Of a DNA stretch of 37,900 nucleotides, positions 1-37,900 are shown in pieces; positions within the stretch are counted from its first letter, which is position 1; every line of letters begins with the position of its first letter. The notes below the pieces were generated by a model. That model was not told the origin of the DNA. It did not search any database and saw nothing but the letters and a program-made list of their open reading frames with translations. The translations under genes and the position numbers were made by a program. Source of the stretch: Phycisphaerae bacterium (lineage in GTDB: Bacteria; Planctomycetota; Phycisphaerae; UBA1845); contig JAJDDX010000490.1 in the NCBI GenBank assembly GCA_029260055.1, positions 1-37,900 on the forward strand, read 5' to 3'.

Positions 1-669
1 ATAGCTCGCACGGCCATGATCTTCTTCTACGACAAGCTCGAGCCCGGCCGGCACTACGGTTTTCGCCATGCGTGGAATCTAAACCTGTCCGTCGATCGGG
101 AGCTAATCGACAACCTCGAGGGTCCATTCGCTTCTAAGCTAAGGCCCTTTATGTACGAGGATATCGAGTCGGCATATCGGTTGATGGAAGGCAACCCGCG
201 CGTGTGTTACCAGCCGGCCGCCCGGGCCGTTCATAACCATCGCCATAACCTCCCGGCCTACTGGCAGCGCGAAGCCATGCTGGGCGTGATGGCTCCGCAG
301 CTCTTTTCCGTCAACCCGCAATGCTTCCGCGCCGTCTTTCACGGCGATCTGGACGATTTGATCCGCCAAGCCCGTCAGGCATTGCCGCTGGATATCCCGG
401 ACGGGCGGCGTCTGCTCGGACAACTGCGTTTGCTCGCGGGGCGACCCTGGACCGACGCCGGCACGGACCTCGATACATTCTACTTAGCCCACCTTCCGCT
501 GAAGCGGCGGGCGTTCCGCGTTGGCCTGCTGGCCGCCGTAGACCGGCCCGATACACCGTGGCAGGCGCGTGTCGAACTGCCGGCTGCGGCTCTCGCGGCC
601 GACGAGGTCTTTCAGGCCTGCAAGCCGCCATCTACTCCCGCTGCCAAGCTCGAGCCGCAGACGGCCTGA
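1..669 (+). CDS. Glycosyltransferase family 2-like protein, C-terminal part (5' end outside window)
   Basis: The reading frame is open from base 1, so the ATG at 16 is probably internal and the gene begins upstream. What is visible resembles the C-terminal half of a GT2-type glycosyltransferase: an FRHAWNLNLSV segment, then PFMYEDIESAYRL (the acidic ED pair typical of the catalytic-base region), then an HNHRH motif followed by YWQREAMLG, as in sugar transferases of surface-glycan loci. The last ~100 residues are a helical tail with no recognised motif. There is a 142-bp gap to the next gene, which is on the same strand. The GT2 assignment rests on motif order only; donor and acceptor cannot be told. 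Its place at the edge of a nonulosonate cluster suggests it builds the same cell-surface polymer. Confidence 0.7.
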   Translation: MARTAMIFFYDKLEPGRHYGFRHAWNLNLSVDRELIDNLEGPFASKLRPFMYEDIESAYRLMEGNPRVCYQPAARAVHNHRHNLPAYWQREAMLGVMAPQLFSVNPQCFRAVFHGDLDDLIRQARQALPLDIPDGRRLLGQLRLLAGRPWTDAGTDLDTFYLAHLPLKRRAFRVGLLAAVDRPDTPWQARVELPAAALAADEVFQACKPPSTPAAKLEPQTA

Positions 670-798
670 TCACGCAGATGCGCCCGCTTACGGGCCTTCT
701 GAGCCCGATCCCTGGACCAAATCCGCTCATATTCCGATAGAAACTGAGATTACGAAGCGTTTTCGCTGATTCTGGCTGTGCATCCGCGCGCAGCGCTT

Positions 799-803
799 GA
801 GGA
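799..803 (+). promoter_or_regulatory. Shine-Dalgarno that decides the start of the radical SAM gene
   Basis: GAGGA lies 8 bases before the TTG at 812. The other in-frame TTG (797) starts before this motif and has no purine-rich stretch upstream, so translation most likely begins at 812. Confidence 0.55.
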
Positions 804-811
804 ATAGTGCG

Positions 812-1774
812 TTGGCTGATATCCCCGACTTTCCAACCCACTTGCAGATACAGACGACCAGCGCCTGCGGTGCGGCCTGTTCCATCTGCCCGCATCCCGT
901 CGAGTCCCCGAAGTGGTCCAACGGCCTGATGAGCGACCCGCTGTTCGACCGCATCGTGGATCAGTTGCGCGGCCGAGATGTACGGTACATCAGCCCCTAC
1001 CTGATGGCCGACCCGCTGTCGGACAGGAAGATCTTCGACCGCATCGCCACGCTGCACGCCGCGGCCCCCGACGCCCATGTCGAAGTCAGTACGACGGGCA
1101 AGTACCTCGCGCCGGGTCTTGCGGATCGGCTGTTGTCGGCGCCGCTTAGCGAGTTGCGGATCAGTAGTCACGGCATCACCGCCGAGGAATACGCCCGGAC
1201 CATGCCGGGCGTCGACTTCGACAAGGCGATGGCCCACATCCGAGGCTTCATCGAGCGTTGGCAACAGCAGCAGCCCTATCCGCTTTCGGTGGTGTGCCTG
1301 TGGGGTCTGTTTCCCGCCGAGCGCGAACGGCGAATCGAGGCCTTCTGGAAGGAGCTTGGTGTCGAGTTGAGCAAATGGCGGGTGAATTCGCGAGCAGATC
1401 AGGTCGACCTGACGGTCCTCGGCGAAACCAGCCCCGATCCGACCCCCTACGCCGAAGGGCGCCGCGAACCGCCCTACCGCTGCCGTTTTGACCGAGATAC
1501 GCAATGGATGCACATCCTCAGCGATGGCCGCGTGGCGCTTTGCTGCATGGATTACGGCCAAGAGGTCATCCTCGGGGACCTACGAACGAAGACCATCGAG
1601 GACATTTGGACGAGCGACGCCTATCGCCGCGTGCGAGACCAAGTTCGTGGCGATGCCGCAACTCGGCCGGACTTCCTCTGCAACCGTTGTGATTGGCACG
1701 TCAGCGAATCCGTCCATGAGCGTGCCATCCTGGCGGCCGCTGACGAGCAAAACGAACTTGTGCCGGTGAAGTGA
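812..1774 (+). CDS. Radical SAM / SPASM-domain protein
   Basis: The 320-residue protein (TTG start chosen from the Shine-Dalgarno at 799-803) carries the radical SAM cluster motif CxxxCxxC at Cys19, Cys23 and Cys26, so it should bind a [4Fe-4S] cluster and cleave S-adenosylmethionine. The C-terminal third has the SPASM/Twitch-like pattern: an ILSDGRVALCC stretch, then GDLRTKTIEDIW, then a paired-Cys FLCNRC segment. Such proteins modify peptides or act in carbohydrate loci; no short precursor peptide is visible beside it, so a glycan-related reaction is more likely. It is followed after 45 bp by the capsule-type glycosyltransferase. The family is firm; the substrate is unknown. Confidence 0.85.
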   Translation: MADIPDFPTHLQIQTTSACGAACSICPHPVESPKWSNGLMSDPLFDRIVDQLRGRDVRYISPYLMADPLSDRKIFDRIATLHAAAPDAHVEVSTTGKYLAPGLADRLLSAPLSELRISSHGITAEEYARTMPGVDFDKAMAHIRGFIERWQQQQPYPLSVVCLWGLFPAERERRIEAFWKELGVELSKWRVNSRADQVDLTVLGETSPDPTPYAEGRREPPYRCRFDRDTQWMHILSDGRVALCCMDYGQEVILGDLRTKTIEDIWTSDAYRRVRDQVRGDAATRPDFLCNRCDWHVSESVHERAILAAADEQNELVPVK

Positions 1775-1819
1775 AAGGCAACGGAGTCTGAACTGACCGA
1801 CGAAGAGAACCGAACCGAC

Positions 1820-3460
1820 ATGACAACAGACACTCATTCTTCGCAGATACTGAAAGGCCCCGTTTTCGCCGATCGGCTGGCCGACGTGTGCCGAGCTGGG
1901 CTTCCTACTGTCGAGCCGCTCGACGGGCTGCGATACGCTAACATCCTCATTCCGCATCTGGTCGGCGGCGAATTGCCGTTCGCGTTACACGGCGTCGTGG
2001 GTCAAGCCCTCCGCATGCGCGGCGCCCAGGTCACCGCCTTAGTCTGCGACAGCATTTTGCCCGCCTGCGTGTCCCGTAAGGTGGACCACTACGAAAGCGC
2101 CTGCACGCGATGGTGCCACAGCAACGCGGAGCCCTTCGCACAGGCGATGGGACTGCCATGCCGTCTTCACAGCGAGTTCATCACGGAGGCGGAAATCGCC
2201 AGATGCGACCGGCTCGCCGAGTCCGCCGCCGAAGACGAGCTGGCCATCTTCAGTACCGACGGCATCGACTACGGACACCTGATCGTTCAGTCGGTGGAGA
2301 GTTTCTTCCGCGTCGGGAAGTACGATCCAACTGACGCCGAGATGGTCGCCAAGGCGCGCGACTTCCTGCGCAGCGCCCTCTACGTCACGATCATCGCAGA
2401 ACGAGCGTTCGACGAATTGCACGTCGACAAGGTGCTCACCGACTGCGGCCAGCAGGTCGAGTGGGGTGTCTTTAGAGCCGTGGCGAATAAACGCGGGATC
2501 CCGGTCGACGTGATCAACGTCGGCCTGAGGGGAAACGCGCTCAAGCTCGAGACGGACCGCCCCGGCGAACCGACACGGCAGGTGCCCGGTTGGGAAGTCT
2601 GGCGGGATCAGCCGCTGAACGACGAACAGAACGCGGCCCTTGATCAGTACCTCCACCGCCGAGAGAAGGTGCCCTACGAATTCAAGGACGAGAAGTGGCA
2701 GGGACGCATTAGCGATAAAGACGAGGTACGCCGCTTGATCGGACTGCCCGACGCTCCGTCCGGCAAGGTCTTCGCCATGTTCCCCAACGTGGGATTCGAC
2801 GCGGGAAAGACCAAGACTCGCCCGGCCTTCGACAACGCCGCCGATTGGGTCGTCGAGACCATCAATCGCTTTGCAGAACTCCCGGATCATCACTTGATCG
2901 TCAAAGTGCATCCGGGGGAGCTTCATCGTGCCGCGCTCGACCCAGTGGTCGATCTGATCGCACGGCGGTGTGAGCCGCTACCGCCTAACGTGCATTTGAT
3001 CGGCCCCGACACCGGCATTACCGCCCACAGTGTTCTCAGGCTGGCAGATGTAGCCCTCGTCTACACGTCGACAGTGGCGGCTGAGGCGGTCGGGCTCGGC
3101 AAACCCGTGATCCTGATCGGTGGCGGGCGGCACGCTGACCACGGCGTAACGACCGACGTACACGACTCGGCGGAATACTTTGGACTGCTCGATGACCTCG
3201 CGGCCGACCGACGGACGCTCGATTCACCCGGAGATCTCGGTCGCCGTTATGCCTACGCGGTCTTCTTCCGAGCGGACATCCCCATCGGGCACTTCCGAAT
3301 GCTCGATATTTACGTGGCTGATATGACGATCGACAGCCTTGCCGACGTGGCACCCGGACGGGATCGTTACATCGATTCCTTATGCCGTGGCGTACTGCTC
3401 GACGAGCCGTTTGAGAATCCGGACGCCCTCCACCCTGCCGCGGAGACCGCCGCACGATGA
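1820..3460 (+). CDS. Capsule/surface-polysaccharide glycosyltransferase-like protein (GT-B type)
   Basis: The 546-residue protein has an N-terminal half resembling the acceptor domain of capsule polysaccharide transferases. Its C-terminal half contains HLIVKVHPGE (about residues 355-364) and VHLIGPDTGITAHSVLRLAD (391-410), followed by ALVYTSTVAAEAVGLGKPVI. This Ser/Thr-rich loop plus E-A-x-x-x-G-K-P is the nucleotide-sugar site seen in Kps/Kdo-type and related GT-B enzymes. No signal peptide or membrane segment is evident, so it is probably cytosolic or peripheral. The gene ends in an ATGA overlap with the FkbM methyltransferase, implying co-translation. In this locus it is a candidate to transfer the CMP-sugar made by the downstream genes; that link is inference. 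Confidence 0.75.
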   Translation: MTTDTHSSQILKGPVFADRLADVCRAGLPTVEPLDGLRYANILIPHLVGGELPFALHGVVGQALRMRGAQVTALVCDSILPACVSRKVDHYESACTRWCHSNAEPFAQAMGLPCRLHSEFITEAEIARCDRLAESAAEDELAIFSTDGIDYGHLIVQSVESFFRVGKYDPTDAEMVAKARDFLRSALYVTIIAERAFDELHVDKVLTDCGQQVEWGVFRAVANKRGIPVDVINVGLRGNALKLETDRPGEPTRQVPGWEVWRDQPLNDEQNAALDQYLHRREKVPYEFKDEKWQGRISDKDEVRRLIGLPDAPSGKVFAMFPNVGFDAGKTKTRPAFDNAADWVVETINRFAELPDHHLIVKVHPGELHRAALDPVVDLIARRCEPLPPNVHLIGPDTGITAHSVLRLADVALVYTSTVAAEAVGLGKPVILIGGGRHADHGVTTDVHDSAEYFGLLDDLAADRRTLDSPGDLGRRYAYAVFFRADIPIGHFRMLDIYVADMTIDSLADVAPGRDRYIDSLCRGVLLDEPFENPDALHPAAETAAR

Positions 3461-4233
3461 CCGCCCACACAACACCGATCCCCCACTATCAGAAGGCGAT
3501 GGCGGCACATGGTGATCTGCCCGCGATGTCGGATGATGCGTACGTCGACCGCTTGCGTGCCCAGCAGCGAGCGATCGTGGAGTGTATCGACCGTGACCTC
3601 TGGGCCGATTCCACTTCGTGCGAGACCTTCACGGAGCTCTTCATCGAGAAGGCGACCACCTGCAAACTGTTCGTTGACGTGGGTGCCGAGGCCGGCTTCT
3701 ACACCTACCTGGCCCTTAAGCATATGCCGCGCTATGGCAGGATCATCGCGATTGAACCCGACCCCATCCGCTGCGCCCTGCTGCGCGAACTGTTCGCGCC
3801 GCACGCCCACATCGAGGTCCTCGAATTGGCAATCGCCAGTGCCACCGGAGCCGTAGAACTCGTCAAGCCGCGCGGGTGCTCAGCCACTCTCGCGCCGGTG
3901 GATGGTGAGAGCTTCACGGTTCCGGCCGCCGCCCTCGACGAGTTGCTGGGCGATCGCGAGGTCGATCTCATCAAGATGGACATCGAGGGGGCCGAGGCGG
4001 CGGCGTTCGACGGCATGCAGCGGATTCTGGCTCGCCGCCGGACGGAGGTGTTCCTCGAGTACCACCCCTGGATCGACACTATCACGCCCGGAGGCGTCGA
4101 CATGATGCATCAGATGCTCGCCGACGCTGCCTACCACATCTACCGAACCGACACTGGACGACCTGAGCGCGTCGAAAAGCTCGGCGGACGGGCCTACCTG
4201 GTGCCCGCGGCACGGGATGCGCTCCAGGCCTGA
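3457..4233 (+). CDS. FkbM family SAM-dependent methyltransferase
   Basis: The 258-residue protein overlaps the preceding stop by ATGA. The SAM-binding motif I is LFVDVGAEAGFYT (around residues 72-84), motif II is IIAIEPDP, and the FkbM hallmark DLIKMDIEGAEAAAFDGM follows, with FLEYHPW near the end of the fold. FkbM enzymes O-methylate sugars or polyketides, so this one probably methylates a hydroxyl on the surface glycan. A 189-bp gap follows it, the longest inside the cluster, so a new transcript could begin there. Family membership is confident; the methylated position is not predictable. Confidence 0.88.
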   Translation: MTAHTTPIPHYQKAMAAHGDLPAMSDDAYVDRLRAQQRAIVECIDRDLWADSTSCETFTELFIEKATTCKLFVDVGAEAGFYTYLALKHMPRYGRIIAIEPDPIRCALLRELFAPHAHIEVLELAIASATGAVELVKPRGCSATLAPVDGESFTVPAAALDELLGDREVDLIKMDIEGAEAAAFDGMQRILARRRTEVFLEYHPWIDTITPGGVDMMHQMLADAAYHIYRTDTGRPERVEKLGGRAYLVPAARDALQA

Positions 4234-4422
4234 ACCCCCCTTCCAGCATCGCGAACCAGCCTGACACCCCCTTCAGCCCCCGTTTTGTTTACAGATCCCC
4301 CATTTGACAGGCCGATAACAAACTAGGCGGACCGAACTCGCAAACGCGACTCGGCCACCGATTGGAGATCGTGCGCTCAGCGTCGGCCCACTCCGGGCGG
4401 ACGACAGGGAGGAGTTTGGACC

Positions 4423-5151
4423 ATGACGGCTGGAGCGGTAATACTGGCACGGATGTCGTCGAGGCGACTGCCGGGCAAGGTGCTGCGCCCGCTGGACGGC
4501 AGGCCGCTGATTGACCACGTCATCGACCGCGCCCGCCGAATCCCTTCCGCCCCGCGCCCCGTGGTCGCCACCTCGGACGACGCCGGCGATGATCGCCTGG
4601 CCGCCCACTGCCATTCGCGAGGCGTGAGCGTGTTTCGCGGCTCGCTGGACAACGTGGCCAAGCGCGTCCGCGACTGCGCCGAGACCCACGGGTGGGATTA
4701 CTTCGCCCGCATCAACGCCGACAGCCCGTTCCTGGATCCGCACTTAATCGAGCAGGGATTCCGGCGTGCGATCGATGACCGGCTGGACTTCGTCACCAAT
4801 CTTCAGCCTCGCACCTATCCGTACGGCATGAGCGTGGAGGTCTTCTCGACCGAGGCGTATCAGCGTGCGTTTGACCAAATGAGTAAGCCCGAAGACTGTG
4901 AGCACGTCAGCACGCTGTTCTACCGAAACTTGCACGCGTTCCGCTACGCGAACCTCGCCTGCCCCGACGCGCACGACACTGACGTGCATCTGACGGTAGA
5001 CAACGAGGCGGATTTCGCCCGTGCGGAGACCTTGATCCACCATCTCGGCGACGGGTACGTCCGTGCGCCGCTAGACCGAATCGTGACCGCCTACCGAACG
5101 TCCGTCGGAGACGACGAGGCGACACCCGTGACCGCTGTCAGCCAGACCTGA
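4423..5151 (+). CDS. SpsF-like cytidylyltransferase (CMP-sugar synthesis)
   Basis: The 242-residue protein opens with AVILARMSSRRLPGKVLRPL, the nucleotide-binding signature of the CMP-Kdo/CMP-NeuAc synthetase superfamily. The RINADSPFLDP segment (about residues 97-107) holds metal-binding acidic residues. Overall it looks most like SpsF (spore-coat polysaccharide protein) rather than classic NeuA or PseF. In this locus it would activate the NeuB product with CTP to a CMP-nonulosonate. A strong GGGAGGAG (4407-4414) precedes the ATG by 8 bases. Its 3' end is 12 bp from the pyruvyl transferase gene. The superfamily is sure; the exact sugar is inferred from neighbours. Confidence 0.82.
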   Translation: MTAGAVILARMSSRRLPGKVLRPLDGRPLIDHVIDRARRIPSAPRPVVATSDDAGDDRLAAHCHSRGVSVFRGSLDNVAKRVRDCAETHGWDYFARINADSPFLDPHLIEQGFRRAIDDRLDFVTNLQPRTYPYGMSVEVFSTEAYQRAFDQMSKPEDCEHVSTLFYRNLHAFRYANLACPDAHDTDVHLTVDNEADFARAETLIHHLGDGYVRAPLDRIVTAYRTSVGDDEATPVTAVSQT

Positions 5152-5163
5152 GAGGATCGCTCG

Positions 5164-6270
5164 ATGGTGAACATCTTCTGCATTCGGCCTCGAGGGTTCA
5201 ACATCGGCAACGATGTGATCTACCAGGGCACGCTTGGATTCCTGCAGCGTGCGTTCGGTTCACAGGTGAACGTCATCTCGCTGCCCGCGACCTCGCGCTA
5301 CGAAAGCCAGAGCAAAGCGGGGCTGACGCCACGAACGATCCACGAGATCAATCGTTACGGCCACGGCGTGGTCGTCGGCGGCGGGAACCTCTACGAGAAC
5401 GGCGAACTCGAAGTGGATCCCGGGGCGCTCGACGCCCTGCAGGTCCCGCTGCTCCTGTTCAGCCTGGGCTGGGGCAGAATCTACGACCGCCGCTACGAAC
5501 TCGTCCCGCGCACCGACGCGATGAGCCGCGACACGGTCCGTCTACTGGATGACAGGGCTTCCTATTCGCTCGCTCGCGACGAATCGACGGCCGACCACCT
5601 ACGTTCGCTCGGCTGCACCAAGGTGCGGGTCGGGGGCTGCCCCACGCTGTTCCTGGACCACGTCTTATCGCGGATACCCACGTTCGACGAGGCACCGGAA
5701 GTGCTCGTATCGGTCCGCACGCCCGAGTTGATGAACATCCCCCTGCCGGATCAAGCCCGCGTTCGGGCCGACACACTGACCATGCTCGACCTGCTGCGCA
5801 GCCGCGGTTACCGCGACATCAAGATGTTGGCCCACGACCACCGCGATCTGCCGTTCGCCGCCTCGTTTAACGGCATGGAGTACCTCTACACCGATGACGC
5901 GTTCACCTACTTGGGCTGGCTGCGGTCGTGCCGGCTCAGCATCGGCTATCGACTGCACGCGGCCTTGCCCTGCTTGTCGTTCGGAAGTCCGGCGATCTCG
6001 ATCAGTTACGACGAACGAGCCACGAGCTTGTTGGACACGATCGGTTTCGGCGCGTGGGACATCAACATGATCACGAATCGGGACGTCGGCGAACAACTGA
6101 GCGACCGACTCGATCGGTTGGACGAGCTGCCCCGGTTGCGTCAGGAAGCTCGGCCCCTGTGGTTAGCGCAAGAGCAAACGATGACCGACGCGTTTTCGAA
6201 CTTCGCACGCGACGCATCCGCCTTGGCACCGGAAATCGAAACGCCTTGCCTTCAAGGAGCGCACGCATGA
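5164..6270 (+). CDS. Polysaccharide pyruvyl transferase family protein
   Basis: The 368-residue protein has the features of the WcaK/CsaB family: an N-terminal GFNIGNDVIYQGTLGFL, a GGGNLYENGE glycine-rich loop, the repeated SLARDEST and GGCPTLFLD segments, and a C-terminal GYRLHAALPCLSFGSPAISI (roughly residues 260-280) that contains the conserved RLHA. Family members move a pyruvyl ketal from phosphoenolpyruvate onto a glycan, or act as glycosyltransferase-fold enzymes of related chemistry. The start ATG has a GAGAGGA just upstream, and the stop overlaps the NeuB start (ATGA at 6267-6270). The clear reading is a surface-glycan decorating enzyme; pyruvylation itself is not proven by sequence. 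Confidence 0.85.
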   Translation: MVNIFCIRPRGFNIGNDVIYQGTLGFLQRAFGSQVNVISLPATSRYESQSKAGLTPRTIHEINRYGHGVVVGGGNLYENGELEVDPGALDALQVPLLLFSLGWGRIYDRRYELVPRTDAMSRDTVRLLDDRASYSLARDESTADHLRSLGCTKVRVGGCPTLFLDHVLSRIPTFDEAPEVLVSVRTPELMNIPLPDQARVRADTLTMLDLLRSRGYRDIKMLAHDHRDLPFAASFNGMEYLYTDDAFTYLGWLRSCRLSIGYRLHAALPCLSFGSPAISISYDERATSLLDTIGFGAWDINMITNRDVGEQLSDRLDRLDELPRLRQEARPLWLAQEQTMTDAFSNFARDASALAPEIETPCLQGAHA

Positions 6271-7316
6271 GGTCCACAGGTCTCCATCTGATTGCCGAGG
6301 CCGGCACGAACCACAACCGGTGCGTCGCCACGGGAAAGAAGCTGATCGACGTCGGTCGAGCGGCCGGGGCCGACTCGGTCAAATTCCAGATGATCTGGCC
6401 GGAAGGACTCTATCTTCCCAAGTTCTACGCGGACGGCGTGTACAGCGAGTCCGAGGTGTTCGCTCAGCGAGCGGAAGGAGCGCTGTCGCCGGACGAGTTT
6501 CGAGAACTGGCTGCGCACTGCCGAGCCACCGGCATCGCCTTCAGCAGTTCGGTTTTCGATCGGACGGGCATTGCCCTCCTCGACGAGTTGGACGTGGAGT
6601 ACATCAAGATCGCCTCGTGCGACCTGAATAACTCGCCTTTGATCTGTGCGGCCGCGGAAACGGGCCGGCGGATCATTCTCTCGACGGGCATGTCAGCGCT
6701 AAAGGAAATCGAGCAGGCTGTCATGGACGTGCGAGCGACGGGAAACGACAACGTCGTGCTGATGCACTGTGTGTCGGTCTACCCCGCCCCGACTGAGCGG
6801 ATGAACCTCGGCTTCATCGACACGCTCAGGTCGAAGTTCGACTTCGAGGTCGGCCTCTCCGACCACACAGAGAGCCGCATCGCAGCCGCCATCGCGGTGT
6901 CCAAGGGCGTGACCTGGATCGAAAAGCACATCACGCTCGACCGCGCGTCGTCGGGGTTCGACCACGCCTACGCGATGGAGCCGGAATCGTTCGCTCAATA
7001 TGTCCGGGATGTTCGAGTCGCCGAAGAGGCTTGCACTTCGCCCCGGGACAAGGTGTTGCCCGAGGAGGCGACCGTTCGTCAGCGGGCACGGCGATCGCTG
7101 TATGCGTCTCGCGATATTGAAGCCGGCGAGACGATTCGAGAACAGGATGTATTGGTCGTGCGCCCGGAGGGCCCGCTTCGACCCAACGACCTGCCTCAGG
7201 TGCTCGGCTGCGCGGCGAGGCGGACCATACACCAGTATGAGGCTTTGCGGTGGGACGCGCTCGAGGCGGCCGCGAAGTCGTGCGCAGACACTCTTGCCAC
7301 GGAAACGGTCGGATGA
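6267..7316 (+). CDS. NeuB-family nonulosonate (sialic/pseudaminic/legionaminic acid) synthase
   Basis: The frame is open back to 5928, but family alignment and the ATGA overlap with the previous stop place the start at 6267, giving 349 residues. The N-terminal TIM barrel shows HLIAEAGTNHN, then ADSVKFQMIWPEGL, then EYIKIASCDLNN, then RRIILSTGMS and the metal/PEP-site GLSDHTES. The C-terminal ~65 residues are an SAF antifreeze-like domain (RSLYASRDIEAGETI...). The enzyme condenses phosphoenolpyruvate with an N-acetylated hexosamine to make a nine-carbon acid. With PseG next to it, the substrate is more likely a 2,4-diacetamido-trideoxyhexose (PseI/LegI-type) than ManNAc. Family very sure, substrate inferred. 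Confidence 0.93.
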   Translation: MRSTGLHLIAEAGTNHNRCVATGKKLIDVGRAAGADSVKFQMIWPEGLYLPKFYADGVYSESEVFAQRAEGALSPDEFRELAAHCRATGIAFSSSVFDRTGIALLDELDVEYIKIASCDLNNSPLICAAAETGRRIILSTGMSALKEIEQAVMDVRATGNDNVVLMHCVSVYPAPTERMNLGFIDTLRSKFDFEVGLSDHTESRIAAAIAVSKGVTWIEKHITLDRASSGFDHAYAMEPESFAQYVRDVRVAEEACTSPRDKVLPEEATVRQRARRSLYASRDIEAGETIREQDVLVVRPEGPLRPNDLPQVLGCAARRTIHQYEALRWDALEAAAKSCADTLATETVG

Positions 7317-8368
7317 CGCGTGTGGTCTTCATCTGTCGCGGCTCCGCGTCTATCGGACTCGGTCACGTCATGCGCTGCCGGACGATCGCCACGGAGATGA
7401 TGGCGTCAGCCGACGTACACGTGATCACCCTCGGCGACGCGACCGTTTGCGCCCACTTGCTCAGTCCGGTCGTACCGTTGACGCATGCCCACAGCGATCA
7501 CGAGGCTCAACGTATCGCCGGCAGGATGCACGCCGGCGTCGTGGCCTTCGATATGCTCGAATTCGATCGGGCGGCATTCGAGGGCATCAAGCGAACGGCG
7601 ACCACCGTGTGCTTGTCTCCGATCTTCAACTTGCTCGATCGGGTCGACCTCGCTTTCACCCGTGCAGCCTCCGACACGCACAGGCGCCTGATCGCAAGCG
7701 GAGGTTCGGCGGTACGCGCCGGCTGCCAATACACCACCATCAGCCCGCATTGCCGGCGCGTGGACACGAGTGACTACCGTCGCGGGTTGGCGATGGACCC
7801 TCTGGCGGTGGCAATCTCGATGGGCGGCGCTGACGCCCCCAACCTCACCTTGCGGCTACTCGAGGCCTTACGGAATGTCGATGCCGGCATGCTCTTCTGG
7901 GTGATGCTCGGGGAAGGCTACACGCACTCGTATCAGAAGCTCATTGATTGCGTGCGTGCCGATCGCCGCCACGAAATCATCCTCGCCAAGACGAACAACT
8001 CGATGTGGCGCATCCTGAGCGGCTGCAGCGTCGCTATTCTCGCCGGCGGGATCACTACGTTTGAGGCCGCGTACGCGGGCATCCCTTCGATCATCGCCCT
8101 GAGCCACGACAAAGATCGGTTCCTGATCCGTGAGTTGATCGATGGCGGCGCGTGCAAGTATGCCGGAGCGCCGTTCGAAAACGCTCTTGCCGGCATGGCG
8201 ACCTTACTCGGTCGTCTCAACCGAGACCGCGATGAACTGCTGCAGATGCACACACGCTGCAAGCGACTTCTCGACAACAAGGGCCCGCAGCGCGTGGTGC
8301 GCGAAATCCTCCAGTTCCGACGCCCGGGCGCAAAGACCAAGGAGGCCGTGCATTGCGCGTCGGTTTGA
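7313..8368 (+). CDS. pseG: PseG-like UDP-2,4-diacetamido-trideoxyhexose hydrolase
   Basis: The frame extends upstream to 7250, but the natural start is the ATG at 7313 in an ATGA overlap with neuB, giving 351 residues. The N terminus has CRGSASIGLGHVMRCRTIA, the glycine/His loop of PseG and its MurG-like GT-B fold. The C-terminal half has the AISMGGADAPNLTLRLLEAL and ILAGGITTFEAAYAGIPSII segments that bind the UDP moiety. The enzyme removes UDP from the acetamido sugar just before NeuB-type condensation. It is somewhat longer than typical PseG, with no added domain visible. Pseudaminic versus legionaminic stereochemistry cannot be decided here. Confidence 0.82.
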   Translation: MTRVVFICRGSASIGLGHVMRCRTIATEMMASADVHVITLGDATVCAHLLSPVVPLTHAHSDHEAQRIAGRMHAGVVAFDMLEFDRAAFEGIKRTATTVCLSPIFNLLDRVDLAFTRAASDTHRRLIASGGSAVRAGCQYTTISPHCRRVDTSDYRRGLAMDPLAVAISMGGADAPNLTLRLLEALRNVDAGMLFWVMLGEGYTHSYQKLIDCVRADRRHEIILAKTNNSMWRILSGCSVAILAGGITTFEAAYAGIPSIIALSHDKDRFLIRELIDGGACKYAGAPFENALAGMATLLGRLNRDRDELLQMHTRCKRLLDNKGPQRVVREILQFRRPGAKTKEAVHCASV

Positions 8369-8970
8369 TCGATTACGGCGCCGGCAACCAAGCCAGCGTC
8401 CGCAATGCGCTCGAGCACATCGGAGCGTCGCCCGTCATGGTCGCCGCGCCTGGCGACTTCGATCGCGCAACCCACCTGGTGCTTCCCGGCGTCGGCGCTT
8501 TCAGCACAGCCATGGCTCAGCTCGAGCAGCGCGGCCTCGTGGAGGCGCTTCGGCTTCACGCCGGCGCAGAGGGCAAGCCGCTGCTGGGGGTGTGCGTCGG
8601 CATGCAGATACTGGCGCGGGTCGGGTATGAATTCGAAGCTCGCGAGGGACTCGGGCTGATCAACGCGACCGTTCGCACGATCGACGTGAGTGCCACCGGA
8701 CACCGTCTGCCGCACATCGGATGGAACGAGGTCACGGTCACCCGCGACTGCCCGCTGTTCGATGACATGCGTCAGCCGACGTTCTATTTCGCTCACAGCT
8801 ACGCGTGTGAGCCTGATGACGATGCGGACGCCGTGGCCACATGTGACTACGGCGCGGGCGTGGTCGCGGTGGTTCAAAAGGACAATGTGTTCGGGGTACA
8901 GTTCCATCCCGAAAAGAGCCAGCACGACGGCCTGCAGTTGCTGCGGAACTTCGTACGGCTGGCGGCCTGA
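8353..8970 (+). CDS. hisH: HisH-type glutamine amidotransferase subunit
   Basis: The 205-residue protein starts at TTG 8353, 16 bases inside the pseG gene; no ATG in this frame precedes the conserved VGLIDYGAGNQASV. It has a complete class I glutaminase triad: Cys81 in LGVCVGMQ, His185 and Glu187 in FHPEKS. HisH hydrolyses glutamine and passes ammonia to a HisF partner, which is encoded next. Because the partner is the HisF2 type and the following gene is a sugar amidotransferase, this copy is probably dedicated to acetamidino-sugar synthesis rather than histidine. Key residues are intact, so it should be active. Confidence 0.93.
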   Translation: MRVGLIDYGAGNQASVRNALEHIGASPVMVAAPGDFDRATHLVLPGVGAFSTAMAQLEQRGLVEALRLHAGAEGKPLLGVCVGMQILARVGYEFEAREGLGLINATVRTIDVSATGHRLPHIGWNEVTVTRDCPLFDDMRQPTFYFAHSYACEPDDDADAVATCDYGAGVVAVVQKDNVFGVQFHPEKSQHDGLQLLRNFVRLAA

Positions 8971-9009
8971 AGCTTGGCGATGCGGGCGGAGGCTCGTACC
9001 TGAGAAACC

Positions 9010-9876
9010 ATGCTCAAGACTCGACTCATACCGTGCGTGCTGCTTCGCAACGGGCTCGTGGTCCAGAGCAAGGGTTTCCGGCGCTATCAGCTACTTGGGA
9101 ACCCGACGACGGTCGTGCAACGGCTCAGCGATTGGGCCTGCGACGAACTGATCTACCTGGACATCTCGAAAGACGCATCTTACGACCTGGGCCGCGACGA
9201 TCTGAACCACCCAAACCGGAGCGATATTCTCGACATCATCTCCGATGTCGCTCGGCGCTGCTTCATGCCGTTGACCTTCGGCGGTCATATTCGCACGCTC
9301 GATGACGCTGCGGCCCGCATACAGCGCGGCGCCGACAAGATCGCGATCAACACACAGGCCTGCCGTGAGCCGGAGTTCATTACCAAATGCTCCCGCGCGT
9401 TCGGTGCGCAGTGCGTGGTGGTCTCCATCGACGTGCGCGGTGATGTGGCAAGCGGCTGGCGGGTCCACACCGATGGAGGTCGTGAGGCGGCCGGGCGATG
9501 CCCCGTCGAGTGGGCTCGCCAAGTCGAGCAACTCGGCGCCGGCGAAATCCTGATCAACTCGATCGATCGCGACGGGCTCGGGCAAGGTTACGATTTGGAA
9601 CTAGTCGCGGCGGTCGCGGCGGCGGTGACCATCCCGGTCATCTGCCTCGGCGGCGTGGGCACGTGGGATCACTTAGCCGATGCCATGCGCGCCACCGACG
9701 TCAGCGCGGTGGCGGCCGCCAACATCTTTCATTATTCGGAAAACAGCGTCTACAACGCCAAGAAGTACCTGTACGAAGCCGGGATGAACGTCCGCCGGCC
9801 GGAGCTACTCACAACCGAATCCGTCGAGGAGAAGCCGTCATGCGCTATTGCCAGCGGTGCGTGTACCCCGAAGTAG
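9010..9876 (+). CDS. hisF: AglZ/HisF2-family acetamidino modification protein (HisF paralogue)
   Basis: The 288-residue TIM-barrel protein is plainly HisF-like: LIPCVLLRNGLVVQSKGF at the N terminus, MPLTFGGHIRTLDDAAARI, the phosphate-binding GADKIAIN, and VVSIDVRG. The first catalytic Asp of true HisF (the D of the CLDVKDG motif) is replaced by Leu (CVLLRNG), while the later Asp in SIDVRG is kept. That pattern is known in HisF2 proteins that channel ammonia to a PP-loop amidotransferase instead of closing the imidazole ring. The last 37 bases overlap the amidotransferase gene, implying tight coupling. Loss of cyclase activity is inferred from the replaced residue. Confidence 0.88.
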   Translation: MLKTRLIPCVLLRNGLVVQSKGFRRYQLLGNPTTVVQRLSDWACDELIYLDISKDASYDLGRDDLNHPNRSDILDIISDVARRCFMPLTFGGHIRTLDDAAARIQRGADKIAINTQACREPEFITKCSRAFGAQCVVVSIDVRGDVASGWRVHTDGGREAAGRCPVEWARQVEQLGAGEILINSIDRDGLGQGYDLELVAAVAAAVTIPVICLGGVGTWDHLADAMRATDVSAVAAANIFHYSENSVYNAKKYLYEAGMNVRRPELLTTESVEEKPSCAIASGACTPK

Positions 9877-10979
9877 CCGTCAACAACATGTTCGATGACG
9901 AGGGCGTCTGCAGCGCCTGTCGCGTCGCCGAGGAGTTCGCCCAGCTCACGCCCGAGTTCTGGCACCAGCGCGAAGCCAAGTTCCGCGAGATCGTCGAAGA
10001 GGCTCGCACCAAAGCGCGTGGCGACTACCACTGCATCATCCCGGTCAGCGGCGGCAAGGACAGCTACTGGCAGACCTATCTGATCAAAGAGGTGTACAAG
10101 CTCAATCCCCTGCTGGTTACATACCACGGCAACAACTATCTACCGGAAGGGCAGGGCAACCTCGACCGCATGCGCGATGCCTTCGGCGTGGACCACCTCG
10201 TGTTCGGCCCCGGGGTAGCCACCTTGCGAAAGCTGAATCGCCTGGGATTCAGGAAGATGGGTGACATGAACTGGCACTGCCACACGGGCATCAAGATCGT
10301 GCCGATGCAGATCGCCGTGCGGTTCGGCATTCCGCTGGTCGTGTGGGGCGAGACCACGTGGACCATCGCCGGCATGTTCAGCCCGGATGACTACGTGGAG
10401 TACAACAAGCGGACGGTACTCGAACACGACATGCGCGGCTTCACGTGGCGCGATATGATCGAGGAGTCCGAGGGGCTCACGGAAAACGACATGACCTGGG
10501 CCAAGATGCCGTCCGATGCCGAATTGGACCACCTCGGCGTACGAGGCATCTACGTCGGTAACTTCTTCAACTGGGACCCCAACCGCCACGCCGAGAAGAT
10601 GCAGCGTGAATACGGCTTCGAATTCGCTCGTCAACCGTTTGATCGAACGTACCGGCACATGTCCAACCTCGACGACATGCACGAGAACGGCTTGCACGAC
10701 TACATGAAATTCATCAAGTTCGGCTACGGCCGGGCGTCCGACCACGCGAGCAAGGACATCCGCAGCGGCGACATGACGCGCGAACAGGGCATCGAAATGG
10801 TCCGCAACTATGACCACGTCAAACCGCGCGACCTCACCAGATGGCTCGAATACGTGGAGATGACTGAAGACGAGTTCGACCGTATCGCCGACACGTTCCG
10901 CGACCACCGCGTGTGGCGCCAAGAAGGCGGCGAGTGGATCAAGGGCAACATCTGGGACGGAGCGACCTGCTGTGCGTGA
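9840..10979 (+). CDS. N-acetyl sugar amidotransferase (PseA/WbpG family)
   Basis: The frame is open back to 9498, but the family N terminus MRYCQRCVYPE begins at ATG 9840, giving 379 residues. Cys4/Cys7 and the later CSAC pair look like a small metal site. The PP-loop is SGGKDS at residues 70-75, which adenylates the acetamido oxygen. The rest (GNFFNWDPN, FVRQPF-like and HDYMKFIKFGYGRASDH segments) matches the WbpG/PseA group. With ammonia from HisH/HisF2 it would turn an N-acetyl group of the sugar into an acetamidino group. Confidence in family and pathway role is high; which nitrogen is modified is not known. Confidence 0.92.
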   Translation: MRYCQRCVYPEVAVNNMFDDEGVCSACRVAEEFAQLTPEFWHQREAKFREIVEEARTKARGDYHCIIPVSGGKDSYWQTYLIKEVYKLNPLLVTYHGNNYLPEGQGNLDRMRDAFGVDHLVFGPGVATLRKLNRLGFRKMGDMNWHCHTGIKIVPMQIAVRFGIPLVVWGETTWTIAGMFSPDDYVEYNKRTVLEHDMRGFTWRDMIEESEGLTENDMTWAKMPSDAELDHLGVRGIYVGNFFNWDPNRHAEKMQREYGFEFARQPFDRTYRHMSNLDDMHENGLHDYMKFIKFGYGRASDHASKDIRSGDMTREQGIEMVRNYDHVKPRDLTRWLEYVEMTEDEFDRIADTFRDHRVWRQEGGEWIKGNIWDGATCCA

Positions 10980-11967
10980 GGAACAGATTCGACCCGCAGC
11001 ATTGATGGAACGCAAGCGCGGTTGCGTCGATCGCGACCGGCAGTTCCTGCTGGATCGACAAGACCGCTTCGTGCGCGTCCCTTGCCCTGCCTGCGAGGGC
11101 ACTGACCTCGGACCGGCACTGACGAAAAACGGGTTCAAGTACGAGCGATGCCGCGAGTGCGAGACCGTCCTGATGAACCCTCGCGCCGACCAGGAACTCA
11201 TGCACGAATTCTACGCCACATCAGCCAACTACGCATTCTGGAATGAGCACGTGTTCCCCGCCACAGAGGAGAGCCGACGCGAGAACATCATGCGTCCTCG
11301 CGCCGAGAAGCTACGGTCAATCTGCCGGAAGCGCGGCCTGTCGCACGGAACCGCTCTCGAGGTCGGCGCCGGATTCGGGACGTTCTGTGAGGAACTTCAG
11401 CGGCTGGAACTCTTCGATCGGGTGATCGCTCTGGAACCAACGGCGGGACTCGCGCAAACATGCCGTGACAAAGGACTCACGACGGTCGAAGCGCCAATCG
11501 AGGATTGCGACCTTCCCGAAGCCAGCATGTCACTCGTAGCAGCCTTCGAGGTGATCGAGCACCTGTTCCGCCCCGCCCAAGTCGTGGCTCACGCCGCCCG
11601 ACTACTCCGACCGGGTGGGCTGCTCGTCCTGTCGTGCCCAAACATCAAGGGTTTCGACATCGCCACGCTCGGCACGCTGTCCAACAGCATCGACCACGAG
11701 CACGTCAACTACTTCCATCCGAAGTCGATCGCCCTACTTCTGACACGGCTCGGCCTGACAGTGCTGGAAGTGCTCACCCCGGGCAAACTGGACGCCGACC
11801 TCGTGCGAAAAGCCGCGCTCGCCGGGCAAATCGACCTGGCCGGCCAACCGCTGTTAAACCGACTGCTCATCGAGGACTGGGACCGGCTCGGCGAGCCGTT
11901 CCAGGACTTCCTCGCAACCAACGCGCTGTCCGGCCACATGTGGGTCGTGGCTCAGCACGGCCAATAG
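10972..11967 (+). CDS. Class I SAM-dependent methyltransferase with N-terminal zinc ribbon
   Basis: The 331-residue protein starts at GTG 10972 (8 bases inside the previous gene); ATG 11005 is a possible alternative. A CPAC...CREC four-cysteine ribbon lies at about residues 33-66. The methyltransferase fold follows: motif I ALEVGAGFGTF, then VIALEPT, FEVIEHLFRP, and LLRPGGLLVLSCPN. This ribbon-plus-methyltransferase layout (Methyltransf_13/23/14-like) is common in nucleotide-sugar and O-antigen loci. It is the last gene of the glycan cluster and ends in a hairpin that spans its stop codon. Substrate unknown; probably the sugar or the assembled glycan. Confidence 0.82.
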   Translation: MREEQIRPAALMERKRGCVDRDRQFLLDRQDRFVRVPCPACEGTDLGPALTKNGFKYERCRECETVLMNPRADQELMHEFYATSANYAFWNEHVFPATEESRRENIMRPRAEKLRSICRKRGLSHGTALEVGAGFGTFCEELQRLELFDRVIALEPTAGLAQTCRDKGLTTVEAPIEDCDLPEASMSLVAAFEVIEHLFRPAQVVAHAARLLRPGGLLVLSCPNIKGFDIATLGTLSNSIDHEHVNYFHPKSIALLLTRLGLTVLEVLTPGKLDADLVRKAALAGQIDLAGQPLLNRLLIEDWDRLGEPFQDFLATNALSGHMWVVAQHGQ

Positions 11968-11981
11968 CCCGGCTATCGGCC
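11959..11981 (+). terminator. Hairpin at the end of the glycan cluster
   Basis: GGCC-A-ATAGC-CCG-GCTAT-C-GGCC forms a stem of 5+4 base pairs with one mismatch and a 3-base loop, overlapping the stop codon at 11965-11967. No U-run follows, so it may be a weak or Rho-assisted end, or an RNA-stabilising hairpin. Confidence 0.4.
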
Positions 11982-12088
11982 TGCTCGCCGCGCTCTCGGC
12001 CGGCAGTCCCGTGGCGATATATCCCGAACACCCCTTAGCGCTCGTGCCCCAAATAGGATACGATTGCCGTCTTGACAAGTCGGCACCC

Positions 12089-12092
12089 GGAG
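12089..12092 (+). promoter_or_regulatory. Shine-Dalgarno for the sigma factor gene
   Basis: GGAG sits 6 bases before ATG 12099 and favours that start over the upstream in-frame TTG at 12072. Confidence 0.5.
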
Positions 12093-12098
12093 TCGCAG

Positions 12099-12680
12099 AT
12101 GACGCAGCCGCAGGCAGATGAGGTTACGCGGATCCTCCGTGAGGTGAACTCGGGACGGCAGCGGGTCGAGGAGAAGCTCCTGCCGCTGGTCTACGACGAA
12201 CTCCACAAGATCGCGCAAGCCAAGATGGCCACGGAACGCCCCGGCCACACCCTGCAAGCCACCGGGCTGGTTCACGAGGCATGCCTCAAGCTCCTGGGCA
12301 GCACGGACGTGGAGTGGGCGAATCGCGCGCATTTCTTCTTTGCAGCCGCCGAGGCCATGCGCCGCATCCTTATCGACCACGCTAGACGACGGGGGCGGAA
12401 GAAACGGGGCGGGGATCTCGTTCGTGTGCCGCTTGATGTTGCCACGCTCACGTCTGACGATGATCCCGGGCGAATTCTGGCCCTCGACGAGGCGATTCGG
12501 CGCTTGGAACAGCAGGACGAGCGGATGGCCCAAGTCGTTCACCTTCGGTTCTTCGTCGGCCTGAGCATCGCTCAGGCCGCATTGACCATGGGTATCTCCG
12601 AGCGCGCCGTGAAGCGCGAGTGGGCTTTCGCTCGAGCGTGGCTGTACCGCGCACTCCGGAAGGAAGGTCTTGGTCCGTAA
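12099..12680 (+). CDS. ECF RNA polymerase sigma factor (planctomycete Sigma70-ECF type)
   Basis: The 193-residue protein has the region 2 segment KLLPLVYDELHKIAQAKM, the characteristic LQATGLVHEACLKLL, and FFFAAAEAMRRILIDHARRR with a basic run, then a region 4 helix-turn-helix LSIAQAALTMGISERAVKREW. This is the TIGR02999-like group abundant in Planctomycetota and some Acidobacteriota/Myxococcota. The ATG at 12099 fits the family N terminus and a GGAG Shine-Dalgarno; TTG 12072 would add nine residues. It is followed after 20 bp by a Ser/Thr kinase, the usual partner. The kinase probably controls the sigma factor by phosphorylation; no anti-sigma gene is visible. Confidence 0.92.
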   Translation: MTQPQADEVTRILREVNSGRQRVEEKLLPLVYDELHKIAQAKMATERPGHTLQATGLVHEACLKLLGSTDVEWANRAHFFFAAAEAMRRILIDHARRRGRKKRGGDLVRVPLDVATLTSDDDPGRILALDEAIRRLEQQDERMAQVVHLRFFVGLSIAQAALTMGISERAVKREWAFARAWLYRALRKEGLGP

Positions 12681-12700
12681 TCGGAAGGAACACCGACGCG

Positions 12701-15310
12701 ATGGACTCCACACGGTGGAACCAGGTCAAGGAGTTGTTCAGCAAGGCGCTCGTGCTGGACACGGCGCAGCGAGCCGAATTCCTAGCCTCGCAGTGCGGCT
12801 CGGACAGCTCCCTGCGCGGACAAGTCGAGGCACTCCTGACGGCACACAGCGACGCTGACGGCTTTCTAACGCCGCCGGAGAGTGGCGTACTCGATATCGA
12901 GCAGTCCGCCCGCCCCGCCGAAACCATCCCGCCTTCCGAGGCGTGGCTGAGCAAGACCATAGATCGGTACAAGTTGGTCCGCAAAATCGGGGAGGGCGGA
13001 TTCGGCACAGTCTACCTGGCCGAGCAAGTGGAGCCTGTCCGGCGCCAGGTTGCGCTGAAGATCATCAAACCGGGGATGGACACCAAGCAGGTAGTCGCCC
13101 GTTTCGAGGTCGAGAGGCAGGCCTTGGCGATGATGGATCATCCTCACATCGCCAGGGTGCTTGATGCCGGCTCGACGGAGGCGGGCCGGCCCTACTTCGT
13201 CATGGAACTCGTCAAGGGCGTGACCATCACCAAGTATTGCGACGACAACCACCTCACTACTGACGCGAGACTCGAACTGTTCATCCGCGTCTGCGGCGCG
13301 GTCCAGCACGCCCACCAAAAGGGCATCATCCATCGCGACCTCAAACCTTCGAATGTCATGGTGACGCTTCGCGATGGCAAACCGGTGCCCAAGGTCATCG
13401 ACTTCGGCGTGGCGAGGGCCACGAGTCAGCGGCTCACGGAAAAAACGGTCTTCACCGAACTCGGGCAGCTCATCGGCACACCGATCTACATGAGCCCCGA
13501 ACAGGCCGAGTTGACCGGCCTGGATGTCGATACGCGCACCGACATCTACTCGCTCGGCGTGTTGCTCTATGAGCTACTGGTCGGCACCACACCATTCGAT
13601 CTGAAGCGGCTGCGCGAGGCGGGATTCGCGGAGATCCAGCGCATCATACGAGAGGAAGAACCGCCGAAACCCAGCACTCGCCTCAGTTCGCTGACCGAAG
13701 AAGCCACGGACATCGCCAAGCATCGCAAGATCGAGCCGGCCGCGCTCGGTAGGATCGTGCGCGGCGATCTCGACTGGATCGCGATGAAGGCGCTGGAGAA
13801 AGACCGCACCAGACGCTACGAGACGGCCGATGGGCTTGCCCTCGATATTCGTCGCCACTTGGGCAACGAACCGGTGACAGCCGGAGCGCCGAGCGCTTCG
13901 TACCGCGCCGTCAAGTTCATCCGCAGACACAGAGTCGGGGTGACGGCGGCGATTCTCGTGTCTTGCGCGCTCGTTCTCGGGGCCGCGGGAACGACATACC
14001 AGGCGTTCCGCGCGAGAGGCGCCGAGGCGCGTGCCACGCGACATCTCGAGGTCCAGCGTGCGGTCACCGCAATACTTCGGTCGACGCTCACCTCGCCCAA
14101 CCCCGACGTGGACGGGGCCGACGTGCGCGTGGTGACGGTCGTCGATCGTACGGCGCGCCAACTACCGGCGTTGGCAGAAGGCCAGCCGGAGGTCGAGGCC
14201 GCCGTCCGCGCCATCATCGGCGAAACGTACCTCAACCTGGCCCGTTTCGATGAGGCCGAACCAAACCTGAAACGGGCACTCGAACTCCGAAAAGAGCTAT
14301 ATGGCGAGGACCATCTCGACGTAGCCGAAAGCCTCTTTCAAATGGGGCGGCTGCTGAGGGAACGCGATGATCTCGACGCGGCGGAGGCAAGCTACCGGCG
14401 GAGCCTGGCGATCCGTGAACAGCACCTCGGCCCGCGGCACGCACTCGTTGGCCTGACCGCCCATTCCGTGGGAATCGTCCTGCTCAGGGAGTCCAAGCTC
14501 GAGGAAGCTGAGGCATATCTGCGGCGCTCGCTTGATACGGGCCGCTGCGAAGGAGCGACTCGGGACCCCGAGTGTGCCACGACCATGACCGTCCTCGGCA
14601 AACTGCTCGGACGCAGAGGGGAATACGACGACGCCGAACCGTTACATCGGGAGGCGCTGGCGATCTATCGCGGCACCCACGGGAACGAACACATAACGGT
14701 AGCGCGCGCGTTGGGCAATCTGGCGTCCCTGCTTGGACGAATGAACCGGCTCGATGATGCGGAGGATGCGGCGCGCGAGGCGCTGGCGATCGGGCACGCA
14801 GCCTATGGCGGCAATGAGATCGCCAGGGCGTCAGATCTCACCGTCCTTGCCGCCATACTCAACAAGAAGAAGGAACACGCAGAGGCCGAAGCGCTGCTCG
14901 AAGAAGCCCTGTCGATCTATGTTTCGGTCTACGGCGAGAGCCACTCGTATGTCGCGGGGGTACGTCTTCGACTCGCCGAAGTGCGCGATGACCGCGGCGA
15001 AAGCGAAGCCGCCGCCAAGTCGTTTCAAGACGTCGTGAACATGTACATCGGCGCCCACGGAGCCGATGATTGGCGGGTAGCCGTCGCGCGTAGTCGACTC
15101 GGCGCCTGCCTCACAGGGCTTGAACGATACGAGGAAGCCGAGCGCAACCTGCTCAGCGCTCACGCGGTGCTGTCAGCCGGCGGCTACCTTCCCAAGGCCG
15201 GTGAGGCCGCATCCCGGCTGTCCGACCTGTACGACGCGTGGCAGAAGCCCGAAAGCGCCGCGAAATGGCGGGCGCTCAGCGAGAAGGAAGCGACCGGAGA
15301 GGGCCACTGA
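12701..15310 (+). CDS. Membrane Ser/Thr protein kinase with C-terminal TPR (kinesin light chain-like) repeats
   Basis: The frame extends back to 12620 inside the sigma gene, but ATG 12701 begins the family N terminus (MDSTRWNQVKELFSKAL), giving 869 residues. An N-terminal helical region of ~85 residues is followed by a Hanks kinase domain from about residue 88: ATP loop GEGGFG, HRDLKPSN with His211-Asp213, DFG at 234, and GTPIYMSPEQ activation segment. A single membrane helix lies near residues 411-433. The outer part holds many TPRs of 40-42-residue spacing (KLEEAEAYLRRSL, EYDDAEPLHREAL and similar). All catalytic residues are present. It probably senses something through the TPRs and signals to the adjacent ECF sigma factor. 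Confidence 0.94.
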   Translation: MDSTRWNQVKELFSKALVLDTAQRAEFLASQCGSDSSLRGQVEALLTAHSDADGFLTPPESGVLDIEQSARPAETIPPSEAWLSKTIDRYKLVRKIGEGGFGTVYLAEQVEPVRRQVALKIIKPGMDTKQVVARFEVERQALAMMDHPHIARVLDAGSTEAGRPYFVMELVKGVTITKYCDDNHLTTDARLELFIRVCGAVQHAHQKGIIHRDLKPSNVMVTLRDGKPVPKVIDFGVARATSQRLTEKTVFTELGQLIGTPIYMSPEQAELTGLDVDTRTDIYSLGVLLYELLVGTTPFDLKRLREAGFAEIQRIIREEEPPKPSTRLSSLTEEATDIAKHRKIEPAALGRIVRGDLDWIAMKALEKDRTRRYETADGLALDIRRHLGNEPVTAGAPSASYRAVKFIRRHRVGVTAAILVSCALVLGAAGTTYQAFRARGAEARATRHLEVQRAVTAILRSTLTSPNPDVDGADVRVVTVVDRTARQLPALAEGQPEVEAAVRAIIGETYLNLARFDEAEPNLKRALELRKELYGEDHLDVAESLFQMGRLLRERDDLDAAEASYRRSLAIREQHLGPRHALVGLTAHSVGIVLLRESKLEEAEAYLRRSLDTGRCEGATRDPECATTMTVLGKLLGRRGEYDDAEPLHREALAIYRGTHGNEHITVARALGNLASLLGRMNRLDDAEDAAREALAIGHAAYGGNEIARASDLTVLAAILNKKKEHAEAEALLEEALSIYVSVYGESHSYVAGVRLRLAEVRDDRGESEAAAKSFQDVVNMYIGAHGADDWRVAVARSRLGACLTGLERYEEAERNLLSAHAVLSAGGYLPKAGEAASRLSDLYDAWQKPESAAKWRALSEKEATGEGH

Positions 15311-15394
15311 GGCCTCGGCGAATAGGCCAGCCCCAGGCCCAGCCGCCACTGGTGCCTCGCCCCGACCCGACCCTCGTCCAAACGCCCGACTCGC
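15311..15394. other. Gap downstream of the kinase
   Basis: A short GGCCT/AGGCC inverted repeat (15311-15315 with 15324-15328, 8-base loop) starts directly after the kinase stop; it lacks a U-run and is only a weak terminator candidate. Nothing else is seen. Confidence 0.3.
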
Positions 15395-15634
15395 TCAGCC
15401 GCTTGTGCCATCCGGCTCCGAAGCGTGCGGACACAGGCCAAAGGCTCTGCCGAATTCGGACAGCCGTATCGCGACCTCGGTCGATAGGATGTCGGGCGGT
15501 TGATCGTCCCCGTCCTTAGGCGGTTCGCTGGCAATCCAATCGGTGGCCACGGCGTTCCAAGGCTTGTCCGCGATGTCCTCCTGCCTCAAACGCTGAGTAA
15601 TCCAGGCGATCATCTTCTCATTCGTTTCGCTCAT
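15395..15634 (-). CDS. Small hypothetical protein, 79 residues
   Basis: I do not recognise this protein. It starts at ATG (complement of 15632-15634) preceded by GAGGG four bases upstream, a plausible but close ribosome site. The N terminus MSETNEKMIAWITQRLRQED is a soluble-looking helix, followed by a Pro/Asp-rich stretch with PPKDGDD and a C-terminal helix. No signal peptide, membrane segment or cysteine motif. No other credible frame occupies this stretch, and its composition looks more protein-like than the shadow frames. It is convergent with the kinase and shares strand with the S9 peptidases. May be real; could equally be chance. Confidence 0.45.
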   Translation of the reverse strand: MSETNEKMIAWITQRLRQEDIADKPWNAVATDWIASEPPKDGDDQPPDILSTEVAIRLSEFGRAFGLCPHASEPDGTSG

Positions 15635-15909
15635 AACACCCTCGATGTGTCAGCTAGCCGACGTGATGATGGCGGCGACTGGGCCGCCATACGACTGGTA
15701 TGAGGTTACCTAATCACGCGATCGGACACAAGAGCGGCCCCGCGGTCCATCCCGGGATGCCAACGCCGGACCGGCGGCACTGGTACGAGCCCCTCGAAAC
15801 ACCCAAGGCACTCGGCGATTGGCACCGGGCCCTCCTCGCAGCACGGGTACTGCCCGGCTACGTGCGCGTCGTCACGAATTACTAGTCGTCGTCAAGCCAC
15901 AATCGCCGC
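15635..15909. other. Intergenic stretch without a supported gene
   Basis: A 61-codon frame on the + strand (15700-15885) exists but has no ribosome site and no recognisable motif. No clear hairpin or promoter is seen either. Confidence 0.4.
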
Positions 15910-18387
15910 CTAGGGCGTCTGCTCGCGCGGCTCGGCTTGCTTGACGTAACGATCGAGCCACTCCGTCATTTCCCAGGCCATGTGCATGACAGACTCGCGG
16001 GCGCGATAGCCGTGGCTCTCGTGCGGCAGCATGACGAGCCGCGCCGTGGCACCATGACCCTTGAGTGCGTTATAGAACCGCTTGGACTGAATCGGGAACG
16101 TGCCGGAGTTGCTGTCAGCCTCACCGTGGATCAGCAGAATCGGCTCATTGACCTTGTCCGCGTGCGTAAAGGGCGACATCGTAAAGTATATCTCGGGCGC
16201 TTCCCAGAAGGTGCGCTCCTCCGACTGAAAGCCGAAAGGCGTCAGCGTCCTGTTGTACGCCCCGCTTCGCGCTATCCCTGCACTGAACAGATCACAGTGC
16301 GCAAGCAGGTTCGCCGTCATGAACGCGCCGTAGGAATGTCCGCCGATGGCCACCCGATCTCGATCCGCCACGCCGCGACGAACCGCCTCATCCACAGCCG
16401 CTTTCGCTCCCGCGACGAGTTGGTCGACGTACGTGTCGTTCGGTTCCACGTCGCCCTCGCCGACGATCGGAAGTGTCGGATCATCAAGGACCGCAAAGCC
16501 ATGGACCAGCCAGAGTAGCGGGGAATGTGAACTCGTTCGCACGAAGCGATACGGTGAGTGGGTCACCTGGCCGGCGGCATCGGCACTTTTGAACTCCTGC
16601 GGATACGCCCAGACGATCAGCGGCCATGGCCCGTCCTCCGGCTTCTTGCCCGGCGGAAGATAGATCGTAGCCGTAAGCTGCACGCCGTCGGCCCGCTCGT
16701 ACCGAATCTGCTCCTTATAGACATCGCGAAGCTGCGGCGTCGGATGCGGAAAGTCGGTTAGAGCACGCAGGTCGCCGCGGGCGACTTTGCGAAGGTAGTA
16801 GTTGGCCGGCTCGGAGACGGACTCGCGCCGCGTCAGGATCGTCAGGTTCTCCGCATCAATCAGGTCGACCGGGTATTCGTAATACGGAGCCTCCGATCGC
16901 CAAAGCCGCTCGCTCTTCTTGGATCGAAGATCGAGCCGGTCCAGGAACGGACGGTCGCCCTCCTCCGAGGCGCCGCGACCGGTCAGAAAGGCGGTCCTGC
17001 CGTCGTCGACCGTCAGGATCACCGACGTGCCGTTCGGCGTTTCGGTACGGACCGGTCGGCCGGGGTCGTTGTAGCGATCCTCGAAAGAGCGATCGAACAA
17101 AAGCGTCGGCTCCGAACCGGGTGTGGAGGGATCGACGATCCACGTCCGCGATTTTCGGTTCTTCCACCACCATTCCGACACGACGGCGAGCTTCTCGTGT
17201 CCCCACGTGATGCCGCCGTAGCGCAAGCCCAGCGAGACGAGCGCGACCTGGTCGCCGGTAAACGGCTCCTTCAGTGTGTACACACGGTCGCGCACCTCGG
17301 CCTCCGCGTTCGGGTCGCCGCCGTCCTGCGCCTCGGTCCAGTGGACCGTGGCCGGCACGTCGGCCCGCCAGCCGATGGAACGCGGGCCCATCGCCACCGC
17401 ACCAAACCCGATCGGAATCTCCTCCGCTAAGGGCAGGTCAGCCACCAAACGAACGACCTTGCCCGACAGGTCGGCGATCTCGACCCGCTTCGGAAAGCGA
17501 CCCATCGGAACCAAGTAGGAGTAAGGCCTGTGGATCGTCTCGAGCAGGATGTACTTGCCGTTCGGCGACGGATCGGCCCGCACGATCATGCCGTCCGATC
17601 CGATCGGCGTCACAGTACCGTCCAGTGCCACCTTGACGACCCTGCAAGTCAAGTAGTGATCGAGCACCGCCTTGTCGTGTGGACTCTTCAGGAGGTCTTG
17701 ATAAGTACGGACGGGCGCCGTCTTGCCGATATTCTCCTGGACCGTAGGTCCGCTCGGAACCTGCGACTCCTGCGGAACCGCGCCGCGATCCTTGGGCACC
17801 AAGCGGCAAATCAGCGTCTTGCTGTCCGATACCCACGAGTACATTCCACCATACGCAGCCATGACCCGCGCGGGCGTCAGGCGCCTCGCCGCGCCGGTTG
17901 CCACGTCCGCCACCCACAGCTCGATGCCGTCGTCACGTGCGTTGGCGAACGCGATCTTCTTCCCGTCCGGCGACCATCGGACACTGCCGATCTGCGCGCC
18001 GGCTGGGATACCTGTAATCGGGCGTTCCTTCAGGTCTGATACCCGTCTGAGGGTAAGGCCGTTCAAGTAGCGCACGCGGCTGCGACCGTTGGTGCGCGGG
18101 TTGATCCTCATCCCGGCAAGACGAAGTTCGGGCTGGGATACCTCCAGAATGGGCGGCATATTGGGGCGATGCATGAGTACCATCCACTCACGATGAGGCC
18201 CCATGCTGACACCCGGCGTCGGCGGTGCGTCGATCAGCCCGGCGATAGCCGCAGGAGGCATCTCGTACGTTTGGTCGTCACCGGCCAGAGCCGGACTCGC
18301 CAGGGCATAGACGAAGCCGATGAGCACCAACATGCATGGGACGCTGAAAAGGCGCCGCCTGCCCGGGAGTGAGGATACGAATGCCAC
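15910..18387 (-). CDS. Secreted S9 family peptidase, chloroplast glutamyl endopeptidase (S9D)-like
   Basis: The 825-residue protein starts at GTG with a perfect AGGAGG eight bases upstream. A signal peptide (RRRLFSVPCMLVLIGFVYALASPALA, cut near ALA-GDD) sends it out of the cytoplasm. The mature N terminus, with LIDAPPTPGVSMGPHREWMV and LAGMRINPRTNGRSR, resembles plant and bacterial glutamyl endopeptidases of family S9D; a beta-propeller follows. The C-terminal alpha/beta-hydrolase holds the triad Ser685 (GGHSYGAF), Asp758 (HGEADSNSG) and His792 (HESHGYRA). It should cut peptides after acidic residues, if the family preference holds. It lies 85 bp downstream of the S9A gene on the same strand. 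Catalytic residues complete; S9D assignment fairly sure. Confidence 0.88.
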   Translation of the reverse strand: MAFVSSLPGRRRLFSVPCMLVLIGFVYALASPALAGDDQTYEMPPAAIAGLIDAPPTPGVSMGPHREWMVLMHRPNMPPILEVSQPELRLAGMRINPRTNGRSRVRYLNGLTLRRVSDLKERPITGIPAGAQIGSVRWSPDGKKIAFANARDDGIELWVADVATGAARRLTPARVMAAYGGMYSWVSDSKTLICRLVPKDRGAVPQESQVPSGPTVQENIGKTAPVRTYQDLLKSPHDKAVLDHYLTCRVVKVALDGTVTPIGSDGMIVRADPSPNGKYILLETIHRPYSYLVPMGRFPKRVEIADLSGKVVRLVADLPLAEEIPIGFGAVAMGPRSIGWRADVPATVHWTEAQDGGDPNAEAEVRDRVYTLKEPFTGDQVALVSLGLRYGGITWGHEKLAVVSEWWWKNRKSRTWIVDPSTPGSEPTLLFDRSFEDRYNDPGRPVRTETPNGTSVILTVDDGRTAFLTGRGASEEGDRPFLDRLDLRSKKSERLWRSEAPYYEYPVDLIDAENLTILTRRESVSEPANYYLRKVARGDLRALTDFPHPTPQLRDVYKEQIRYERADGVQLTATIYLPPGKKPEDGPWPLIVWAYPQEFKSADAAGQVTHSPYRFVRTSSHSPLLWLVHGFAVLDDPTLPIVGEGDVEPNDTYVDQLVAGAKAAVDEAVRRGVADRDRVAIGGHSYGAFMTANLLAHCDLFSAGIARSGAYNRTLTPFGFQSEERTFWEAPEIYFTMSPFTHADKVNEPILLIHGEADSNSGTFPIQSKRFYNALKGHGATARLVMLPHESHGYRARESVMHMAWEMTEWLDRYVKQAEPREQTP

Positions 18388-18395
18388 GGTGTCTG

Positions 18396-18401
18396 CCTCC
18401 T
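18396..18401 (-). promoter_or_regulatory. Consensus Shine-Dalgarno fixing a GTG start
   Basis: The minus strand reads AGGAGG here, 8 bases before GTG at 18387. No ATG lies nearby in frame before the signal peptide, so this motif settles the start. Confidence 0.75.
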
Positions 18402-18452
18402 GTTTGAACCGCCACGAATCAGACCTTACAAGACCACAATCGCGCGTTGCAT

Positions 18453-18469
18453 CGGCGCCTCCTGCGCCG
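18453..18469 (-). terminator. Small hairpin after the prolyl oligopeptidase gene
   Basis: CGGCGC and GCGCCG pair across a 5-base loop just beyond the S9A stop codon. There is no U-run, so it may attenuate or stabilise the RNA rather than end it. Confidence 0.3.
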
Positions 18470-18472
18470 GGA

Positions 18473-20626
18473 TCACTTCTTCACGGGCCGGTACTTGACC
18501 CCCAGGTGATAAAGGATGAACGCATCAACGTCCACCGCTTGGGCTATCTGCTCGGTGAGCGGCGTGCCGCCGCCATGACCGGTATCGTCACTCGTGCGCA
18601 GAAGCACGGTCCCGGACCAGTTCTGCGCCGCCTGCATCTTCGCCGTCATCTTCCGCGATTGCATTGGGTCAACGCGCGGGTCATTGGCCCCGGTCAGAAA
18701 AAGCGTCGGGGGATACTGCGTGCCGTCCTTCACATTGTGGAACGGCGAGTAGGCATACAGCGCCTTGAAGTGGTCGCGGTCCGTGACGGTCCCGAACTCC
18801 GGAATGTTGAAGGCACCGTTCGGCGAAAGCTCGACGCGGAGCATGTCGTAAATGCCGACATACGATACGACGGCCTTGACGAGCGTCGGCTGTTGAACCA
18901 GCGTCGCCCCCATGAGCAGTCCGCCGTTGCTGCCGCCGATGATCGCGAGCTTGTTCGATGAAGTATATCCCCGATCGATCATGTGCCGAAGCACAGCCGC
19001 AAAGTCGTCAAAGACGTTCTGCTTGCGCGTCAGGTTTCCCTCTCGGTGCCATTTCTCGCCGTACTCGCCGCCGCCCCGAAGGTTCGCCACCGCATAGATC
19101 ACACCCTGATCCAGCAGCACGCGGCTGCTCGAGCGGAACCGCGGCGCCAGGCTCACCCCGTAGCCGCCGTAGCCCGACACCACGCACGGGTTCGAGCCGT
19201 CCAACTTGACACCCTTGGGAATGATGATGTTGACGGGCACCTTCGTGCCGTCTTTGGACGTGGCGAATTCACGCACGACCGTCACGTCACTGAAGTCCAC
19301 CGGGGACTCGGTCGCGAGTGAGGTCTTGCTCGTGACGCCCGACTTCGCATCGAACTTGAAGTACGCCGGCGGGGAAACGAAGGAGCTGTTAGAAAAAAGT
19401 ACGTCGTCGCCTTCGAGCGGCGTCACGCCGCCGACCGAAGACACGGAAAGCTGCGCCGGCGCCGCTACCTTCTTTCCACTGTGATCGAACACCCGGATCT
19501 CGGACGGTCCGCCCAGTTGATACTCGACGTAGATCCGCGTGTCCGTCGAAACGATCGACGGCGATTCCATGAAGCTCGTCACGATCGTATCACCGCACTC
19601 CGGCACGATCGTCTCGCCCTTGCTCACGTCGAGCGTCGGAATCGTGACGCGCAGCAGCCTGCCCCGCGGAGCCTGCTTGCGCGTCAGCACGAACAGATCA
19701 TCGCCCCCGCCGAACGTCGCCTGAATCGTCTGATCCCCAAAGCGGCTGAACTGCTGCCATGTACCGTCGGTCGACCGCAGATGATGCGAGAACTCGCCGC
19801 CGTCACCGTCCTGCACGCTCGCGAGCAAGCGTCCGGTGCGCTGATCCAATTCCAACTGGATTTCCGCGATGCGCGGGAAGTTCTTGCCTATCTCGTAACG
19901 GTCCAGATCGGTCGCCGTGCCGAGGGCATGGAAGTAAAGCTGCTGGTAGAAGTTGCTGTCGACCTCGCTGCGCTCGTTGCCGCGAGGGTACCGCGTGTAA
20001 TAGAAGCCAGAGCCGTCGGGCAACCAGGCGAGGTCGCCGCCCGCGGTGCCGCCGTTGACGCGCGGGATGACCTCGTGGACCTGCTTGCCCGTCGCCACCT
20101 CGTAGATATGCACATCGCCCGACTCGCTTCCGCCCTCGGAAAGGGACACCGCGACGAGCTTGCCGTCCGGCGACGGAATGTACCAGTCGATCGACGTACC
20201 GTGGCTCTCATCGAGCACGTTCGGGTCGACGAGCACGCGCGCCGACGAAGCCGCGTCAGCCGACGCCATGACGACGAGGAACGATTGCTGTTTCGGCGGC
20301 TGCCGTTTGATGGCGAAGAGCTGTCCGCCATGATAGGAAAGGCCGCCGTACCGCACCGTCTTGGCCGCGAGGATTTCGGTCACGCGCTCACGAATCTCCT
20401 CAACGTAAGGAAGCTTGGTCAGTGCCCGTCGGGCATACGCATTTTGCGCGTCGCTCCAGGCACGCACGTATGGGTCGCGGGAATCTTCGAGCCAACGAAA
20501 GTCGTCCGTCACCGCAACCCCGTGGTAATTGTCAACCACCGGAATCTTCTTCGCTTTCGGCACGTCGTCGGCTGCAACCAGTGCGGTCAGGCCGAGGATC
20601 GCGGCGATGGATACCCGAATAGTCAT
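18473..20626 (-). CDS. Secreted prolyl oligopeptidase (family S9A)
   Basis: The 717-residue protein begins with a short signal peptide (IRVSIAAILGLTALVAADD) and then the S9A N terminus: VVDNYHGVAVTDDFRWLED, followed by a seven-bladed propeller. The catalytic domain has SGYGGYGVSLAPRF, RGGGEYGEKWHREG and the triad Ser566 (GGSNGG), Asp649 (GANDPRVDP) and His684 (DDTGHGGG). It cleaves short peptides after proline and is probably periplasmic. A GGGAGGA Shine-Dalgarno precedes the ATG. It reads away from the ABC operon across a 323-bp divergent gap and is followed by the S9D gene, so the two may share a transcript. Length and residues are typical. Confidence 0.95.
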   Translation of the reverse strand: MTIRVSIAAILGLTALVAADDVPKAKKIPVVDNYHGVAVTDDFRWLEDSRDPYVRAWSDAQNAYARRALTKLPYVEEIRERVTEILAAKTVRYGGLSYHGGQLFAIKRQPPKQQSFLVVMASADAASSARVLVDPNVLDESHGTSIDWYIPSPDGKLVAVSLSEGGSESGDVHIYEVATGKQVHEVIPRVNGGTAGGDLAWLPDGSGFYYTRYPRGNERSEVDSNFYQQLYFHALGTATDLDRYEIGKNFPRIAEIQLELDQRTGRLLASVQDGDGGEFSHHLRSTDGTWQQFSRFGDQTIQATFGGGDDLFVLTRKQAPRGRLLRVTIPTLDVSKGETIVPECGDTIVTSFMESPSIVSTDTRIYVEYQLGGPSEIRVFDHSGKKVAAPAQLSVSSVGGVTPLEGDDVLFSNSSFVSPPAYFKFDAKSGVTSKTSLATESPVDFSDVTVVREFATSKDGTKVPVNIIIPKGVKLDGSNPCVVSGYGGYGVSLAPRFRSSSRVLLDQGVIYAVANLRGGGEYGEKWHREGNLTRKQNVFDDFAAVLRHMIDRGYTSSNKLAIIGGSNGGLLMGATLVQQPTLVKAVVSYVGIYDMLRVELSPNGAFNIPEFGTVTDRDHFKALYAYSPFHNVKDGTQYPPTLFLTGANDPRVDPMQSRKMTAKMQAAQNWSGTVLLRTSDDTGHGGGTPLTEQIAQAVDVDAFILYHLGVKYRPVKK

Positions 20627-20949
20627 CGTGGATTCCTCCCTCTATTGACGCCCGCGCGCCACGGAATGTCTTGTCAGCACCGTGCCCCAGCGAGTCGCGA
20701 GCTTTCGAATTGTCCGATCGCCCCGCCGCGTGGTCTCCGGCCCAAGGTGCAAGGATACTCGTTGCAGCCCATCGACGGAAGCTGTTTCGGCAGTTGCGCC
20801 GGCCACAGCCGGTATCCTTCTCACTGGCCTAATCCAAGATAAGTTGGTATCAAGCCGCATGGCCTTTCTGCTGCAGCCTGGAAAGAGCGAGACAGGTATG
20901 GACAGTATGTGTCACGAATAAACGCGCCGAGCCCTGGAATACGTATCCG
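20627..20949. other. Divergent intergenic region (S9A peptidase / ABC operon)
   Basis: These 323 bases must hold the promoters for both directions. I found no convincing -35/-10 pair on either strand and no operator-like palindrome. No coding frame with family resemblance is seen. Confidence 0.5.
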
Positions 20950-21870
20950 TTGAACGCTTTCAGTTGTAAAAACCTGTCGAAGCACTACGGCCGCATCACC
21001 GCACTGCGCGAGGTCTCGCTTTCGGTCGAGCCCGGCCTCGTCGGGCTGCTCGGACCCAACGGAGCGGGCAAGAGCACGCTGATCAGCGTACTGCTCGGGC
21101 AAACGCCGGGCACATCCGGACAAGCTTCGGTGCTCGAACTTGATGTCCGCAGGCAGCAAAGCAAGATCAGGCGCCGCGTCGGCTTCATGCCCGAGAACGA
21201 TTGCCTGATCCCCGGCCTGACCGGCACCGGTTACGTCTACTACACGGGCAAGCTGGCCGGCATGTCGCACGGCGACTCGATGCAGCGGACCCACGAAGTC
21301 CTCGACTACGTCGCGCTGGACGAAGCGCGGTACCGACCGGCCGAGCAGTACTCCGCGGGCATGAGGCAACGGCTGAAACTCGCTCAAGCCTTGGTTCACG
21401 ATCCCGATCTACTTTTCCTCGACGAACCAACCAACGGCATGGACCCCGACGGCCGCCGTACGATGCTCTCACTGATTACCGACCTCGGACGAGCCGGAGT
21501 CTCAGTCTTGCTCTCCAGTCACGTGCTCCCCGACGTGGAACGGGTGTGCGAGCGTGTCATCATCATGGGCGGAGGCGAGGTGCTGACCACCGGGCGCATC
21601 GACGAATTGAACGAGCCTCATCCCACGCTGTACGGCGTCGATTTCACGGGCGATGCCGCGGCGCTCACCACGCGGCTGGCTGAGCGCAAGGTGTCAATCC
21701 TCGAGCACACCGACGGCCGCCTGAACATCGAGCTTCCCGACGAAGGCGCCCAGGCCGCCGTCCTCGAAGCGGCGCGTGACGCGGGCGCGACCTTGCACGG
21801 GCTGCACCCCAAGCGCAGCTCACTCGAGGAGACGTTCCTGACGGCTTTGAAGAAGCAGGGGGCCGCATGA
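20950..21870 (+). CDS. ABC transporter ATP-binding protein 1 (ABC-2 type exporter)
   Basis: The 306-residue ATPase starts at TTG 20950; no ATG precedes the conserved FSCKNLSKHYG. Walker A is GPNGAGKST at residues 35-43, the signature is YSAGMRQRLKLAQ from 134, and Walker B is LLFLDEPTNGMDP with Asp158-Glu159. A Gln loop and the final SSHVLPD switch are present. The C-terminal ~90 residues form the extra domain of NatA/CcmA-type exporters. The stop overlaps the permease start (ATGA). Together with the next three genes it forms an ABC-2 export system; substrate unknown. Confidence 0.92.
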   Translation: MNAFSCKNLSKHYGRITALREVSLSVEPGLVGLLGPNGAGKSTLISVLLGQTPGTSGQASVLELDVRRQQSKIRRRVGFMPENDCLIPGLTGTGYVYYTGKLAGMSHGDSMQRTHEVLDYVALDEARYRPAEQYSAGMRQRLKLAQALVHDPDLLFLDEPTNGMDPDGRRTMLSLITDLGRAGVSVLLSSHVLPDVERVCERVIIMGGGEVLTTGRIDELNEPHPTLYGVDFTGDAAALTTRLAERKVSILEHTDGRLNIELPDEGAQAAVLEAARDAGATLHGLHPKRSSLEETFLTALKKQGAA

Positions 21871-22877
21871 GTACGGACCCGGCAAACACGGCCCACCGCT
21901 ATCGACGCTGGGATGGCGAACTCAGCCAGGGACGCTGGACGTGGCTTGCGATCGTCCTGACCGGAATTCGCCTCGCCTTCAAAGGCGTGAGGACGCGGGT
22001 GTTGATCATCGCTGCCTCGGGCGTCGTCCTGGGCGGCAGCATCGTGCTCTACCTCTTCTCGCTGCTCGAGGTGCTCGCCGGCACCCGGGAAGCCGCCGCC
22101 ATCCTGGAGTTCGTAAAGGGGCTCCTCCAAGTCGATCTGAGTGACGTCACACGGATCGGAGAGTTTCGTGAGATCCTCTGGCGCATCCTGTTCCTGCTGA
22201 TCATCAAGATCCAGATGTTCTGGGTGCTGCTGATCGTGGCAGCCGTCGGTCCGGGGCTGATCGCCAACGATCTGAAGCACCGCGCGCTGCCGATCTACTT
22301 CGCCAAACCGGTGACACCGCTGACCTACCTTGCTGGGAAGTGGTTGGTCGTCGCTACGTTCGTCGCGACGATCATGCTGATTCCGAACTTGCTCACGCTG
22401 ACCATCGGCGTGGGTGTCAGCGGCGGACTGCATACGTGGGGGCAAACGCTCGGACTAGGAGCCGACTTGTTCGTCTCCGGACTGATTGTGTGCACGGTGG
22501 CCAGTGCGATCATCATGGCACTGTCGAGCATGACGTCGGATCATCGCTATGTCACGGTCGCCTGGCTGGCGGTTTGCCTGCTGCCCACCATTGCACAGGG
22601 TATCGTAAACGACGTATTGCCTGCCGAATCGACCACCGGTTGGCTGGGGTGCATCTCGCTGAGAGACAATGCGGTGGTGGTTACCGATTGGCTGTTCTCG
22701 ACGCGCGAAGCACTCGAGGCGTCGTCACTACCGGCCGACGCTTTCACGGACGCACTCGTGAGTCCCGTTAAAATGGTCAACGCCGCGGTCGTGCTTACCG
22801 CGTGGACTGTCGCCGGCCTTCTCGTGAGCTACCGGCGCATCGTGACCTTCTCCAGATCGGCTGCGAACATAGGTTGA
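21867..22877 (+). CDS. ABC-2 type transporter permease 1
   Basis: The 336-residue membrane protein overlaps the ATPase stop by ATGA. About six membrane helices can be seen: near residues 45-70, 106-130, 158-182, 198-220, 228-245 and 308-328. The GPGLIANDLKHRALPIYF segment after helix 2, followed by YLAGKW, is the ABC-2 permease hallmark for coupling to the ATPase. An extended loop between helices 1 and 2 and a 60-residue loop between 5 and 6 are probably outside. Two bases separate it from the second ATPase. It should form the pore with the second permease; cargo cannot be predicted. Confidence 0.88.
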   Translation: MSTDPANTAHRYRRWDGELSQGRWTWLAIVLTGIRLAFKGVRTRVLIIAASGVVLGGSIVLYLFSLLEVLAGTREAAAILEFVKGLLQVDLSDVTRIGEFREILWRILFLLIIKIQMFWVLLIVAAVGPGLIANDLKHRALPIYFAKPVTPLTYLAGKWLVVATFVATIMLIPNLLTLTIGVGVSGGLHTWGQTLGLGADLFVSGLIVCTVASAIIMALSSMTSDHRYVTVAWLAVCLLPTIAQGIVNDVLPAESTTGWLGCISLRDNAVVVTDWLFSTREALEASSLPADAFTDALVSPVKMVNAAVVLTAWTVAGLLVSYRRIVTFSRSAANIG

Positions 22878-22879
22878 AT

Positions 22880-23821
22880 ATGTCCGTCATCGAACTCAAC
22901 AGCCTGTCGAAGTGGTACGGCGAGGTCATCGGCCTCAACAACGTCACCGCTACCATCGGCCGCGGCATCACCGGGCTCGTGGGGCCCAACGGCGCCGGCA
23001 AGAGCACGATGATGGGCCTCGCCATGGGCCAACTTCGACCGAGCAAGGGCAGCATCCGCGTCCTCGGTCAACGGGTTTGGAACAACCCGTCCGTCCTGTC
23101 GCGTCTGGGGTATTGCCCCGAGGGCGATCCCTTCTGGCCCAACGTGACCGGCCGTCAGTTCGTGACGTTCCTGGCCAAGGCGTCGGGTCTTTACGGGGCA
23201 AGCATGCGCGACGCTGTCGACGAGGTCGTCGCGCTGACCGGAATGAGCGACAACGCGAATCGGGCGATCAGCGGGTACTCCAAGGGCATGCGTCAGCGGA
23301 TCAAGATCGCACAGGCGCTAGTCCACAAGCCCGAGCTCCTGATCCTCGACGAGCCCATGACCGGGGCGGACCCGGTAGGACGACACGCGTTGGGCAACTT
23401 GTTCGCGACGTTGGCGGACCGGGGCGTGGACATTCTGGTTTCCAGTCACGTCCTTCACGAGGTCGAGGCGCTGACGAAGCAGATTCTGATGATCGACCAC
23501 GGGCAGATCGTAGCCCAGGGGAGCATCGCCACGGTTCGCCGAACGCTCGACAATCGTCCGCACGCCATCCGAGTCCGGGTCGATCGGCCGCGCCAACTGG
23601 CGGCACAGCTCGCCGAGTCGGAACTCGTTACGGGACTGCGCATCACCGCGCCCGACACACTCGTCATCGAGACCCTCGCGCCCGACGACATCTACAATCG
23701 CCTCCCGGATATGATGCTCGCGGCGAATCTAGCCGTCCACGAAATCGCCGGCGCGGATGAGAGCCTCGAAGCACTCTTCGGCTACCTGACCGAACGCACC
23801 GGACAAGGAGGCGGGCTGTAG
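22880..23821 (+). CDS. ABC transporter ATP-binding protein 2
   Basis: The frame is open from 22802 but ATG 22880, two bases after the permease stop, begins the typical N terminus (SVIELNSLSKWYGEVIGL), giving 313 residues. Walker A GPNGAGKST at 35-43, signature SGYSKGMRQRIKIAQ around 131-145, Walker B LLILDEPMTGADP with Asp157-Glu158, and SSHVLHEVE switch. It is a paralogue of the first ATPase in the operon. A two-base gap separates it from the second permease. The pair of distinct ATPases suggests a heteromeric exporter, or two exporters under one promoter. Confidence 0.92.
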   Translation: MSVIELNSLSKWYGEVIGLNNVTATIGRGITGLVGPNGAGKSTMMGLAMGQLRPSKGSIRVLGQRVWNNPSVLSRLGYCPEGDPFWPNVTGRQFVTFLAKASGLYGASMRDAVDEVVALTGMSDNANRAISGYSKGMRQRIKIAQALVHKPELLILDEPMTGADPVGRHALGNLFATLADRGVDILVSSHVLHEVEALTKQILMIDHGQIVAQGSIATVRRTLDNRPHAIRVRVDRPRQLAAQLAESELVTGLRITAPDTLVIETLAPDDIYNRLPDMMLAANLAVHEIAGADESLEALFGYLTERTGQGGGL

Positions 23822-23823
23822 CG

Positions 23824-24654
23824 ATGCGACCGATCACGGCACTATTCCTGTTCACGGTTCGCCAGATTCTCCTGAGTCGCAAGATCTGGCTGACGCTGCT
23901 CTTGCTGGTCGCACCCTGCGCTTTGCTTCTGGTCATTCGCAACTTCGGCCCTGAAATCAAGAAGCCCCACGTGCTCTGGGAGATGTACCATGTCATGAGC
24001 CAGTTCTTCTTCCTGATGGGACTTGTGCCTCTGGTCTGCATGGTACACGGCACGGCGCTTATCGGCGCCGAGGTGGAAGCGAGAACGATCGTCTACCTGA
24101 TCACGCGACGGATGCGCCGGAGCACCGTGCTGCTGGTGAAGTACGTCGCCACGGCCTTCGTCTTGGCAGTCTTGTGCGATCTCGCCATGCTCGGCCTGTA
24201 TCTTTGCGCCCTCGCCGGCCGAGGCCTGCCCGCGATGGTCGCCAACACCAAACTCGCCGAGTGGAACCCCGCCGGCGAACTGGGTTGCTACCTGGCGGTC
24301 GTCCCATTGGCGGTCATGGGCTTTCTGGCGATCTTCAGTCTGATCGGGCTACTCACCGCCCGACCACTCGGAACGTCCGTCGCCTATCTGGTGCTGGTCG
24401 AACTCATCCTCAGCAACATCCCCGTCCGCGCGAGAGTCTTCAGCCTCATGCACCAACTGCGGGTGACGATGGTCGACGCAATCCCCGGCATTTCACGCCT
24501 CTACGAAGTACCGCGGGAGCTTCACGAAGAGCTCTACGGCGGCGGCGTGTCTGCGCTGCCGGAACTCTTCGGGGTCGTCGCCGTCGCCCTCGCGCTGTCC
24601 TGCGTGCTCATGACGATGCGCGAACTCGTCCCGACCAAGGTCGCCCGCGAGTAG
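23824..24654 (+). CDS. ABC-2 type transporter permease 2
   Basis: The 276-residue protein begins two bases after the second ATPase. Roughly six hydrophobic segments: ILLSRKIWLTLLLLVAPCAL, QFFFLMGLVPLVCMVHGTAL, YVATAFVLAVLCDLAMLGLY, CYLAVVPLAVMGFLAIFSLI, SVAYLVLVELILSNI and LFGVVAVALALSCVLMTM. The ALIGAEVEARTIVYLITR segment after the second helix is the ABC-2 coupling motif, weakly like that of permease 1. It closes the operon. A 92-bp convergent gap to the FG-GAP gene contains only a weak CGCCG/CGGCG hairpin (24704-24720). Confidence 0.86.
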   Translation: MRPITALFLFTVRQILLSRKIWLTLLLLVAPCALLLVIRNFGPEIKKPHVLWEMYHVMSQFFFLMGLVPLVCMVHGTALIGAEVEARTIVYLITRRMRRSTVLLVKYVATAFVLAVLCDLAMLGLYLCALAGRGLPAMVANTKLAEWNPAGELGCYLAVVPLAVMGFLAIFSLIGLLTARPLGTSVAYLVLVELILSNIPVRARVFSLMHQLRVTMVDAIPGISRLYEVPRELHEELYGGGVSALPELFGVVAVALALSCVLMTMRELVPTKVARE

Positions 24655-24746
24655 CAACCGCACCACTTTCGTTCGAGCCTCGGGATCGCGTCCCTCGCCG
24701 TTTCGCCGCTCAAACCGGCGTCAACGGCCATATGGGGCGTACAACC

Positions 24747-27047
24747 TCACGCCTGCAACGGGTGCCGCCGCAATAGAATCGTCGCGACACAGAGCAAGCC
24801 AACCGCCATGACGATCATCCCCCATTCTGATACGGCTGGGATGGGTGACTGTGGCCCAACCACGGCAAAAAGCGAAAACTCGCTAAGCCCCTCTACCTTG
24901 ATCATGTTCATTTCCGGCACGCATGACTGCGCGCTGCCTGCCACGGTCCAAGTCCCCGGATCACCGTTCGCGGACCTATATACGACGAGAGACTCGCCAA
25001 GCGCAGCTAACTCCGTATTGGCGTAACGAAAAGTGACGGTGGCGTCGTAATTGGTCCGATCGGTACTGATTCCCCAGTATTCATCGAACGGCGTCCCGAA
25101 ATCGATGTTTGGCGGCGCCTCTCGGTGCAGGGTCACTGTCGTTGCGCTGACGCTGTCACCCGAGTCGTAGTCGATCATGGTCCGCACCGTTGGCGATGTC
25201 GGTCCGCCGAACGGATGCCATGGCGCGTCACCGGCGCGGTCATGCTCGATAATCGAAGCGGTCGTGCTGAGTCCAACCGGCGCCAGCGGGCTGGGTGGGA
25301 TCGTCCCCGGCCCGAGGACAACGGCCGCATAGCTTCCTGCGCGCGCCGAAGCGGCGAAGTCTCCCCGACCGTCAGCATTGACGTCCGCGCCGGCCACGGT
25401 ACCTCCGCCGAACTCGCCACTGCTGGACGAGCCGTAAACAAGTTGACTTGGATTCGTAGTGCTGAGATCGATGACTGGCGTCGCCGGCAGAAAAGCGCCC
25501 CCGTAAATCACGCGAGTGACGCCCGGGATTCCGAAAGGCGGTGCGCCTCCCTGGCGAGACCCAATGATGATATCCAGAACCCCATCCGCAAGAGCCGGAG
25601 GAGCCCCAGCAGCCGGAGGAGGCGCGCCAACGTCACCGACGGCCACCGAATAACCCGTTTCGTCATTGCCATCACCCAGAATCGTGGTTACGAAAACGCC
25701 GGGCGGAGGCGCATTGACGGCAAACGTAAGTCCGGGGAGACCAGCGGCGCCGTAGACAATGTAGACCGCCGGGCCGAAGAGTCCCGCAATATCCGGCGCC
25801 CCGATAACGACATCCGCGAAGCCGTCGCCGTTAACGTCACCGCACGCAACCGACCATCCGAAATTGCCGGTGGAAGGCGGTGCCATGATGGTCGTGCGCA
25901 CAAAAGCACCTGGCGCGGCAGCGAGGCTAAGCACGCCGCCCGTCGTCCCGAGCCCGCCGGGGCCGAACATCCCAAGTAGCCCGTCCACGACGTATACGAG
26001 ACCGGCGCTCTGCGTACCGAGGACCACATCCGGGAACCCATCCCCATCCACATCCGTGAAACTATCCGCGGCGATCGACGTGCCAAGCCTGTCGCCCGGG
26101 CTCGCGCCATAAATCCGAACCTCGGTAAACGTCCCGGGCGCCAACGCGAGGCTCGCCGGGCCCAGAATCGGTGGCGGTAAGGCGGCAGGTGGAATCACGT
26201 AAACGATCCCTGCTTCCGATCTCCCGAGCGGAGTCGCGCGGGGGGCTCCAATGGCAATGTCTGAAGTACTGACGATGCCCGGTGTGATCGTCTCGAGGGT
26301 CGCCCCCAACCAGTCGCCCGTAGCCCCGCCTGCGATCGTGCTCACAAGAGCCGGCGGCGCGGGCACGGCCGTGGGGTCGATCGTAACCCCGGTGAGCCCG
26401 ATGCCAGCCGGGCCGGGCGAAAGTACATAGACCGCCCCGGCGTCCGTCAGACCTGGATCGCCCGTACGCTCCGCGATGAGCACGTCCATGAGCGGAAAAA
26501 TGGAAGGCGTCGAGATGAAACCCGTGGCAACGGAGTTTCCGAAACGGTTATTGAAGCCGCCCGTCGCGAAGACACTGTTCCCACTTCCGGGTGCCGCGTT
26601 CATGCTGACTATGGTGCCGGCCTGGCCTGCGGGGGCTCCAAAGACAAGGAAGGCCTTGCCCGAGTTGTCCTCCTCATCAGGCAAGTCAGCCAGATCATCT
26701 CCGATGACAACGTCGGCAAATGGATCAAGGCTAATGAATCCAAAGGCAATTCCGTTGGCTCCGCCGGACCCGATCCCCTCATCTCCGGTTTGCGCCGTAA
26801 CCCGAAACACCGGGCCGCCTTCACTGCCCGGCGGCAAGCCTAAGTCGATCGTCGGCGCCGTATACTGTCCCCGCGATTGGCTCACGAAGACACAAACAAA
26901 CAAGAGGCCGGCCGCAAGTTGGCGGATGGTGGCCTGCCGGCCACGACTTGGTGTGCGGCCATGTCCCGTCAGAGGGGTCAAGGAACTCTGCTTTAGACTG
27001 CGGTCGCCTCCCGGGCCATCACGTTCCGTTGCGCATGCGATCAACAT
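24747..27047 (-). CDS. Secreted FG-GAP repeat protein with IPTL-CTERM tail
   Basis: The 766-residue protein starts at ATG with AAGGAGG nine bases upstream. The hydrophobic export segment is delayed to about residues 42-60 (LAAGLLFVCVFVSQSRGQ) behind a 40-residue hydrophilic leader; a later start is possible, though no good site is seen. The mature part repeats FG-GAP/integrin-alpha blades with Ca-binding loops of DxDxDG form, e.g. DVDGDGFPDVVLG, DVNGDGFADVVIG and DVNADGRGDF (roughly residues 330, 402, 553), so a beta-propeller is likely. The end is AVSEWGMIVMAVGLLCVATI followed by a basic LLRRHPLQA, a typical IPTL-CTERM sorting signal. Predicted to be exported and cleaved or anchored at the surface. 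Ligand unknown. Confidence 0.88.
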   Translation of the reverse strand: MLIACATERDGPGGDRSLKQSSLTPLTGHGRTPSRGRQATIRQLAAGLLFVCVFVSQSRGQYTAPTIDLGLPPGSEGGPVFRVTAQTGDEGIGSGGANGIAFGFISLDPFADVVIGDDLADLPDEEDNSGKAFLVFGAPAGQAGTIVSMNAAPGSGNSVFATGGFNNRFGNSVATGFISTPSIFPLMDVLIAERTGDPGLTDAGAVYVLSPGPAGIGLTGVTIDPTAVPAPPALVSTIAGGATGDWLGATLETITPGIVSTSDIAIGAPRATPLGRSEAGIVYVIPPAALPPPILGPASLALAPGTFTEVRIYGASPGDRLGTSIAADSFTDVDGDGFPDVVLGTQSAGLVYVVDGLLGMFGPGGLGTTGGVLSLAAAPGAFVRTTIMAPPSTGNFGWSVACGDVNGDGFADVVIGAPDIAGLFGPAVYIVYGAAGLPGLTFAVNAPPPGVFVTTILGDGNDETGYSVAVGDVGAPPPAAGAPPALADGVLDIIIGSRQGGAPPFGIPGVTRVIYGGAFLPATPVIDLSTTNPSQLVYGSSSSGEFGGGTVAGADVNADGRGDFAASARAGSYAAVVLGPGTIPPSPLAPVGLSTTASIIEHDRAGDAPWHPFGGPTSPTVRTMIDYDSGDSVSATTVTLHREAPPNIDFGTPFDEYWGISTDRTNYDATVTFRYANTELAALGESLVVYRSANGDPGTWTVAGSAQSCVPEMNMIKVEGLSEFSLFAVVGPQSPIPAVSEWGMIVMAVGLLCVATILLRRHPLQA

Positions 27048-27091
27048 AGTGACTCTCCTCCTTACGGCGGATCATTCGCCACACAAAGTGG

Positions 27092-27114
27092 ACCGGACAC
27101 ACCGGTGTCCCGGT
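27092..27114. repeat. Composite inverted repeat upstream of the FG-GAP gene
   Basis: ACCGG (27092) pairs with CCGGT (27110), and inside it GGACAC pairs with GTGTCC across ACCG; the centre ACACCGGTGT is itself a perfect palindrome. It lies about 45-67 bases before the FG-GAP start, a place for an operator or a leader hairpin. Confidence 0.45.
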
Positions 27115-27666
27115 GACTATTTGAATTGCTAAGACACTGCGACGTTTGCCTGGCGGCCCGTACCCTCGGCCATACAGACCATGGTAACCAGTCGATCTCC
27201 TAGATACCACTGTGCTCGTGAATACCTAGGCGCCTTGTGGAACTGTTTGGCCATGCGCAAATCGGAATCCCCGGCCCGCACGCACGGAGCCCATCGTCCC
27301 GGCCAACTGCGGAAGTACCTCACCTCTCGGTTCCGGCCGTCGACTGTCATCCCGTGACATGTGGTTGGACTCCCGGAAAGGTCCAAGCGAGGGCTCTGCA
27401 GGCCGGTCTCGACCGACTCGCGCGCCCGGTTTCGGACGGACGCCGCTTCTATCCGCAGACAGCATACGTCGCGTGAACGGGACTCTTCCTGGGCGCCTGC
27501 GAGGACTACAGTTAAGATACTGTTCAAGGACAGCCACCCATGTACGGGGCAGACCAGGCGAGGCAAGATAGTGTCCGCGGTACGAACTCTACGCTTTGCA
27601 TGGGTCGCGTCGGGCCTGCTCGGCGCTGCCCGAACTACTCGGAGTCTTGGTAGTCGCCCTGCCAGT

Positions 27667-27673
27667 GAGGAGA
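27667..27673 (+). promoter_or_regulatory. Shine-Dalgarno that selects GTG 27682
   Basis: GAGGAGA, 8 bases before GTG at 27682. It fits a start just before the signal peptide and argues against the far-upstream frame opening at 27361. Confidence 0.6.
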
Positions 27674-27681
27674 AACGAACC

Positions 27682-29517
27682 GTGCGACCGGCAGCGGCCA
27701 CCCTTGCGACGACGATCATGCTCGCGGCCGCCGTCATCCCAGACTCAGCCTACGCTTCGGACGACTATCCGACGCTCTCGCCGTTTACAGCCGTCAAGTG
27801 GGTCGACGATAGACCTGAGGTCGAGGTGGCGGACGCGTGGTATGAATTGATCGCCATCAACAAGCTACCGTGCGACGACATCCTCACGTTCTGCCGCAAG
27901 AAGTGGTCGCGACGCTGGCAAAAGCGCTTCGAGCAGGATTTGGTCGAAGTACTGACGCGCATGCAGCACAAACCCGGGACCACCGTCGCACTACGCGTCC
28001 GCAAACCAGGCACGCAAGAGGTGCTCGACCTGACCGACGTGCGGATGACCACCGCCAACCGGCAGGCCCTGTGGCAGGCACGAACCGACGCGCAAGACCG
28101 GATGGAGCGACAGCAGAGCGCGCCGGGTTACTGGTTGCAGCGTCTGACGGGTGAACAGATCGCCGCCGACATCGAGCAACTCCGCCACGCGCTCGACACG
28201 CAGTACGCTTACGCCAAGCTCAAGGGCTTCGACTACACGAAGCATCTCGTTGAGCTTCGCGAGCGCTTCGCGGGCGGCGCCAGCCGCCGCGACTTCGCGA
28301 TCGCCCTGGTCAAGCTCGTAGCGCGCTTCGGAGACGGCCACACGCGCGTGCGCGGCAGCTCACGTTTCTTCCCGTCCGGCTACCTGCCCATGGCGCTCGC
28401 GGAGTCGAGCGAGGGCATCGTCGCGCTCCGCCCGGATCGCTCCGCGCTGCTCGACGAAGAGTGCCCCACGGTCCGCCGCATCGACGGCCTCGGTGTCGAG
28501 AAGTGGATCGACACGGCCGCCACGTTTGTGGCCGACGGCTCGCCACAGTTCCGCCGCGTACACGCGATCACGCGCGCGCATCGGGCGCAGCTCGTGCGAG
28601 GCGAACTTGAGAAGCACGCGTCCGACACGATCCGCGTCGCGGTGCAGAACGCCACCGGCTCTCTGGTCAAGTCACTGCCGTTCGTGGTCTCAGCACAACC
28701 GCCCGATCTGACACCGCGAAGCCGGCAGCAACGCGTCACGCGGCTCGACCACGACATCGGCTACCTGCCGATTCCCGAAATGCGCGGCGACGCCCTTTTC
28801 ACCCTGATGCTAACGCGAGCGATGGACACGCTGCGCGATACGAATGGCCTGATCATCGACGTGCGCGGCAACGGCGGCGGCACGCGAACCGCGCTGCGCA
28901 CGCTTTTCCCCTACTTCATGCGACCGGACGACTCGCCCCGCGTCGCTAACGTCGCCAGGTATCGCCTGCGGCCGGGCGACAAACCCGACGCCCCCGAGGG
29001 CTATCTCGACAACCGCTCGCTCTATCCGTTAGCCTCGCCCCACTGGACAAACGATGAGCGGGCCGCCATCGAGACGTTCGCCGCGACCTTCAAGCCCGAG
29101 TGGCAGGTACCGAGCGGCGAGTTCAGCGGCTGGCACTACATGGTCATTTCACCGGAACCGGCTCGGACTGGCTCGTGCTATCAGAAACCCGTCGTCGTGC
29201 TACTCGACGAGCTCTGTTTCAGCGCAACCGACATCTTCTTAGGCGCGTTCAAGGGCTGGCGACACGTCACGCTGATGGGCCGGCCCAGCGGCGGCGGCAG
29301 CGGACGAAGCCAACCGCTCGAGCTGTCGCACAGCGGACTCGAACTCCGGCTCTCCTCCATGGCCTCGTTCCAGCCGAGCGGACGGCTCTATGACGGAAAT
29401 GGGATTCCGCCGGACATGGTCATCAAATCGACGATCGACGACATCCTCGGCAAGACCGACACGACCCTCGAAGCCGCAATCAAGCATCTGCACGAACTGC
29501 AGGCCGCCAGGCCGTGA
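27682..29517 (+). CDS. Secreted S41-family (tail-specific protease-like) peptidase
   Basis: The frame is open from 27361, but GTG 27682 has a good ribosome site and places the signal peptide (TLATTIMLAAAVIPDSAYA) at the N terminus, giving 611 residues. A helical N-terminal part (ADIEQLRHALDTQYAYAKL, then RFGDGHTRV) precedes a degraded PDZ-like section and the S41 core: GLIIDVRGNGGGTRTAL, VVVLLDELCFSATDIFLGAF with likely nucleophile Ser514, GRPSGGGSG, and NGIPPDMVI at the end. The Lys found 25 residues after Ser in CtpA/Tsp enzymes is absent (Gly539 instead), so it may use a tricorn-like triad or be inactive. Convergent with the hydrolase gene, 7 bases away. Probably periplasmic. Confidence 0.85.
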   Translation: MRPAAATLATTIMLAAAVIPDSAYASDDYPTLSPFTAVKWVDDRPEVEVADAWYELIAINKLPCDDILTFCRKKWSRRWQKRFEQDLVEVLTRMQHKPGTTVALRVRKPGTQEVLDLTDVRMTTANRQALWQARTDAQDRMERQQSAPGYWLQRLTGEQIAADIEQLRHALDTQYAYAKLKGFDYTKHLVELRERFAGGASRRDFAIALVKLVARFGDGHTRVRGSSRFFPSGYLPMALAESSEGIVALRPDRSALLDEECPTVRRIDGLGVEKWIDTAATFVADGSPQFRRVHAITRAHRAQLVRGELEKHASDTIRVAVQNATGSLVKSLPFVVSAQPPDLTPRSRQQRVTRLDHDIGYLPIPEMRGDALFTLMLTRAMDTLRDTNGLIIDVRGNGGGTRTALRTLFPYFMRPDDSPRVANVARYRLRPGDKPDAPEGYLDNRSLYPLASPHWTNDERAAIETFAATFKPEWQVPSGEFSGWHYMVISPEPARTGSCYQKPVVVLLDELCFSATDIFLGAFKGWRHVTLMGRPSGGGSGRSQPLELSHSGLELRLSSMASFQPSGRLYDGNGIPPDMVIKSTIDDILGKTDTTLEAAIKHLHELQAARP

Positions 29518-29524
29518 TGGCACA

Positions 29525-31066
29525 CTAATCGCCTTCGAGCCTCCGCAGTGCCGCCTTCGCGTTCTCGCTGGTCGGGTCCAGCTCGAGGGACTTTCGATAG
29601 TTCGCGATGGCAAGTTGCGTCTGCCCTCCGAATGCATAGGCTTCGCCCAGACTGTCGTACGGGTTGGCGGATTCTGGATGCAGTTCAACATTGAGCCGGA
29701 AGATATCGACTGCCGTGTCGATGTGACCCCAGAAATAGAGGTATTTGTAGCCCAATCGGTTCAGCGTGGCCTCCTGCACGAGATCGCAATCGGGGCACGC
29801 TGTGACCAACTTCCGAGCCATTTCGACAGCAGACGCAACACCATTCTCGGCGACTGCGTTCACGAAGTCGCCAATCGTCGGCGGCGCCGGGCGCGCGGCG
29901 CGGTGCTCGATCGTCAGCGGGACTCCCGGCACCGTGGCGGCCCGCTTGTCCGCGAGGAATTCTCGCGCCTTGTTGTCGCCTCGAAGATACGCATCGAAGA
30001 AACGCGAAAGATATCGGCACACCGTCTCGTAGCTGCGCCGCGCATGCCCGGAGGATCGTCGCCAGTACCCCACCGCCGGCTCCTTCCCTTCGATCAATGA
30101 GAACGACGTGAAATCCGCGTGCTGCACACCGTCGACCAATGCCAGGTAGCGCTCCGCATGCACGGCGGTGTCGAATAGTGATCCCTGAGCCTCGGGCGTG
30201 ACAATGGCTCCGGATTGAGTGACATGCAGCCACGGGATGCGTAGCCGCTTGGGGTCGTAATGCGGTGAACTCCCGGGCAGCGCCGATGGATGAGGGTACA
30301 GTATCCCCGCATCGAGGCTGACGAAGGCGTCAATGTCAGGGTTGCGCATGGCGAGCACGACGCATGACATGCCTCCCATGTCGAAGCCGAGCAACCCGAG
30401 CCTCTCGGGGCTCACGAAAGGAAGCTGCCGCGCGTGGGCGATCACGAATTCGAGATCACGCACCTGCGTCTCGAGGTCGATCACGTCCAAATCGACAAGG
30501 CGTGAATCATCGCCGATTAGTGGACAGGTAGCGACGACATACCCGTGACTCGCCAGGTACTCGCAAACAGCCGCATGGGCGATGGGCGATTCGTAGTACA
30601 AACCCTGCCCGAACACGATCAGCGGATGGCGGCCCTCGGCCACATCGGCATCCTCAACCGCGGCCGTCTTCGCGGCGAGCACCGCAGCAAGACGCTCCGG
30701 GGACAGCGATCGCGCGAGCGGCCCGACGCCGAAATCGCTGAGTACCTCGCGGCCCGCCGGCCTCGGCCAGAAATCCGCGTCCGTCAGTTCCGCGTATCTC
30801 GAAAACGGCATCTCAGCGCCGCGGTCCCTCTTCCGCGCCGGATACCAGATGTAGATTCGGATCGGGCGCCCTGCCGCTCTGTCCGACCCAGCGCGAGCGG
30901 TCACGGCACGGGAACGATCCACGTCCTCGATGAGCCGAAACCCCACGTCGTTTGGACCGGCCGCCAGATCGCCCCACAGCAGTGAGGTGTCAGCACAAAC
31001 GTCCGGAGGAGCCAAGAACGCAGAAATGCAGACAAGGCACGCCGGGAATCCAATCATTCGCCTCAT
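29525..31066 (-). CDS. Secreted alpha/beta hydrolase with C-terminal TPR and atypical nucleophile
   Basis: The frame is open to 31261; ATG 31066 has GAGGAG upstream and starts a signal peptide (MRRMIGFPACLVCISAFL), giving 513 residues. The body looks like the dienelactone hydrolase / PAF-acetylhydrolase group: IRIYIWYPA, HPLIVFGQGLYYES, SHGYVVATCPLIG, and RLGLLGFDMGGMSCVVLAM. The elbow reads G-F-D-M-G, with Asp where Ser or Cys is usual. A later DGVQHADFTSF supplies the expected His. The last ~100 residues form TPR-like helices (ANPYDSLGEAYAFGGQTQLA). Such an Asp nucleophile occurs in epoxide hydrolases and haloalkane dehalogenases, but the overall fold cues here are of an esterase. Reaction unknown. 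Confidence 0.8.
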   Translation of the reverse strand: MRRMIGFPACLVCISAFLAPPDVCADTSLLWGDLAAGPNDVGFRLIEDVDRSRAVTARAGSDRAAGRPIRIYIWYPARKRDRGAEMPFSRYAELTDADFWPRPAGREVLSDFGVGPLARSLSPERLAAVLAAKTAAVEDADVAEGRHPLIVFGQGLYYESPIAHAAVCEYLASHGYVVATCPLIGDDSRLVDLDVIDLETQVRDLEFVIAHARQLPFVSPERLGLLGFDMGGMSCVVLAMRNPDIDAFVSLDAGILYPHPSALPGSSPHYDPKRLRIPWLHVTQSGAIVTPEAQGSLFDTAVHAERYLALVDGVQHADFTSFSLIEGKEPAVGYWRRSSGHARRSYETVCRYLSRFFDAYLRGDNKAREFLADKRAATVPGVPLTIEHRAARPAPPTIGDFVNAVAENGVASAVEMARKLVTACPDCDLVQEATLNRLGYKYLYFWGHIDTAVDIFRLNVELHPESANPYDSLGEAYAFGGQTQLAIANYRKSLELDPTSENAKAALRRLEGD

Positions 31067-31360
31067 TTGACTTGCTCCTCGGACGGCAGCCGCCACGGCC
31101 TCAGACACGGTGGTCGCACGCCCGGCCGCCCCGTTTGACTGGGCGAGCTGCTCGCAACGCCGTTGCACCACGGTTCGCTGCTCCACACGAGCCCTACCCG
31201 ATCGAAGGGCGAACTCACCCTCGGGCTCTGTAACCACGCTCAAGTTAAGCACATTTCTCAAAAAACCGACTTCCCGGACGCTTCGCCTCGCGGTATTATG
31301 CCTTCAGCAGTTCTATCGCACGAGCAGGTCTTGGTTTACCCATTATGGGGGAGGTGTGCC
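31067..31360. other. Divergent intergenic region (hydrolase / Kazal protein)
   Basis: The best -10 candidate for the Kazal gene is TATTAT at 31294-31299, with a poor TTCCCG 17 bases upstream. No operator-like palindrome or coding frame is convincing. Confidence 0.35.
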
Positions 31361-34300
31361 ATGTTGTTCGTTCGCCGCAACGTATCTGTTTTGATCATCA
31401 CGGTAAGCGTACTGGTGACGGCTGCACCCGCATCGGCGCAGGTTTGCGAGGTGTCGGCCGACGGCTCGGCTTGTACGCCGCTGGCGTGTTCCACAATTCC
31501 TGAGGATCGGTGCATCGCCACCACGGTGCACATCGATTGGGCTACCGGGGCGATCACCGCGCTGACCTGTGACTGCATGAACTTCAACTTCTGCCACGTC
31601 GAGTTCGGCAACGCCACCCCGCACGCGGTCGGCGGGTGCCCGGAAGGTGGAACCTGCGAGGTCATGGGCTCGGACACGGATAACGACGGCATCCATGATA
31701 CGTTCACCGCCGCGTGCCTTCCCGCAGGCGTTTGCTGCCTCGACATCGACGATGGTCCCGTCCCATTCGACACGTGCGTGGACCTCGGCGAAGACGCCTG
31801 CTATGCCAACGGAGGTATCTTCCACCCGTCGGACGCGACCTGCGACGAGGTGCAGGCCTGCTGTATGGCCTTTGCCGGAGCCGAGTTCTGCACCGATCTG
31901 GCTCCGTGGTGCTGCATTTACTCCGGAGGCGTACCGCTGGGACGGAACACCTCCTGCGCCGACACCGTATGCCCGCCGATTTGCGGCGGGTTCGTCGGCA
32001 TCCCGTGCGAAGACCCGAACACATTCTGCCAATACCCGGACGGAACCTGCAACGCCGCTGATCTCTTCGGCGTCTGCATCGCCGTGCCGAACGGCTGCCC
32101 CGACGTGTGGGACCCAGTCTGTGGATGCGACGGCGTGACGTACGGCAACGAATGCGAAGCGGAAGCGGCACGCATGTCAATCGACCACTATGGCGCCTGC
32201 GAGCCGTTCTGCCGCCCCTTGGATGACGGCAGCGCCTGCGCGCCGATGGCGTGCGGCCTGATTCCGGAGGATCAATGCCTCCCGATGGTCATCCACATGG
32301 ACATCGCCACCGGTGCGATGACCGTGCTCGCGTGTGACTGCGTCGACTTCAACCTGTGCCACCTCGAATTCGGTAACGCCGCCCCCCTGCCCGTCGGCAT
32401 GTGCCTGAACGGCGGGGTGTGTACGGCCGTCGGCGCGGACACCAACGGCGACGGCATCGATGACCTCTTCGAGGCTGCGTGCGTACCGACCGGCGGCTGC
32501 TGCTCCGATATGTCCGGCAGCCCGCTTCCACTGCCCGTCTGCACCGAGACCACCGAGGATAACTGTCCGGGTCCCAACGCGCATTTCAAAGGCCCGGGAA
32601 CGACCTGCGATCCGACCGAGGCCTGCTGCATGCCGCTCGGCGGCGAGCCCTATTGCGTCGATACCGATCCGTTCTGCTGTCTGGCCTTCGGCGGTGTCCC
32701 GCAAGGTCCGGGCACGACATGTGCCGACGGCGGCTGCGGCCAGCGCTGCGGTGGACCGAACGGCCTGCCGTGCGACACCACGACGAGTTTCTGCAAGTTC
32801 CCCGAGGGCAGCTGCGGCGAGGACAACGAGTACGGCGTCTGCACGGTGCGGCCCGTGGGTTGCCCGGATGTCTGGGACCCGGTGTGCAGCTGCGACGGCA
32901 TGACGTACGGTAACGAGTGCGAGGCCGACGCCGTCGGCGTCTCGGTTCGCCACCACGGCGAATGCGCCCGAACCTGCGGCGGCCTCGGCCCGATGCCTCA
33001 TTGCCTTGACGACGAGTTCTGCAAGTATCCCGAAGGCACGTGTGGTGTCTTTTACCTCCTCGGGATCTGCACGCCGATCCCGACCGGCGGCTGCCCCGAA
33101 AACTACGATCCGGTCTGCGCCTGCAACGGCGTGACCTACGGCAACGAATGCGAGGCGGATGCCGCGGGCGTGTCGCTGCTGCATCACGGCGCCTGCGAAT
33201 GGACATGCTGCGATCCCAACACCGTGCCGCCCTGCCCCGTCGAGCCGATATGCTGCGGGAACGGCTATTGGGCATGCCCGGAGGATCCGACCGTCCCGAC
33301 CTGTCCCGACGGCCCGGGCGTGGTGTGCGGCCCGGTGTGTGGCGGCTTCATCGGAATCCCGTGCGAGTCCTTTGACGTATTCTGCAAGCACCCGGACGGA
33401 ACCTGCAACTGGGCCGACCACTACGGGATGTGTACGCACATTCCGACCGGCGGCTGCCCGGAGTACTACGACCCGGTGTGCGGGTGTGACGGCGTCACGT
33501 ACGACAACCAGTGCTTTGCCGACGCAGCCGCCGTCTCCATCGCTCATCACGGACCGTGCGACCAGTGTAACGCCACTCGATTCTTCACGAACGCCACGGA
33601 CGCGGACTCGACCTATTGTCCCGGCGTCGAAAAGGTGGTTCACATCGCGCTCGACGTCCCCGCCGGCACCGACGCCGTCGCTCTGGAAGATGTGCCGCCT
33701 GCCGGCTGGCTGGTGACGTTCATCAGTCACGACGGCACGTTCGATTACGTCAATGGCAAGGTGAAATGGGGGCCGTTCTTCGCGCCGAACATACCTCAGG
33801 CCGTCCACTACGTCGTGATCCCATCCGACGACGGAAGCATCGTCAGTTGCTTTGAGGGCACCGTATCCCTCGACGGCTTGAACCAAGTCATCTGCGGCGA
33901 GGCATGCCTCATACGCCACTGCCGCCAGGCGATGGACGCCGACACACCGCAGCCGCCGTGCGCGATGTGCCCCGGAGGTGACTGCTCCACTTGCAGCGAT
34001 CACGGTTGTCAGGACGGTCAGGTTTCGCTTTGCGAGTTGATCACGTACGCCTGTGCGTGGAAAGCCGGCTGCAACGACGACATGGCGGGCATGGCTCGCG
34101 CCGCCTTCGTGTGGCGCAACGGCGAATGCTATTGCTGGGACGAGGCGGGCCAGAACTGGTTCCCGACGACCTGTCCGGCGCCGCCGTCCGGCGCTTGCGG
34201 ATCGCCGCTCGCAGCCAATCCGATACCCGGTGAAGGTACCGCGATGTTCGATTGGCGCACCAGCACACCCAGCGGGGAAAGCGCCACGCGCGGTGGCCGA

Positions 34301-34624
34301 TCAGGTTTGAGGCGTGAGGTCACCGTATCGGTGTCGATCGTCGCGCCGCCGGGCACGACCGCCATGGCGCTTGATATGGAAATCCCGCGAGGCTGGCAGG
34401 TGAAGGCGTCGAGTGACGACGGTGATTGGGACGCGACTCACCGCAAGATCAAGTGGGGACCGTTCTTCGACGACCTGACGCGCACGATCACGTTCAAACT
34501 CGGTGCAACCGCTTCGAAGGGAACAGTCTCACCGCGTAGCGAGCTAGCGACGAAGCCTCGGCTCGACGGGCTCACGGGAACGGTGTCGTTTGACGGGGTG
34601 AACGAGCCGATCACGGCGAAATGA
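31361..34624 (+). CDS. Large secreted Cys-rich protein with four Kazal-type inhibitor domains
   Basis: The frame is open from 31163, but ATG 31361 has GGGGGAGGTG just upstream and opens a signal peptide (SVLIITVSVLVTAAPASAQ), giving 1087 residues. Four Kazal domains end in TYGNEC- or TYDNQC-type motifs, at about residues 245-280, 500-535, 577-612 and 698-733. The first two belong to a tandem duplication of ~255 residues (29-280 and 284-535), each with a DxDxDGxxD calcium-type loop and many Cys pairs. A module with KVKWGPFF follows near 735-847, then a Cys/Trp-rich segment (about 865-945), then a second, shorter KIKWGPFF module (985-1087). No IPTL-CTERM is seen. Likely an exported protease inhibitor or adhesin; targets unknown. 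Confidence 0.9.
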   Translation: MLFVRRNVSVLIITVSVLVTAAPASAQVCEVSADGSACTPLACSTIPEDRCIATTVHIDWATGAITALTCDCMNFNFCHVEFGNATPHAVGGCPEGGTCEVMGSDTDNDGIHDTFTAACLPAGVCCLDIDDGPVPFDTCVDLGEDACYANGGIFHPSDATCDEVQACCMAFAGAEFCTDLAPWCCIYSGGVPLGRNTSCADTVCPPICGGFVGIPCEDPNTFCQYPDGTCNAADLFGVCIAVPNGCPDVWDPVCGCDGVTYGNECEAEAARMSIDHYGACEPFCRPLDDGSACAPMACGLIPEDQCLPMVIHMDIATGAMTVLACDCVDFNLCHLEFGNAAPLPVGMCLNGGVCTAVGADTNGDGIDDLFEAACVPTGGCCSDMSGSPLPLPVCTETTEDNCPGPNAHFKGPGTTCDPTEACCMPLGGEPYCVDTDPFCCLAFGGVPQGPGTTCADGGCGQRCGGPNGLPCDTTTSFCKFPEGSCGEDNEYGVCTVRPVGCPDVWDPVCSCDGMTYGNECEADAVGVSVRHHGECARTCGGLGPMPHCLDDEFCKYPEGTCGVFYLLGICTPIPTGGCPENYDPVCACNGVTYGNECEADAAGVSLLHHGACEWTCCDPNTVPPCPVEPICCGNGYWACPEDPTVPTCPDGPGVVCGPVCGGFIGIPCESFDVFCKHPDGTCNWADHYGMCTHIPTGGCPEYYDPVCGCDGVTYDNQCFADAAAVSIAHHGPCDQCNATRFFTNATDADSTYCPGVEKVVHIALDVPAGTDAVALEDVPPAGWLVTFISHDGTFDYVNGKVKWGPFFAPNIPQAVHYVVIPSDDGSIVSCFEGTVSLDGLNQVICGEACLIRHCRQAMDADTPQPPCAMCPGGDCSTCSDHGCQDGQVSLCELITYACAWKAGCNDDMAGMARAAFVWRNGECYCWDEAGQNWFPTTCPAPPSGACGSPLAANPIPGEGTAMFDWRTSTPSGESATRGGRSGLRREVTVSVSIVAPPGTTAMALDMEIPRGWQVKASSDDGDWDATHRKIKWGPFFDDLTRTITFKLGATASKGTVSPRSELATKPRLDGLTGTVSFDGVNEPITAK
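31445..32965 (+). repeat. Two tandem ~255-residue protein repeats
   Basis: Unit 1 (31445-32200) and unit 2 (32210-32965) match along their length: DGSACTPLAC against DGSACAPMAC, PEDRC against PEDQC, HIDWATGAITALTCDC against HMDIATGAMTVLACDC, and a Kazal domain closes each. Divergence is high enough to be an old duplication. Confidence 0.85.
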
Positions 34625-34633
34625 CTCATCCAG

Positions 34634-34676
34634 CGCGGGCGGTACCCGGCGCCGATGGGGCCGGGTAGCGCCCGCG
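34634..34676 (+). terminator. Strong hairpin after the Kazal gene
   Basis: A 16-bp stem (34634-34649 with 34661-34676, one mismatch) and an 11-base loop begin 10 bases after the stop. Only a short T-rich stretch (GTGTTTCC) follows, so termination may be partial, leaving some read-through to the small gene at 34720. Confidence 0.6.
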
Positions 34677-34719
34677 TGTGGGTGTTTCCTGAAGCAATAG
34701 CGCCCTTGGAGGGGAGCCG

Positions 34720-35235
34720 ATGTTAGTGCCACGTCCGAGACTCATGGTCCGTCTGACGACTTCGGTCGCGCTCCTTGCGCTGACCGGAGCACCACAACTC
34801 CTCTTCGGCGCCGGCGCCGCGCGGGATCTTTCCGGCTACACCGGACCTGACATGCCGTTCACCGTTACGATCACGCTGGATCTGCCACCGGGCACCGATG
34901 TGGTGGGCGCCGAGGATGGACCGCCACCTGGCTGGACGGCAATCACCAACATCACCGAGGGTGGCACGTACGATGCGGACAGTCACAAGGTCAAATGGGG
35001 CCCCTTCTTCTCCCCGTCGATCCCAACGACGCTCTCTTACGACGTGACCCCACCGCCCTCCGAAGCCTGCTTCGCCGGAACGGCGAACATCGATGGCATA
35101 GAGCACACCATCGGAGGCAACGCGTGCGTCCCCGTCGCCGTTCCGGCGGTGTCGGCCTGGGGCACGATCGCCCTGCTCCTGTCAGTCCTGATCGCAGCCG
35201 TCGTCGTCTTCCGCTCGAACCGCAAACCGGCCTGA
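34720..35235 (+). CDS. Small exported protein: one KWGPFF module plus IPTL-CTERM
   Basis: The 171-residue protein starts at ATG with GGAGGGG upstream and a signal peptide (LTTSVALLALTGAPQLLFGAGA). Residues ~46-137 are one copy of the module also found twice in the Kazal protein: LDLPPGTDVVGAEDGPPPGW, then DSHKVKWGPFF, then ACFAGTANIDGIEHTIGG. The tail VPAVSAWGTIALLLSVLIAA followed by a basic end is IPTL-CTERM-like. It is the next gene after the Kazal protein. It may be a sorted anchor or partner subunit carrying the same domain. No function known to me. Confidence 0.78.
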   Translation: MLVPRPRLMVRLTTSVALLALTGAPQLLFGAGAARDLSGYTGPDMPFTVTITLDLPPGTDVVGAEDGPPPGWTAITNITEGGTYDADSHKVKWGPFFSPSIPTTLSYDVTPPPSEACFAGTANIDGIEHTIGGNACVPVAVPAVSAWGTIALLLSVLIAAVVVFRSNRKPA

Positions 35236-35266
35236 CGACGGGCATGCACGAGACACGCAGGCCGAG

Positions 35267-35281
35267 CACCCCGGCGGGGTG
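35267..35281 (+). terminator. Short hairpin after the small IPTL-CTERM gene
   Basis: CACCCC-GGC-GGGGTG lies 31 bases after the stop at 35235. Stem 6 bp, no U-run; weak terminator candidate. Confidence 0.35.
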
Positions 35282-35431
35282 ATTCCTGAGTGGGGGCCGA
35301 CGGCCGGCCTCTCACCGCTCGATAAGGTTGGACACGCCTCGACCGACATGCCCCGCACCGCCGGCAATTGCAGGGAATTGGCGTGGCCGCCGCCGGATTG
35401 AACTCCTTTTGCCCGAGCCGTAGTTTTGGCC

Positions 35432-35460
35432 TTGACCGGTACGACACGGTGTCGTACAGT
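35432..35460 (+). promoter_or_regulatory. Sigma-70-type promoter of the blaI-M56 operon
   Basis: TTGACC (35432-35437), 17-base spacer, TACAGT (35455-35460). Start of transcription is expected near 35467, about 36 bases before the BlaI start codon. Confidence 0.7.
35439..35457. promoter_or_regulatory. BlaI-type operator, perfect 19-base palindrome
   Basis: GTACGACAC-G-GTGTCGTAC has two perfect 9-base arms around a single base and lies between the -35 and -10, so bound repressor would block RNA polymerase. It resembles the TACnACA/TGTnGTA dyads of BlaI/MecI family sites. Confidence 0.7.
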
Positions 35461-35462
35461 TC

Positions 35463-35478
35463 CGACAACTAGTCGTCG
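35463..35478. promoter_or_regulatory. Possible second operator
   Basis: CGACAACTAGTCGTCG is an imperfect palindrome (CGAC/GTCG arms around CTAG) at the predicted transcription start, sharing the CGACA half-site with the first operator. Confidence 0.4.
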
Positions 35479-35502
35479 ACGAAGCGGCGAGGAGGCTTCT
35501 GC

Positions 35503-35892
35503 ATGGAACAACCACCACTGGCCAACGCCGAGTTGGCGGTTATGGAACTGCTCTGGCAGCAGGACCGAATGACCGCTCGCAGCATCCGGGAGCAGCTCTA
35601 CCCCGGTGCGACCAAGGCCCAGCACGGAACCGTCCAAAAGCTGCTAAAGCGGCTCGAGGACAAGGGCTTCGTCGAACGCGATACCGAACTTCCCGTCCAC
35701 CTCTTCTCCGCAGCCATCAGCCGACAAGCCTACGCGGGCAGTCAACTGGAATCCCTCGCGGACAAGCTCACGGGAGGAGCCCTCGCCCCGCTGATCACTC
35801 ATCTGATGGAGGAGAAGAAGATCTCCCGCGCAGAGATCAAGCGGCTGCGGCAAATCCTGGATGGGCGAACCCAAGCGGGAGGCACGGCATGA
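35503..35892 (+). CDS. blaI: BlaI/MecI/CopY family transcriptional repressor
   Basis: The 129-residue protein has the winged helix of the BlaI family: LANAELAVMELLWQQDRMTA, SIREQLYPGATKAQHGTVQK (recognition helix with the T-V-Q-K-L-L-K-R-L pattern) and GFVERDTELPVHLFSA. The C-terminal half (LEEKLADK-like, LITHLMEEKKISRAEIKRLRQIL) is the dimerisation helix pair. AGGAGG lies 7 bases before the ATG. Its own promoter holds a matching palindrome, so it most likely represses this operon. The stop overlaps the M56 start by ATGA. Family members are inactivated by proteolysis triggered by the M56 partner. Confidence 0.94.
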   Translation: MEQPPLANAELAVMELLWQQDRMTARSIREQLYPGATKAQHGTVQKLLKRLEDKGFVERDTELPVHLFSAAISRQAYAGSQLESLADKLTGGALAPLITHLMEEKKISRAEIKRLRQILDGRTQAGGTA

Positions 35893-37900
35893 CCGACCTC
35901 CTCATTCAATTCGGGGTCAGCAACCTGTGCGTCTCACTCGTTCTGGCAATCGCGGCCTGGGCGATTCACCGTACCGGCAAGCGGCCTCTCGTAGCGCACC
36001 TGCTGTGCCTGCTCGTGCTCGTAAAGCTGGTCACCCCACCGCTCGTGACGGTCCCGGTTGTGCCGGTGCCCGGACTGGCCGCCGAATCACTCGTTGATCA
36101 TACCCTGCCGGCGGCAACGGGCAGCCTCTTGGCTGCCTCCGATCCGGACGCTGTCGGATCGCCCGCACTTGCCGGCTCCGGTCTCACCGCGACTTCCCGG
36201 GCAATCGAACAAGGCAAGACCGCCCTGGCCATCATCTGGCTTCTGGGCAGCGCAGGCGTCCTCGCTTGGTCGCTGCTGCGGATCTACCGCTTCAATCGCC
36301 TGTTGAAGATGGCCTCCGAAGTGGCGCCTGCGGAGCTGCAGCGCGTCGCATCCCAGATCGCTCAACGTCTTGGGCTACAGCGGACGCCGACGATCTGTAC
36401 GACCTCCGCCAACGTATCGCCCATGGTGTGGTGGATCGGCCGGCGCGCGCGCATTCTGATTCCCGCTGCGTTGCCGGATGAGATGGATGCGTCGCAGCTT
36501 CGGTGGATCCTCGCTCACGAGTTGGCCCACGTAAGGCGGCGAGACCACCTGGTCCGCTGGGTCGAATGGCTCGCCTGTGTCTGCTTCTGGTGGAACCCCG
36601 TGGCGTGGTGGGCGCGGCGCACCCTGCGAATCAACGAAGAGATCTGCTGCGACGCCCTCGTGCTCTCGAGCCTCCAACCCAAGCCCCATACCTATGCAAA
36701 CGCCTTGATGCAAGTGATCGAGTTTTTGGCCTCTCCGGTGATCCGCCCGCCGGCCATGGCAAGCGAGATGAACAGCGACGGGTTCCTCGAAAGGAGATTC
36801 AGGATGATTGTCTCTGCAAACCCGATCCCCAAAACACCGCGCTGGCTTATCGCCGGCATCCTGGTGGCGGCAATCGGCCTTCTGCCCCTCGGCGTGGCCT
36901 ACGGCCAAGACCGCGACGAAAAGGCCCAAGATCGCGACGCGAGCACCCAAGCCCGCCCCGAGAAAACGGGCGTTAGCGAAGAGGCGGACGATCGCGGCGA
37001 CGGCATGAACAAACGCATCGCGGGTGCGCTCAGCGAGGCCGGCATTCAGCGCGAGATCATCCGGGACGTCATGGGCGCGATGGAGCGGATCAGCCACGAG
37101 ATCAAGAGTGAAGGCGAGGCGTTCGAGCTGGACGAGCGAATAAGCGCCTACCTCGTGGAACGCGGACTCACGGAAGAGCAGATCGAGCTCGTCGTGGCGC
37201 TCTCAAGACGGCTCGCAGCGGCGCGCGGGGACTCCGAGCGTAATGCAGCCATGTGGCGGCGCGTGGCGGGCGCGCTGAGCGAAGCCGGGATCGAAGGGGA
37301 GACCCTTCGGACTGTCATGGGCGTTATGGAACGGATCATTCACGAGATCAGAGAAGAAGGCGATGACTTCGAGCTCAACGAGCGAGTAGACGCGTACCTC
37401 GTGGAACTCGGTCTTACCGAAGAGCACATCGAACTGGTCGTAGGACTCTCGCAGCGCCCCGCCAGCCGACTGGACGGCGAGCGCAAGCGTGAGGAGGGCA
37501 TGTGGCGGCGCGTGGCGGTCGCGCTAAGCGAAGGCGGCATTCCGCGCGAACAGGTCCGAGACGTCATGGACGCGATGAGGAGGATCATCCACGAGATCAA
37601 GAGTGAGGGCGAGGCGTTCGAACTGGACGAACGATTGAACGCCTACCTCGTGGAACTCGGGCTGACCGAAGAGCAGATCCAACTCGTCGTGGCACTCTCG
37701 CAACGCCTCGCCAGCCGACCCGACGACGACGAGCGCAAGCGCGAGGAGGGCATGCGGCGGCGCGTCGCTGCCGCCCTGACGGAAGCCGGCATCCCGCGCG
37801 AAAAGGTCCGCCAAGTCATGGACGCAATGGGGAGAATCGCTCACGAGATCAAGAGTGAGGGCGAGGCGTTCGAACTGGACGAACGATTGAACGCCTACCT
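35889..37900 (+). CDS. M56 (BlaR1-like) membrane metallopeptidase with C-terminal tandem repeats (3' end outside window)
   Basis: The reading frame runs to the last base without a stop. Membrane helices occur near residues 5-25, 32-50, 100-120 and after the zinc site. HELAH is at 210-214 and a downstream NEEICCDAL supplies the third ligand Glu, so the peptidase looks active. A further helix (LIAGILVAAIGLLPLGVAYG) follows at about residue 320. Instead of a penicillin-binding sensor, the outer part is built of 82-84-residue repeats starting at 37005, 37251, 37500 and 37752. It should relay a signal that leads to BlaI cleavage; the ligand is unknown. ATGA overlap with blaI. Confidence 0.9.
   Translation, partial: MTDLLIQFGVSNLCVSLVLAIAAWAIHRTGKRPLVAHLLCLLVLVKLVTPPLVTVPVVPVPGLAAESLVDHTLPAATGSLLAASDPDAVGSPALAGSGLTATSRAIEQGKTALAIIWLLGSAGVLAWSLLRIYRFNRLLKMASEVAPAELQRVASQIAQRLGLQRTPTICTTSANVSPMVWWIGRRARILIPAALPDEMDASQLRWILAHELAHVRRRDHLVRWVEWLACVCFWWNPVAWWARRTLRINEEICCDALVLSSLQPKPHTYANALMQVIEFLASPVIRPPAMASEMNSDGFLERRFRMIVSANPIPKTPRWLIAGILVAAIGLLPLGVAYGQDRDEKAQDRDASTQARPEKTGVSEEADDRGDGMNKRIAGALSEAGIQREIIRDVMGAMERISHEIKSEGEAFELDERISAYLVERGLTEEQIELVVALSRRLAAARGDSERNAAMWRRVAGALSEAGIEGETLRTVMGVMERIIHEIREEGDDFELNERVDAYLVELGLTEEHIELVVGLSQRPASRLDGERKREEGMWRRVAVALSEGGIPREQVRDVMDAMRRIIHEIKSEGEAFELDERLNAYLVELGLTEEQIQLVVALSQRLASRPDDDERKREEGMRRRVAAALTEAGIPREKVRQVMDAMGRIAHEIKSEGEAFELDERLNAY
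37005..37900 (+). repeat. Tandem ~82-84-residue repeats in the M56 sensor region
   Basis: Units begin at 37005, 37251, 37500 and 37752 (spacings 246, 249, 252 bases); the fourth is cut by the window end. Each reads RxVAxALSEAGIxxE, VMxAMxRIxHEI, KSEGEAFELDER, then AYLVELGLTEEQIELVVALS. The DNA is also similar between units, so duplication is recent or maintained. Confidence 0.9.

Follow-up and report, generated by a model that had tools for sequence, protein, structure and literature searches.

An operon of eight genes on the forward strand of a planctomycete contig (positions 4423-11967) probably makes a CMP-activated, nine-carbon nonulosonate bearing an acetamidino group, by an order of steps proposed from the enzyme families that it encodes. 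Support is good for the core of this prediction, CMP activation of a nonulosonate that carries an acetamidino group. Acetamidino-nonulosonate biosynthesis would here take a planctomycete form, to which a pyruvyl transferase homologue (PyrTr) and a methyltransferase are dedicated. Its unusual feature is the fixed set SpsF-PyrTr-NeuB-PseG-HisH2-HisF2-WbuX-MTase, found in five planctomycete genomes.

In the proposed order, the PseG/SpsG-like hydrolase would remove the nucleotide from a 2-acetamido sugar made elsewhere in the cell, NeuB would condense the free sugar with phosphoenolpyruvate, and the SpsF-like enzyme would add CMP to the nonulosonate. Ammonia taken from glutamine by HisH2 would pass through the HisF2 channel to WbuX, which would activate the N-acetyl amide and convert it to the acetamidino group. 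The amidine would then probably be N-methylated by the methyltransferase, and the PF04230 protein would probably pyruvylate the nonulosonate or a neighbouring sugar in the finished glycan.

Nonulosonates decorate bacterial surfaces and, to our knowledge, those of planctomycetes have come to light chiefly through bulk sugar analyses of anammox sludge, whose nonulosonates were reportedly described by Kleikamp in 2020 and Boleij in 2020. A literature search on planctomycete pseudaminic or nonulosonic genes and on pyruvylated nonulosonates returned no description of the cassette, which is weak evidence, most subscription papers lying outside the search. A compact operon in a complete genome (Pan216) gives direct access to the identity of the sugar and to the roles of its amidine, methyl, and pyruvyl groups. 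If the dehydratase discussed below is truly missing, the way in which the amino-sugar precursor is made becomes a question too, and the conserved neighbourhood provides testable functions for the methyltransferase family that lies beside WbuX in several phyla.

Operon architecture and recurrence

The window, that is, the whole stretch of DNA analysed, is an entire contig of exactly 37,900 bases, only 4.4 kb of which lies upstream of the cassette, and the host assembly comprises 7.63 Mb in 500 contigs. The planctomycete host proposed in the initial annotation was borne out, with genome G100, ranked "same phylum", being a Planctomycetota MAG. Misbinning of the contig was rejected, its GC content being 0.63 and its tetranucleotide correlation with 10 other contigs of the genome 0.89 to 0.96. 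The seven genes named previously (4423-10979, + strand) were all confirmed, with families assigned by Pfam and NCBIfam, and the methyltransferase gene at 10972-11967, omitted at that time, is the eighth member. Gene starts were corrected to conserved N-termini before overlaps and gaps were counted. PyrTr/NeuB and NeuB/PseG each overlap by 4 bases (NeuB start 6267, PseG start 7313), PseG/HisH by 16 (HisH start 8353), HisF2/WbuX by 37 (WbuX start 9840), and WbuX/methyltransferase by 8, with gaps of 12 bases between SpsF and PyrTr and 39 between HisH and HisF2. The seven genes are adjacent, and their earlier description as contiguous and largely overlapping holds with the corrected starts. Three genes upstream, considered as cassette members, were not found in the other planctomycete cassettes: an FkbM-family methyltransferase of uncertain membership (3457-4233, + strand; TIGR01444, 85.1 bits), a possible GT-B glycosyltransferase with only weak, KpsC/Capsule_synth-like matches and an uncertain link to the cassette (1820-3460, + strand), and a radical SAM gene.

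When 84,980 species genomes were scanned with the window's WbuX, 29 loci were returned, four of them from planctomycetes: L097 (PL25a_bin.13, identical with L081), L098 (Pan216, a complete genome), and L099 and L124 (both Pirellulaceae MAGs). Homologues of all eight genes were found at each of the four, bringing the total to five genomes with the window's own. Identities to the window were 40 to 46% for SpsF, 52 to 55% for PyrTr, 51 to 56% for NeuB, 41 to 43% for PseG, 50 to 54% for HisH2, 55 to 61% for HisF2, 68 to 71% for WbuX, and 50 to 55% for the methyltransferase. Gene order matched that of the window at three of these loci, the fourth (L097) being arranged as two divergent blocks. L098 and L099 have an additional gene between HisH2 and HisF2, and the one in L098 scored over the cut-off of TIGR04371, a putative sugar O-methyltransferase. 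Because the same set, mostly in the same order, recurs in four other planctomycete genomes, chance association of the eight genes is excluded.

The acetamidino branch is neither exotic nor rare in this phylum. Of 392 planctomycete genomes, 24 encode a WbuX over its cut-off; in the stretches read, NeuB lay near WbuX in 13 of the 24 (the window's genome and 12 others). The window's WbuX clade has further members in Patescibacteria, Omnitrophota, Nitrospirota, and Ignavibacteria. The occurrence of WbuX in these genomes and phyla weakens the initial view that such modified sugars, described mainly from Proteobacteria and Campylobacterota, are surprising here. Genome G352, of the window's class, encodes in a row PseB and PseC (both over their cut-offs), a NeuA-like cytidylyltransferase, WbuX, HisH2, HisF2, a PseG-like protein, and NeuB. 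The window's own variety of WbuX is scarce: its profile drew no score approaching its own from 396 other genomes of the window's class, and no match was present in any of the 20 same-family genomes listed. This patchy distribution fits horizontal transfer or loss.

Backbone enzymes and the identity of the sugar

The SpsF/KdsB-like cytidylyltransferase (4423-5151, + strand), predicted to activate the nonulosonate with CMP, scored 86.7 bits (vs 22.6) against CTP_transf_3, and the KdsB and PseF models scored far under their cut-offs on this protein. NeuB (6267-7316, + strand) is a true NeuB-family nonulosonate synthase with a SAF domain by Pfam, NCBIfam, and its tree (PF03102, 235.3 bits; SAF, 34.1 bits), and not an unrelated aldolase, the outcome named in the initial annotation as telling against the cassette. 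Its motifs HCVS, SDHT, EKH, and DHAYAMEP are conserved, and it scored under the NeuB and PseI equivalog cut-offs (PseI, 251.3 vs 340.25 bits). Phylogenetically it fell in a planctomycete clade of five rows with a long stem (support 100/100), outside the pseudaminic clade (100/99) that contains the solved PseI 8h2c; SpsE was the nearest reference, weakly, and also the best PDB match (1vli), at 34% identity. Grouping NeuB with pseudaminic synthases was not rejected (p-AU 0.22) and grouping it with NeuC-linked synthases was borderline (p-AU 0.045), both values being soft because the grouping was chosen with the first tree already in view.

The hydrolase (7313-8368, + strand) is of the PseG type, with TIGR03590 at 92.2 bits, under the cut-off of 153.55, and a conserved GLGHV.R motif. 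The hydrolysing 2-epimerase NeuC/LegG is not part of the cassette; NeuC was found at a second locus, on contig C298. The hydrolase was 41 to 43% identical within planctomycete cassettes vs 23% to the PseG of locus L080. Its predicted structure was poor (pLDDT 68), and only the C-terminal half was informative, being MurG-like (Z 18.8, rmsd 3.2, 179 aligned). SpsF and HisF2, like NeuB and PseG, were under their equivalog cut-offs.

It is quite possible, if not quite probable, that the product is an ordinary pseudaminic or legionaminic derivative of UDP-GlcNAc, with the first three steps encoded elsewhere or carried out by Pen/Pal-like dehydratases. The window's genome has unlinked candidates for these steps, namely a PglF/CapD-like dehydratase (C273), DegT aminotransferases (C109 and C407), and a NeuD/PglD acyltransferase (C329), and PglF-like dehydratases are present in G395. 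Consistent with this reading, members of the WbuX clade go with pseudaminic clusters, a clade of NeuB with pseudaminic synthases survived the topology test above, the dehydratase SpsM is unlinked in Bacillus subtilis (PMC7439481), and Pen and Pal take the place of PseB in B. thuringiensis (PMC5109656). The unlinked candidates may instead serve the NeuA-NeuB-NeuC locus on C298, a second nonulosonate locus in the window's genome, where no PseB or PseC equivalog was found (best scores 180.7 of 407.75 and 339.7 of 423.5 bits, respectively). Pseudomonas and G352, used as controls, passed both cut-offs, with PseB scores of 537 in Pseudomonas oryzihabitans and 503 in G352. The PseH model, weak even on the Pseudomonas control, reached at best 30.8 bits in the window's genome, found no match in G393 or G395, and was passed by no genome searched, controls included.

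The search for the dehydratase also argues against an ordinary derivative, as does the position of NeuB outside the clade of PseI. No PseB/PglF-type dehydratase was found in the cassette-bearing genomes G392, G393, and G394, where the best PseB scores were 49 to 56 bits and the signatures of the SDRs read were those of common epimerases or of RmlB, with the STDKA and M-x3-K marks typical of PseB/PglF proteins absent. The absence from G393 is informative because this genome is a complete chromosome; G392 and G394 are MAGs. Within and beside the five cassettes, no early-step genes were found except a DegT aminotransferase near that of L097. The absence of early-step genes, against which the initial annotation had asked its reading to be checked, was found in part: as regards a PseB/PglF-type dehydratase, it applies to three of the five cassette genomes, one of them complete, and not to the window's genome with its unlinked candidates.

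With NeuB in a separate clade, NeuB and PseG under their equivalog cut-offs, and no PseB/PglF-type dehydratase in three of five genomes, the pseudaminic/legionaminic label is unsupported; the gene set, the families, and the linkage on which the initial annotation had based its acetamidino CMP-nonulosonate all stood. Given that some cassette genomes lack the usual first-step gene, the exact sugar may be new, and a Pen/Pal-type route, which does not require PseB, or a dTDP-sugar route to the precursor is possible. We regard as rather unlikely the fuller claim of a new nonulosonate made without a PseB/PglF-type UDP-GlcNAc 4,6-dehydratase, bearing an N-methylated acetamidino group, and served by a pyruvyl transferase of its own, encoded in that operon.

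Predicted amidination, methylation, and pyruvylation

The acetamidino group of the predicted CMP-nonulosonate would be formed by three adjacent gene products. HisH2 (8353-8970, + strand) is a HisH-type glutaminase and predicted ammonia source, over the cut-off of TIGR01855 (216.7 vs 105.4 bits) and with motifs GVCVGMQ and FHPEK intact. The HisF2/WbuZ barrel (9010-9876, + strand), a predicted ammonia channel, had WbuZ as its best model (TIGR03572, 255.7 bits, under the cut-off of 299.7) and scored 215.9 of 310 bits against the AglZ/HisF2 model. WbuX (9840-10979, + strand) is a WbuX/WbpG/PseA N-acetyl sugar amidotransferase, over the cut-off of TIGR03573 (314.1 vs 203.2 bits), whose PP-loop SGGKDS and CxxC pairs YCQRC and CSAC are conserved with L081. 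Amidination in the manner of the WbpG/PseA-HisH2-HisF2 acetamidino-forming system is predicted from their family membership.

The best clue to function is the WbuX clade. The window's WbuX was 68 to 71% identical to planctomycete members and 51 to 62% to other members across phyla, the latter lying largely in clusters that also encode NeuB, a dehydratase, and a PseC-like protein, as in P. oryzihabitans (PseB-PseC-PseF-PseG-PseI-HisH2-HisF2-WbuX-MTase; PseB 536.9 and PseC 545.6 bits). Because of this identity and of the NeuB clusters in which the members largely lie, WbuX probably recognises an identical acetamido group on a sugar of similar kind, with backbone enzymes that differ.

In P. aeruginosa, trios of the WbpG/HisH2/HisF2 type act on ManNAc3NAc-uronic acid, and the trio of the window might likewise amidinate a hexose, for instance a 2,3-diacetamido-uronic acid, with the nonulosonate genes as chance neighbours. 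A nucleotide-sugar dehydrogenase adjoins the DegT aminotransferase on C407, and 11 of the 24 WbuX genomes lacked NeuB in the stretch read, both of which would suit a hexose. This explanation is nevertheless improbable, as the trio shares one overlapping operon with NeuB and PseG that is kept together in five genomes, and the WbuX clade occurs mainly in nonulosonate clusters across phyla. That HisH and HisF are the histidine enzymes of the cell in an incidental position is scarcely credible: HisF2 is the sole HisF-like gene found in the genome (no second at E 0.001), as such a role would have it, but its best model is WbuZ and Leu stands at the position of the catalytic Asp11 of true HisF, which together with the lack of a second HisF and of HisA (not found in the genome, although it should cross-match the HisF model) argues against histidine synthesis, a pathway that may itself be missing.

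Following the trio, the eighth gene (10972-11967, + strand) encodes a SAM methyltransferase with a zinc-ribbon-like N-terminus (Methyltransf_23, 64.3 bits). Planctomycete and Pseudomonas loci keep it beside the WbuX trio, at 43 to 55% identity, and in Omnitrophota and Giovannonibacteria loci it likewise flanks the trio or falls inside it. Its position is directly after WbuX in the window and in L097, L098, L099, L103, L107, L109, L119, and L120, one gene further in L124, and before WbuX in L122. N-methylation of the amidine is the best guess for its function because PtmH/ORF8 is known to N-methylate the amidine of CMP-Leg5Am7Ac (PMC3766260, PMC13306086); gene neighbourhood makes it a probable amidine N-methyltransferase.

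PyrTr (5164-6270, + strand) is a homologue of PF04230 polysaccharide pyruvyl transferases (PS_pyruv_trans, 88.1 bits; gathering score 25.3). An alignment of the cassette homologues revealed the invariant motif YR.H..LPC..FG.P.I..SYDER, and each of the five planctomycete cassettes has the gene between SpsF and NeuB, confirming its membership. Among 392 genomes of the phylum, a profile built from the five scored >650 bits only in the window's genome and G100, with a single further, distant match at 111 bits. Its presence in every cassette and this restriction of high scores to cassette genomes put the "possibly pyruvylated" of the initial annotation on a better footing as to linkage, the chemistry being predicted. 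The predicted structure was a GT-B fold (pLDDT 85), which is common to many enzymes. A fold search returned general GT-B matches, with UDP-GlcNAc 2-epimerases closest (Z 19.0, rmsd 4.2, 306 aligned) and Pvg1p not among the matches listed; sequence searches of the PDB, also with the profile, found nothing. The GT-B model does not discriminate between functions, and pyruvyl transfer is predicted from the family.

Comparison with known systems

The SpsC/D/G/E/F enzymes of B. subtilis synthesize legionaminic acid and activate it, and the dehydratase SpsM is encoded elsewhere (PMC7439481). Like that system, the window groups NeuB-, PseG-, and SpsF-type enzymes apart from the dehydratase gene. Unlike it, the window has no linked aminotransferase or acetyltransferase and adds the amidinating trio, PyrTr, and the methyltransferase, with NeuB only 34% identical to SpsE. 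The pseudaminic clusters of P. oryzihabitans, P. otitidis, and P. rhizoryzae share the window's WbuX clade (61%) and its gene order at the 3' end, with identities of 56 to 58% for HisF2, 46 to 48% for HisH2, and 43 to 47% for the methyltransferase. In contrast to the window, they include PseB and PseC, lack PyrTr, and encode a NeuB that is 34 to 35% identical and falls in the pseudaminic clade. As predicted for the window, the legionaminic 5-acetamidino branch of Legionella and Campylobacter leads to an acetamidino nonulosonate followed by an N-methyltransferase, ORF8/PtmH (PMC3766260, PMC13306086), a likeness drawn from gene neighbourhood, whereas its nonulosonate backbone enzymes differ from those of the window. 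CsaB and WcaK belong to PF04230 and share with PyrTr the C-terminal R-x-H motif region, yet PyrTr scored only 46.9 of 213.1 bits on the CsaB model and 29.3 of 727.1 on the WcaK model and, unlike both, is always embedded in this nonulosonate operon.

Genes near the cassette and elsewhere on the contig

Upstream of the cassette, the window encodes a radical SAM/SPASM protein (797-1774) and a 546-residue protein (1820-3460). Proteins resembling the former were present in five other nonulosonate loci (L101, L102, L106, L115, and L121), and in L106 one radical SAM/SPASM gene overlaps that encoding NeuB while a second comes after WbuX, the predicted N-acetyl sugar amidotransferase. This protein might represent a sugar-modifying enzyme of nonulosonate clusters. 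The 546-residue protein gave weak matches only, to Capsule_synth, UDP-GlcNAc 2-epimerase, and KpsC, the latter a CMP-Kdo transferase; it is a candidate for the transferase that would use the CMP-sugar. Elsewhere, the contig carries a gene (31163-34624) whose product, 1153 residues long, contains four or more Kazal-type protease inhibitor domains, together with two prolyl oligopeptidase-family genes on the minus strand (15910-18387 and 18473-20626).

Other loci of the host genome

The same genome harbors a second nonulosonate locus, NeuA-NeuB-NeuC (L008, contig C298, 7968-10910), which adjoins a sigma-factor gene and whose NeuB is 38% identical to that of the window. Across the whole host genome, HisF2 of the cassette (9010-9876) was the sole match to the HisF model at E 0.001, with no HisF over the cut-off and no HisA cross-match to this model at E 0.001. 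These searches suggest that the host may not make histidine itself, or else that the assembly does not contain the genes.

Variant gene content at other WbuX loci

At one Peregrinibacteria locus (L123, 2573-21000), two complete WbuX-HisH-HisF sets lie side by side, one accompanied by PseG-type and the other by NeuC-type nonulosonate genes. A single planctomycete locus (L070, genome G040, contig C22) has two adjacent WbuX genes and two NeuB genes. An acetamidino-nonulosonate cluster was also found in L118 (CAMCFD010000002.1), whose record title names a Rickettsia typhi MAG, probably in error. In one Pirellulaceae cassette (L124), a PhyH-type dioxygenase (8513-9607) is encoded between WbuX and the methyltransferase.
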